Positions 1-64,000 of a DNA stretch of 64,000 nucleotides are shown here, in pieces. Within the stretch, counting starts at the first letter, position 1; each line of letters starts with the position of its first letter. Below the pieces are notes generated by a model. It searched no databases. It had not been told where the DNA came from and worked only from the letters and a program-made list of their open reading frames with translations. This stretch comes from Apostichopus japonicus (lineage: Eukaryota > Echinodermata > Holothuroidea > Aspidochirotida > Stichopodidae). Location of the stretch: positions 10,935,501 through 10,999,500 of the forward strand of contig NC_092568.1 in the NCBI RefSeq assembly GCF_037975245.1, given 5' to 3'. The position numbers and the translations under genes were made by a program.

Positions 1-3000
1 TGCCGTAACTTGATAACTCTCTTAAATAATGAATAAGGCAGAATTTTAGTCTTGATATTTTAAAGAAAAGAAAACAGACAACGTTGAGTCCATGCAATAT
101 GTTTCTGTAGCTATTCCAGTATTTTTCAAGATATGTTTCTTTAAAGATACTTATTTCTTGAATATTCGTTTAGGCCCACTTGATGGTGACGTCGGCTCCT
201 CACTGCAGTTCTTATAGTTAATGTTAATCCGTTGGTTTTGAGGTCAATCAGAATATGTACGTTAATCTTCATATAAGCAACAGAGTACCCTTGGATGGCA
301 TTCAACACCGTTTGTCCTTAATAAATTTGTAATAATTATAAACATGTCATTTGAGACCATATAATCTTAATTTCTCCCATTGAGTTGTGTAGTGCAACCG
401 AGGAACTAGTCTGATGAGCTGTGTACTAAACTAAAAGGTCCAGTCACTTTAACTAGTGAACCTCAACTGCATGTTTAAAGGGTCATTCCAAAAACAAACA
501 AAAAATAAGTAATTATGCTATAGGAATACAATCCTAGCTAGACGGAGAGCAGTGGTTTTTAACGGTCCACAGCATATCACAGTTAATTTTGTTCCTGAAG
601 TTATCAAAACATAATACGGGGTATTTTTTTGGTTAATCTCAAACAAAGTTCTTCAGAATCACTGTTTCCGAAACTACCTACTATCCGGTATGAGAATTTG
701 CTACAACACTGTTGCTTATAATGGGACCATATTGAAACTGGTATACTTTGGTTTTCTAGCAAAAGTGATATAGATTGAATTTATCTCATGGTCTTGCTGG
801 CTTGTATGTTTCTGGCACTGCAACGAATACAATGCTTGTTTTGGTGTAGGTAGTGTAAATCTTTGCCAACACATTTATGTCAAACAATGGGTTTAATTAA
901 GTTCCTGCAACCCTTGTGAACCGCATGACTGTTTGAATGTTTTGCTTGGCTTACCATAAATGGCCCACTACAATAAAATTTATTCCACCTTTAGCGTGAC
1001 AAGAAAAAAAAAACGGCTTTTAAAGAATTCGATGGCGCTAGTTTGAAAAAGGGTGTTTTTTTTAATATAAAATAATTATATGGCTCTTAAAGGCATCCGT
1101 AGAGTCACTTTTAGGAGAATAGCGCCTCATCAGGCCACGTATTCAGTGGACGGTGGCTGCAAGCATGCCGGTCGCAGAGATGTCACCACCTCTGGCCAAA
1201 GGCAAGGATTCACGCACGCCACCTAGTACGTTTCTGGTCGATTTGACCGACCCTCTGCGCATCCTCCCGGGTTCCTTTGCGACAACAAGGGAGACATGGT
1301 ACGGGATCCTAGGCCACAAAAAAGCACCATGCCACAGCCAGAGGTATTATCGCCAGAGGCCTGTCTTGAACCCTAGCCACGATTTACACGACCGACAAGG
1401 AATGAGTCTTTCGTCACCCTCTATAACATCGGCCACCACATCAGCTAGTAAATTATTTGGTTGAATTAATATATCAAGACTTCAGCATCGACTGCTGAAA
1501 AAGAAAAAGAATTTATAAACGTATATAATCGTTGATGGAGTCGACCTCAGTTCATCAGGTTACCAGTCCACTGCTCAACCCACAGAACCATTTGACGGGT
1601 TAACTTTCTAGTAGATTGGTATTGTTATTGGTATTATTGGTTGGATACAATCTATTGGTAACAGTGAACGACACTGCCTTCAACGAAATCTCTATTCATC
1701 ATATACTCTCATTAGAACAACGGATCTGAATATCTTTATTTACAAGAAGCTCACGCTTGTCTTTGTTTACATTGCAGCAAGCAGAAAGAATGTCGTTTCC
1801 TTCCAAGACGTAAATGTACAATAGGCTTATGCCCCAATACCATCGATGACTTCGAAGCAAGCAGTAAAAGACAAACGGATTCCATGAAATCTTCTTATTC
1901 ACAAAAGGCTGCTTAAGATAATGCTCGCAAGAAAGTTCTTGCTGTAAGTTGTGTCCTTTTACAACTATATTATATGTAGACGATCATGAACTGGAGTAAG
2001 CCTGAAATTTCAACAAACAATACATAAGTTCACATTTCAGTACCGTTTTGAATGAGGAAGGGACAATGCTTATTAAGTCAAACACGTTAACTACATGTGA
2101 CTAATCTTAGTTAGGGATCTGAATGGCTGGAAGTAGCACGGTTATTCGAAACCCGAAACAGGATTCATAGGGTTTTGAGTTTATGCAAGTAGATTTGGGA
2201 AACACGGGTATCGGGAATTTGTCAACTGCAAGACTTTGTTTAGTCCGCAATGATATGCTTATTGATCATTTGAAACTGCGGCATTTGCGTGGATAGATAC
2301 CCCCACACCCCTCTCCCGCCCCAAATGACTGTGTTCCACACGTATACAGAAGTGTGTATTTGGCTTAATACAAAACATTATATAAATATCAAATTTTGAT
2401 CTATTAGCAGCCAACTTGATCACGTCGTTTACAATTGTTTCATTTTGAAAGACTGAATAGTAATGTGGTTGGGACGGTGACGAGGACGGGGTTTGGATGT
2501 TTTTTATAGCTTTTATATGTGCAATATAAGTCAACACTCTGAAATGGTCGACTACATCAACAGCTATAATCACTCATATAAAACATAAGTTATAGGAGGC
2601 AATAGCATCCCTTTCATGGTCAAAACTACCCTCCCTTCACCGCCGCCCCTCCTTCCCATACCATTTGCCGGTACGTTACTGAACCATGAAGATTGTATAT
2701 TAGATCTCTATGAACATGAAATATTCAATTGCATAAGTTTCCGATGAACAGAATAAAGATAGTTTCCTCCTTCTTCGGCTGATTTGAAAAGAGGTATTTG
2801 AATCGCCTCTCATATAGAGTATGGGTTTGAAAATTAATCCAAAACGCATCCAGAACTCTGCTTAACTTTCACTTCATCACCGGACCAAAATTATTCATGC
2901 AACTTATTTATTCTTGAAAAAAACATCATGTTATAAAGCATTCTTTGAGCTGTTGTAAGTCTGAATCAAAAGGAAGGAATAAACCAATGAGAACATGTGA

Positions 3001-4427
3001 ACTATAGAAACATTCCTTACATTTCCTTGCAAGTCATTGGAGGATATAGAGATTACGTTGTTCCAAGAATAATACCCCATGAAATGTGAGGAATGCTAAA
3101 AGGGAAATCATTCTTGTAAGAAATTCCAACTGAAAATAAACACTCTATATGCAATCATAAAAGAGCTTAACATGCTGCTTGATTCTTTCTATGGATTTAA
3201 ACTTAACGACATTAGATCGAAAAAAAGTGAATAATACAACTGTGGCCCACCTCTTTTCAATCTTTCAATCGCATGAACTACGATTGGCAGAGGCTCACTA
3301 GTAGGGGATTCTCCCTATAGCAAGGATTCTCCCATTGTGCGAATGAGTGAGGGTTTAACTATAATGTACGTTGCCATGGTATTAGGAACTGGTATTACCA
3401 TTGGGTAACAAGCAAATGTGTCACGCTCACTCCAATGCATGATAAGCAATTATCGGCTTGTTATCAACTTGAATCGTACTATTGTTCCAAATTATTTGAC
3501 AAAGAAAAAGAGAATTCTTGTAGCTATAAGATTACAATTGAAATTTAACAGATGGTAGTATACTTGGCATATTTAAGACATGATCCCGCCAGAAAGAATT
3601 CAAATCACCGAAATATTTATCCTAACACACCGACACACACTCAGACAACACACGCTCACAAATTATTTGTGATAACGAATTTACGAATTTAATGGGGGTT
3701 TTTTTGTTTACTGTTTGAATGGGTAAATCTTTGATAATATTACCGTCTCGTTTCAATCTGCCCGACGTTTCACTGAGTGACGTCACGTATTGAATTGTTA
3801 TCAGGTACCTTATTTTTTTGAGTAACCGTTTTATGTGTTTCTGTCAGGATGTTTAGAATTCAACGCAAAAAAAAGCAGTTTTCACATTACCACGTGTTAT
3901 TGAACCATCTGGATAGAAATTTTACCACAAAATTTCACTTTCTGTCAAAGCCGACATAATTGTAGATAAACAAACTTTTATAATAAGAAAATTAGGTTTC
4001 AAACCTGGGCTTAATTTGATATAATTTCGTTACTTAACTAACCTGGCTGTACATTTCGAAGCGGTTATAGATAGATCATCTATAAAGGAGGTCGAGTCGA
4101 TCGTCTCCAAGTTATTTGCTAAAAAAAAAACATCTCAATAACATACCAAACGCTGAATAACAGTTGGGAGAGGTGAGATTGACAGACGTTCTCTAATATC
4201 TCCCCCCCCCCTCCCCGTCTCCTCTCTCTCTCTCTACCTCTCTCTCTCTCTGTATAACTATTCATGTCAGTAGGCAAAAAGTATGTCTTAAATGTGAACT
4301 AACGGAAATATGGTTGTTGTTGGTTTGTTGTTTTCTCTGAGATATAATGACAGCTTGTATCATTCTGGGCCCTTCTTCTGCAGAAAATTGCTCGTTTCTG
4401 AAATCAGACATGGATACAGGTACTAAG
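1..4427. other. No gene recognised; A/T-rich flank with one G/C-rich patch
   Basis: I find no exon that matches a family I know. The stretch at about 1110-1460 is clearly richer in G+C than its surroundings and carries a 103-codon open frame on the plus strand. That frame has low-complexity Pro/Ser/Thr composition and no recognisable domain, so the patch is more likely an old repeat than a gene. A C-run followed by CT-rich sequence lies at about 4200-4250. No tRNA, rRNA or splice-bounded coding segment was seen. Confidence 0.5.
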
Positions 4428-4937
4428 CAGGGGCGTCAATCCGATTTGAAACGTGGAGGGGGGGCGTAATCGGGGGGGGGAGTATTCCGGCCGTAAGTAC
4501 TATCTAAGCGGAGCGCCACCATCGGTTGGCGCGCAGCGTATACTACCAAGAAAATTTCAGATTTCAATACCTGCCAGATCGCTGGAGATGGCACTTGCCA
4601 GGCTGGATAGCAGCCATCTAGTTGCGTGATTTCGGGTGAAAATTACAAATTCGTCACTCAGGAATAAAGTTCATGCGACCTTCATGTTTGGTGGATTATT
4701 TCTTTTATTAGTGATTCCAATTGACATGAACATTAGAACGCAGTGCAAGTTGACAAATGATGCGGCGAACTGGGACCCCAGCCCCATTTTGCCATATGTT
4801 TCAGGATAGAATACCCCTCAATTGTTCGAACCCATGACAACTAACAATCTGTGAATAAATTTACTTCGAAGTGGGCACATTATATTGCACCAAGTCGGTC
4901 AAGGAATGACCCCAGGGCCTCAGATATAGGCCTATAG

Positions 4938-5257
4938 CAGGGGTGGGCTACCTTTTTGAATGCATGGGCCAGATTTTAGAAGCGAAAGATTGACAGGGCC
5001 GCACCTAACCAACGACCTGCTGTTGATTTCAAACCTTTGCTTGCGAGGACGTTCAATAAATAGGTGTGTGTACTAATCTGTATTCTTAAAAACATAATGT
5101 CAATACAGTCCAATTGATAATTAATGGTGATAATAGACCTACCTGACAGCATCATTAAGTGCAGATAAATTCTAGGCAGCTAGTTTGTTTTTTGTGATGA
5201 TGTAAAAAATCACTGGCGGGCCGCATGTGGCCCGCGGGCCGTAGTTGCCCACCCCTG
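4938..5257. mobile_element. hAT-type MITE, CAGGGGTGGGC ends, 8-bp TSD
   Basis: The element begins CAGGGGTGGGC and ends GCCCACCCCTG. It is flanked by GCCTATAG (4930-4937) and GCCTGTAG (5258-5265), an 8-bp target-site duplication with one mismatch. The inner right arm holds the GGGCCGC/GCGGGCC pattern common in Charlie-like hAT elements. At 320 bp with no long open frame it is non-autonomous. An 8-bp duplication and a CAG terminus are hallmarks of hAT. Confidence 0.85.
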
Positions 5258-5839
5258 GCCTGTAGGAACGATGTCCCAAAATGTTCCCGGGCATATAGGC
5301 GAAGGAAGCTATCCGCCGCGACTGCATGTGAGTTTCTCGACTTGCCGTCCTGGGAGCCGTACCACAAAATTGGTGCATTTCCTCATACGCCATTATTAAT
5401 AATTTAAATAACTAACTAATTAGGCACAGCCCAGATCCGAGTTCGTATAGTGAGCTTAGCGCAAATTTGGCCAAAAGTCGTCATACGCCAGCATGTTAAA
5501 CCACCAATGACTTTTAATACCACCCGTGACACACTTCCAACGGGACTGTGTCAGTTTAAATGTTTTGCTAGGTCTACGAGAATACATTTCTATGAAATTT
5601 GAAACAAGGATGGCAAGACAAACCACTTTACTTATGTTTTCAGGACCTCACACATGCGCATGTATCGTGAGACTTAGAATAGGTCCCATGTGAGTGGTGG
5701 CTAAAGTGATGAAGGCATCCAAATAAATCAGTGGTTGTTCGTTGGAGTACTCACGCAAGTTACATCGGTTGCTAGGTGGATCTGCATCTGGTAATCGGGT
5801 GAATTCTGGTCGGAGCGTACTATGTAACCACCGTGTACC

Positions 5840-6776
5840 CAGGAACGTAGCTAAGGCCTGATGATTGAGAAAGGGGGGGGGGCGTGTAGTGGCTGAAAAT
5901 CCAACGACAAAATGGGTTTTGAAGCCAGAAAATTCCGACTGCTGCTTTGTACCCCCCACCCCCCCACCCTCGCGCTACTCGTCTACGATACGGTCAGTGT
6001 CAGACACCCAATCTTTCGCGACTGCACTTTTGTTCCGAACTTTTTTTCGATACATTTTGTACTCACTGGCACTCATTTCACAAATTTATTAGCCCCCCCC
6101 CCACCCCAACCAAATATTTTTGTGAAATTTCGGGCAAAATGCTGATAATTTTTCAGGCACCTACTGAAAGAAAGATAATTTGCAATGTGTTTTTCAGTAG
6201 TTAAACTTATTATTACCATTAATATTGTAACGACTTCCAAATAACTCTAACCAATATGGAAGGGTAATAAGACGGAAATGGTTGTATGTTATTTGCATGC
6301 GATTTAAAAATCGATGCATGTCTATATGATATGCACATTAACATGTGGAAAGCGCGCGTAGCTTGCGAAAAATTTTGGTTATATTTTTCGGGCAAGTCGT
6401 TACAATCCCCCCCCCCCCCCCCAAGTCAAATTGGGCTCCTACGCCTATGACGGTAGTTCTACTAGGCATTTTTTGATTGGAGTAAACAAAATCATACGAA
6501 GTTTTGTACGGTGGAGTATAAGAATCGCGAGATACAATTTCTCAAAGTGGCAAGGAAAACGTGGTAAATATGACATATTCAAGGTAAATTTTGACCGAAA
6601 TTTTTCAATTTTTAGGTCATGCACAATCACAGGAATAAATGAATAGGCCTAGATAAACTAGAGTGCGACAGTCGGAAATTCCGACTATCGCACTCCAATT
6701 TTCCAACTATCGTCAGTTTTACTAAGTTTGGGGGTGAGACACCCCCACACCCACACCCCCTCTAGCGACGTCCCTG
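5840..6776. mobile_element. hAT-type non-autonomous element with perfect 8-bp TSD
   Basis: The ends are CAGGAACGTAGCTA at the left and its imperfect inverse TAGCGACGTCCCTG at the right. The flanks CGTGTACC (5832-5839 and 6777-6784) match perfectly. Within it lies a second repeat (about 6090-6449) ending GGCTCCTACGCCTATG, which belongs to the CATAGGCGTAGG family seen complete at 58980-59946. The element is therefore itself a target of insertion. Confidence 0.8.
6090..6449. mobile_element. CATAGGCG-family element fragment nested in a hAT element
   Basis: The stretch shares its interior (ACCAAATATTTTTGTGAAA, CACCTACTGAAAGAAA and GGGCAAGTCGTTACA motifs) and its right terminus GGCTCCTACGCCTATG with copies at 48184, 58980 and 61190. 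The left terminus is not clear after a C-rich run, so the left boundary is approximate. A perfect small palindrome-like segment (GCATGCGATTTAAAAATCG) lies near 6295. Confidence 0.55.
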
Positions 6777-7004
6777 CGTGTACCCAGTGTTCTCACTGTG
6801 GAGTAAACTCCGGTATCACTCAACAACAAGGTAACATGGGATGCGCTGCCACGGAATATGCTCCCTATTTCATTTCCCCAATATTAGGGAACGGGCACCG
6901 TCTTTGAAACACCATCTACAACTAAACAACAACTATGTACAAGCTTTGGCTCTAGCTATGAAGTGCTGTCTCTTATGATAATGACGGAGCGCACTATTTT
7001 TCTA

Positions 7005-7440
7005 CTGGAATCGCCCGAAGATGCGGCGTCTGTAATCCGAGGAACCAACGAACTTCTCTGTTAACTCCTCAGGCTTCAACTGGGCTAGACGTTCGCGGTG
7101 AATATGGCACACCATCACATAGTTCAGCCTCTGTTGAGTGATGGTGCTCCGTAGCCATGTTTTCAAACGCCTCAAAGCACTAAATTATCTCTCGGCTGGC
7201 GGAGGAGACGAGGAGGACACCAAGAGAGCTTCGACTTCACCAAACATAGCCCGTACCGCTGGATTCATCAACTTGAATATTTGTCTATACCCTTCAACCG
7301 ACGACGACTGGAACTGGCCTCGAAAGAAAGGCAGACTAAGCTTAAGATTGTCGGAGAGCTCAGGGTATCAACTCACGAGATTTGGGTGGAATTCTCCATT
7401 CAGCAACATTGAGTGATATTCGATGATATGAATCCTGAGA
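7005..7440 (-). pseudogene. hAT transposase C-terminal relic (ZMYM1/hAT dimerisation region)
   Basis: Read on the minus strand, about 7190 down to 7005 encodes a stretch starting FSALRRLKTWLRSTITQQRL and continuing through NYVMVCHIHRERL. This is the conserved C-terminal dimerisation block of hAT transposases and their domesticated ZMYM relatives. An in-frame TAA interrupts the frame just before FSALRR. Upstream sequence to about 7440 (FEVEAL-like acidic stretch, LLNGEF) also looks transposase-derived and has further breaks. Only about the last 140 codons survive, so the copy is dead. It sits near the right end of the composite element and supports the hAT assignment. Confidence 0.65.
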
Positions 7441-7918
7441 TGTGTAAGTCCTAACCAAATAGAGCCACATCATTACTCTTTTTCCAAATGTGTGTGTGTG
7501 TGGGGGGGGGGGGGGGGGGACATTTGATATTGTTTCCACCACCCATAGAAATGTGGGGGGGACGTGTCCCCCCGTCCCCCTGGATTGACGCCCATGTACC
7601 ACCCTAGGGAACTGGTCATGACTTCAATACTTTCGCCGAGTTGATAAAAACAGCAAATTGTATATCAGCAGCTGATATACTCAGTCCCTGCGTACTTATG
7701 TGAACATGCTTATATATAGGACGTATCATAACCTCGTGTTAATACACAACTGACGAAAGCGTAGGCAGTAAAAAGTAAATGGTGTGGGTGTTTGGTATTT
7801 TATACATAGTTGATAACTCCAGTGCATCGTATTTCCATACGATAGTAATATACTATGGTATTGCGGAGTAAATTTCAGCATGGGTTACATGCACAAGGGA
7901 TCGAACATTACTTACGGG

Positions 7919-8495
7919 CAGTGGCAGACTGGCCACACGGGCATTTGGGCAATGCCCGGTGGGCCGGTGGACTGGGGAGCCTGGTAAAAATTACAGCCCA
8001 TTTTCACAGTAGTTAACAGAATACAGACGGGTTGTGTAGAAATATATTTTTAACTGTGGGAATCAGCTCATGAAAAGAAGAACGTGCAATATTAGCAACC
8101 CGTCCGTGCTAATGGATTTTATTCAGGTTTTTTTCAATTTTTTTCAAGCATGTTGTCACAAAATGCTTGAAAAACTTAAATAAAATCCAGTCTAAAACAT
8201 ATATTTTTGTCTTTATTTGTTTACGTCTTATCTTTCCTCAGTTTAATCAAGTGTTGCTTCTGGAAAATTATTTTGTGTCATTTTTGAAGGATTATTGTAA
8301 CCTACAATATTGAGATATATAGCACCATTTTGCATCTTAAACTTCAAAAAACTTTCAATAGGGAGGGGAAAACCCCCTCCCCTTAGACCCCTCCCCCAGG
8401 ACGGCGATCACTATGTAAGTATAGCATATCAATGAATAATGCGCCGGTCTAGGTGGAAAATGCCCGGGCCGCTTTTAAGACCCAGTCCGCCCATG
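7919..8495. mobile_element. MITE with CAGTGGCAGACTGG / GGGCGGACTGG ends
   Basis: The left end reads CAGTGGCAGACTGGCC and the right end CCAGTCCGCCCATG is its imperfect inverse. The subterminal GGGCAATGCCCGGTGGGCCGG is mirrored by AATGCCCGGGCCGC on the right. The flanks do not match, so insertion is old or boundaries have shifted. The interior includes the GGGAGGGG...CCCCTCCCC block found in several other repeats of this window. Confidence 0.6.
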
Positions 8496-10781
8496 GTCAT
8501 AAGTGAAGAGAAATTCAATAAGGTTCAAGCAAAAAATTGTGGGTGTCCTGATATGATGGGATGCAAATAATAGGATTTAGTTCTACATCTGTTAGACCAC
8601 GAGAACGATTTCGAAGATATGGTGATGTGATAGAAAATTGAGTCAGTGATGTGTGACCGAGAAAGCATTTAACCTATGCCGGTAAATATATGTGTGTCTA
8701 CCAGTGTCTTGTTTTTGCTTCTTTTAATATTTAGAGTAAGTAAAACAAAAGACAATTGTTTTCTCCCGAACAAAGAGAATTATATAATTTCACTCTTATC
8801 TCTTTCCACTTTCAATTTTGTATACATATTACACACTTAGTTTCGATAACTGTTTGTCATGACGAACTTGTCAGGTAAAGTATAACCTTTATGACTGTAA
8901 TTAGCTGTATTACTCGTCAGGTACGTGAAATAGTGAATAAATTAAATGTCCCAATGCGTCTTCTTCTGGTTCAACGATAGTCAATACTCGCATTAAATTT
9001 GTGAACAATATGAAATATCATATTCATGTTAATAAAATAAGATTACACTGTACATGCAACATTATAAACCAAGACATATACGCAAACGCATGTTATTTCT
9101 AAAGATCTTACTGACTATTAAATGTTTCGCAGGTGTTTAGAAAAAAGCGAGTGTTTTGGTCAATAACCAACAAAAGAAAATAGATAAATAAATAAAAATA
9201 AAAGTACAAAGTGAAATAAGAACTAACATCGTCTAGTGTATTTCGGGGTTGTATATTCCATATATATGATGTGCTAGCATTGGGGTGAAGCATCCAAAGT
9301 TGTGACTCTAAGTTATTACTGACCACACACAGCCTAGATTTTGAGATAAAGAATATATTTCAACGTAGTACAGCACCCAGCTAAACATTCTTAATTTGCC
9401 TAATGACTATTTCCTATTACGTGTCAAAAAAGAATCTCTACGCACGAGCGTTGAGTGGCTTCTATATATAGATTAAGCCTGCTACACCATTTGGTAGAAG
9501 ATATGACATCATCTCATTAGCATAAAGACTAACACAAAAACCTATATGCTTGCATGGTCAACAGTAAATATACGCACAGTGTATTACGATGTATATTAGT
9601 TAAACTTATACCCTCTCCTTAGCAAGAATAGAAAATACAATAACCCAAGCTTTAATAACTAACATTCGGTTCTGGTAAGTTATAAAAAATGTCGACATTG
9701 CCGGGCTAATATTGCGTTGTTTAGGTGACCAATTACTACTGTGATGACGTGGCAAGGAGAGACCGAATAATATTGTCAGAAAAAATACCTTTTGCTTCCA
9801 TGTTAACTTTCGGTTCGATGTAATTACTGCATCAATTCCCACGTTCATATATTGTTATACTGTTTTAAGTGTGGGCGGTTATAAAATGTTCCTTTACAGC
9901 GATCTCATTTCACGCCCTAGTCGCATCTTTATATCTTCACACGGACATTACATAATTACAATACCAAACTTTAAGTATGATCATAATGTAAAAAAATTAA
10001 AATGCAGTTCATCCCTTTGCTTTTATGTAGACCAGCATTGCTGAAATTAATTTCTGTAATATTAACAAATCACATCTATAAAGTTTAACCTAACTTAAAA
10101 GCATCTCAAGTGTGACTCAATAATGTGTGGATTTCAACACCGTTTTTTATCTCACCAACACCAACTAACACTGAATTCTTCTTGACGGAGAAAAGGGATC
10201 GTTTTTCTACAATCGAAGCCTTGCGATGCCGCTTCATTATTTTACCCTCTGTCCTAAGTCTGTCTCTGTTCTCGCTACTTTTTCTTGGAACCTGGAAAAG
10301 CAACAGAGAACAGATATAGGAACAGAGAAAACGACAATATTAGACAAGAGGTATAAATCTCGCTTTGCATATAGGGTAAACTTTTTGGGGCGTATACCAG
10401 CAGTTGTTCACAAGACTACACCAACTAAACACAAATATATATCTGCAGTGCCTCTTCCAGAATTTCTCGGCAGGGGGAATGGGGGACAAGTATATAGGTA
10501 GATACCGAGATTAAAATCGAAATCGCGATGTATAAGAACATATCGGTACAAGACAAAAGATACTCGCGCCCGAATCGTGCCAAATTCTCCACTAATTATT
10601 TACTTCGTTTTGAGCAAATTATGTCTGCATAAAGTTCTTGGTTCCAAAAAATGCAGTAGATGGGATCCGGGCCCATGGGCACCGTCTCTGGATTCAACCC
10701 TGATCTGTATATTGAAAGGTAACTTATGACGGAGTCAGATATCAATGTTTTGGTTCAAGTTAGCCTTAATTCCACTAGTAA
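8496..10781. other. Intergenic, 3' flank of the peripherin-like gene
   Basis: I see no exon here. The minus-strand 3'UTR of the peripherin-like gene must extend into the upper part, but no AATAAA or ATTAAA on the minus strand stands out within about 500 bases of the stop codon. A minus-strand open frame of 65 codons near 10106-10303 is probably chance. Confidence 0.5.
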
Positions 10782-11681
10782 TCAAAACTTAAGTTTAAAC
10801 GATTTCCCAAAGCCCTTCTTTGGACCTTTCATAGATTTGAACCCTCTCGAAGCAGGCATTTTTCTCATAGCACTTCCACCTTTCATACGAGAGGATAGAC
10901 CTTTTCCAAATCCCTTCTTTTTACTCTTAAATTTCGAAATTGGACTTTTTGCTTTGGAAGACATCTTGCCAAACTTTCTTTTGGTACTACGTTTGAGTCC
11001 ACTTAATTTGGCGCTCGTACCTTTACCCAAACCCTTCTTAGCTTTCCCAAAAGGTGACCTCTTCCCACGACCTGACTTGCCTTTTAATGGACTCTTTGGC
11101 TTACTCGGGGACCGTTTCTTCATACTCTTTACTGTGGGTTTTTTCTTCGATGATTTAGGTGAAGACTTAGTGGATGATGACTTGGTCGGTGATTTCTTCG
11201 ACTTGGAACCTTCCTTGCCGATCTTTTTATCCTTCTTGTCTTTCTTTTTGACTGTTGATTGACGACCCCCGTCTTTACTTTTAGTAGATTTCTTGGAGGA
11301 GGACTTTTTCTTACCTTCTGGCATCTCATCTGGCAATCCATCCATTAGATCATCACCGTCGTCTTCTGGAAATTGATCAGACTCTCCGTTTGCTGGACGT
11401 TGACTACCACTTTGCATTAGAGGGGAGTTCTCGTAAGGTGGACCGGGAGTCTGCTGCGCAGTGGTTTTGTTCTCCTCTTCAAAGTCTTCGTCGTCGAAAG
11501 TTGAATCGTCATCAAAGTCTTCGTCACCGGCCACGATACCTTCGACATCTTTAAAGTCTTTATGAGCGGAAGTGTTACTACTTCGGAATAAGTATCCGAT
11601 GGTAGTGGCCTCTGAGTCTCCCAACTCTTCGGCCTCTACCATTGATGTTTGTAAGATGCGGAATCCCAGGAGGATGAACAT
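10782..11681 (-). CDS. Alternative last exon 3b (long charged tail) of the tetraspanin
   Basis: After a T-rich acceptor (TTTATTTTCTTTTAG|ATG) the frame encodes 299 residues. Residues 1-14 complete TM4 (MFILLGFRILQTSM). About 42-122 is acidic (e.g. DEDFDDDSTFDDEDFEEE). About 123-299 is extremely basic and rich in Lys, Ser, Gly and Pro. The basic part repeats KKGFGK/KKGLGK three times (exon residues 215, 255, 288) and has several KSPxK or RSPxK motifs like linker histone or protamine-like tails. This is known neither from the short tails of vertebrate peripherins nor from typical tetraspanins. The ATG at the exon start is coincidental with the splice site; the exon reads in phase from exon 2. 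The plus-strand frame over the same bases is its shadow. Confidence 0.75.
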   Translation of the reverse strand: MFILLGFRILQTSMVEAEELGDSEATTIGYLFRSSNTSAHKDFKDVEGIVAGDEDFDDDSTFDDEDFEEENKTTAQQTPGPPYENSPLMQSGSQRPANGESDQFPEDDGDDLMDGLPDEMPEGKKKSSSKKSTKSKDGGRQSTVKKKDKKDKKIGKEGSKSKKSPTKSSSTKSSPKSSKKKPTVKSMKKRSPSKPKSPLKGKSGRGKRSPFGKAKKGLGKGTSAKLSGLKRSTKRKFGKMSSKAKSPISKFKSKKKGFGKGLSSRMKGGSAMRKMPASRGFKSMKGPKKGFGKSFKLKF

Positions 11682-14600
11682 CTAAAAGAAAATAAACAGA
11701 TGTTCAAGTCCTGCAGCTGGTTTGGCATATTAGTCATACATGCTGCAGTCATGGCTATAAGTTGTTAATATCGTGATATTGCACGAACGGTTGGATACAT
11801 GAGGTTGATTCTACTGTAAAATATATCCCATCGTGGTGGCCTCGGGGTCATCAAATGTCTCGGCCTCTGACATCGATGTTTGCAGGATACGAAGCCCACA
11901 GAATAAGAGAATCTGTAAGGTACAAACAGATATGTTTCGCCCAATAAAGTTATAAGGGCTCAGGGGCGGATCCAGGATTTTGAGAAAGGGGGGGCCGACA
12001 TCCCGATTATAGCACTTTAGTGATCTGCGTCCTGGGGGAGGGGTCTAGGGGGAGGGGCCCCCTCCCCATTGGAAATTTTTGGTTAATTGTGAGTGCTTAG
12101 ATGCAAAATGGTGAAACATTTCGCCAAAAACTATAAAAACTAGAAACGTTGCAGACACGCTTTTTTGTGCACATATTTTGTCTCGATAGACACATATTTA
12201 AGAACGCTCAACAGTGCATGTACAATGGATACACTATTATTGCGTCGATTCGTTTTTTCTTTTGTGCGAAAATTATGACGCCAGATTCACCCCAAGAAAA
12301 AACATAAACAAGATATGTTCAATAAGATAATTATGATATACTTATTAATGAAAGGGGGGTGTAGGCGGTTTTACACTATCTAACGCAACGTAGTCGCCAA
12401 GAACCTTAAGTATTTTTAAGGGAGGGCCCGATAATAAGCGGAAACGAATCAACGAACCGAAAAAATATCGGAATTTGTGGACTATTTCTTGCTTCCTATT
12501 CAGGGGCGTAGCGAAGGGATTTTGTTGGGGGGGTGTGGAGAATTTGATTTGCCGACGGATCTGGAAGTGGTGACTGAAATGGGGGAGGGGTGTAAGGGGA
12601 GGGGGTGTCCCCCTCCCCTTTGGAAAATTTTTAGTTTTGAAACGTCCTTAGATGCAATCTGGTGTATATTTTAAGTCAAATTTGATTTGCCGACGGATCT
12701 GGAAGGGGTGACTGAAATGGGGGAGGGGTCTAAGGGGAGGGGGTGTCCCCCTCCCCTTTGGAAAATTTTTAGTTTTGAAACGTCCTTAGATGCAATCTGG
12801 TGTATATTTTAAGTCAAATTTGATTTGCCGACGGATCTGGAAGGGATGACTGAAATGGGGGAGGGGTCTAAGGGGAGGGGGTGTCCCCCTCCCCTTTGGA
12901 AAATTTTTAGTTTTGAAACGTCCTTAGATGCAATCTGGTGTATATTTTAAGTCAAATTTGATTTGCCGACGGATCTGGAAGGGATGACTGAAATGGGGGA
13001 GGGGTCTAAGGGGAGGGGGTGTCCCCCTCCCCTTTGGAAAATTTTTAGTTTTGAAACGTCCTTAGATGCAATCTGGTGCATATTTTAAGTCAAATTTGGC
13101 ACCGTAGAATTTCCATTTCGATATTATTTTTATGGCAGTCGGCAGAAGAAGAATTAATTGGGAACAATTATCGAACTGTGTTTTCTCTTTCACCGATCGT
13201 TGAAATAGTGAAACTTTGTGATGAAAATGTTCAGAAAACTTTCCGGTAATGAGAAATAACAACATTCATTGATATACAAGCGAGAAACGTTAAAAATTGT
13301 GTACAATTCGTGAGCGGTGTCCTTAAGTTTTCCACGGAGAACGAATGACATCTGCGATGACGTCATTCTGAACAGAGGATAATAACAACACGTTGTCACA
13401 CGATAGCACGACTCATGGGCTGCGGCCTATACGGAAGCCTTTAATTCCATTTCTTTCACTGAGTTGCCGGCGATTCTGGCACTCGTGAGCCTGGCTACAG
13501 TAGCTATACTGACGGCCGTGACATTATCAGTTATTTGCCGAGAGGTTTTTAACTTGCAGGCGTCGAGTGATTGGATTGGTGAATGAGTTTATCAGATGAA
13601 GAACTGGAAAATCGAAATAACCGATAAAGAAGCTCCCGTTCTCCTTTTCTCTATTCAGCTTTCCTTCTTTCTTCCCCTTCCGCTCTCTTCACCTTTTCTC
13701 CTTTTGCCGACAAACCCAAAATTTGCCGACAGCGACCAAATTATTATATACACCCCCACACCCCCCCCCCCCCGCTCTCTACGCCCCTGCACGCGGAATT
13801 ATCCAAACTGTTTCCAAAAGAACCGATTCTAGCCTATACAAAAGGGCCCAAAATCTCAAAGGTTTACTTGTTAACTCAAGGTTTCATACTAACGAAGAAT
13901 CAGCTGACTCTCAAGGTTCACACGAAGCTCTTTTAGATGCTCTTATAGCTGCACTATGAGTCCATAAAAACTCGTGCACAGAAAATAGATGCATTTTGAG
14001 AACGAGACGCCCAGGCCGAATATAAAATATTCAAAGGCTACTACTGATGAAGCTCCTCCTATAAAGTTTGAGAGCAGAAACCGTTTAGTTGGTCATAAGA
14101 ACCTACACTAGTCTCTCCTACTATTAACAGTACACTCAATTCACGTAATAGGTGCAATTATGTTCCACCACGAGGAGCATGCTATAAGTTCATGTTCCTC
14201 GGGCCCTCCCTTAAAAATACTTCAGGTTCTTGGCGACTACGTTGCGTTAGATAGTGTAAAACCGCCTATACCCCGTTTCATTCAGATAATTATGATATAC
14301 TTGCTAACTGTGCATTGATTTTCCCTGACAGTAATAGTCAGCACTATAGTACTGAGCCGTATCTAATTAATACGCGATGTCGCGTAGGCCTGGTAATTGC
14401 CTTAGTTTCAAATTTGGAATAAAAACGATCGCGTTTCAGGGAAGAGCAGCTGGATATATATTAGGCTTTTCTTTCACCAAGGTATGCCTATTAGGAATTT
14501 GAAGTACTCCCACATAAAAAAAAAACGCAACTGATTTCCAAAAAGGGGGGCCGGGGCCGGGTCGGCCCCCCCCCCCCTGGATCCGCCCCTGGGGCTTTTG

Positions 14601-17600
14601 GTTTGGAACAGTTTAAAAACGTTCTAATTTTTATAAATGAATATCCCAGTTAGTTTTTTTTTTGTGCGTTTTTTTTTTTGCAATGCACATTAACCTGATG
14701 CACTTTTGTTTTGATAACCGTTTGAACTGTAAACAGCAACGGACAAGTTAACAATTCCAAAATCGTGTGCAGAGTGGTTGTCCAGGAAACCGTTGCTATG
14801 GGATACCCTTCGTCAACCATATATAGCAATGTGTTGCAAAGTTAGCTGTGCATCTGAAACAACAATCTGTGGCATGGAACACATATCTGAGTATACCTTC
14901 TTATACCTTTTTATCTGAATATACCTGATTATATCTGATTATACCGAACACATATCTGATTATATCATATCTGATTATACCCTCAATTGTTGTGAAAAAG
15001 TATTGACTTACTAACAAGGGAACATCAACATATGGACATAACAAATATTCAAAACAAATGATGCTACCTATATAATCTTGTTTACATGTACGATTCGGGG
15101 ACTGAACCTTGTTATTTAACTTATTTAACTATAATGATGAGAACATATTCTTTATTCTTTCTATATTGTTGTTCCCGATTTGGACGAGATAATACTTGAA
15201 TATTGATCACACCAGAGGCGGAGCGTCCATACAGTCAGGGGGGCGATACCCCCCCCCCCCTGACGGACTCAAATGGACTGCTGGCGCCCTTTTCAGCTTT
15301 TTACCACTTTTTACTTATTCGCGATTATTTTTATTGCGCTCTCATCTACCTATTGACATTTGTCACATTTTGTTGGTGTAATTTTCTGACAAAATGCTCT
15401 AACAGCTATTTATTCTTCGTTTATCTGCAAATTAGCAAGGCCCGGAAAGGATCATTTCCGGCGATCTAGGGAGTATCTATACTCAAAAAATTTCTGTACG
15501 CTCCGCGCCAACCTGTGGTGGCGCTCCGCTTAGATAGTGTCGAAAGCGCCCCTACAGACCATTCTCGCCCCTGACCAATACCCCTAGCTCCGCCACTGGC
15601 TCACACTGTAGCAGTTACACACGGGAATCTGATTGCCAAACGATGTATTTGACACGCAAATTGTCAGTCTTTGATGTTATGGGACAAAATGACGGTTAAT
15701 TAATGTCTGGGATTTGCCAATGCTCACCTGAGTAAGGAATGCGATGAACACCAATGCACCGAGAAGTTGAAGACGTTTACTGAAGTATTCCATCAAGCTT
15801 TGCTTGCATCCCAGTGTGTGTAGTGTGATGCCGTCTGCGTGATTGTAGTTAAAATGGACGCTGTCGTCGTGGACATGATGATGAATACATGGACGATGGA
15901 TTCGAGGGTTACAACAACTAAACGGAACGTCGTCATTCAAGTAATGACCACTAGCCATCTTGCTGTAGGTGTGCAAAACAAAAGAGACAAATGGGTGTAA
16001 GGATTTTGAGGTCAATAGTTGTCTTTTTTTTTATTGGCGGGGTGGGGGGGGGGGGAACAATTGTGATACAGGTAGCATGGACACTGTGAAGTTCGGACAC
16101 CTGAGCCTTAAAACACCCCAAAACTTTATCTTATGGTATAAATCACCTGAAAATATACTTGATATGGTGGGGTCATATTGGAGAGAAAATAACTGTAGCT
16201 TCGTAGTTTTTCGTGAAATTGGCTCTTGCTGTAGGTTGTCATGGTGAAATCGTGTATTTCTTAGGGGTGTCCGAACTTCGCATTGTTCCGAACCTCGCAA
16301 TACTGACTATACCACATAAATTCCCATACATTTGAACAATGCTTGCCCATCCAAGTTTTGATTGTAATGTTAATACTGACTTCTTCAATAAGTTTATTTC
16401 GCAATATTTTCTTCTTATTTTATTAAAAGCAACACAGCAATATTTCAATCCATAACACCTATATATGTTATATTGGCTGCTCTGATGGGGGACTTAGTCC
16501 AAGATATTTTAGACCAATTCTAGAGATCGTAATGTAGGGTATGAACAAAGGGCGCAATCTTGCTTTATTTTATTCTATAAGGAACAAATGTAGACCTACC
16601 TTTTAATGAAGAACTGGGTATTTACGTTACAATCAAATGTAAAATATTATACAAGGGGAGTTTGTGCAGTATCATACCCCCCACCTCACTATAACATGAT
16701 GGTGCCTCATGCTGACGACGTAAACATCGACTTCCATAGAATGTAATGTCCCTCTTTTTTTGGTAAGAGATAAATAGTTTAATATCACGATCGACTCAAA
16801 TGCCTGCCATTGAACTTGTTAATAGAATATGTCAATTTACGAAGTCGCTATATAGTTGCGGACCTAAAATATTTTTCATCTGTAAAGAAATCTTAACAGT
16901 GTCATTTAAATTGCATCTTTCCTACCTCCCTCTCCCCCTCCTTCACTCATCCCTCCCCCCCCCCTCCCATCCCTCCAAAGGTAATGAGATCAGATTGATG
17001 TTGATATCTGGCGGTGCCATGTATTGATCACTGTAAAGAAATTGTTTCCCCCTCTTCTTTAACACAAGGATCACATGTGCCTTTGAGTATCTTTCATCAA
17101 TTGCTATAGGGGTAGCATAGGCCTACAGTACTAGCCTAACACATAGGCGTACGGGACCATTTCAGTTTGGGGGGGGGCAGAACTTTTTGTGCCCGAAAGT
17201 TCCCGTGACACTATCTAAGCGGAGCGCCACCATCAGTTGGCGCGTAGCGTACAAGAAAATTTTTGGCACACAATGCCTCTCAGATTGCCGGAAACGGCAC
17301 TTCTGAGGCCTTGCAAGTTGTATCTAAACATTCTTTACTTTATAATCTCACGTTTAGAAATTTACACTTGCCCAAAAATTTGGTAAATTAGAAGAAGAAA
17401 AAATGGTAGTATCACTTTGAAGGGGGAAAATGGGACAGTATATTTTTTAAGCTCCTATTTAGTTACCTTATTTATTATTTTAACACAGTACTCAGCTACC
17501 TCCAGAAAAACATACATTGTTCAACGACACGTAGGCGGGATGATGTCGCTGTGTCGGGTGAGACTGCAATTTGTCTCACAAAAAAGTATAAAATATAACA

Positions 17601-17890
17601 AAGAATATGATAAACCTGTACTCTTAGGCTTGTAGGCACCCCCCACCATCCATGAAAAAGAAAATGTTTCTTATATACACTCATGTTGGGGATGTGCAGG
17701 TCAAGGGCGGCGGAAGCACTTTTAATCTGGGAGGGGGGGGGGGCACCGACATCAAAGGGCACTTTGCAGAAATTCGATTGGACTGATGCAGCCTTACATT
17801 TAGTACCCTTTATAACTCTTATTGTATTATCTTATTTGTGTATACACATCACTCAAATTTGAAAAAGATTAGGGCAAGCTACTGCATATT

Positions 17891-17969
<79 letters not shown>

Positions 17970-18998
17970 TTATATATATATATTTATATTATATATATTA
18001 TATATTATATATATATATTATATATATATATATTTATATTATATATTTATATTATATATAAAATTATATATATTTATATTATATATAAAAATTCGGGCAG
18101 CCTAAGAGAGAAAAAAAAATATATATATATATATTTTTTTCTCCTCTTTGGGGGGGGCAGTCTGCCCCCTGCCCCCCCCCCCCCTGCCTCGTACGCCTAT
18201 GGCCTAACATAGGTTTCTTTTTACGGGTTTGAACCGTCAAGTATTAAAAATTGATTCCGTACTTCTCACACCAATATCATCGCAATGTTTCTACATTAAC
18301 ATGGAGCATTTTATGAAGATTTTGCTACTATGATCAACTTTTCAATTGGACCCGAACGATTCATGCTGGAGGCCTAGGGTATAGGCTAACTTCTAATAGC
18401 CTAATGCATCTTATTCTGAGTAAAGTGCTTACCTTCGAACTCGTTGATCATCCAAGTTCAAGTACATGTTGCTGATCCATTGGATATCAAACCAGTCTTC
18501 GTAGCCATCGTTACCGCAACAAGTGAACTCTATCTGAAGGAGATCGAATTCTACTTTAACAGTATCGTTTTCACCATATTTAGACATCGCGCTTAAAAGG
18601 CCTTCGTGGAAAGAATTCCTCAGATGTATTTGGTGTATAAAGCACATCAATCCTGTTGAAAAGAGCAGTAAGTTCAACACCAATAAAAATATCAGAAACA
18701 ACATTAAAGTCGGAACGACAGTTTTCCTTCGGCTGACGTCGTCGACGTCGTAAAGTAACTTTCCTCCGACCAAATCTAGAAGGATGAGAAAGACACCGAC
18801 CATGAGGAGAGCGATCAGTAGAATATTACTGTTATACCCTTCAATAAGATTCATTTTGCCCTCGATGTGAATCTTTATGTATAATCCACCGACTAGGAGT
18901 ATGCATCCAAAAAGAATTGAAATCCATGCGATGGCGAATAGGACTTTGCTGTAGCAACGCCTTTTCATTTCAGTCATACGAATCGAAACAAATGCCAT
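10782..18998 (-). CDS. Peripherin-2/ROM1-like tetraspanin with alternative last exons
   Basis: This is a four-pass tetraspanin. Coding exons on the minus strand are 18998-18433, 15962-15728, then either 11912-11811 (exon 3a) or 11681-10782 (exon 3b). Phases join cleanly: exon 1 ends AG + C, exon 2 ends at a codon boundary. The product is 300 or 566 residues. TM1 is about residues 18-41, TM2 59-80, TM3 95-118, TM4 253-275. The large extracellular loop has LQIEFTCCGNDGYEDWF (CC at 160-161), DVPFSCCNP (CC at 205-206), C214 and C241. WFDIQWISN and VPFSCCNP are peripherin/ROM1 hallmarks, a family that shapes photoreceptor disc rims in vertebrates. The cysteine used for intermolecular disulfides about 15 residues before the first CC in vertebrate peripherin-2 is absent. 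Introns hold several transposons. A photoreceptor or membrane-curvature role is inference from the family. Confidence 0.85.
11811..11912 (-). CDS. Alternative last exon 3a (short tail) of the tetraspanin
   Basis: After the acceptor ACCTTACAG|ATT the frame completes TM4 (ILLFCGLRILQTSM) and runs through EAETFDDPEATTMGYILQ to a TAG at 11813-11811, 33 codons in all. It is too short for an ORF scan. Counting by eye, 18 of the first 30 residues are identical to the start of exon 3b, so the two exons are a tandem duplication. Both are in phase with exon 2. No polyA signal was found in the 129 bases before exon 3b, so it might be used only rarely or be a decaying copy. The frame is intact. Confidence 0.65.
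   Translation of the reverse strand: MLLFCGLRILQTSMSEAETFDDPEATTMGYILQ
12500..13789. mobile_element. Nested repeat element with CAGGGGCGTAG ends
   Basis: The left end CAGGGGCGTAGCGAAGG and the right end CTCTACGCCCCTG are inverse to each other. GATTTGCCGAC near the left end is mirrored by TTTGCCGAC repeats near 13709 and 13730 on the right. No flanking duplication is visible. It lies wholly between the inner arms of the 11961-14591 element, so it probably inserted into it. Confidence 0.5.
12541..13092. repeat. 138-bp tandem repeat, 4 near-identical copies
   Basis: Units start with AATTTGATTTGCCGACGGAT at 12541, 12679, 12817 and 12955. The spacing is exactly 138 bases each time and there are very few differences. 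Each unit holds an inverted G/C block (GGGGAGGGGGTGTCCCCCTC) that could form a strong hairpin, then TTTGGAAAATTTTTAGTTTT. Near identity means recent expansion or gene conversion. Confidence 0.9.
15213..15598 (-). mobile_element. hAT MITE (CAGTGGCGGAGC family), inverted copy
   Basis: The ends are CAGAGGCGGAGC and GCTCCGCCACTG, flanked by GATCACAC (15205-15212) and GCTCACAC (15599-15606), an 8-bp duplication with one mismatch. It is the reverse-orientation sibling of the element at 59286-59675. Both share their full interior, including the CTATCTAAGCGGAGCGCCACC core (here at about 15491-15538 on the minus strand). It sits in intron 2 of the tetraspanin, 129 bases below exon 2. Confidence 0.85.
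15728..15962 (-). CDS. Exon 2 of the peripherin-like tetraspanin
   Basis: The acceptor ...CACCTACAG|C and the donor CAG|GTGAGC are both strong. The exon encodes residues 189-267: SKMASGHYL, the FSCCNP motif, C214, C241 and the first half of TM4 ending FLTQ. Its sequence aligns in order with the second half of the vertebrate peripherin loop, where the vertebrate gene also has an intron close by. Confidence 0.85.
16088..16279. mobile_element. Short inverted-repeat MITE
   Basis: GAAGTTCGGACACC at 16088 is perfectly mirrored by GGTGTCCGAACTTC ending at 16279. It is a 192-bp element with 14-bp perfect terminal inverted repeats in tetraspanin intron 1, just upstream of exon 2. No coding capacity. 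The superfamily is not clear from the flanks. Confidence 0.65.
17142..18201. mobile_element. hAT-type element with CATAGGCGTACG ends and perfect 8-bp TSD
   Basis: The left end is CATAGGCGTACGGG and the right end is CCTCGTACGCCTATG. The flanks GCCTAACA (17134-17141, 18202-18209) are identical. The CTATCTAAGCGG core is at 17210-17260. A long (TA)n microsatellite (17895-18080) makes up part of the inside. The element lies in intron 1 of the tetraspanin gene, about 220 bases below exon 1. Confidence 0.85.
17895..18080. repeat. (TA)n microsatellite
   Basis: A run of about 185 bases of TA with occasional TG, TTTA and TTATA interruptions. It yields meaningless Tyr/Ile open frames. It lies inside a transposon in tetraspanin intron 1. 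Confidence 0.95.
18433..18998 (-). CDS. Exon 1 of the peripherin-like tetraspanin
   Basis: The start ATG is at 18998 and the exon encodes residues 1-188 plus two bases. It carries TM1-TM3 and the first half of the large loop up to DDQRVR. The donor CGAAG|GTAAGC at 18433/18432 is strong. The ATG opens a short basic cytosolic N-terminus (MKRRCYSK), as expected for a tetraspanin. There is no better upstream start. Confidence 0.85.
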
Positions 18999-21729
18999 CT
19001 TTATTGCCGATTTTTAACATCCAAAGTTGCTGTCAAGTATTAATTGTGATGGCGTAACGCTGGAAAGTCCATATAGCTATTGAATGGCCTATACGTTGTA
19101 GGCTAAACATGGTTATTTTCCGCAGAAAAAAGGTCGAGATAATTTTTCCTAAACCATAGTTGCCGCAATCTGTGCACGATAAGGCTATGAAACTGAAACG
19201 TTATGAATTATTTTCAAAATGGGAAGAAATAGAACTTTCCTAGTATGCGTTGTGCAGCGCGATAACAACCGTAACGTCGCGCTTATCTGGCTAGCGTTTA
19301 TCTTGGCTACTTTTCATTACGTCGTGCGTGAACTATTTGTAATGCGCTTACGTGTACCAATGCGCGGAACGTCTAAATGGCATGTAATCCATTGAATAGG
19401 AATTTAGGTTTTAAAAAAGGTGGGGTGTGACCCTGGAGTACTTGAAGCCATCTACCACATAAGGGGTACTCCCCCAGGAAAGTAGGCGTAAAATGGTGTA
19501 TTCTGAAGCACATAGTTATGTTATTAATTAGGTTGTTACTAGGTTGAAATGCAACGTTTCGCCCACATAGCTACGTTTGAATTTTTGTGTGAGGTTGAAG
19601 GGGCTTTATAACCCACTCCGCCCCCCCCCCCCCCTCCCTTTCGCAAACACACACACCTGGATTTGCTTCCGTCAAATAAATGATTTACGTTCAGAGACTA
19701 ATTAAGGCAACAGATCAGGTAAACTGGAAAAAAAAACAATTGTTCATGTTCACCTTAATTAAGAGGCCAGCTAGAATGACATGATTATTCGTTACTGTTA
19801 TGAGATTTGTATTAGTAAAATTTGTGTGGAAAACTAATTGCATTTTACTTTTTCGTCGCATTCGTGTCAGAAATTCGAGTGCCGGGGTTTGCATTTCTGC
19901 CATGCATACTTATAGGCCTATGCGTTTCAGACTGGAACATTTGGAACTGTCATTCAACAGAGATGGTTGACAATATTGACAAAATTCCCCGACCGTCTCA
20001 ATGGATACGGTTGTGTAGACTATTACTGCCATGTGTCCCTTATCAAGCACCTTGGCTCTAGATAAATTCCTGTCTGGTTAAAGATGAATCGGACCTGTTC
20101 AGACTTTGTTCTATTTTCGAAATAACAGACAACTTAATTTGGGATACTTCGATATGATGATACAACCACTGTTCTCTTCATCGGCTGCACACTATACTCT
20201 CTAACGGAATCCCGGGAATCATGTGATAACGCAGTGTACTTTATAACAGACGCATTGTGGCAACACTGGCGTCCCGGACGCGCGCGCTTCACCAAAGATG
20301 TGTTACAGCGCCGAATTCGCTAGATACTTGACTTCTTACCTAAAATGAAGCCGTACTGCATTTTTTGGCAGGAATATATTCTTATGCACCACACATAAGG
20401 TACATCGTAACTGCAAATAAATTGGGATATTCCGGAATGATTCTTCACCCAAACAAAATCTTTGGTATGAAGTATAGCAATCCTTCGACGCTGTATAAAC
20501 ACTTTGGACTTCACTAAGAACTGACACAACATACGTATGATTCAAAATGAAAAGCACGCGCTCTCTTTAGAAAGAGCGCGTTCCTTTTTTCATATCGAAT
20601 TATACGTGTATTGCAGTTCTAAACACTAGTACGCATAGCGCGTGGCATTTATGTTTTCAGGAACACGGGGAAATAAGACACACACATGAAATTAGGAGAG
20701 TTGACTAATGACGTCATAAATACAGTTGCCTGTAGTGTACGTGTAGTATATCAATAATGACCTTATTACGAAGGACTCATGACGAAACAAGATAACATAG
20801 CATAAAGATGTCCATGGAAACGACTTTCCCTCGATTCACATTTGGACGAAATTGAATGCGATAACTTGGCAGTTCTGTAGGACATAGACCTTTCATCTCG
20901 AGGGCTCATTCATTAGAGTGTTCCGAGAACTAACTCATATTTGCAGGTATTTTAATACTAGTTAAGTAAATTCTGTATTCTATAACGAAAAGTAACGTAT
21001 TTTATAGCCCAGTTGTCGGTCATGCCTATAGCCATGGAATTCTGAGTTGGAGGGGCACCAACACTTGACGAGGGCCATCCATGGGGTCTATATACTCGTG
21101 TCCTGAAACTCGAAAGCTTTCTGTACACATGGTGGTGGCTCAGATGGGGGATACAGTAGTCTGCCCCTCCCACCCCACCCCTCCACCTCCCAAAAAAGGA
21201 ACCCATCATTGAGGGTTCTAAACCACAAAAGGTGGGAGTAGAGAGAAATGCATTAGAGTTCCATATTAAAAAGTGGGGGACATTATGCTCCCGGTCCTTT
21301 CCCCCTACAATCGAATTGACGCTCATAAAAGGAAGAGGTAGCTTTTTTAGAGAGTATAATTACTTCCAGAGTTATAATAAACAATAGTGCATATTTAACC
21401 ATTATAATGATAATCATACCACAGGGTGGAGTGGCGGGGGAGTGGGTGGGGAGTTGTAAGTTGCCAAACAGTTACGGTGGGTTATACCGATGGTCCTCCT
21501 AACATGCACATTATGGTAACGTAGGATGCATAAAGCTTCCAAATGAACAGACGAATAGTTCAGTTCTTCCGATTCCACGCAAAAAACAGTAAAAATTTGC
21601 CAAGCACAAATGTTTGTTGAATGTTTTCCAATGCTGTTCTGTTGTTGATATAAAGTTCAATGAACTTGCTTTGGTTGAGTTAATAGCATTTATCAATCAA
21701 TGGACAAACCATAATATTAAAGCCAGTAC
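18999..21729. other. Upstream of the tetraspanin; no gene recognised
   Basis: The 5'UTR and promoter of the minus-strand tetraspanin should lie from 18999 upward; I cannot place the start site. A hairpin ACGCGCTCT...AGAGCGCGT followed by a T-run lies at about 20553-20590; its loop does not fit the histone 3' stem-loop. Homopolymer C and AC-rich tracts lie at about 19621-19660. No splice-bounded exon was recognised. Confidence 0.4.
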
Positions 21730-22090
21730 TGATTGTGGCTATGGAGAAAGTCTGAGAACATAAAGTGGTCAGACAGGGTCACAAATGAGGAAGTTCTACA
21801 GAGGGTTGGTGAGGTCCGCAGGCTGGGAGAAACTATTAAGCTGAGAAAGAAAAGGTGGATTGGGCACATCTTGAGACATGACGGACTACTGAAAGATGTG
21901 CTTGAAGGAAGAATGAACGGGAAGCGATCAAGAGGGAGAAAGAGAATAATGTTGATGGATGATATCAGAGATGGCAGAAATTATTTCACTATGAAGAGGA
22001 ATGCAGAAGAGCGGTTCTTATGATTTTGTGTTTGGTGAGGGACCTGCCTTAAGGCAGATCACCATTAAAGAGAGACTGATCGGAGCCTAC
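21730..22090 (+). mobile_element. 5'-truncated non-LTR retrotransposon (LINE) end
   Basis: The frame at 21733-22023 encodes the last part of a LINE ORF2: WSDRVTNEEVLQRVGEVRR, KRWIGHILRHDGLLKDVLEG and GKRSRGRKR. The W-x-GHILRHD block following the reverse transcriptase is typical of RTE/Jockey-like elements in invertebrates. The reverse transcriptase itself is missing, so this is a dead 5'-truncated copy. The 3' tail includes GACCTGCCTTAAGGCAGATC. It lies about 210 bases upstream of the next exon's splice acceptor. Confidence 0.75.
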
Positions 22091-22297
22091 GTCATCCTGA
22101 ATTAAAAGGCATTAAAGGAGCATTCAAGAGATTTAATATAATTTAAAGGTGATTATCTTGTAAAGAGTGATAGATTCACATTACTCACACACATTTTATA
22201 TCAATATTTTTTTCTTGTACTATGACAAATCAAGACTAAGGATTCTGGCTAAAATCATCCTGTAAAATTGCTTTCCTTTCTCTGTTTTGTCTTGTAG

Positions 22298-22579
22298 ATG
22301 GGAAATAGTTTATGTGGAAGCGGGACTAAGGTCAAGTCCATCGAGAGGGACAAATCAGTCGGAATTGAAAATAGTAAATCCAAGACTGAATTATGTACTT
22401 GTGGTGAACTAAATGTTGATAACTCTTCGAAAAATGAGGAAAAACCTGTCATCTTAAAGAAAACGGATCAGAACGGTAAAGTCAATGTATTACTTACGAC
22501 GCATGGAAAGATGAAGACCGAAGAAGTGCTAAACGAATCATCTGATAACTTACCTGGGATGCCAGCACCCCAGTCTTAA
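22298..22579 (+). CDS. Small putative N-myristoylated protein, last exon
   Basis: The exon follows a good acceptor (TCTGTTTTGTCTTGTAG|ATGGG) and encodes 93 residues to a TAA, starting MGNSLCGSGTK. Gly2 with a small residue nearby and Cys6 fits dual N-myristoylation and palmitoylation, which would tether the protein to membranes. The rest is Lys/Glu/Ser-rich and likely disordered, ending LPGMPAPQS. The ATG falls exactly on the splice junction, so either the upstream exon is 5'UTR or the frame continues from it; I did not find that exon. An ATTAAA signal with a GT-rich stretch follows at 22689. I do not recognise the family. Confidence 0.55.
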   Translation: MGNSLCGSGTKVKSIERDKSVGIENSKSKTELCTCGELNVDNSSKNEEKPVILKKTDQNGKVNVLLTTHGKMKTEEVLNESSDNLPGMPAPQS

Positions 22580-22688
22580 TGACAAAGCATATCAGCTGTG
22601 TAAACGTACGTTTTAAAAGCAGAAACATGAATAACGTCTACAGCAATGAGTGACAGAGAATGGGTTATGTAATTTGCTGAATCTCATT

Positions 22689-22694
22689 ATTAAA
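22689..22694 (+). terminator. Likely polyadenylation signal ATTAAA
   Basis: ATTAAA lies about 110 bases after the stop codon of the small MGNSLCG protein. It is followed about 45 bases on by a GT-rich tract (TTTGTTTGTTTTTTGG), the usual arrangement for a metazoan cleavage site. Confidence 0.5.
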
Positions 22695-22739
22695 GATCCT
22701 ATAACAAATTCTAGAAATATTGTGATATATCTGCGTCTT

Positions 22740-24648
22740 TGTTTGTTTTTTGGCGTACGCATTGAGTTGGTCCATTATTCATCGTTACTCGTGTAGATCT
22801 ATCACCTACGCCAGCTCCCCAAAAATCGTAGGTCGCGACCCAATGATGCGTCGTAAAGCTTCAATTGCGACGTAGCAGAAGAGCAATTAAAGGGGTTTTC
22901 TTATCGTTTTATAACGGAGGATTGTATTTCCGGTACGTTGGCAATTGATCGTTTCTGTTATGAATTGCTTATCAAATTGTTGGGAAGAGGGGGTGCGTAA
23001 CATTTCTTTTTGTGTTTAATTGTCTCATCTTTGTCGACAAGAACCCCCTCCCTGACCCTCTCGATCCCTACGCAGGCGCCAAACCAAACGAAACTCGTAA
23101 AAGCAGCAAAAAAAAAAAAAAAGAACAAAAAAAAAAGGTCTGTATATGATTTCCTTTACTGACTTTCTTCTCGATTCGTCCAACAACCTGGATTCTGAGC
23201 CTGGTTACAGACCCAGTGGACCACGTTATCACAAAACTAATGTAACAAACATTTCTTTTGATTGGTTCATATATATAATTTCACTAACGATGATACATTT
23301 ACGGCATAACAGTACATTAAACATTCAATAACGGCACTTGAATTTATCACTTTCGACTTGGTCTTTCAACCGGCAACGGCTTCCAATCTCAAAGTATTCA
23401 AATACGTAAAACATTTTTGAATCAATTCGTCATTGACTTAGTACAGATATAAGAAACGGTTTTGATTACTGCCTCTCCGTACTACCTTTCTTATTACAGG
23501 GTATAACAAACCTTATATCAATCAATAGTAATGAATGAGATCTGTAGTATAGCACAATTAGCGTAGTGAACATCCGCCAATGTTGACAAATAGTCCTAAT
23601 AAACCTACTGATGTGATTTTTATTCTTTTTTTTTGGGGGGGGGGGTGGCGGACGTTATTATATTTTTTCATACTTGGATGTTGAAGAGGATGAAATAAAC
23701 AACTGATGATCTTAAAGTCTGGAGGAGTGAAGGTAACTGTTAGAAAAGATTTTTTGAAATTCCTGGGTGACAACCGAAGATTCCAGATGAAGGGCAGGCA
23801 GATGGCATTGGGTGTACTATGCTAAGATTCAACCTCTACTAGGTCAAAATCCAAACAGTGATTGTGACAAAAATCCTAAATGCTATGATAGTCTTAGAAG
23901 CCATAAGCTATCATATGGTGGGGTAGGACATGTCAGTTGAAAACTTCTATTTTTTGTTCTAGCAAGGTCTTCTATTCCTTTCTCTGATGCAAAATTGATC
24001 TAATTAACTTTTAAATTCAAACTTTTTCACAATGTATACATAGTATAAATTTTATATTCAATTTGCTTTGATTATCTTTGACATGTTGAGGCATATTTGT
24101 GTATTAAAACCATATACTTTTACTTAACTACCATTAGCAGTGACTTAAGACAATCTAAACCATTTTGAGTGGCGGATTTTAATATGTCAACTACGTAGGC
24201 CTACTGTAAACGGTCCAAATGCTTGGAGAAATATCATGCTCTGTACTTTCTAATGTCTATTTTGGCACACCTGTACCGTAGTATGAAATCTGTCTGACAT
24301 CATAACATATTTAAGAGATAACTGTTAGCAACAAAAAGCACTCATGAGAAATGTCTATTAACATGATGACTTTTCATATACACAATACTGCTAAAATTTC
24401 ATGTATGTCTTTCTACACACCCTATGAAAGAAGTTCAGAAAATGCATGCTTTTCACTATCTTTTTTCTCTCACTAGTGATCTATAATTGCTTGATCTCAC
24501 AATCAAATGCTAAGAAGGGTCTGCACAACACTTCCAATTGTCTAGTTTAGCACACTTGTAGCGTGAAAACTATCTGACGTCATGACATACCACGCAACAT
24601 TTAGCAATAGAAAGCATCGAGTGAGGAACAGCTATTCTAAATGGTAAC
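22740..24648. other. Intergenic; convergent 3' flanks and a diverged duplication
   Basis: No exon was recognised. Two stretches, about 24230-24370 and 24525-24630, are diverged direct copies (shared GTCTA-TTTgGCACAC and TCTGACaTCATaACATA segments), spaced about 295 bases. The 3'UTR of the minus-strand cofactor C gene lies in the upper part. A plus-strand TTTAAT at about 24177 is a possible minus-strand ATTAAA. Confidence 0.4.
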
Positions 24649-25668
24649 TTAATCCCACTTTTGAACCCTTTGTGATTCGGGTAAAATACCCCAGTTTGGA
24701 GAATGCTTGTCACTCGCAAGCCAATTGAAATCATCCACATCATCCCAGTTATTCCTATTTGGATCTAATCCGCTCTGTCTGTAATCCTCGCCCTTCGTCG
24801 CATAATCCCACTGATACGGAGCAAACAAGACCATGGTCGTGTCCTCGATGATCGCCCGACTGGTGACCTGGAGATAGAATTGAGTGTCCTTGGTGTGGTG
24901 AACCCGTAACTGCTGACAGGCTACCACGAATACGCAGCTTTCGCAGTTGTCTACGAATATCGAGCCGGGAACGGGCCCGCAGAATACCTTACAGTCTTTC
25001 AGGTTGTTGACGTGGACTGCACTCGGATATCCTTCGAGGGTCACCTTGCACGATTTGAGATTGGAGAGACTGACGTCCTGAAGCTTAATTTCTTCGCCTG
25101 CCATTCGCAGGCATTCCGAAGATCTGTCGGAAAACCCCTTTGAGTCTTGAACGAAGGCATTTTCTGGTTCTACTCCGGACTTTGCTCTTCCGTCCTCCTT
25201 GGGAGGTTTCTCCTCCACGGGTACTCCCTCGGATTCCTTCTTGCGAGATTTGAACGCAAACTTCTTCTTCGGGATCATCTCCTCTCGCTTTCGTTGAAGC
25301 GTCGAGAGCAGTTCGCTGGCCGACGACTGGGAGCGATTGATATCATAGGAAGGGAGGACAGCCGTATAATCTGCGATGAATTTTTGAAGTTTCTTCACCC
25401 TCATAATTAATGCATCGAACCTATCCGTCAGCTGAACCTTGGGGAGTTTTGCACCAGGTCTGCATAAATCTTCAAGACCAGTCTCTATCGATGATTTTTC
25501 AACTTGGAAGGTTTTGTAGAAGTAGTCGATGGATGTCTTCTTGGATTCATCGACATCTTGTTCCTCCCTCTTCTTTTCGATCTCAGCGATCCTTCCATCG
25601 TGCCGTTTCTGGAGCTTCTCTGTCATCCTGTCCTTACGTTCGCTCAAGTCTGATGTGTCCACTTCCAT
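24649..25668 (-). CDS. TBCC: Tubulin-folding cofactor C
   Basis: This 339-residue protein, in one coding exon, is the GTPase-activating cofactor that releases native alpha/beta-tubulin dimers from the cofactor D/E complex in the cytosol. I start it at the ATG at 25668 (MEVDTSDLSERK). An upstream in-frame TTG is not a metazoan start and lies across a likely splice site. The N-terminal third is a charged helical, spectrin-like region (about residues 10-130), followed by a Lys/Glu-rich linker. The C-terminal beta-helical TBCC/C-CAP domain covers about 190-335. It includes VACQQLRVHHTKDTQFYLQ with the conserved Arg of the QQLR motif, the catalytic arginine finger in human TBCC, then LQVTSRAIIED and the near-invariant NNWDDVDDFNWLA and SPNW blocks. 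Length matches vertebrate TBCC (about 346). Confidence 0.95.
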   Translation of the reverse strand: MEVDTSDLSERKDRMTEKLQKRHDGRIAEIEKKREEQDVDESKKTSIDYFYKTFQVEKSSIETGLEDLCRPGAKLPKVQLTDRFDALIMRVKKLQKFIADYTAVLPSYDINRSQSSASELLSTLQRKREEMIPKKKFAFKSRKKESEGVPVEEKPPKEDGRAKSGVEPENAFVQDSKGFSDRSSECLRMAGEEIKLQDVSLSNLKSCKVTLEGYPSAVHVNNLKDCKVFCGPVPGSIFVDNCESCVFVVACQQLRVHHTKDTQFYLQVTSRAIIEDTTMVLFAPYQWDYATKGEDYRQSGLDPNRNNWDDVDDFNWLASDKHSPNWGILPESQRVQKWD

Positions 25669-25673
25669 ACTGA

Positions 25674-27417
25674 CTGCCAATTGAAAGAGATGGAAGAGAT
25701 AACTTCAAATAAGTCATACAATGACTAAGTCTAGTTCTTTTCACAATTTTCTATTTTTCACCTTGAAACATGTACACCAATAGGGTCAGGTAACCCTAAC
25801 CCTGCTTGTTGCAAAGAGAAAACTTGAGTCAGCAAACCCAACATGCAGATCATCTATCGTTTTCATCATACTGTAGCTACATATCAATCACATCTTTTAG
25901 TAACCCTCAAGCTGTGGATAGAAGATAGAGTTAACAAAGAAAACCCATAAAGACTACATGTAGGAATTTTACAGGTAACAGGGTTGGATGCATTTACTTT
26001 AAAACTGAAAATAACCAGTTTATAAAGCACTCTCCTTCAAAATTTTGCAAACTGAAAGGAGACAAAACCCTACCTTTAGACTCCATACCCAAACATAGGA
26101 CTACCCTGATATTGTCCACTTCTTCTAACAATATCTTTCAAAGTTGACTGGTTTCATATGCAGTGGACCAACGACTTTCACCAGATCTGTAATATCAAGG
26201 CCATTCTTATCTTATTTCCCTTATGTTTTAAATAAGGTATTGAACATTGTTTTCATCCTGCCAAAGTCAGGTTTATACTCAGCCTTAGCTAGTGCCCATG
26301 GCTGACAAAAACGTCAGTTTTCCTGTTCCCAGGTTTTGAGCTACATGTACAGTAGCAGCTCCATGCCATAAATTCTATATTCAAGCATAATGTTAAACTG
26401 AGACACAAATCCAACCATCATCATTGGGCTATATGATAGTGATAACTGGGCATGAAAAACTTCCCAAACAGCTAGGAAATATCTTCTGCCGATTGGGAGA
26501 ATGTCTTGAGCAAGGTGAAAGACTTGAGCGATGACCAACATGTGCTTCATTTTTGTTTTCATTTTGCGGTAATGCCATGGATTTTGCAAATGCCAGAATC
26601 TTTCATGTTTAAAATACTTAACATGGCCGAACAATTGGCAATGTTTTCAGTGTCAACACTGCTCTTGTAATCTTGTTCATCTTGAAAATTTGAAAAGAAA
26701 CACACAGAGAGAGAAAACAGGTTTCAAATCCTTGTGACAATATGACATCATCAATTCATATGACGATTCTTCACAATTTTTACACTGTTAGGATATCTCC
26801 AAAATGAAGTAAGACTTTTCTTATCAACTTGTGGGAGTTGCTCACAAAGTCTTATAATCATTTCAGCTAAAAACGATAACTGGGCTGTCACCATAGAAAT
26901 TGATAAGGAATTTCTATGGTTATCACTCACTCACGTCAATAATTTTTTGACGAAAGGGATTCCCCATTTCTCTGCCATTGTCCATGGAAAGTTCACAACA
27001 GCTATTATCACCATCACCATTTCACATTTGTCGTTCTTACATAATCTGATAGTTGTTTTCAAATGGATTATATTAGCAAAGAAGTTAGGAAATTAATGCG
27101 AATCAATGCTTTCTATAAAAGTGTATATATAATAATGATATAGTCTTTAAGTTGTTAACACTAACAGGTAAAACGTATGCTAAGCTTGTATGTCGTTGGT
27201 TATGCCGATAAGATTAAGAGAAAAACCAAATAGCAAACACTGCATTAACATCTAACACACATACAGAAGTATATATAATAGTAGTTTTGCGAAAAGCATG
27301 TAACGTGACCGTTACAGCGTTCAGGCCCTGGTCAGTACTACACATTAGGCTATGTCAAATTAATTAATTGTGCACTTAACACTGCTTCTACATTTTCGAC
27401 ACTATTTTATGTCTTAC
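25674..27417 (-). other. Likely 5'UTR intron of the cofactor C gene
   Basis: On the minus strand ATTGCAG|GTAAGAC at 27418/27417 is a strong donor. A pyrimidine-rich TCTCTTCCATCTCTTTC stretch leads to GGCAG|TCAGTATGG, an acceptor five bases before the start codon. If used, the first exon is non-coding and ends at 27418, placing the promoter somewhere above that. This is inferred from splice signals only. The interval holds no other gene I can see. A 12-bp perfect stem (ACCATAGAAATT/AATTTCTATGGT, 7-base loop) lies at about 26892-26922. Confidence 0.5.
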
Positions 27418-27418
27418 C

Positions 27419-28807
27419 TGCAATCTAGAGCTACGTCTTTGTTGAATATATCTCAAAATTTGTATAATATCTTGTTCACGACAGTTCGTTGAAGCATTTG
27501 CTTAGCAACTGACACAGTGTCATAAATGACGTACGGATTTCTTTCCCAGGTGGTACTGTAGTACTATACTATTGTTGATTTGCCGTAAGATAGTCTTCCA
27601 AAGCTACTGTACCACTGCATTTGTCATCGAAGAGTCCAGTGTATTTCGCACGTTGTAAATGGTGTTAGTTTGAATCGAGGTATGAGCGAGATAACGATTC
27701 CTTATCTAACCTTAATAAATAACCTACGGCAAGTTTCGTAAAACAAAGTCGAAACACCCATGGTGTTGTCAACTGACTCCACACTTCAGTTATGGGTCAG
27801 TATTTATACTGTAAAGACAGAGACACGGTTACATTATAAGTGCTGGTGGGAGCTATACTTAGGCCTAAAATTTATGATAGCATTGGGGTCCGAATTCCGA
27901 CCATGTTGTGGTAGTTTACTGTAATAACGTGAGAAATTTCATGCTAGAAAGGCTGCTTTTAATTGAGTAGAGGAAGCACTTATCGTATTCTACTTTCCTG
28001 AGTATCACACAGACTGACTTTACACTGTCAAGTGTCAGTGCATGCCACTTTAGCCTGCCTAAGGCCTAACATTAGGACTCTATATTGCTTACAGTAAGTC
28101 AATCAGTGAGCAGAAATGATAATTAGATAATAATTTAATGGTATAAAATGTGTTGCAAGTTTTGGCTCATTTATTCTAGGACCATTCTTGGATATTCATA
28201 TCCTTGAACTTGTGGAAAAGTCTCACCCCCACCCCCCTCCCTTGATAGTGAATACTTGTATGTAGTACTTAATACATACAGTACTATCTTCTGTTCAATT
28301 CACAATTGCAATGTGATAATAAGAAACCTATCATTAACATGTACCTGTACTATTTTACATACACATGTCTCAGCTATATCCGAAAATGCAAAAACTGTTC
28401 TGTAGTGTATTAGATAACAGTAAAGTTGTTCCATATTCATTCTAAAATTTCGAATTACATATTTTACAGTCGATTTATATAACCTTTTCAAATAGCTATA
28501 TTAGAAAATGCAAAAAAAAAAAAGACAAAAAAAATGAACTTTTGTGTATTGGATAAAGGTAAAGATGTTTCATATTTATTCTAAAATGGCTCATTACATT
28601 TTTCATTTTAACAGTCAATATTGAATGTTAACACAATGATGAAAAATGTAATGAGCAATATATAACCTCTTCAGATAGCTATATCAGAAAATGAAAGAAA
28701 AAGAAAAGAAAACTGTACTGTTGAATATTGGATAAAAGATAAAAATTGTTAAGTATTTATTCTATATTTGCTCATTACATTTTTCAGTCAATGTAGCCCT
28801 GTCAGAT
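27419..28807. other. Divergent spacer between cofactor C and sulfatase genes
   Basis: The two genes are head to head. From about 28380 to 28800 an A/T-rich block is repeated roughly three times (TATTCTAAAA-t-gCTCATTACATTTTTCA, TAGCTATATcAGAAAATG). TGAAAAATGTAATGAGC is an inverse of the same motif. TTACATTTTTCAG at 28785-28797 resembles a splice acceptor 10 bases before the sulfatase ATG, so a 5'UTR intron is possible there too. No TATA box can be assigned. Confidence 0.4.
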
Positions 28808-29072
28808 ATGATCATCAAGTTCACCTTCACGGTAGTAATACTTGCTTTGTCGCAAGTGCCGTTTTGTCTGATGCTGCCCAGGGATCCTCTGGACAAACCA
28901 AACATTATCATCCTAGTAGCAGACGACATGGGATATGGGGACCTCTCCAGCTATGGACATCCAACCCAAGAATCTGGTCCTATCGACAGAATGGCCTTGG
29001 AAGGGATTAGGTTCACACAGTGGTATAGTCCTGAATCAGTTTGCACTCCGAGCAGAGGGGCTACCCTTACAG
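28808..29072 (+). CDS. Sulfatase exon 1 (signal peptide and active-site Cys)
   Basis: Encodes residues 1-88 plus one base, from the ATG to [10 protein letters not shown]. The donor is G|GTGCAT. The ATG sits directly before a hydrophobic signal peptide and there is no earlier in-frame ATG. A (CACG/CATA)-rich tract follows in the intron. Confidence 0.9.
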
Positions 29073-30786
29073 GTGCATACATACATAATGTACATTCATA
29101 CGTACGAACAGATATACACGCACGCACGCACAAACTTACATGTATTCATTGTATTAATTTTGATATTTAAAGGGTGTGAAGACTCGCGCACAAAGAAACT
29201 TCTCATGCCGGTAATCTGACCTAGTTTCGAATGAGGTGTAATAGACACCACCATCAATCCCAGAAAATACACACACAGCTTGCTACCGTTAGTAACTAGA
29301 CACGATAGTGTACAGTCAATACATACAGCTACGGTCAATACCCACAACACTGTGTACATAGCATCGATGGACATCTCAGGTCTAGATGAAAGATTACAAG
29401 GTTTCACGTTTCATTAATGTCTGCATTTTGTAGCAACAAGAAGAAAACTTCACTTGCAAGCAACGTACGGAAAGTAAACTTTTTCAGAACGCAGCACACG
29501 GTTTGGGGCGAGTCTTCAATGCCTTTAAGTTGTTGTTAGTATATGCTTCCTATGCTGTATGTAACATTCCCTCCACTCGTTTGCACTTTAGTCCTGACTG
29601 AATGTATCATCAATGTCAATGTTGCAATTTTAACACATTACATGGGATCTGTTTCTTTGGAAGTACATGTAACAATCAAAACTGTTCTTTTTCAATGCAT
29701 ATACATTCAGGAAAAATAGTCAGGAAATTTTTAGATATTTGAAGTCAAAGTCTAGTAGGAAAGTGCATAAGATTCTCATATGAAACACAGCCATTAATTT
29801 TAGAGCATATTTAGCAAAGAGAGGAACAACAATTGTTAGAAGAAGATGCAGTTCTTGACCCTGTCTATCTCTCCTACCCACCCCACCCCTTCCTTACCCC
29901 ACACAGACACACATCTCACCACCACTTCTCCTTTGTAATGCTGCTAATGATACCTTTTATGTTAATCTCTGCTTATAATTTTTTTTATTATAATTTTTAA
30001 AATTGGATGGAGTTGTTAAGTTATGTTACCATCAACTTACCTTAATTTCCCTTCTCTGCAGGTAGACTTCCTGTTAGGGTCGGCTTGTATGGCCCATATG
30101 AACGAGTTTTTATCCCTCATATGCCAACTGGTTTGCCAAAGAATGAAATCACCATAGCTGAAGCATTGAAGGATGTGGGCTACGCTACTGGGATGAATGG
30201 AAAGTGGCATCTTGGTATTAAAAAATAGTTTTCTCTTTTCAATTTTAATAGCAGCTGCCTGTTTGTGAGGTTTTTTTCCATATTGAAATTACACAGTCAA
30301 ATTTTTGTGACAGGATTTGTTGTCTACTTTACAGCAATAAAGACAATTCCTGTGTGATTAAAAGTAATATTGCAATCTTGTTTCAGCACAAACAGAGATA
30401 TATAGTTTTTATAGAATAACTCTGCCTTAATTATGAAACAGCTTGGTTTGTCACGAACAGCTCTGGTCACCATGGCATAGCTAGGTGATTCTTTGTTTCA
30501 CAGGGAAATTTGGACTGCTAATTTAAGAAATGACTGAAATAAAATTTGTACTGTAGGTCATCAGGATTTTAGTGTTCAAGAAGTTTTCAAGAGTAAACTT
30601 TCCAAGAGGTTCTGAAACTCCACATTATTTCTCAAATATTGGAAATAATGTTTTTAATTTAAACCATTTAAATATATCTCTGTTAGGAGTAAAGCGGCCT
30701 TGAAATTTGGACGTGAAGGATCATTATTTGACACCTATCTGGGGATAACACTGATATAACCTGTTTATCATAAACCATGTTCTATG

Positions 30787-30844
<58 letters not shown>

Positions 30845-30861
30845 GTATTTATATATATATG

Positions 30862-30930
<69 letters not shown>

Positions 30931-33900
30931 ATATATCTACATCTATACACACACACCTTCTGTAATTTCCAGGTATCAATGAGTTTAGGTTTGATGATGG
31001 TAATCACCTACCAGCCCATCATGGCTTTGATGAGGTTGGAACCATCGCACCTTTTACACACCACGCCAGATGTGATGAAGAAAAGGTATAGTATTTGCTC
31101 ACTATATGCTGATAATAAGTGTTTGGCTAGGTACAGTAACCTCAACACCAATGTAAATGCTAGAATGGTCATTACCTTTATGGTGCTATGGTTTTATGCA
31201 GCAAAGCCTGCCAAATTACAAATTATAGTGGCAGTTATTCGTGACTAAATGCATAATTTACAAGTTTTAAAGTATAAAGTTCTTTTATATTATAAATCCA
31301 GGCTATAAAGGCTCTCTGCAATCTATATGCTTAAAGTCATATAAAATATAATATAATAGTTTGCTTTTATAATTGAGTACATCACTATAATGGCATTCAT
31401 ATACCATAACATATTTGTAACTTTCAATACACTGCAATGTGGGTTTAACATCCAGAAACAGCTTTAACAAAGATGTCTCAATTATAACCAATGAAATCAA
31501 TATTTACCATTTTCTTGGTCTCATTCCATGAAAAATACTCATTTTACAGAGCCCCATCCACCTTGTGCCTCTGTGATTATTGTTTTCACAGGTTATTCAA
31601 TCAAAGCACTATGTCCAAATGTAATATTGTAGGTTGTTTTCTTGTTGCCAAGTCAGTCAATGCTTGATCTTTACGATGGGTAAACTATTTTTAAGGATTA
31701 AAAAGTTCATCTCATTTATTTGAACCCAAACTTTTTTTTTTTTTTTCTGAATCAGCTGTTTACAAATGTGTACTGAATGTTTGTTTTTTACTTGTAGTTT
31801 GCAGGCAAGTATAAAATCAATGCAGTAAAGGTGGTGTGTATATGGACAGATGTGCGTGGGTGTAAGTGTGTGTCTGTGTGTTTGTATGACACCCTAGCTT
31901 ATAAACATGAATCTCAAGAAGGGGCAACTGGTGGCAAATTTCGAGAATTTTTGTTTGATTTATCTTTTCAGAAAATTGTCTCTTCTCCAGAAAAAAGCTA
32001 CTGTTTCTTTTACAGTAATGACACAATAATCCAACAGCCAGCAGCACACCATAATATCACCAAAACTCTGGTCTACGAAACCAAAGCATTTATATACAAC
32101 CATGAAAATGAACCTTTCTTCTACATGCTCAACTTTCTGCACCTTCACGATAGTCTGTTCGCCGGCCCGGAGTTCCAAGCATCATCTAAACGAGGCAAGT
32201 GTTGACTCTCTGCTCGGGTACAGCTAAACATGAACTCTGAGACAGAGACAACTTTGCTGTGAAGAAGTCAAAGCTCTACTAATACACTTAGAGAGGCTTT
32301 GATTACAAAAAGAGCTGTTCTTATATATATTCTCTCAAAATTTCCCCACCCAAATACTGCTCCAATTTTGTGCTGTCCACAGATACAGCTAGATTCATTG
32401 GAAGAGCTCAAGACTTTTAGTCCAAAGATCATCTGGTTCAAATCCTGTTCTGGCAAAAAAATTCTTTGTTCTTCCCAGAGAAAATGAAAATCAGAAATAA
32501 TTTTTGTATTTGATTCCCAAAACCATATTTTTTCATCTAGGTCTTAAACACATAAATATTTTTTTTTTTGGTTTATCAGTATGCCTTCATTGAATCATGG
32601 AAAATGTAAACAACAAAACACTCTGATGAGAAATTTAATTTTTTCTTTCTTTTCATTTTTTTTATCTTCAAGTTTGTTATTTGCTATATAGCTGAAAGAA
32701 CACTCAACAATGTCTATACATCCATGCATAAGCTCCCATCAATATATATATATATATCTGCTGAATGCGACCAGCATGTCTCACTATCTGGTACTCATAA
32801 TCATCTCACAAGTGTCACTTATGCTACTTGATATGCTACTACTTATATGCTATTGTCTGTTGCTTATTGAAAGATCCAAGTATAATGGTATGCCAATAAT
32901 CATTTCAAGCCTTTTTTGGGGGGAGGGGAAGGGGGGGGGGGTTTGCACCAACTTTCAAACAACTTTACCAAAACTAATGTATCCTTCTACAAATGAACTT
33001 TCAGGGTCAAGTAAGAGATGTTTCTGTCTTCATGGACCCTTGTGCTTATAGTGGCATTGAAGGGATGGACATTGTTTTCCCGATATGTGCCTCCCCCCCC
33101 CTCAAAAGGGTGGATCCACCCTTTTTCACTATACCTAACAAGAATTTTGTCACCTCATCAGCAAGGAATGGAGTATTGATCAAGAAATAATTGTCCCCTC
33201 CACCCTCACTCTCTTACCAAATTTCCTGGTTTTAATTATGCGTTATAAAATTTACTTTGATTCCGTAAATTCAAGGGTAAATCACAGCTTTATATTTTAC
33301 TCTGTATTGAACAGTGATTAGCATATTCCCAACACCAGTGACTTTTATCTACAATATGTTTCTCCGTTCCTTGCAGGTGAATATGGCGATAATTTGAATG
33401 AGATGAGCTGGGCTGTTGGCGAGATCTTAGACACATTGAGGAAGCTAGAAATTGAGAAGAATACTTTGGTTTTGTTTATATCAGATCATGGTGGACATAT
33501 AGAGATATGTAGTGACGGTGGCAAAAACTCTCCGTTCAGAGGTAAGAATTTTTCGTTAATAATGAAGATACACTTTTAATGATAGGATAGAATCAAATAG
33601 TGTCTCCTATGTTAAACCTGGCCGCAAACTCCTGATTTCAGGAAGCTATATTTATAAATATGACGGCTGTGAAATTACTAACAGTTCTGCAATAAGACTG
33701 TGCAACAAGTACTTTTTTTCTTGTTAACTTTAATACAGGTTGGTTTAACTTATGCTTTAAGTCTGTTTTATTTTGACAAACTGACCTTTAAATATGTCTA
33801 GTTGCATTAATAGATAGAAAACACACCGATTGAAAAATCGAATGGAAAGCTTTGTTGTTGTAGATCGATTGCAGTCAATGCCACAAGGCTCTCTACTCTC

Positions 33901-34537
33901 TGCCATAGGTTCTAAAGAAACTACGTGGGAAGGAGGCTTTAGGGTGCCAGCTATTGCATGGTGGCCAAGTATGATAGAGGGCGCCACAGTCTCTCGCGAT
34001 ATCGTGAGTTCGTTGGACATTTTTAGCACGGCCCTGGATCTAGCCGGAGCCCCCATCCCGTCAGACAGGGTAATCGATGGCATCAGTCTAAAGGAACATT
34101 TTCTCAGCAGCGGCCGGACTCCACACAGCAGGGAAGTCATCCATTACTACTGCTCCGATAGGCTCATGGCCATACGACACAGAGATTACAAAGCGCACTT
34201 TTATTCAAAGCCCAAGATCTCTCTCGACATCTATTCCTCGTTATGTTACGAAGGATGGCCCAGCGCGAGGTCGTACAGCTGCTACGGATGTCACGTACCG
34301 TGCATCCAATCACACGAACTGACACCTTTGCTGTTCAACCTGGAGAGAGATCCCGGGGAACTTTATCCGCTGAAAAGTCGGAAGCATAAAAAGTATTTAC
34401 ATCAAATCTGGCAGGAGAGGGACGACCATATTAAAAACCTCGTTAAAGGGGAACCGTTATTCACAGAACCTGCTACCATGTTATTACCTTGCTGTAATCC
34501 ACCATATTGCTTCTGTAATTATTCTCAGGATCAGTGA
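28808..34537 (+). CDS. Arylsulfatase of the steryl-sulfatase/ARSD-H type
   Basis: Secretory-pathway sulfatase that hydrolyses sulfate esters. Seven exons give 526 residues: 28808-29072, 30062-30214, 30973-31085, 31798-31830, 31972-32194, 33377-33541, 33909-34537; all phases agree. A signal peptide ([12 protein letters not shown]) precedes [15 protein letters not shown] (metal-binding Asp39/Asp40). The signature [11 protein letters not shown] has Cys79 as formylglycine precursor. GKWHLG has Lys136/His138, LHLHD has His245/His247, SDHGGH has Asp299/His300 and [13 protein letters not shown] has Lys320. IIQQP and the Cys-rich end CCNPPYCFC match steryl sulfatase and ARSD/E/F/H rather than ARSA/B. 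The hydrophobic hairpin that anchors vertebrate steryl sulfatase is missing, so the enzyme is probably soluble. The 11-codon exon 4 is the weakest call; without it the frame still joins. The substrate cannot be told. Confidence 0.93.
30062..30214 (+). CDS. Sulfatase exon 2
   Basis: The acceptor TTCTCTGCAG is strong and the donor is G|GTATTA. It encodes [11 protein letters not shown] through [17 protein letters not shown] to GMNGKWHLG (residues 89-140), the second sulfatase signature region with catalytic Lys136 and His138. Confidence 0.93.
30789..30925. repeat. (TA)n microsatellite in sulfatase intron 2
   Basis: About 135 bases of TA with a few TTTA and TG interruptions, ending about 48 bases before the exon 3 acceptor. 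The branch point and pyrimidine tract must lie in the short gap (CATCTATACACACACACCTTC). Length changes here could affect splicing. Confidence 0.95.
30973..31085 (+). CDS. Sulfatase exon 3
   Basis: The acceptor TAATTTCCAG follows a long (TA)n tract by about 45 bases; the donor is AAG|GTATAG. It encodes [20 protein letters not shown] (residues 141-160) through CDEEK177, aligning with the GFD segment of other sulfatases. Confidence 0.85.
31798..31830 (+). CDS. Candidate 11-codon sulfatase exon 4
   Basis: TTTTTTACTTGTAG|TTT...AAAG|GTGGTG would give [11 protein letters not shown] in phase 0 on both sides. It restores roughly the spacing expected before CFFYSND. The exon is tiny and its donor weak, so it may not be real; skipping it leaves the reading frame intact. 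Confidence 0.4.
31972..32194 (+). CDS. Sulfatase exon 5, with a GC donor
   Basis: The acceptor TTATCTTTTCAG is strong. It encodes residues 189-262 including [13 protein letters not shown] and [14 protein letters not shown]. The exon ends CGAG|GCAAGT: a GC rather than GT donor, but a perfect match to the AG|GCAAGT consensus of GC-AG introns. The phase-1 join to exon 6 gives KRGEYGDN, exactly the family pattern. Confidence 0.92.
32386..32456 (+). repeat. tRNA-Lys-derived SINE relic
   Basis: The segment has a tRNA layout: a degenerate A box (TAGATTCATTGG), an anticodon-arm-like AGACTTTTAGTCC with TTT in the loop as in tRNA-Lys, and a good B box GGTTCAAATCC at 32435-32445, followed by an A-run. 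The acceptor ends do not pair well. It lies in intron 5 of the sulfatase, so it reads as a SINE remnant and not a working tRNA. Confidence 0.55.
33377..33541 (+). CDS. Sulfatase exon 6
   Basis: The acceptor TCCTTGCAG and donor AGAG|GTAAGA are strong. It encodes [34 protein letters not shown] (metal-site Asp299, His300) and [11 protein letters not shown], residues 263-317. Confidence 0.93.
33909..34537 (+). CDS. Sulfatase exon 7 (C-terminal domain)
   Basis: After TCTGCCATAG the frame starts [15 protein letters not shown] (residue 318) and runs to the TGA at 34535-34537. It includes [44 protein letters not shown] and the Cys-rich end CCNPPYCFC. The last coding exon is G/C-richer than its introns. 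An open frame that begins at 33830 includes intron sequence and is not the true start. Confidence 0.93.
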
Positions 34538-34637
34538 CTTTAAGTTGGCTGCATGTTGTATTGCCATGGTTCTTTCACACTCTACTGTTGTTTGCAGTTT
34601 CAAGTAGCACAAGTCCCTGGCCGATCCCAATTTGGCT

Positions 34638-34643
34638 ATTAAA
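34638..34643 (+). terminator. Possible polyadenylation signal of the sulfatase
   Basis: ATTAAA about 100 bases after the sulfatase stop codon. T-rich and GT-containing sequence follows but is not strongly GT-rich, so this is only a candidate. Confidence 0.35.
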
Positions 34644-36513
34644 AAATTGAAATCTGGCAATTCATTTTCGATACTTATAATGTTCACGACAAAATGCTTT
34701 TCATTGATTCATGAAATGAAATATGTGGAACAAATGTTGTCAGGGTCTTGATTCTTCAGTTAATTTTTCTATTTATTCTTTCTTTAAGACTGGTATTGAA
34801 TTAGACTAATAATAATTTGAGGACCGCAGTGACTTTCGTTTCCCGGTGTTTGTTTGAGTATATGCTTATATATAGGCTGTCTTCTCAAAGGTAATTTTAA
34901 GACCTGTTGCAAGATAAATCGGTTTGCTTAAACATATTTTGGTTTGCCATTTTCTTTCTTAGGTTCCACAGTAATTATAATCATTATTATAATAATATTA
35001 ATTGTTATGATTATCATTATTATTATCATAATAATATCAGCCTGGGGTTGGCTCAGCAATCACACTGCTTGACTGAACTTGGAATGATTCATCTCTAATG
35101 TTGTGACCTAGTGTCCGATAGTTCCCAAGACCCATTGTCTCACTAAACTGAAATTGATGTACCATATTGATATATTTGTGGAGGTCAAAGGTCATTGCGG
35201 TCAACTTATAAGTCAAAGTCTGAAAATCTTGTAAATACAAACTCAAGAAGGACATCTTTCTTGAACTTTATGCTTAATCCAACTTCGTGATTGCAAGAAC
35301 CTTATTGAAGTTGTTAGAGGTCAAATGAGGGCAACCGGTGTCAAAGTCTGAAAACCTTTTAAACATGATAACTCTAAACTTCAAGTTACAATTAATTTCC
35401 AAATGCTATGAATATTCTTTTGGTGAACATAGTTTGGTCAAGTTCAGTACAGTTTAGTGTTGTTAAGGGGCTCTATAATTCTAAAAAACAATACAGTCAT
35501 CCAGAAATGAAATCTGCTTAAATCTGTTGATAATCTTTAACACTCACTTTAAGACACTCTGCAGGCCCCCCTCAGTTTTCACTGTCTGAGCTTCAAGGGG
35601 TCTAATGGTGGAAAATTGGCTTAAGAGGTCTCAATAGGTTATCTCAAATGGGCTCAAAATTGGCCATTTTCTCTATGATTTATACTAGATGACTGTTGCA
35701 TTTTGGCTTTATTTGTGCAAATATTTTACAGTGTATAAACAATGTCATGTAGAGCTGGTATTCATTAATAACAATTATTAAAGGGATGTTTGCAAGGTGG
35801 CATAGCTGATTTTATTAATACATCTTATATATGTATAATTCACATAGGAAGACCATTCTTTCTAGATCTTGAAACATTTTGGAACTTAATATTCTATACT
35901 GTAAACTCCTTACCAGTGAACTTCTGATGAAATGGTTGAAAACTTGATGCCCACAAGGGAGTGCTACAAATGAGAGCTGGAAATCTCTTATCTTTTTCCG
36001 GTTGTCACTTAATTTCTTGAACAAATCTAACTCACTTGCTCTCCATTAGTTGGATAGTTATTTGAAATGCGATGGCAAGGAAGCACAAACCAACTGGTTG
36101 TCTGGCTGTAGCCAGTTGTACATTGTTGCATCCAAGTTTTCGTATAATGTTAACAACACTGTATAGTATTATACGCCTACCAGCCTCACTTTTACGACTG
36201 CTTTTATGCTGGCTAATTAATAGTTCGAAAGTAATCGTTTTCGTTTTTTACTAGAGTTATGGAATTTAGCAAATATTTAAATTGACATTCATGCTTAGAA
36301 TGCTGATTTCATATTAGGTACATAATCACATTAATTACCGTTAACTCAATGTGTACAATGAGAGCATAGTCATATACACACTGTGTTTGCCTGCAGATAT
36401 CATTGTTTGGTGTAGTTTTAAACCAGTCTTTCTTACGGTTCGGACATAGTCATGTATAATTCATGTTCTAATTAACATATTTGCTTAGCCCATGTTGGTT
36501 TTGATCGTCCAGT
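34644..36513. other. 3' flank of the sulfatase; dispersed repeat, no gene
   Basis: At about 35038-35400 there is a sequence with GAGGTCAAAGGTCATTGCGG and GAGGTCAAATGAGGGCAAC, each followed by GTCAAAGTCTGAAAA. These are two diverged direct copies about 160 bases apart and look like a dispersed repeat. I see no exon in the remainder. Confidence 0.4.
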
Positions 36514-36521
36514 TCTGCGGT

Positions 36522-36885
36522 CAGTGGCGTAGGAAGGTACTTTTGAGTGGGGGGGGGGGCTGAAGACTGATGGCTGGCCTTGGGGAGGGGTCTAAGGGTG
36601 TCCCCCTTCCCCTGTTGGAATTTTTTTGCATTTCCAGGTGGCCTCTGATGCAATTTGGTGCAATATAGCACACTTCAACACCCACTCTATTTGTAAATAA
36701 TTTTGCATTTTCACCTGGCTTTAGATGCAATTTGGTGCTCCAAATGAGATTTTTTTTCTCATTTGGAAATGAATTAGGGGTTTTCTGACTTGCGGAGCGG
36801 GGGGGGGGCGGAATGATACTTCTGCCCCCCATATTTTTCACTGGGGGGCTGGCGCCCTACCAGCCCCCCGGTTCCTACGCCCTTG
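36522..36885. mobile_element. hAT MITE (CAGTGGCGTAGGAA ends) with perfect 8-bp TSD
   Basis: The ends CAGTGGCGTAGGAA and TTCCTACGCCCTTG are imperfect inverses. The flanks TCTGCGGT at 36514-36521 and 36886-36893 are identical. The interior contains GGGGAGGGGTCTAAGG, GATGCAATTTGGTG and G/C-run blocks that also occur in the 138-bp tandem repeat at 12541, so these families are related or have exchanged segments. Confidence 0.85.
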
Positions 36886-37863
36886 TCTGCGGTACTATTC
36901 GTTAGAATAATACGTTAGTCATTTAGTTCAATTGAGGGAACTTACTTCTAGTCGGGAATAGTAGATCTCAACAGCATCTATTCTCATCTCTGTCATAGTA
37001 ATCCTACTGTATATGAGTCATAACCGGTGATGTCAGCATGTCACTGTTCTGAGTGCAATCTTTATCATATTTATTTTGGTGTAAATTTTTTTTTGTAGTG
37101 ACATTTATCTTGTTTTACAGTTCTACCATACAAATACAAGTGAGGAATAAATACAGAAAAGGATGTAATCTGTCTTTGACTCATTTATGGTTAACTGGTT
37201 GTCTAGTAGCACATATCCGATGTGCAGTGCGGGCAGCACACCATTGTTATTGATAACAATTGTCCAACATTGAACTTCTTTTTTTTTATACCTGTGTGGT
37301 CCATAAGGGGGGGGGGCGGTGGGTGGGTGGCAGATATGTATCAACATTTCTCTGTTCAGACTGGTGCACATATTTGGGGAAAATACTTATCAGAAATTTC
37401 CATTGTAATGAAATCTCTTGCAGAAACCATTCATGTAATTCTGGAACACTCAGAATAATTCAACAAAGTTGTCCAAAATGATAGCAATTTTGAGATTTTA
37501 CAATTTTTATTTCTAATAAATTACTGCACACACTGAAGTTCTGTCATAACCTCCTGTAATACACTATTTAAAGATATAGTAACCTAAGACAATAAAAAGA
37601 AACAAAAGCAAGACAATGTCTAATTCAGCAATAAAACAATGTATTTGTGGCCTTCATAATAATCATCTTGAAAAATTGTAATATAATTATTAAAAGTAGA
37701 CTAAATATGAGAGAAAATATTTGCTAAAATAAACTGGCTTTGTTTTCCCCCCCTTTTTTTAAATATTTGTATCACTTATAAAACAGTGTTGTAACCAGTC
37801 ATGAGTCTAGTCACTAAATTTCAAAAGTGATTTGACCTGACATAAAGTTTGCCAACTTTTCTC

Positions 37864-38121
37864 CCCGTACGGTGGTCATAGGGTGACATACGAGATGTAG
37901 AGTTACCATGTCAGAATAACACAACATCTCGACAAAATATTGATTTTTTTTTTGTAGATATACCAACTTATGCTACCTTGACATCCCTGTAAAATTTGTC
38001 AAAATTTTGAGTTGCCATGTTACACATGACTTGGTATCTCAACATTAATCAAAATTTGTAAAATGATCCTAACATGGTATAACTCTACATCTCGCATGTC
38101 ACCTTATGACTGCCGTACCCC
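37864..38121. mobile_element. Fold-back MITE with about 45-bp inverted repeats
   Basis: GTACGGTGGTCATAGGGTGA and the following CATACGAGATGTAGAGTT are mirrored at 38071-38121 with only a few differences. The whole 258-bp segment can fold into a long hairpin. No frame and no obvious target duplication. Confidence 0.7.
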
Positions 38122-38209
38122 CGGCATAGAGATAATACAGCGACTTGGAGATGAACGACTCCACTCGAGCCAGGCAAGTCAATGGCATGTGAATCAGTTC
38201 AGTCTTAGC

Positions 38210-38525
38210 CATACGTAGTAACTCTTTACAACTCTGTGTTGTAAAGTCATTTAATTAGAAGTATCATTGTGTATGATAACTTACGATACTTACTGCAACA
38301 ATGTTCTTTTAAAGCATACACATGATAATAGTGATCTTTCTGATGTCGCTATGTGGTTTAGTTTTCTTAGCGATACGAAGTAACTCATTACGACTCGGTG
38401 TTGTAACGTCATTTAATTAGAAGTATCATTGTGTATGATGACTTACGATACTAACTGCAACAATGTTTGTTTAAAGCATACACACGATAATAGTGATCTT
38501 TCTGATGTTGCCCTGTGTTTTGTTT
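38210..38525. repeat. About 162-bp tandem duplication, 2 copies
   Basis: GTAACTC-TTAC-ACTC, CATTTAATTAGAAGTATCAT and GATAATAGTGATCTTTCTGA recur with about 162-base spacing (e.g. CATTTAAT at 38249 and 38410). The two copies differ at a handful of sites. Confidence 0.8.
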
Positions 38526-39386
38526 TATCCTGCAACTACATGATATCATCGATGGTTTGATCAGGTTTCCCTCGGAATTATATCTATTACGGTCAAAGTC
38601 TTGAATCAAAACGCACCATGGCATGGAGACATGTCCCTAAATATTATCCATGCTTGATATTACAACATCAACAAAAATGAAAATTAAATGGGTCCATGAC
38701 AGCACTTGAAAATACAACAACTGACAGTCAATCTGTTTGCATTCAGGCTGTGCAGATTAACAAAATTGCAGTTTCGGAAAAGTGCTGGTTGCAAGTTTGA
38801 AACTTTCAAACCACCTGGCAACTACAGTGTCTATCAGTGCCACTACGTAATGTATAACATAGTACTGTACGTTGCATTTTGGGATTATGCAAAATGACTG
38901 TATGGTGCTACAATGCAGCAAACAGTATTTACTTCCGAGGTCATCTGTATGGTCCTCTAACTTTATCAAGTTAAAATCATTCACAAGTATTCGAAAGTAC
39001 TTTCTGTGAGGTTATGACTCGATTCTCTTTATTCCCAAACTATGAGTATTAAACATATAAGGGAAAAACTCCCCTTGGGGGGGATGGTGGTAAAAATACT
39101 TGTTGATGTTTGAACAGGAGTGAAGATTTATATTTTAATCTTCCAGCATATTTGGGAACAATTAGGCTATGTTTTCAATGAAAAGTAAACTTCCTGGGAA
39201 TCAAACTTTTACAAAACAAATAAATGGAATCATTTTTCTCATGCATGCATGAAATTGATGGACCTGTGCTATAAATTTGATCACCATTGCGCATATAGTA
39301 ACTAATTTTGTCAGCCTCAAAAACCAAACAAAATTTGTTGATCGACTGTTTTCTTGAATGTTGCAGCTTATCAGATATGAAGCAAG

Positions 39387-39902
39387 GTGCAAACTGATAT
39401 TAAGAAGTCTGACGTTTTTAATTTTTCAGTTTCTAGATTCTCCTTCCTTCAGATATATGCTATTACAGAAAGCGTGGACTACAAATATCGCAGTTTGCAA
39501 AAACATCAGAGGTCACTTCGTTATCTCAATATTTCTGAAGAGATTGAAAGAAAAATCTTATCAAAAGTTAGCGAAGAACATCACTTTCAGGCGCTCGATG
39601 ATGATGATAATTACATTCGAATGCAACAGAAACATTTCAACAAAAAGAAACATTCAAATTCTTCCAAATTTAAACCCTTTAATTTCTATATACAAGGCAT
39701 TATGACCTACTGCGATCCAGACGTAACTTTGTTTATTGGTCTCGTGAATGAAATATGTAATAGAAACAATTGGAGAAACTTTTGTAAAACAAAAGGCATT
39801 GTACTTGTTGTTTCGTGGACGGGTAAATTGATGAACACTGCAATTAAGTTAAGATTAACGAACTTCATGTTAATTACTGAACAAGAGTGTCTTTACTCAT
39901 AA
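39387..39902 (+). CDS. Unrecognised 171-codon open frame
   Basis: The frame runs to a TAA with residues such as YRSLQKHQRSLRYL, EEIERKILSKVSEEHH and a basic NKKKHSNSSKFK stretch. A splice-acceptor-like TTCTCCTTCCTTCAG lies inside near 39451, so a real exon could begin at IYAITESVDYKY. I do not recognise a domain. In A/T-rich DNA a frame of this size could occur by chance. Transcript evidence would decide. Confidence 0.25.
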   Translation: MQTDIKKSDVFNFSVSRFSFLQIYAITESVDYKYRSLQKHQRSLRYLNISEEIERKILSKVSEEHHFQALDDDDNYIRMQQKHFNKKKHSNSSKFKPFNFYIQGIMTYCDPDVTLFIGLVNEICNRNNWRNFCKTKGIVLVVSWTGKLMNTAIKLRLTNFMLITEQECLYS

Positions 39903-40029
39903 GTTCAACATAAAATATGAAGAACACAAAACAACATACACAATCAGAAAAATGTAAATATGAACCGAAAATGGTGACGATATCGAAAGCATTCTTGTCT
40001 TACGAAACACATTTCCACAGCTATGTAAT

Positions 40030-40830
40030 GTGAAACAGTGATGAAAGTGCCACTGAGTTTTTGCTGTGACAAGATGGGACAGTTACATATCGTAGTTGCA
40101 TGTAGATGTTACGGGTCCTTTCAAACTCAGTTTATTCTCATTATTGAAATACAATAATTCGTCTTGATTCTATATCAAACTGTTACATGAACCGATGAAA
40201 CTGTTACGAGTTGATTACATAAGTTTACATACTCTTTCTACCCTCGTGTGATTCTCCACTGAGACTCACTGACGAAGTATTACATATTCATTGTCGACAA
40301 TATTAAGTTACATATTTGATTAATCCCTCACTTCATTCTCACTACTGAGATGTATTAACTCCTCCTGATACACGTGGACAAAGTTACATTTGTTGATTAC
40401 ATAACCTTACAAACACTCTCAACCTAACTCAAAACTGCTGAGATCATGCAGTGGTTGAGTAATTGCACATAACCTATGTACGTTGATTTCCACAATTTTC
40501 CATAAATATTTTCAACCGGGTTGATTCTTTGTGTTTAAAAGGTAGTGCTATTACATTCGCTGTAATCGTTACATGTTATTACATATTGTCTTAACCTCAC
40601 TTGATTCTCTGCTATTTCAAATGGTAGAGCAGTTAAATAATATGTGTGCTGGTTAAATACCTTCACAAATTCTTTTTCAACCTCATTTTACTCCCTGCTG
40701 CGACTCCTGAAGATAGCAATTGTTACATTATTATGTACTGTTTGTTGATTACATTTAATTTTACATAATCGTTCCAACCTGAGTTGATTCTCTGCTGAGA
40801 TGCATCGACGGATCGATGACATATTATGTG
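40030..40830. repeat. Old diverged satellite flanking the minisatellite
   Basis: A loose motif (aaCCTcactTGATTCTCtgctgagat ... GTTACATATT ... GTTGATTACATAA) recurs at about 40130, 40248, 40328, 40428, 40517, 40597, 40682 and 40780, 80-118 bases apart. It appears again after the minisatellite at about 41776. The copies are strongly diverged, so this is an old array into or from which the 33-bp repeat expanded. Confidence 0.6.
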
Positions 40831-41770
40831 TTGATAACATACTGAACAATGACATATTATGTGTTGATAACATACTGAACAATGACATCTTATGTGTTGA
40901 TAGCATATTGAACAATGACATATTACTGAACAATGACATGTTATGTGTTGACAACATACTGAACAATGACATACAGTATTATGTGTTGATAACATACTGA
41001 ACAATGACATATTATGTGTTGATAACATACTGAACAATGACATATTATGTGTTGATAGCATATTGAACAATGACATATTACTGAACAATGACATGTTATG
41101 TGTTAATAACATACTGAACAATGATAACAGTATTATGTGTTGATAACATACTGAACAATGACATATTATGTGTTGATAACATACTGAACAATGACATATT
41201 ATGTGTTGATAGCATATTGAACAATGACATATTACTGAACAATGACATGTTATGTGTTGATAACATACTGAACAATGACATGCAGTATTCTGTGTTGATA
41301 ACATACTGAACAATGACATATTCTGTGTTGATAACATACTGAACAATGACATATTATGTGTTGATAACATACTGAACAATGACATATTATGTGTTGATAA
41401 CATACCGAACAATGACATATTATGTGTTGATAACATACTGAACAATGACATATTATGTGTTGATAACATACTGAACAATGACATATTATGTGTTGATAAC
41501 ATACTGAACAATGACATATTATGTGTTGATAACATACTGAACAATGACATATTTTGTGTTGATAACATACTGAACAATGACATATAATGTGTTGCTGACA
41601 TACTGAACAATGACATATTATGTGTTGATAACATACTGAACAATGACATATTATGTGTTGGTAACATACTGAGCAATGACATATTATGTATTGATTACAT
41701 ACTGAACAATGACATATTATGTGTTGATAACATACAAAACGATGACATATTATGTGTTGATAACATATAC
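40831..41770. repeat. 33-bp minisatellite with higher-order repeat
   Basis: The unit is TGACATATTATGTGTTGATA followed by ACATACTGAACAA, 33 bases, about 28 copies. Because 33 is a multiple of three, it makes a false minus-strand frame of repeated MSLFSMLSTHN. The lower half has a second period of about 155 bases: the variant GATAGCATATTGAACAATGA followed by a truncated unit occurs near 40900, 41055 and 41210. The upper half (41300-41770) is a simple homogeneous array. Confidence 0.95.
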
Positions 41771-44150
41771 TGTATATTGAGTTGATTCTCTCAGTTCTAT
41801 CTCTCTGTAGAGATTAACAGATCTTGCTTCACAGCTAGAAGCATCTTTCAATACACAAGAAAGTACTTAAAGAGGACACAATCCATGATCTTTGGCTTTT
41901 ATATGACATAATTAATATCAGAGAGATATCAGAGATTTCAAAGTCTTGTCTGTGATCAGCTGTCATTTTACAAAATGCCTCTAGGATCAGAAACATTCCA
42001 CTTCTTCTTTGTATTTCATATCAAATTTCCAAGCAAAAACATTTAACAGTTTGACACTGAAACTATCATATTTATTTTCTAAATTGGTGGTTTATGACTA
42101 ACAAGTTTTTAAATTGATATGTCTCTTCATGCTGGTGAACTGTGTAATTATTGCTTTCTTGCCATCCCTCACCAGTCTTACCTCTGAGATCATTTAGTAA
42201 TCTTTCCAATCTTACAAAATTATATAGCTAAATAAGAAAAAATTGCTGCAAATTTATTAAAGTCTGAGAAAGTGTGCTTCATCACTAACCTATGGAAAAA
42301 GCCATATTTTTTTTAAGCAAATAACAATCTATCAAACAAAGAAAATTTAACCCTTGTTGCACATTGCCCCTTCAAAACTTTGGCAAATAAACCCAGCAAC
42401 TATACAAATAACCCAGGAGTTGTGGAAGACTTTGCCAAGTTAATTTTGTTAAAAACTCTGTAAGATGATAAAGAAGAACAATCATTTCTCAATAAAACTT
42501 AAGAAAACATTTAAAACAATTGCAGAAGTAAAAAATACCAAATGAAACCCACATTAATAGCTTATCTTTCTTTTCTAATCTACTTTGAAGTTTAACGATG
42601 ATTGGCAGATAAATGTAAAAATTCAAAATAAAAGGGAGCAACAACTGTTTGTTACTGAGCTGCTGAAACAAAGACATAAGACATAGTATATACTTAAAGA
42701 TAACAACAAAATATTTAAAAAACATTAAATGAACTTTATTTTAAGTATCTGACTGATTTGACAACAGGCAAGCACGTTTCCTTTCAAGTCTTTCCAAATT
42801 GTCCGTAAACAAACGGTTGAAAATTCCCGAAATGTTTTGAACCCAACAATTCGAAACCAATGTTGAGGGGGTAAGACGTGAACACAGCTCATAAAATATC
42901 TCAGTGAGCACAACATGATCTAGCGTTTGACGTAGTAAAAGAAACGTCGGTAATGCCGATCGGGGACGAAAAGATGCGGTAATTTAGGGCTGAGACTGAC
43001 AATAAAATATTTTCATTTTTTAAAACTGTTTACTGTTTAGTTTTTATGACGTTTCAAAGAAAAAGTACTGACGCCCAGAAAATACCTCTGAAGAAGTGTT
43101 GCATAAAGTTGCAATGAAAATGATCAGCAATTTTTGACAGAGAGAGTTTGTTTACAAAAAAGAAATCCACGTTTTGTTCGGTAAGCACTTTCTTTCACGA
43201 CTCGTTACTTCATCAAATTTAATACGTTGTAAACATCCGAAGAGTACATTTAACATTGCTGTTTTTTTGCACTGGTTTAATATCAGTGCGGTATACAACT
43301 TACAAAAACTATTCAGCACAAATTTACCGCTTTATGCATACAGATTGCTGTGCAATATTACCATCTACTTCACATTGTGCAGTCAATGTCACAATGAAAT
43401 TTAAACAAGATACAACTATTAATTGAATACCCAAGAATGGACTTGCAGTACTGTGATACGAGTTGATCTTAATATCGCCCGCACCTTAATTAATTGTTAG
43501 AGGCATCCAAAAGTGTTGTTTATCCCACAGATTCATCAATTAGAAAAATGATTAATTCAGAGTAGCGAAAATGATGACGATAGCCTTTTTAATATAAAAT
43601 GATTCAAGTTTAAACATCCAAAATAAGGATCAAGAAAAGGATAACAGTTTTCAAAAAACGTGTAGGAAAATGGAAAGAAAAATTTGTGAAAAGACGGATC
43701 GGTCAAAATTATGCATAGGATTAGCACACAAATGTTTCGCTGTTAAGGGTTTTTTCACTAGTTGTGATCAAATTTGAATATTAAAAGAAAACATGTTTCC
43801 ATCAGAATAAGATGCTGGCCCCATTCACACACCGAATATCTACAATTAAAAAATTTAAACTAATATTAATTACAATTAGTGTAAATATATTACGCTAAAT
43901 TTTTAATTATCTTCGTACTTGCAAAACGTCTGTGTTTATGTACCAACTTTCCACAGGTGATTCACAGGTTGTTATGTTAATGAAATAATTTGAGATAAGT
44001 ACTTTAGAGCATTTAAGTATCATGTTTTTTTTTATCTGTGAGTAACAGGACATATATACAGGAAAACAGTTTTAATGCCAAGGTAGTCTATGAAACGTTA
44101 AAGGTAAAGTACTCACAAGACGTTTAAGACAAACTTGGTGAATGAGTCAC
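41771..44150. other. No gene recognised
   Basis: A/T-rich sequence without recognisable exons. A short stretch at 42730-42960 has more CpG and, on the minus strand, an open frame of about 50 codons (ELCSRLTPSTL...), but no clear splice sites or family match. Plus-strand AATAAA lies at about 43001. Confidence 0.4.
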
Positions 44151-44154
44151 ATTC

Positions 44155-44575
44155 ACCTTAATTTTTCTGTAAGTACCAAGATGTCCTGAAAGAGAATTAT
44201 CATGGCTGGCTAAGCCATGTATGATAGTTTCACACTACTCTTAGTACTTGTTAAGTACAACAAATTTGGTGAATAATTTATGAAATTGAAATTGAAAATT
44301 TTTGTAAGTACCAAGATGTCCTGAAAGAGAATTATCATGGCTGCCCAAGAATGTATGATAGTTTCACACTACTGTTAGTACTTGTTAAGTACAACAAATT
44401 TGGTGAATAATTTATGAAATTGAAATTTAAAATTTTTGTAAGTACCAAGATGTCTTGAAAGAGAAATATCATGCCTTGCCATTTTTAGGTACTTTGTAAG
44501 GTACAAGAAAAACATGGGTGAATACTTTCTAAGTTTAAACCTTTAAATTTTTTCTGTAGGTATATACTGTACATA
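44155..44575. repeat. About 135-bp tandem repeat, 3 copies
   Basis: GTACCAAGATGTCCTGAAAG recurs at 44173, 44308 and 44442, each followed by AGAATTATCATGgCTg, GTATGATAGTTTCACACTAC and TTGTTAAGTACAACAAATTT in copies 1 and 2. The third copy is degenerate. A run of about 12 C lies at 44817-44828. Confidence 0.8.
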
Positions 44576-44576
44576 G

Positions 44577-46178
44577 TTTGAAAGAGTGTGACAAATTTGG
44601 TGATTAATTGAAATAACTACATCTGTTTCTTCTATAAAATACTAGGACAAAGAATACTAGAAATGAAAAAGAAAGTCCCTTCATGCATGATAGTTAAGTA
44701 CTCAAAAACGTAAAATCTGAAGAATAAATTAAAATTCACCCCAATATATATTCTGTGAGAGTGCCGTGATGTGGAAAGTTAAGTACTCGAAGAAGTAGGA
44801 CAAACTTAGCAACAGCCCCCCCCCCCCCAAAGAAAAAAACGTTTACCTGAAGCTACAGAGCAAGAAATAGGATTTATTAAAAGAGAAATACCCATGGTGG
44901 CCTTTGCGTACTCCTAAAAGTAGAAACAACGAGAAGACGAATAAAAAATACCAAATCTTTGTAATATTGGGAAAAATGCGCCTGTGTGCTTGCTATACAT
45001 ACATGTACTAAATGGTCCAAACCTCAGTTCTGAAGCAAACCAAGAAACCTGTTCTAATCAATCATTTTTACGAGATGTCACAAGATATATATATATATAT
45101 TTTTGCATCAACCCTTTTTAACATGTAATTGAACAAAACTCTCTTACAGTCTGATCAATTTGAGTAAATCCATATAGTGTGAATTTGTGAAACAGACAAC
45201 TAGGTACTTACTATATAATTCTCCAAACACTAAATTAATTCAACAATGCCCTTTACCAATAAATTCTGATGGAATGTTGCAGATATTTTAAAATATTTTT
45301 CATATACATAACATTTTTAGTCAAACATTTATAACTCTTGAACATTACTCACTCTCTCTTCCTCCCTATATTAATTAGTCAGAAATAAATGTTACTTTCT
45401 GGTTGCATACAGACATAGGAAATTTGGGGAGCTCATTTGCATACCTAATGAGCCCAAACTACTTGTCATTCATGTTTTATGAAAACTTCAACTTATAACT
45501 TTTCCACCGATATACACGTCCCAATAGAAAATACTCCTCTAAATTGATGTAAAAAATCCCCAAATATTAATTTTTAATTATTGGAATAGTTCACCTGCAT
45601 TGGACCGTACACCAAAAGGTTAAGTCCTTGCTGTAAAAAAAAGACACCCTCTCCTAGCTTCATTTATGCATTTTATGAAACAAATTTTCTGAGATTAAAA
45701 CAAGACTTATTCTCCAGCTTCTTTTGACTCTGGGCATGCGAGTGCCACAAGGAATTTACCTTATGGTTCCTTGCCAACAACATCACTGCAATCAAAAAGA
45801 CCACAAACTGTTAGAAAGCAAATCTAATTTTTTCAGGGAGAGAACATTAAACAAACAAAATGTGGGAGAGACATGGTACAAGCACAGGCGGGTTTTAAAA
45901 GTTGTTTCATGTTTCACCTAGTGACGCATGCACTCAGAAGTAAGTTCAAAATATTGCTAATGCACAACTTTGCTATCATTGAAGTTGTACAAACGAAAAA
46001 ATGTGAAGAGAAATTGCCCACGAGCAGTATGTAGTGTAGAAACTTTTCCGTTGAAACCTTTCCTGGAATTTGCCAGCGCTGCAATTACCTTGCGGTATTC
46101 TACAGTCCCGTTAACACTCATCTGAAACAGCTCTCGCTAAAAAGCTCTGCAGCAGGGAGCTGTCCATTCTTGAAAGAC
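44577..46178. other. No gene recognised; 3' flank of the mucin-like gene
   Basis: A/T-rich sequence with no supported exon on either strand. The 3'UTR of the minus-strand mucin-like gene probably extends into the upper part. A plus-strand 65-codon frame at 45724-45921 has no recognisable feature. Confidence 0.4.
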
Positions 46179-46274
46179 TCACAGGTCAGGTTTCCTCGAT
46201 CTGCTCACGAGTGCAAGCTCCTTCTCAGAGTCCTTAGGAGAGCGACCCCACAAGCCACGTAGTCTGTCAAATAC
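46179..46274 (-). CDS. Candidate alternative last exon of the mucin-like gene
   Basis: After TCTATTTTATCCTCAG the frame gives VFDRLRGLWGRSPKDSEKEL and ends SRSRKPDL before a TGA, 31 codons in phase 0. It could be joined directly to exon 4 in place of exon 5, giving a basic rather than acidic tail. It may instead be 3'UTR. Confidence 0.35.
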   Translation of the reverse strand, partial: VFDRLRGLWGRSPKDSEKELALVSRSRKPDL

Positions 46275-49200
46275 CTGAGGATAAAATAGACTTCATCGGA
46301 TCGTAGCTGTGAGAGAAGGGGGAAAAAATAACAAATCTTCAGAGCTTGTGACATTAATAGGTGGAAATAAATTGAAAATCAAGAATAGATAATTAATTTT
46401 TCAATAAATGTACCATGGGGAAGGTTTGGAAATGCATACAATGAAATCATGGGTACAATGCCACAACATAGAGACTTTATGATATAACCCAAGAATGCAT
46501 ACAAAATGGCCCCCTATCTTGTTGACCATTTGGATCATTGAGATTGACATGGCCATGTGTTGTTTTTAAAAAAAATGAAAAGATCACAAGCATATCGAGT
46601 TAACAATAAAAGCAGTTGGATATATAGCAAAATATGGATTTTTTTTTTTTGTCATCCCCACTAACAAAACAAGAGATAATGAAACCAGCTAACTTACATC
46701 ATTTCAAAATTCGTCTTCAGAACTGTCAGCAAGGAGCATAACTCGGTCCGTTGGTGCCATATCGTGATCCTAAACAAGACAACCAAACATGTCCCTCATC
46801 ACATCAGAATAGTAAAGAATTGTAAAGGCAATTCTGGATAAAAATGACATTACATAATCGACCAACAGCAGCCATTTCACTCTACTTATTATTTTGCCCA
46901 TCTATTGAAATGATGTCGAAAACATTTGATTCTTAAGTCTCAAGATGATGAGTCAGGTATCAAGGAACAAGTACCCACGTTCTGCCTTTTGATCTACACA
47001 CCGCATTTTTCATAGCAGATTAACCTTGCCTAGCCTATTATGCATATTAATATTAGGACTGAAGATGTTTCTTTGACATTAGGTCTAACTGACAGCTCAT
47101 TGCACCCATTTGTACAGAGCTTACATATTTCAGACGAATATCAACCTGTGATACTTTATGGTTTCTTTGTAATGTTAAACAACAATACTACCACATGAAG
47201 TTCACGACTGAACTCTGTACAATAGTAAATATCATTATAAAGCATAATAAACGTGCCAGCTATGTTGTCATAGTTTGAGACATGGACAGACCAAGCTCAA
47301 AAGACTTTCGTGGTCATGTTAAGTCCCTGCCCTGAAATGTTACATCCTGTCAGATCTATAGTGCAGTAACCATGAAACAGCAAGACCTTGATTTTTTATT
47401 TGAATAATTTGTACAGGGCAGGTAAGATCCTACCATTGACATTGCATTTTTGATTTCAGATTTTGATTGGCTTGATGACCCATGGATTTAAAACTGGCCC
47501 CCTGCGCACTGACAGACAGGTCAGTGCACACGACTCTTCGCAGTTAACGGCCGGAACTTGCTCAGGTCGTATGCAAATTTATTACCCCACGATTGATTAC
47601 ATATGCTAAGACTGTGCAAGTTTGAGTCATGAACGGCCACACACTGCCGACCATCGGTAGGGTAAAATGCTGCATGTTCGGTGTTTCCCGACTGAAGCAA
47701 TGGCAAAGGTCAAAGTCAGTCGTATTCTTATGACAGCATTTGCACACTGCCCGCAGATATCCTCTACTGAATGACGGTTTGAGTCGGGCCCTGCCAGTAT
47801 GGAGCGGACTTAAAGCAGCAAGTTTCGCTGAGAGTAGGAAAAAGGCCAACAACATTTCTAGCCACAGTACTTTGACTGGGCCTTTTATGTTTGTATCCTG
47901 TTTTACTCCTGTGACAATGATTAAACATGTAGGCTTTTTCCAGCTAAGTACGTAGTTAAGGCACACAAGATCCTGAAATTGGGATAGTATTTATGGCATA
48001 TTATGTGGCCACACTGCAAGGTCAAGGAGGTCTGACTTATAAGCAGCCCTCGCTTTGTGACTCTCTGCTGCCAACTTATTATGCAATATCCAGATTTCAT
48101 CATGTGTATTTACTGAGATCTGTGACTGGAGGAGATCTCAGACTATGATGTGGCACTTGGTTGCCCTGAAGTGCTACTATAGGCATAGGAGGCGGGAAAG
48201 GGGGGGGGGCTAGAGCCCCCCTGCGACGTCTTTCTACGTCGGATGCATCGGATTTAACCAGATTCTAGACAAAATACGAATCAGATTCACGGCTTTGATA
48301 CTACTAGTTTATACAGCCATTTTGTAGAACAACTTCATGTGACCAGTCTGTCAAATAGTGTAACCTGCTAGGATCGATACTGCTATTAAGAATCATGCGA
48401 TAATAATTGTCAGTACACAACGCCCCCCAAACCAAATATTTTTGTGAAAATTTGGGCAATTTGCTGCAAATTTTTCGGGCACCTACTGAAAGAAAAATAA
48501 ATTGTAATGATGTAGCTAAAGGAAATCAAAAGTTTAAAAAATTCTCCTTGGTAATTAAAATAAAGTTGTAAGCTTGTCCAACTAATTTGCCACTACTAAT
48601 GTAAAAGCCAATATGATATGTACATTAAGACTTTGAACTTGTGCAGAGTGCGTGAAAAATTTTGGTTAAATGTTTCAGGCAAGTCGTCACAGCGCCCCAA
48701 TTCAAATTGGGCTCCTACGCCATTTCTACCCAGCTTTCAAAGTTTGTAATGAATATTTTTTGCTGCGTATCGCTTCATAACTTGCATGTCGCATTTAGTC
48801 TACGAGGTGTAAACATTTTTCGATCTGTTATCTGAGGGAAAGAATCACAACTGTCAAGTAAGAGAGGGTTTCAAGAAGTTCCTTTTCTTTATACGCTATT
48901 TTTGTCTGGGGCTCGATGGGGGTGGGGTGGAGAGGGCGGATACAACAATTGTACTAACCATTAATCTCCTCCGGCTGCTGCTACCTTTACCATCTTTGTC
49001 TAGACAGGATCGGACGGAACAAGCGATGAAAACTATGAAGACGGCAAGAACGATACCCGCAGCGATCGGAATTATGACTTTTGCTGTGAAACTGTCTTTC
49101 TGTACAAGAAAATACGGGAAGGGATTTTTATAAATTTATCAAGATGATCCAGCTAGAGCACAGTCGGTAAAATTTCATGTTATATTCACACATGACTGGA

Positions 49201-52200
49201 CATCTCTCAATCTTAACTAAAATCATCAATGTGGTTACAATCAGTTGCTTGTTTCCTAATTAACCTGCTTATTCAATGTTTAGTCAAATACTTTTCTGTC
49301 CCCAAAATTTAAGTAACATTATTTTTTCAGATTTCTCTGTGTGCATGCAACCTTGTAAGCTCTCATCTCAGACTGCCTCATTTTGGTCATTCCTGGACAC
49401 AGTTTTTTGGGTGTAGACCTCTTAATGCACTTTATACCTTATAAATGGCCAAGTAATGGCGTTCACCATAATGCTTTCAGTTCCACACAAAATGCTGCTT
49501 TACATTAAAAAAAAAAAAATCAACAAGTAAAAAATGTGTACTTACATCAATACCTGGCAAGAACTCTGTACCTGTAATTAAAAGAAAAACAAGAGAAAAC
49601 ATAAAAAAAAAGTCAGGTTTAGTAGTTGCCTTTAATTCATGATGGAGGAGCAGTGTATGACAGACAGCAATAGGGCTATATGCCGGATATGAGATGTATA
49701 ATATCACAGACCACAGTAACAAAATGATCCGGAACATTATCTACCACAAAACAAATGCTTTGACAACTGGTTTGGTTCAAGAATAATCGGCAGACATACG
49801 TTGCTATCTTGTGTCACATGTCTGCAGTATTCCCTAGCGTAGAGAAAGGCCGAAAAACCATGTGTTCCAAATGTGGTTACATCTGTACGATATTCTACAG
49901 TTTGCAAGCCTCAGATTTTGTTATTGCCTTGTTAACAATGATACAAGCTGAATCCTATGTTTACTGGTACTGTATGACCTATGCACTACAGTTACCCAGA
50001 ATGACGAATGTGACTGTTATATTCTCTGTGCGTTTTTGGTATACGATAGGTGACATGGTCAAGTTTTAACAGTCGTCTGATTGGAGAAGATGTCCAAACC
50101 TCGTCTGCGGCGAAATTAAAAAACAAGCTTGGGAGATCGTCTGGCTGACGACTACAGTAGTTATTCGCATCAAATTTGGATTGCATCATAAATAATGTAC
50201 ATCCCCCAAATAGGTGTAAACAATACAATGGAATCACCCTCCATCACTTTGGAGATGTTTAAAAAAAAAAAGTGCTTAAAAATAGTGGCAGGCCTACTGC
50301 AAAATGGACACGAAGTTGGGGGGAGGGGGGTTTACTGGCCCAAAGCTGGTGTTCTATTCACCAAACCTACACATCTCCCCCGCTGGATACATATATTGAT
50401 CGTTCTTCCTTAGTTTGCTATATTTTTCTTCTTTTATGTGGACCAAAGTTACCCTTTGACCAATTTGACAACCAGTCAAAATCCTTAAAAAAAATGTTGG
50501 CCCTTGGCTGTAATAAGCATATGATGAGTAGTATCAAACAGGTTATGATACTTTCTCTGGGATAGTTGTGGTTAATTACAAAGTTAATGAAAAACAAAGT
50601 TCCACTGTGAAGTGAATAGAAGCCTAATAAGTTTCGAAATGAAATAACAGCTTGGGAATATTACAGACAAAATCTGCAGTTTATTTGCAAAACCATGTGC
50701 TTCCAATACCAAAAGCATAAACTTATTACTATATATGACTTAGATTACAATGTAGGGTAAACTATCTATGAAATTCTCACCGCTATTTGTAGAATTTTGT
50801 GTAACCGTTCCTTTCGTAGTGCCCCCTCCGTGTGGCACTGTTAAACGTGCCGATGGAGCTTTGGTAGATTTAGTAACTTTCGCTGGTGCCTTGCTTTCTG
50901 TTTTGGCTGGTGTTGCTCTGGATTCTGTAATGGATGATGCTGTTGGTGTCTCCACGGCTGGTGGTGTGGCGATGGTACTCACTTTCTCTGTTAAAGTTCT
51001 TATAGGTGTTTTTGCCATCGTTGTTGTTGCTGTTGTTGTCGAAGCAGAAGTTGTTGTCTGTTTCTCTGTAGTTGTTGTCTGTTTCTCTGTAGTTGTTGTC
51101 TGTTTCTGTGTAGTAATTATCTTGGAAGCTGTAGTTGTTATGTTGGGAGGTGCTTTCGGTGCTGTCTCTTTCTTTGCGGTCGTAATTTCACCTTTCTTAG
51201 TTGGAGTAGTTGGCGAAGCATTGACCAATATTTCCATTGTATCAGTGGATAATAATATCTCTTCCTAGATGTACGGAGAGAGAAGAGTGGACTTTCGTTA
51301 AATTGCCGCACTGACGGCATGAAGTACACCACTTTCAGGGCTGATGATTATTGGAAGAAAATTCTATTGCTTTAGTAGAGGAGGACTGCCACTGAAAAAA
51401 CCTAGAGTTTTACACCAGTTATTATATGCAATGCCACTTTATGGACTGTCCAATGCACTCATTGTCAATCCTTCATAATAGGCTATTGTGTCAGAACAAC
51501 AACTTCTGTGTTTGTTTTCTGAACGATGGTCAACACTGTATTTGAGAGAATATTTTTCGCAAACTAAACAAATTTCTTTAAAAACATTCCAAGATGTATG
51601 AGCTCTGTTTGCACCACTAACTTATACAGACAATAAAGCTATGTTTTGGAAAGAGAGTTCCATGGTTGCAACTAAACATGTGCTTGTCATGTAACATCCT
51701 TAGATCGAGTGACGTGCTGTGCATACCAAACCAGTTTGCCATTTAACTTTACCGACAATAAAACCACAGCATTTTACTGTTACCGATGTGCATCAAATTA
51801 TGTAATTCCACATCCATCTCTACACTAGAGTTATTAATATTCATGGGAAATTTTGCATATAGCGCTCAGAAGTATTTGATACTACAGTATATCTGCATCA
51901 CATCAGACTGGTACGCCGAGGTCCCCAATGAAAGAACCAAAGTCTGGGCCTCAGTGATAACCAATGTAAATTTTTGGGTTGAATTAGGAAATTTGTCAAA
52001 AGTTCTGCATTTCACTTGACACTGTCTTAAGTTTCCCCTTAGACGGTACAGTACACTTTAATTTGTCAGGAAATATGCTCCTCCCTCAAATAGTTACCTG
52101 GCTTTGCCACCACCACACCCCACCCCTACCCCAATTTAGACTGTGGGGAGGGGGGTTCACTGCCTAAAAAGTTTTCACAAACTCTGTCCATTTACAAGTG

Positions 52201-53027
52201 TAGTTTGGATTCCCACCTAAGACTTTCTATATTTAATTAAAAGTATTTGGTGTATAGTGCACCAGTATGTCGAGTATTGCATACAAGCCCTTAGTGTACG
52301 GCTAGCTACAGTATGCTGATTCTAAACAGAACTTTGCATTGCTTGCAATTTCCAATATTCCTGTGTTTGGTAATATGTTGCTGACTACATTTCAAGTTTG
52401 TTTTTTTCAGGTTTTTTTGCAAAATAAATCTGAAGGTTTATGAAATGTACCTGAGCAGTCTCAGGAGAAATTACAAATTCTTTAATTCACCCACCCCCCC
52501 ACCCCTGAAATCAGGAAAATCATAGTCTAGTAAAACTGCATCAAAAGATAAATGCATAAAGACTAGAAGAACTCATATATATATATATATATATATATCT
52601 AGTTTAGGTTTAGAGCCATCTTCTTTACCAGCAGATTATCAAGTTTTAAGAATCTAGTGGAATGTGGACTATATACAGCAACATTTGAGTTGTCCTAAAT
52701 TTTCTTCTTTGTTTTTTTAATCAAGATTTAAATCAGTAATTCAAATTGGCCAAGCTTGAGTGAAATGCCAGTCTTTGCTCATCGGACAAAAGTTTTGCTC
52801 TGCTTAAATCTGAAGGTGGGTTGATTTCATTCCTGGAAAATGCAATAAAAGTGTACATAGTAACTCACAGTTTCCAATTCATTTGGAAAAGTTGTTCCAG
52901 GTTGTTCCGTATCTGTACCATTTACAGGTTGTGGTGGGCCAGCCGGAGGGTCTTGTGATTTAACAGTGACCAACACATAAGCTGGCACAAACAACAAACA
53001 GGTCAATGACCTAATTGAAATCTTCAT
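46179..53027 (-). CDS. Mucin-like type I membrane glycoprotein
   Basis: Five exons on the minus strand join in phase: 53027-52869, 51264-50781, 49571-49546, 49099-48959, 46769-46704, giving 291 residues; 46274-46179 is a possible alternative last exon. A signal peptide (SLTCLLFVPAYVLVTVKS) is followed by a Pro/Gly-rich stretch and then a Thr/Ser/Lys-rich ectodomain with TTTTEKQ repeats, expected to be heavily O-glycosylated. One transmembrane helix (VIIPIAAGIVLAVFIVFIAC) follows. The cytosolic part starts with RSCLDKDGKGSSSRRRLM and ends DRVMLLADSSEDEF, which looks like an acidic-cluster/dileucine sorting signal. The layout resembles sialomucins such as CD164, PARM1 or podocalyxin, but sequence similarity in such regions is not informative, so I give no name. 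Confidence 0.72.
46704..46769 (-). CDS. Mucin-like gene exon 5 (acidic/dileucine tail)
   Basis: After GTCTTGTTTAG the frame reads DHDMAPTDRVMLLADSSEDE then F and a TGA. A strong donor (GAT|GTAAGT) lies eight bases past the stop, so the transcript may continue to the 46274 exon as 3'UTR. Another frame is also open here, but the sorting-signal-like ending favours this one. Confidence 0.5.
   Translation of the reverse strand, partial: DHDMAPTDRVMLLADSSEDEF
48184..48724. mobile_element. CATAGG-family element in the mucin-like gene's last intron
   Basis: It begins CATAGGAGGCGGG and ends GGGCTCCTACGCC. The right half has the same interior as copies at 6090 and 61190 (CACCTACTGAAAGAAA, AAAAATTTTGGTTA, GGCAAGTCGTCACA). 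The flanks do not match, so the copy is decayed. Confidence 0.55.
48959..49099 (-). CDS. Mucin-like gene exon 4 (transmembrane segment)
   Basis: The acceptor TTTTCTTGTACAG is strong. It encodes KDSFTAKVIIPIAAGIVLAV, the rest of the membrane helix, then CSVRSCLDKDGKGSSSRRRLM. The donor ATG|GTTAGT is acceptable and in phase 0. If it is not used, the frame runs a further 18 codons to a stop. Confidence 0.65.
49546..49571 (-). CDS. Mucin-like gene exon 3 (26-bp micro-exon)
   Basis: TTTTAATTACAG|GT...GAT|GTAAGT is bounded by strong sites and encodes GTEFLPGID. It takes the frame from phase 1 to phase 0, exactly what exons 2 and 4 need, which is the main support for such a small exon. Confidence 0.55.
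50781..51264 (-). CDS. Mucin-like gene exon 2 (Thr/Ser-rich ectodomain)
   Basis: Between CATCTAG|GAAG and AGCG|GTGAGA the frame gives EEILLSTDTMEILVNASPTT (start), then a long Thr-rich stretch with three TTTTEKQ-like repeats and many potential O-glycosylation sites, ending TQNSTNSG. The opposite strand has an equally long open frame, a shadow of the repeat. Confidence 0.75.
52869..53027 (-). CDS. Mucin-like gene exon 1 (signal peptide)
   Basis: Starts MKISIRSLTCLLF and ends FPNELET at the donor ACT|GTGAGT. A T-rich acceptor (GTTTTTTGCAG) at 53069 suggests that the 5'UTR continues in an upstream exon. Confidence 0.7.
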
Positions 53028-53443
53028 CTTTGACTCTTTCCTGTACTTTACTGATTATGAAATATATTCTGCAAAAAACATTTCTGTCAAAAACCTGAAA
53101 GAACAAAACAAGAAAAAAGTCAAACAGTTACTGAAATTGCTGACGAACACTATAATCATGTGCGTTGCCAAAATAGTATTATGATAGTACTGTACTTAGT
53201 GTTGCCAGTTTGGTGTTTTTGATATGTCAAAAAACAACATGAAATGCCATTTTTAAATTTTCATTGGACGGAGGACATGATATTATATTGTTTCAATTTG
53301 TGGAGTCGTGCGGCCACTTTCACATATGATTTTTTGTCCATGTTTTTTTTTTTTTAACTAGGTAAGGGGAGATTAATGCTTAATTGCATTTCTATAGTTC
53401 CAGAGGCACCCAGTTACTGTAGTATCCTTGCAAAGACTATTAA

Positions 53444-53847
53444 GGCCCGGTCACACTAGACCGATTTTTTATCGGAATACTATCCGATTTTCCCGGAGGA
53501 ATCGAAACAGCCAGTTTTTTGTTCGGGTCTTCTAGCCACAGTGATAAAGGACCTGATTTGCTATCTGTTGAGCCATTCCGATGTGGAATAGCCCTCTCCT
53601 AACTTTTGATATTGACTCCGTTTCCTTTTATCGGATAGCTATCCGATTTCTCTTCCGATTTTTATCGTTTTTCAATTTGACGTCACTTCAGAATGTAGTC
53701 AGTTCCAGAACTCATCAGATTTGGAGTAGGTATTCGAATATTCCACTGCATTCATTACATTCACTACCACAAACCTCACTCTTCGGCCTAAAATCTGAAA
53801 AATCGGACCGTATTCCGATAAAATATCGCTGTAGTGTGACCGGGCCT
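53444..53847. mobile_element. MITE with long inverted repeats (GGCCCGGTCACACTA)
   Basis: GGCCCGGTCACACTAGACCG and the following TTTTTTATCGGAATACTATC are mirrored by GATAAAATATCGCTGTAGTG and TGACCGGGCC at the right; about 50 bases pair with few mismatches. The flanks are TTAA at the left and TTTA at the right, fitting either a decayed TTAA duplication (piggyBac-like) or a 3-bp TTA. The 117-codon frame across it is chance. Confidence 0.75.
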
Positions 53848-53850
53848 TTA

Positions 53851-55680
53851 CTGTGCTTTCAATTCTTTATCGATAATAGACATGGCAAACCATATACATA
53901 CAGTATTTGTCCCTTTCCACTTATGCGTTTTTAAGTTTTACAAAATTGTGCCAATAAATTTAATAGTTGGATTAATTATCCTCTTGACCACCCACTTCAA
54001 TCTGCCATGTCTCTTCAATGCCCCTTCTGCCTCAGTATAAGCACACGACAATTCCCAAATGAATGTCTTCTGATGAGTACACCTTGGCTAATCAATTGTC
54101 ATATCACATTGAACTAATATGTTTATGACCCAACACTTTTTTAGAGGTCAAAACATAAAACCATCAGAAAGCAGCCAAGTTCTATTCAGCCATTATCAAC
54201 CTTGAAGAACTACTAAGTCCTGTAATATTTGTTTCCCTCCTCCATGTGTATTCTCGATCACTCAACATGGTACACATTAATATTATACATTGAAAACATA
54301 AAATTTGTATGGTCTGCTTATATATTCAAGCAAGCGCAGTTAATATCAGTGTAGATGTAAGTAGACAGCAAAAGAAACCAATTGCAGTACACGGCTAAAT
54401 TATGAGAAAATAATCTACGTAAACAAGTTTGGACAAAATGAAAAGGCATTTCTAAGCTCCAGAAAGTCCGGAAAGAATAATTTAAACTTTCAACACTCAA
54501 AGCATATTTAAATTTATGAAAGATTTCATCAATATTTGACTCGGTGTTACTTGTCTTGCATACAAAAATATAATACTTCAGGTGAATAATTAAAAAGTTG
54601 TAATAGCTGGAAATTGTTAAATTCCTCCAAAGAACATTGATTTCTACCATTTCATGTCGTTCAGTCTGACTAAATATTGATACGGTGGATAAAAACATTT
54701 GGAATGTTTTACCACCTTTCACTTCATAATGTTCATTTTAGGAGACCCCCAAATTGCAACAAATTGAGAATCCATACAATATCCCACCTATATCCAGTGT
54801 CAATTATCATAAAACAATATTAGTAAATTTGTATTCTGCATTTTTCACTCTATTTGGCTGTCAATAAAATTGCATCAGAGAAAAACTGGCAACCCTGGTA
54901 GAGTTTACTACAAATACTTCAGTAGTACAGATACTACTACTACTAGTACTATGATGAGAGATCACAAACACAGAAAATTACAGTCTTTAATGGGTAAACT
55001 AAAGCATCCATGTCTGTTGGTCAAATTGCACACAGGCACTAGGGTAATCAAATTCCGAGACCAACTTCTATGTTATACCTAAAAATGATTGGATTCAACT
55101 GTCTAGAATTTTGAATGAATTGCCCAAAACTTACTGGTTTCTGAAGGAGATGTAAGTGGGGGGGGGGGGGTGACCAGGGAGCGAGGGCGCAGCGCTAAAA
55201 CGTTCCAATTTGTAGTTAGGTAAATGGGTAAAAGCATATGTGGAGTGGGAGAAAGGTAAGAGAGGTAGTGAAGCAAATGTCCACAACTGTTGGTACTTTG
55301 TTGTGAGTTAAGGCTAGGACTGGCATTAGGCCTGGGGTAAATGGTGGGGGTACCGCATTGCACATACTGTAACCTGAACCATGGCCCTTATCCAGTACTA
55401 GACAGCACAAATGTACCATGTGCCAACAGGTAAAAACTGGGTCTTGACTAATAATTGGTAATTTACTATGGTGGTGTACGTTAAATTTGTGTGTCCCCTA
55501 AATTCGCATACTGTGTTTAATGTAGCGGCACTGATAGACACCGTAGTTGCTATGCTTGTAAGTCAAAATTGTAAACCACTTTTTCAAGCACAATTTTAAT
55601 GTACAAAGCCTTAAACTTAGAACCAACCAAAGTTGCCACAGTGACACAAGAAAACATCAATTTTGTAATTTGAGACACAT
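53851..55680. other. No gene recognised
   Basis: A/T-rich sequence. A 134-codon minus-strand frame at 54318-54722 has no domain I know and a composition expected from A/T-rich DNA. A short G-run lies at about 55158. Confidence 0.35.
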
Positions 55681-55842
55681 TCATAGATCATTCCACCCAT
55701 TTAGCGGATTTATACAGTAAACTTCAACGTACGTAATGCTGGGGAAATCTTTCCCGACCTTTACCATCGATGAAAGCACATAGCTGAAGGATAAAACTAA
55801 ACCACTGAAAACAATCAGCAAGATCATTATCACCGCTATCAT
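55681..55842 (-). CDS. Candidate signal-anchor first exon
   Basis: From the ATG at 55842 the frame runs 53 codons: MIAVIMILLIVFSGLVLSFS followed by YVLSSMVKVGKDFPSITY. The N-terminus is a strong signal anchor or signal peptide, as in type II Golgi enzymes. A weak donor (TAC|GTACGT) lies inside, so this may be the first exon of a spliced gene. I found no certain partner exon. Confidence 0.3.
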   Translation of the reverse strand: MIAVIMILLIVFSGLVLSFSYVLSSMVKVGKDFPSITYVEVYCINPLNGWNDL

Positions 55843-56954
55843 GATTTAAAAGAACACAATAGCCCTTACTATTGCGAATTTACCGTGTACTGTCATACTT
55901 ATTGCAGTCACTAGTACTACTCGTGCCGTGGTACTGTTTGGATACAGTAGTTTCATTACAATATTAATAATAATATTGAATTTACCACGTCGTTCGGCCT
56001 GTGTTATTTTACAACGTTACTTGTTAGGTCTATCTAAGTTCAGTATACGCAAGCTAGTTCCAATATACACTGACAGAGTAGTCTTGTTCACCGCTGTACA
56101 TAGCAACTATTAACGTCTAGCCAGCTAGGGCCAATGCCTAGGATATACTAGCCTAACGTTAGGTCCAGCCTACTTACACAGTAATAAGTGCAGAATAATA
56201 AAAACCTTCATGCAGACAGAAATGAGAAACTTATTGTGATGTAGTTTGTGCTCAAGTCCATTTCTGAATCTTAAATATTACATTAAGCGGAAGTTAAACA
56301 TAAAATTGATAGAAGGATGCAATATAACATACCTAAATAAACAACACTTATTTTCGATCAGCAAGATCTGTCACCTTGAATTTGTATGACATTGACAAAT
56401 ATAAATGTACACTACTTATGTACAAGTACGTACTTGAAAAAGCTAGGTTAGCACCAGCTGTACAGTAGAGATCTTTCATAGAAAGAAGTTCTTCGACAGT
56501 TACATCTCTAGATTGCGAAATATACTGTCATACTCATAGTGTGTGTTCATGATTGTGTTCATGGAGTTAGAAAAGGTCGTACAGACGTGGAAGGGTGGAC
56601 GTGGTATGAGGGGGGGGGGGGTCAAACTTGGAGCCGAAATTCAGCATGTGGTTACAATCAGTGATAATTGGAGAAATCAAACTCGTTCTCTCTGTTTCTC
56701 TCTTAAGTACACATATATTTCTCAGATTGCAAAATGTTACAAATCACCAGCTGGGCTTGGAACACATTCCAGAGAACTGTAATTCCCCATCATATCAAAC
56801 AGACATGTTTTGAGCTTTAAAATCGCTACTTTAGAGATCGAGAGGCTTTGAAGTCGCTACTTTAGAGATCAAGAAATATCACCAAATGCTAAATTTAAAG
56901 CTTCAGGGGGTGGGGGGGGGGGCTCAGCCTACTATTACATGCAAGTAGGCCTAC

Positions 56955-57102
56955 CTCTCTCGCAAATGAAGGAGTCGTACGAGACGACATGTAACCAGTA
57001 GCTGCAGTCGATCTTGACGGCTTCGCCTTCTGGATCCGCTATTATAGGGCTTTGAAACCCTTTCCAGAAAAATTTAATTCCTCTATTTAATGTGTATGTT
57101 TG
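56955..57102 (-). CDS. Exon of an unidentified extracellular protein
   Basis: TTCTCTTAATTGTAG|CAA and GAGAG|GTAGGC bound 148 bases in a single open frame, phase 0 in, phase 1 out: QTYTLNRGIKFFWKGF, then IADPEGEAVKIDCSYW, then SYDSFICERG. The cysteine pair and the FICE ending resemble the end of a C-type-lectin-like domain, but this is weak. Codon use differs from the A/T-rich surroundings, which supports a coding exon. Confidence 0.45.
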
Positions 57103-57296
57103 CTACAATTAAGAGAACAAGAATAAATCACTTAATTGAGAAATAGGTTTTTTCAATAAACCAGAGCCATATACACGGAGCTGTAAGAAGAAAACGTCAA
57201 AATTAGAGGGCGTCAGTACGCCGGATGAAAAGAAGCTATGTAGCATTTCTTTACACTGAGTGATCTTGATTTCGGTCTTTGGTTTGTTATCAATGA

Positions 57297-57520
57297 GTGA
57301 GTCGACTGCTACCGGTACAGTCCCCTTCCACGTAGACCATAATCGGACGTATGCTCATCTTACACATCCTATTATCCACTTTCTGTCCCAGGTAAATAGG
57401 TCTACCCGGGTTCTTTCCTTCATGATGACACTGATAATACGGCTCATTCAGGATCAAATATTGAGTTAAATTTGCGATGATGAAGACGATAAGATGAAGT
57501 CTTAGTAGATGGAATTTAAT
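57297..57520 (-). CDS. Candidate exon upstream of the 56955 exon
   Basis: The minus-strand frame includes a hydrophobic LHLIVFIIANLTQYLIL, then YYQCHHEGKNPGRPIYLGQK, MCKMSIRPIMVYVEGDC and a stop. The third-position G/C is higher than in the flanks, and a strong donor (GATGT|GTAAGA) lies within. It could be the signal-peptide exon of the same secreted or membrane protein. The true ends and start codon are uncertain. Confidence 0.3.
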
Positions 57521-57679
57521 ATTCGACCATTTAAGCGGAAAGCTGCCCGGCAGCCATCTACTATTGTCCACCAGCAGTCGACAGTGGGGAGGGGCGGGGG
57601 AGAGGCACGTCCCCAAACTCCTCAAGGGTGCCTTTTCCATACTGATAGGAAGCGCCCCTTTCTGGATCAAAAGTACTTT

Positions 57680-58979
57680 TGTTTAAAAGAAAAAGTGCTG
57701 AATTAATCATATGGTGCTTAAGTAATTAAATAGTACCCAAAGGCCATTGAAAAACATCCAAAGGTTGGAATTAGTGGTACGGAAAAAAACAGATGATACA
57801 TTTTGTGAACATTTTGAGGTAACTTTGTGGTTTACCCCCAGGAAGTGTCATGTCCCACTGTATATTTATGCAAGTCACAGTGTTATGCTCTAACAGCAGT
57901 TTGCTTCACTCGTCGGTGAATTTGAACTCCATTGACTCTATGACGCGTTTGACCTCCCATGTTAATTATTACGATCTAGTCATTGAAAGTCATATTTCCT
58001 ACATGGGTAAGAAAGCTTCACCTTTTCTTATCATCTTTTCGTTGTTCTTGTTCGCAATAGCCAAACTTAATTTATGACCTTTGGTCTTTGACCTAGCCGT
58101 AAAAAGTCCATGTCACAGAGGCATAGCTAATTATACCACGTGTCTTTGTATATGTACCCACCAAGTCTGAGTTCCAAAGAGCGTAAAGACGTTTTTGGAA
58201 CGAATCTGGCCAAGTTTTTTTTAATCTGACGTTAGCCATCGATAATTCTCTCATTAAAAGCACGTTCGTACATAGTGGCATACTCTTAAAAGAGTCTATA
58301 TCCATTCGCCCGAGTGTTCTCCTGTCTCAGGAAAAGTGCAAAAAAAGCAACAGGAGAACGTATTCTTTTTTGACCTGTTATCAATTAGGATCTGTTTTTG
58401 GTGGCTTGCATGGTAAAGAGCATGAATGGAAGTACATGTGGTGCACAAATTGGGTCAATTGTGGCAATTTTAGACCCATGCAGTAAGGCCTCCCAGGAAC
58501 AGCGTACGAAAATTGTTTACTACTGAATAAAGAGGTTTGTTTAAGTGGTGAAAACTTCAGGCTCTGATAGCAAAAAATATGCGCGGTCATGGTACGGAAA
58601 ATTGATGGTGCCATGAGAGGCCAACTTGTCAGCTATCCGGTGATGGATAGCGTTTAACTAGTGAGAACTTATATCTAGACTTAGAGACCACATTATGTTA
58701 TGTAGTGTTTGTTATGTAGTGTGTAAGTCAATTGGGCTTTTAATGGGCGTATGCTACCTTAAATGCCAAATTACGCCATTATTCACGGAGAAAATTAAGA
58801 ACCATATGGTCAGACATACACCAGGTAAATTTTGAAATTGAGGTGAAGCTTATTTTCGGATGAATTCAAGCACTTTTTTTTGTAATGACCCATGACATTC
58901 ATTGCAATACCCGGACATAAGGTCTTATGTTGTGGGAGTTGTACAGGGTGTACGGGGTCAACCCCACGGTGACCCCACC
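57680..58979. other. No gene recognised
   Basis: I find no splice-bounded coding segment in this interval on either strand, and no clear transposon ends until the element starting at 58980. Confidence 0.4.
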
Positions 58980-59946
58980 CATAGGCGTAGGAGCCTCATT
59001 TGATTTGGGGGGGGGGGCTGTAACGACTTGCCCGAAAAATATAATCAAAATTTTTTCGCCCGTTCCGCGCGCGTTCCACATGTTAATGTGCATATCATAT
59101 ACCGGTACGCATTCATCAGTTATTACATCACCTGCCAATAACATAAAATCATTTTCCGTCTTATTACCCTTCCATATTTGTTATAATTATTGGGGAAGTC
59201 TTTACAACAATAATGATAATATTAATAATAATATAAGTTTAACCATTGAAAACACATTGCAAATTCTTCTTCTTTCAGTAGGTGCCAGTGGCGGAGCTAG
59301 GGGTATTGGTCAGGGGGGAGAGAATGGTCTGTAGGGGTGCTTTCGACACTATCTAAGCGGAGCGCCACCACAGGTTGGCGCGGAGCGTACAGAAATTTTT
59401 TGAGTAAAGATACTCCCTAGATCGCCGGAAATGACCCTTTCCGGGCCTTGCTAATTTGCAGATAAACAAAGAATAAATAGGTGTCATCGCCATTTGTCAG
59501 AAAATTGCACCAACAAAATGTGACAAATGTCAATAGGTATTTGAGAGCGCAATAAAAAAGTCAATACTCGCGAATAAGTAAAAAGTGGTAAAAAGCTGAA
59601 AAGGGCGCCAGCAGTCCATTTGAGTCTGTCAGGGGGGCATCCGCCCCTTCTGACTGTATGGACGCTCCGCCACTGGTAGGTGCCCCAAAAATTCTCAGCA
59701 TATTGCCCAAATTTTCACCCAAAAAAATTGAAAAACACACTGCAAATTATTATTCTTTCAGTAGGTGCCCGAAAAAATTCTCAGCATATATTGCCCGAAT
59801 TTTCACCAAAAAATTGAAAAACACATTGCAAATTATTATTCTTTCAGTAGATGCCCGAAAAATTCTCAGCATATTGCCCGAATTTTTACCAAAAAATTGG
59901 TTGGGGGGGGGCTGCAGCCCCCAGCCCCCCGCCTCCTTCGCCTATG
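58980..59946 (-). mobile_element. CATAGGCG-family hAT element, perfect 8-bp TSD, hosts a nested element
   Basis: The ends CATAGGCGTAGGAGCC and CTCCTTCGCCTATG are inverse to each other, flanked by identical ACCCCACC (58972-58979, 59947-59954). The right part has three tandem units of about 83 bases (TTTCAGTAGGTGCCCGAAAA, TTCTCAGCATATTGCCCGAA). A separate element, 59286-59675, is inserted in it. Related copies: 6090, 48184, 61190. Confidence 0.88.
59286..59675 (+). mobile_element. hAT MITE (CAGTGGCGGAGC family) nested, perfect 8-bp TSD
   Basis: The ends CAGTGGCGGAGC and GCTCCGCCACTG are perfect inverses. The flanks GTAGGTGC (59278-59285, 59676-59683) are identical and are part of the host repeat unit, so the insertion into the older element is certain. 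At 390 bp it is a sister of 15213-15598 and holds the CTATCTAAGCGG core at 59347. Confidence 0.92.
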
Positions 59947-60333
59947 ACCCCACCCCCACCCCTCTCTCCACATATTAAGGTCTGTTGGAAAATCCTGGCA
60001 GTTTGTTGACAAAAGACTCCGAGTCGTCGGGAAACTTTTCCCAATTAATGTATAGTAAACAACGATCCATTATTAGCCTACTGCATGACTGTCGATTAAT
60101 TTCATCATAACACTGTTTATTTAAAACTAGTCCGTCGGGAGAATAATGGATTTTTGTTGAGCAATCAAAAGTGATCGTATTACTTGCTAACCAACATCAT
60201 GTTTGATCTCTAGAGTAAGACAAAATATTTTTCATCAAAACAGAACTAGTATTGTTCGATACAGGTGACAAACGCCTAGTACAGTGGAATTACGACCTTA
60301 CTTACCGGTTTCGAACCTCTGGACATACAATCA

Positions 60334-60405
60334 GCGTCCATAGCCTAGTGGTCAGGGTGTCCGCAAATAAAGCGGGAGGCCCGGGTTCGAATCCCGGTGG
60401 AGGCT
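60334..60405 (+). repeat. tRNA-derived SINE head (not a functional tRNA)
   Basis: The 72 bases fold nearly as a tRNA: acceptor GCGTCCA/TGGAGGC (one mismatch at position 3:70), A box TAGCCTAGTGG, anticodon stem TCCGC/GCGGG and a perfect T arm CCGGGTTCGAATCCCGG with an ideal B box. The anticodon loop is AAATAAA, lacking the near-universal T33, so a working tRNA is unlikely. GGAAGTTTTTTCGCTGTTCT and a (TATC/TA)n-like tail follow, as in a SINE. The Pol III boxes look intact. Confidence 0.65.
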
Positions 60406-61189
60406 GGAAGTTTTTTCGCTGTTCTTGATTTTCCAACTCATTACGATTTCAATTATATATATCTATATCTATATCATATATTGAGTTTAGGTGAATGTGG
60501 GAGAAGAGGGTAGACAGGCGCGTATCCAGGATTTTCTAACCCGGGGGGCGCGAATTACTATCTAAGCGGAGCGCCACCATCGGTTGGCGCGGAGCGTACA
60601 AGAAAATTTCTGGTTTTGATACCCCCCAGATCACCGGAAATGGCACTTCTCGGGCTTGAAAATGAGCAACCAGATGTACACTTTTGCCTGAGAACCAAGT
60701 ATTTCCCAAAAGTTTTTTCCATCCATAACCTTTTTGAAGATTGTCAGCAGTCACACATCATGTTCGACCTCATTGCATGTCCTATGGATCATTGCTTTTG
60801 TAGGTTATTCTACGTCACGGCCCACAATATCCGAAAGCCCCCCTTTTCAAGGTTTTAAGCCCATTACTTGTTGAGAATTTGAAAATTCACTTTTCTCGTG
60901 AATAAAATCACTTGAAAACATACCCACAATGTTGCACAAAATTCAATCTATAGACAACCAATATAGAAAAACCTCCTTGAACCCCTAACAGACAGGTCAA
61001 AATTGAACGAGTAGAGGAAAGTATGATGAAGAATGTTGGTGAGCAAATTTTCGAAAATTCCGACACAGTTAATTTATTGGTGTAGAAATATTAAAACCTC
61101 TTATAATGGCTTTTACAAAACTTCGTTGAAGGAACAGAAAAATAGGAGATATTTCCGATATCAGGTATATCGAAACCGAACACTTCACT

Positions 61190-61606
61190 CATAGGCGTAG
61201 GTCCCGTAGGAGGCGGGGGCTGCAGCCCCCCCAATTGTTTTGCCATTTTTTTGGGGCACCTACTGAAAGAAAAATAAATAGCAATGAATAGCTTAAAATG
61301 ATCTCCTTGGTAATTGAAATAAAGTTGTAAGCTTGGCCGACATTACTACTGTAAAAGAGAGTTTTGACATAAATGGATCTGTATGTTTTTTCTCCATCTA
61401 CATAAGACATTTGGTTGTTTACATTAGCATCCGGCGGTATACTGTGCAACTTTGACGGACCGTGCGGTACACGATGCCATATAATGTAATGAGCGATCTT
61501 GCCTATATGATATTGGCATCGACATGTTGAATGCGCGAAAAATTTTGGCTTTTTTTTCGGGCAAGTCATTACAGCCCCCAAATCCAATCTGGCTCCTACG
61601 CCTTTG
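61190..61606 (-). mobile_element. CATAGGCG-family element copy
   Basis: It begins CATAGGCGTAGGTCC and ends GGCTCCTACGCCTTTG. A CCTGCAGCCCCC-type block lies near the left end. The right interior (AAAAATTTTGGCTT, CGGGCAAGTCATTACAGCCC) matches the copies at 6090 and 48184. The flanks ACTTCACT and ACTACACA agree only partly, so the copy is older than 58980-59946. Confidence 0.7.
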
Positions 61607-62138
61607 ACTACACACATTGACAGTTTTTGAGGCTGTACATCGTGGAACATGCATTTCAATGCTCATTGATATGATGTTATATCTGCTCTTTGCTTTACAA
61701 ATTCGAACAGGCGTGTAGCGAGTAATTGCCAAGGGACGGCGAAGCCTGTAGGCAAACTATCTAAGCGAAGCGCCACCATGAGTTGGCGCGAAGCGTACAA
61801 GAAAAATTTTGGCCGAAAATGCCTCCCAGATCGCTGGAAATGACACTTCCCAGGCCTTGTAAGTTGCATGTAAGCATTGTCTATTTTGAAATTACTAGCG
61901 ATGTCATAAAGAAAATTTGCTCGGGGGGGGGGCGGTCGCCCCCTTCCCGAAATGCGTTATGTTCCCCGACGACTCGGTCGAGTTCAAGTACATTAGTGAG
62001 AGAGGAAAAACGGAAACGTCAAAAATGGAGTTGTCGGGGTAAGGGGTAGGGTGAGGCGCACACCCCCTCCGTAATCCTTGATCTGTCACTGGCTACCCTG
62101 TGTATATAATAGGGATCTTTCTCTTCCCGAGGTCTTGG

Positions 62139-62270
62139 CTATCTTCTACTCCCTCCTTTTCTCCTTTTTCTCTCTTTTTTCTTTTTCTTTTCCCTTCCTT
62201 CCTCTCCTCCTTTTCTTTTTTCCCCTCTTTTTCCCTTTTTTCTTCTCTTTTTTTTCTCTCCTCTTTTCCT
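62139..62270. repeat. Pyrimidine-rich low-complexity tract
   Basis: About 130 bases made almost only of C and T (CTTTTT, TTTCTTTTC and CCTTCC blocks) near the right end of the 60515-62323 element. On the minus strand it makes a false Lys/Arg/Glu-rich frame. Confidence 0.85.
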
Positions 62271-62323
62271 TACCCGGGGGGCGCGCGCCCCCAACGCCCC
62301 CCCCCCCCCTGGATACGCACCTG

Positions 62324-63367
62324 GTAGATGTGCCGAAAGAAGGGCAAGTTGGGAGTAAGTGTTAAAACATGTATCAGGGGCCTTTGCATATGAAATCATT
62401 GGGACTGTGCACTGATTATTGTCAGTTTTTCATTGTCAACTTTTATTTACTCGATAGATTATTGTCATCTACAAGTCGTCACTCAAACTTCAGGTTCAGA
62501 TCACAGTTCAACCGTGACGTCAACACAGGAGGTTAGTAAACGGGGCTTCCCACTACCACGTTTGCAATAATCAGTAATCCCGGTAACTCGGGAAGTAATT
62601 TAGGTGTACAAACGGGTGTGCGTTTCCAACAACTTGACACAAATTATCTACTATATTGTTCTAAATATTTCATATCATAGCAGAAATACTAACGGTAGAA
62701 TAGAAGATTTGAATTTGATTGCAATAGTAAAAGAAATAGCATGATGATCCTGACTTCTCTTGAAAGACAATCCCTACTTACAACTAAATGTAGAGCTTGT
62801 ATTCCCCGTTAAACTCTACGTTACATGAAGGCAATTCTTTCCTTTGTCAAGAATTATCTACGCTGTTCAAAATAGTTCGTAACAAAATTCAACCTCCGAC
62901 TTCACTGTGTTATATATATGATACTGTTAGTCCCTGATTGTGTAAGAGGATATCGTTTTTAAGTCGTTTTTTCAATTTGTTAAGTTTTGTCCAAATCTCA
63001 TCCCAGCGGAATAATATGGAATAGTGTAGCCAAGCAGGAAGGTCGTGCGCTGCTGCACTGGTGCCTACAGCACTGTACTTGCACTTTACTTGCATACCGT
63101 AGTGTTTACTACTGTTTCTGTACTCTACCACAACGCAGAGTACTGTGCAGTATACGTGTACTTGCAGTACTACGTTTCGAAGATCACACACATGCATTGA
63201 TTTCGCACTGGAAGTCCACACAAGAGCACAAGGGGTTCGAACAAAAGCACAGTAACCAATGTCAAGGAGAATCGTTTCCTCATCTTGATTGAAATTCAGT
63301 CTTTAGAGAGGAAGATATTGCATCAATTTTATCACATTAAGGCAATAATCCCTAAATCTCATTGAAA
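62324..63367. other. Upstream region of the ELM2-domain gene
   Basis: No coding exon was recognised. The promoter and 5'UTR of the plus-strand gene starting at 63368 should lie here; there is no clear TATA box or long CpG-rich stretch. Confidence 0.4.
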
Positions 63368-63670
63368 ATGGTCGTTGTTGATAAGAATAATGGCTCGGAG
63401 CAAAACCATCGCTCAAACGGCACTGCATCAGGAGCGAATAGTTCGAATGGTCGACCAAGTGAAGAAAGTGGAAGTAGCTCAGACGAAGAGAGTGGTAAGA
63501 TCTCATTGTCTCATCCTCTTATGCGACTGTCAAAACATTGTATCAATATTTTAGTTCGTGTATGTTGCTTTTCCTGAAGAAATATTTATTGGAGTATTAA
63601 ATTGCATTTTCAGAGCCTGGTATGCGTATTGGATCAGAGTATCAAGCTGAGATTCCAGAAGTTCAAATTG
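63368..63670 (+). CDS. ELM2-domain corepressor, first two coding exons (REST-corepressor-like), partial
   Basis: Exon 1 (63368-63494) starts at the ATG of MVVVDKNNG and is Ser/Gly/Asn-rich with an acidic Ser stretch EESGSSSDEES. Its donor is AGTG|GTAAGA. Exon 2 (63614-63670) follows TTGCATTTTCAG and reads EPGMRIGSEYQAEIPEVQI before G|GTAGGT. The phase-1 join is clean. A Ser/Asp/Glu stretch running into GMR-GxEYQAxIP is the entry to the ELM2 domain of CoREST/RCOR proteins, nuclear scaffolds that link LSD1 and HDAC1/2. The SANT domains would lie beyond the window. Related ELM2 proteins (MIER, MIDEAS/TRERF1) begin with similar residues, so RCOR is likely but not certain. The in-frame TTG two codons upstream is not the start. 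Confidence 0.65.
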
Positions 63671-64000
63671 GTAGGTCGAATCATCATTTGCATTTTCAAA
63701 GTTTACATGATATTTACAATATTATTCGTAGAATGTACTACCTTGCTATTAGTTATGAAATTTTCTCATTTTATATGATTTTACGGTAGATACGGAGCTG
63801 ATTTGAAGAGATGCTCTGATAAGACCGGCCTTGTTTGCATCCTAGGAGAATGTACAAATAGAAGATATCACGGGGGAGACATTTTCTTCCACATACGGTA
63901 GAGATGTAGCTTCACAATACTGTACTTTGGTTTATTGAACAAACTGCGTTTTTCTTACGCTGGTGCATGGGCACTAGAAGTTGAACATGAAAGTCGTGAA

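Follow-up and report, generated by a model that had tools for sequence, protein, structure and literature searches.

The tail and the core of the tetraspanin PRPH2 are reported to do different work. According to excerpts of two studies in mouse rods, the PRPH2 tail holds membrane at the cilium and suppresses ectosomes, whereas the core builds the rims, and a ROM1 bearing the PRPH2 tail still formed rims but not orderly disc stacks (PMC10665016, PMC7140794). An excerpt of PMC9645710 places amphipathic helices in the tails of both proteins, at residues 312-321 of PRPH2 and 315-322 of ROM1. Orthologs of RDS/peripherin are reported in invertebrate deuterostomes (PMC2965184, in part), and the introns of the RDS/ROM genes have been described as one of nine ancient phase-0 introns (intron 6) together with a phase-1/2 intron (4d) (PMC2650405, in part). 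Human PRPH2 fills one row of the isoform table of PMC6773723. Alternative gene endings are known from Drosophila pip, PGRP-LC and CG42235, which have tandem duplicated, mutually exclusive 3' regions, and competing RNA structures are described at Drosophila 3' variable regions (PMC9013439, excerpt).

Here we describe a gene, located within a stretch of DNA of 64,000 nucleotides (the window), whose last coding segment is present in two tandem versions, 3a and 3b (Table 1). We propose, with a probability of about two in three, that the head of the last exon of an RDS/peripherin-lineage gene underwent an old tandem duplication, that both copies are functional and that a choice between two 3' splice sites switches the tail. 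Among the matches listed, the open-access literature contained no description of this gene or of a duplicated RDS/peripherin last exon; automatic genome annotation may already list both isoforms.

Table 1. Features of the gene and of its second intron, in positions of the window.
Feature	Positions (strand)	Length and phase	Signals or sequence	Content
Exon 1	18998-18433 (-)	566 nt, ends in phase 2	donor AAG/GTAAGC (AAGGTAAGC)	open frame from ATG
Exon 2	15962-15728 (-)	235 nt, phase 2 to 0	acceptor CTACAG; donor CAG/GTGAGC (CAGGTGAGC)	
Exon 3a, coding part	11912-11811 (-)	33 codons + TAG	acceptor TTACAG/ATT	remainder of helix 4, short end
Exon 3b	11681-10782 (-)	299 codons + TGA	acceptor TTTTAG/ATG	remainder of helix 4, then 266-residue acidic-then-basic tail
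3a acceptor tract	11913-11936 (-)		AACATATCTGTTTGTACCTTACAG	
Spacer, 3a stop to 3b	11810-11682 (-)	129 nt		predicted 3' UTR in the short mRNA
Imperfect AT-rich tandem array	14877-14985 (-)			in intron 2; its RNA could pair with the 3a acceptor tract

Exon 1 encodes the start codon, helices 1-3 and the initial part of the large loop, as judged from the Pfam Tetraspanin and PRPH2 matches, and exon 2, by its match to PRPH2, encodes the remaining large loop with its cysteines (CC, C, C) and the first part of helix 4. An earlier note, made from the letters of this DNA, had described exons 3a and 3b and their joins to exon 2, and its coordinates, frames and splice signals were reproduced. Its count of 18 identities among the first 30 residues of 3a and 3b is correct (18 of 33 over the whole of 3a), 3a does end at 33 codons and the "about 270 more" residues assigned to 3b are 266. 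As it had also stated, both copies finish helix 4 in phase with exon 2, and both align to helix 4 and the proximal tail of PRPH2. The short and the long form that it predicted are likewise borne out at the level of reading frames, the exon 2 joins to 3a and 3b being in phase and open, to give 300 and 566 residues, respectively. The starts of 3a and 3b are 231 nt apart, in frame with one another. Two in-frame stops (that of 3a included) lie between these starts and a third sits at the 3b acceptor, which rules out retention of the whole 3a-through-3b stretch as a single protein.

The predicted protein belongs with PRPH2. Pfam Tetraspanin (PF00335, cut-off 32.1 bits) matches the long form at 98.4 bits and the short form at 101 bits. 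Among solved structures, where four sequences in total were found at E up to 0.001 and the ranking is by bit score, the best match is PRPH2 in 7ZW1 (E 7.2e-61, 209.6 bits for residues 1-310 of the long form; E 9.9e-61, 209.0 bits for the short form), followed by ROM1 at 119.9 bits and by the far weaker CD53 (29.2 bits) and tetraspanin-7. The loop cysteines at positions 160, 161, 205, 206, 214 and 241 align with C165, C166, C213, C214, C222 and C250 of PRPH2. Intron 1 splits codon 189 after its second base, and residue 189 aligns with 7ZW1 chain residue 201, which is PRPH2 residue 194 after subtraction of an offset of 7 that was verified by hand on C165/C166 and at position 150, where the construct carries a serine; intron 2 comes directly after codon 267, which aligns with PRPH2 residue 276. 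The introns of human PRPH2 lie after c.581, the second base of codon 194, and after c.828, the end of codon 276, as read from the splice variants c.581+1 and c.828+5 in an excerpt of PMC12470102. By this alignment, both introns are at the homologous codon and in the same phase as those of human PRPH2, and we infer that the phase-2 and phase-0 introns correspond to 4d and 6, respectively. The peripherin-like identity proposed before is thus borne out, as PRPH2 and ROM1 stand well above the other tetraspanins of solved structure and the introns and the six loop cysteines agree. The gene would be an RDS/peripherin-lineage tetraspanin, probably of an invertebrate; the earlier note implicitly points to an echinoderm. 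No relatives were confirmed in viral_contigs or genome_contigs, as expected for an animal gene.

The gene shares with vertebrate PRPH2 the fold, the six structural loop cysteines, the positions and phases of both introns and the tail motifs LQTS and G(W/Y)L(L/F), and differs from it in having two alternative last coding segments and in lacking an equivalent of C150. The 3b segment has GYLF, as ROM1 does; unlike here, where both tails come from one gene, vertebrate ROM1 is a gene of its own. C150 of PRPH2 and C153 of ROM1 are the free loop cysteine for covalent higher-order complexes, and C150 links PRPH2 dimers. No equivalent of either was found in the window protein, in which the corresponding loop segment is gapped and no cysteine occurs between residues 119 and 160. 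The fold, the six cysteines and the introns agree with the description "disc-rim-type" given earlier; as the intermolecular cysteine is absent, the term is too strong, and vertebrate-style covalent rim chains would not be predicted. The protein may act in shaping other membranes, ciliary or microvillar.

That 3a and 3b are copies of one another is clear from their sequences. A tblastn search of the window with the 3a peptide returned 3a itself and 3b (E 1e-9), with the next match at E 0.69, by which a chance resemblance is rejected. Of the 99 aligned bases, 64 are identical and 35 differ, 10, 5 and 20 of them at codon positions 1, 2 and 3, respectively, an excess at third positions with p 0.003. 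By the NG86 method dN is 0.32 and dS 1.74 (dN/dS about 0.18) and by maximum likelihood dN is 0.32 and dS 3.8, while two further methods returned no value. This identity, combined with near-saturated synonymous change, rejects a recent haplotype or assembly duplicate. An origin of 3a from a second tandem tetraspanin gene was also considered; the window contains no other relative of exon 1 or 2 at E <3. The duplicated part appears confined to the head of the exon. Common ancestry of the tails past codon 33 is not significant (1942 of 2000 and 1388 of 2000 shuffles were equally good), 2190 of 5000 shuffles were as good as the 27 nt of 3a and 3b at the codon-33 boundary, and common ancestry of the acceptors (AACATATCTGTTT and AACATCTGTTT) is not significant either (325 of 2000 and 662 of 2000 shuffles).

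We simulated the duplication with 3b constrained throughout, in 4000 runs at each of seven divergences, scoring each run for a joint pattern: no stop, 18 or more residues kept and changes at 18 or more third positions. The pattern appeared in at most 0.525% of runs when 3a was neutral throughout, as compared to up to 52% with 3a constrained; indels were left out, a setup that favours the neutral model. In a simpler simulation requiring 61-67 of the 99 bases to be identical, the corresponding values were 0.2-1.1% at those four of six divergences that retained enough such runs (154 to 10736). As a neutral 3a rarely reproduces the pattern, 3a appears to have been under amino-acid selection for most of its life, a signal that rests on 33 codons of one genome. 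Judged from these codons, 3a is a sequence long maintained as protein-coding, and the tandem duplication of the helix-4 exon claimed earlier is real, the copies being compatible in frame and splicing and 3a showing the marks of prolonged purifying selection.

Selection for most of its history would also be expected had 3a been retired recently, coding for a long time and no longer being spliced in. When 3a was neutral for half its life the joint pattern appeared in up to 2.9% of runs, and shorter neutral spans would fit better; a single genome was seen, and upstream of the 3a acceptor sit short stretches that recur elsewhere in intron 2, of which 11954-11976 is the closest. Yet 3a shows no stop, frameshift or loss of its splice site, and its acceptor score equals that of 3b. 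We consider recent retirement unlikely, while allowing it more room than any other rival.

Scored with approximate frequencies, the acceptors of 3a, 3b and exon 2 reach 4.02, 4.03 and 1.68, respectively. Among the 315 AG sites in 15727-10800, the acceptors of 3a and 3b rank 16 and 15; 14 sites outscore both, 12 of which fall within 12031-13005, a stretch rich in repeats. Ten poly(A) hexamers were tried and none occurs within 11810-11682, which speaks against a separate 3' end for 3a, though a site lacking such a hexamer may exist. The interval 11912-11670 contains no plausible donor, the best scoring 0.45 (at 11739) versus 6.91 and 7.75 for the donors of the gene. Splicing of 3a as an internal exon to 3b was rejected, since this best donor is poor and lies past the 3a stop. 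Below 3b, AATAAA first occurs at 8217, about 2.6 kb beyond the 3b stop, and nearer to 3b there are only the variant hexamers AATATA (10713) and AGTAAA (10604). Since the interval from 3a to 3b offers neither any of the ten poly(A) hexamers nor a good donor, the simpler and probable reading of the switch is a choice between 3' splice sites within one terminal exon, 3b serving as 3' UTR of the short mRNA. Of the mutually exclusive terminal exons proposed before, the two alternative endings stand, whereas their being separate exons is not supported.

Separate terminal exons, each with a poly(A) site of its own, do have a precedent in human capping protein beta, for which homologous 3' terminal exons and multiple poly(A) sites are described in an excerpt of PMC3228551; given the lack of hexamers between 3a and 3b, we regard such an arrangement here as highly improbable. 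The preferred reading, one terminal exon with two acceptors, resembles the Drosophila pip, PGRP-LC and CG42235 genes in that alternative last segments are joined to an upstream exon. It differs from them in that only the head of the exon is duplicated, that the second copy would also serve as 3' UTR and that the forms differ greatly in tail length.

We propose an ancient tandem duplication of the last-exon head, comprising the remainder of helix 4 and the proximal tail, after which both copies kept their function. The exon 2 donor (15728) would then pick between two 3' splice sites of similar strength, separated by 231 nt, choice of 11681 yielding the 566-residue long form and choice of 11912 the 300-residue short form, whose mRNA would retain 3b as 3' UTR and share the same 3' end. 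The stop of 3a would lie in the last exon, with no exon junction downstream. It is conceivable that splicing to 3a serves instead to switch the gene off, yielding a message that carries a very long 3' UTR and is degraded, and thereby tunes the amount of the long protein. All 1,029 nt from the 3a stop to the 3b end would be 3' UTR, and alternative splicing has been suggested, in an excerpt of PMC4722987, to keep cone PRPH2 protein low. A pure switch, in contrast, needs no selection on the amino acids of 3a, and we hold this explanation to be very unlikely.

Under the proposed 3' splice-site choice, the part that is switched would be the tail. The short form terminates at the equivalent of PRPH2 residue 309 (the alignment pairs its residue 299 with PRPH2 308), just before the position of the 312-321 helix. 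The long form, of which 310 residues were given, aligns to PRPH2 only through residue 304. Of the 266 residues of the 3b tail, the first 92 include 28 D/E and 6 K/R and the next 174 include 65 K/R and 4 D/E; the tail has five KSP/RSP and four KKGLGK-like motifs and matches no Pfam family at E up to 0.001. By the composition of the window, an open frame this long would arise by chance with a probability of about 1e-8; as the opposite strand at 3b carries a 179-codon open frame (10723-11262), the length of the 3b frame is weaker evidence than it appears. The large charged tail that the long form adds could bind membranes or cytoskeleton. Since the loop is common to the two forms, mixed complexes should be possible. 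By analogy with the PRPH2 tail and core, subunits with and without the long tail could divide labour between them, and the retention of membrane at the cilium ascribed to the PRPH2 tail (PMC10665016, excerpt) is the function that the short form, perhaps comparable in this to ROM1, would lack. If true, the gene would illustrate how a split into tailed and tail-less subunits can arise without a second gene, outside the vertebrate PRPH2/ROM1 pair, and would provide a natural tail swap for learning which tail segments are important in photoreceptors of non-vertebrates or in other cells with cilia. The reading predicts two junctions and two proteins.

Intron 2 offers a weak hint of how the ratio of the two forms might be set. 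The 3a acceptor 25-mer pairs with the AT-rich array at -22.8 kcal/mol in two scan windows, as compared to -14.4 kcal/mol for the best pairing of the 3b acceptor within the intron, and 2 of 100 shuffled 3a tracts paired as strongly. The strongest of 70 random intron-2 25-mers reached -27.5 and their 10th percentile was -20.7. The fairest control took 480 25-mers of the window with similar G+C and paired each with the 3.8 kb upstream of it: 8 equalled the 3a acceptor in strength at the best site, 1 at the second and 97 at the third. As a further control, the acceptor of exon 2 was scanned over the sequence upstream of it and reached -22.8 and -22.7, an equal energy that weakens the lead. Against the array alone, which was selected after the fact, pairing just as strong was seen for 4 of 9109 25-mers on the transcript strand (one overlaps the 3a acceptor) and for 4 of 9136 on the other strand. 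The array is thus a weak lead as a possible masking element for the 3a acceptor. The fuller idea, that one invertebrate gene covers the PRPH2/ROM1 split with a tailed subunit that retains membrane and a core-only subunit, both from tandem copies of an exon head, while the array hides the 3a site and so sets their ratio, strikes us as a long shot.

Intron 2 also contains a 138-bp minisatellite (12403-13230); pieces related to it, at 12033-12113, come within some 120 nt of the 3a acceptor on its upstream side. A 76-nt inverted repeat (12356-12431 and 14199-14274; 97% complementary, 1,767 nt apart) is possibly a mobile element or a large pre-mRNA hairpin. Elsewhere in the window, a single open frame at 24649-25704 (-) encodes tubulin-binding cofactor C (Pfam TBCC and TBCC_N), and frames at 28736-29170 and 33818-34537 (+) correspond to the beginning and the end, respectively, of a sulfatase (Pfam Sulfatase; Sulfatase_C) and are probably exons of one arylsulfatase-type gene. 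Two overlapping long frames at 40723-41813 (-) consist of a short tandem repeat (NMSLFSMLSTH... and CYQHIICHCSV...).
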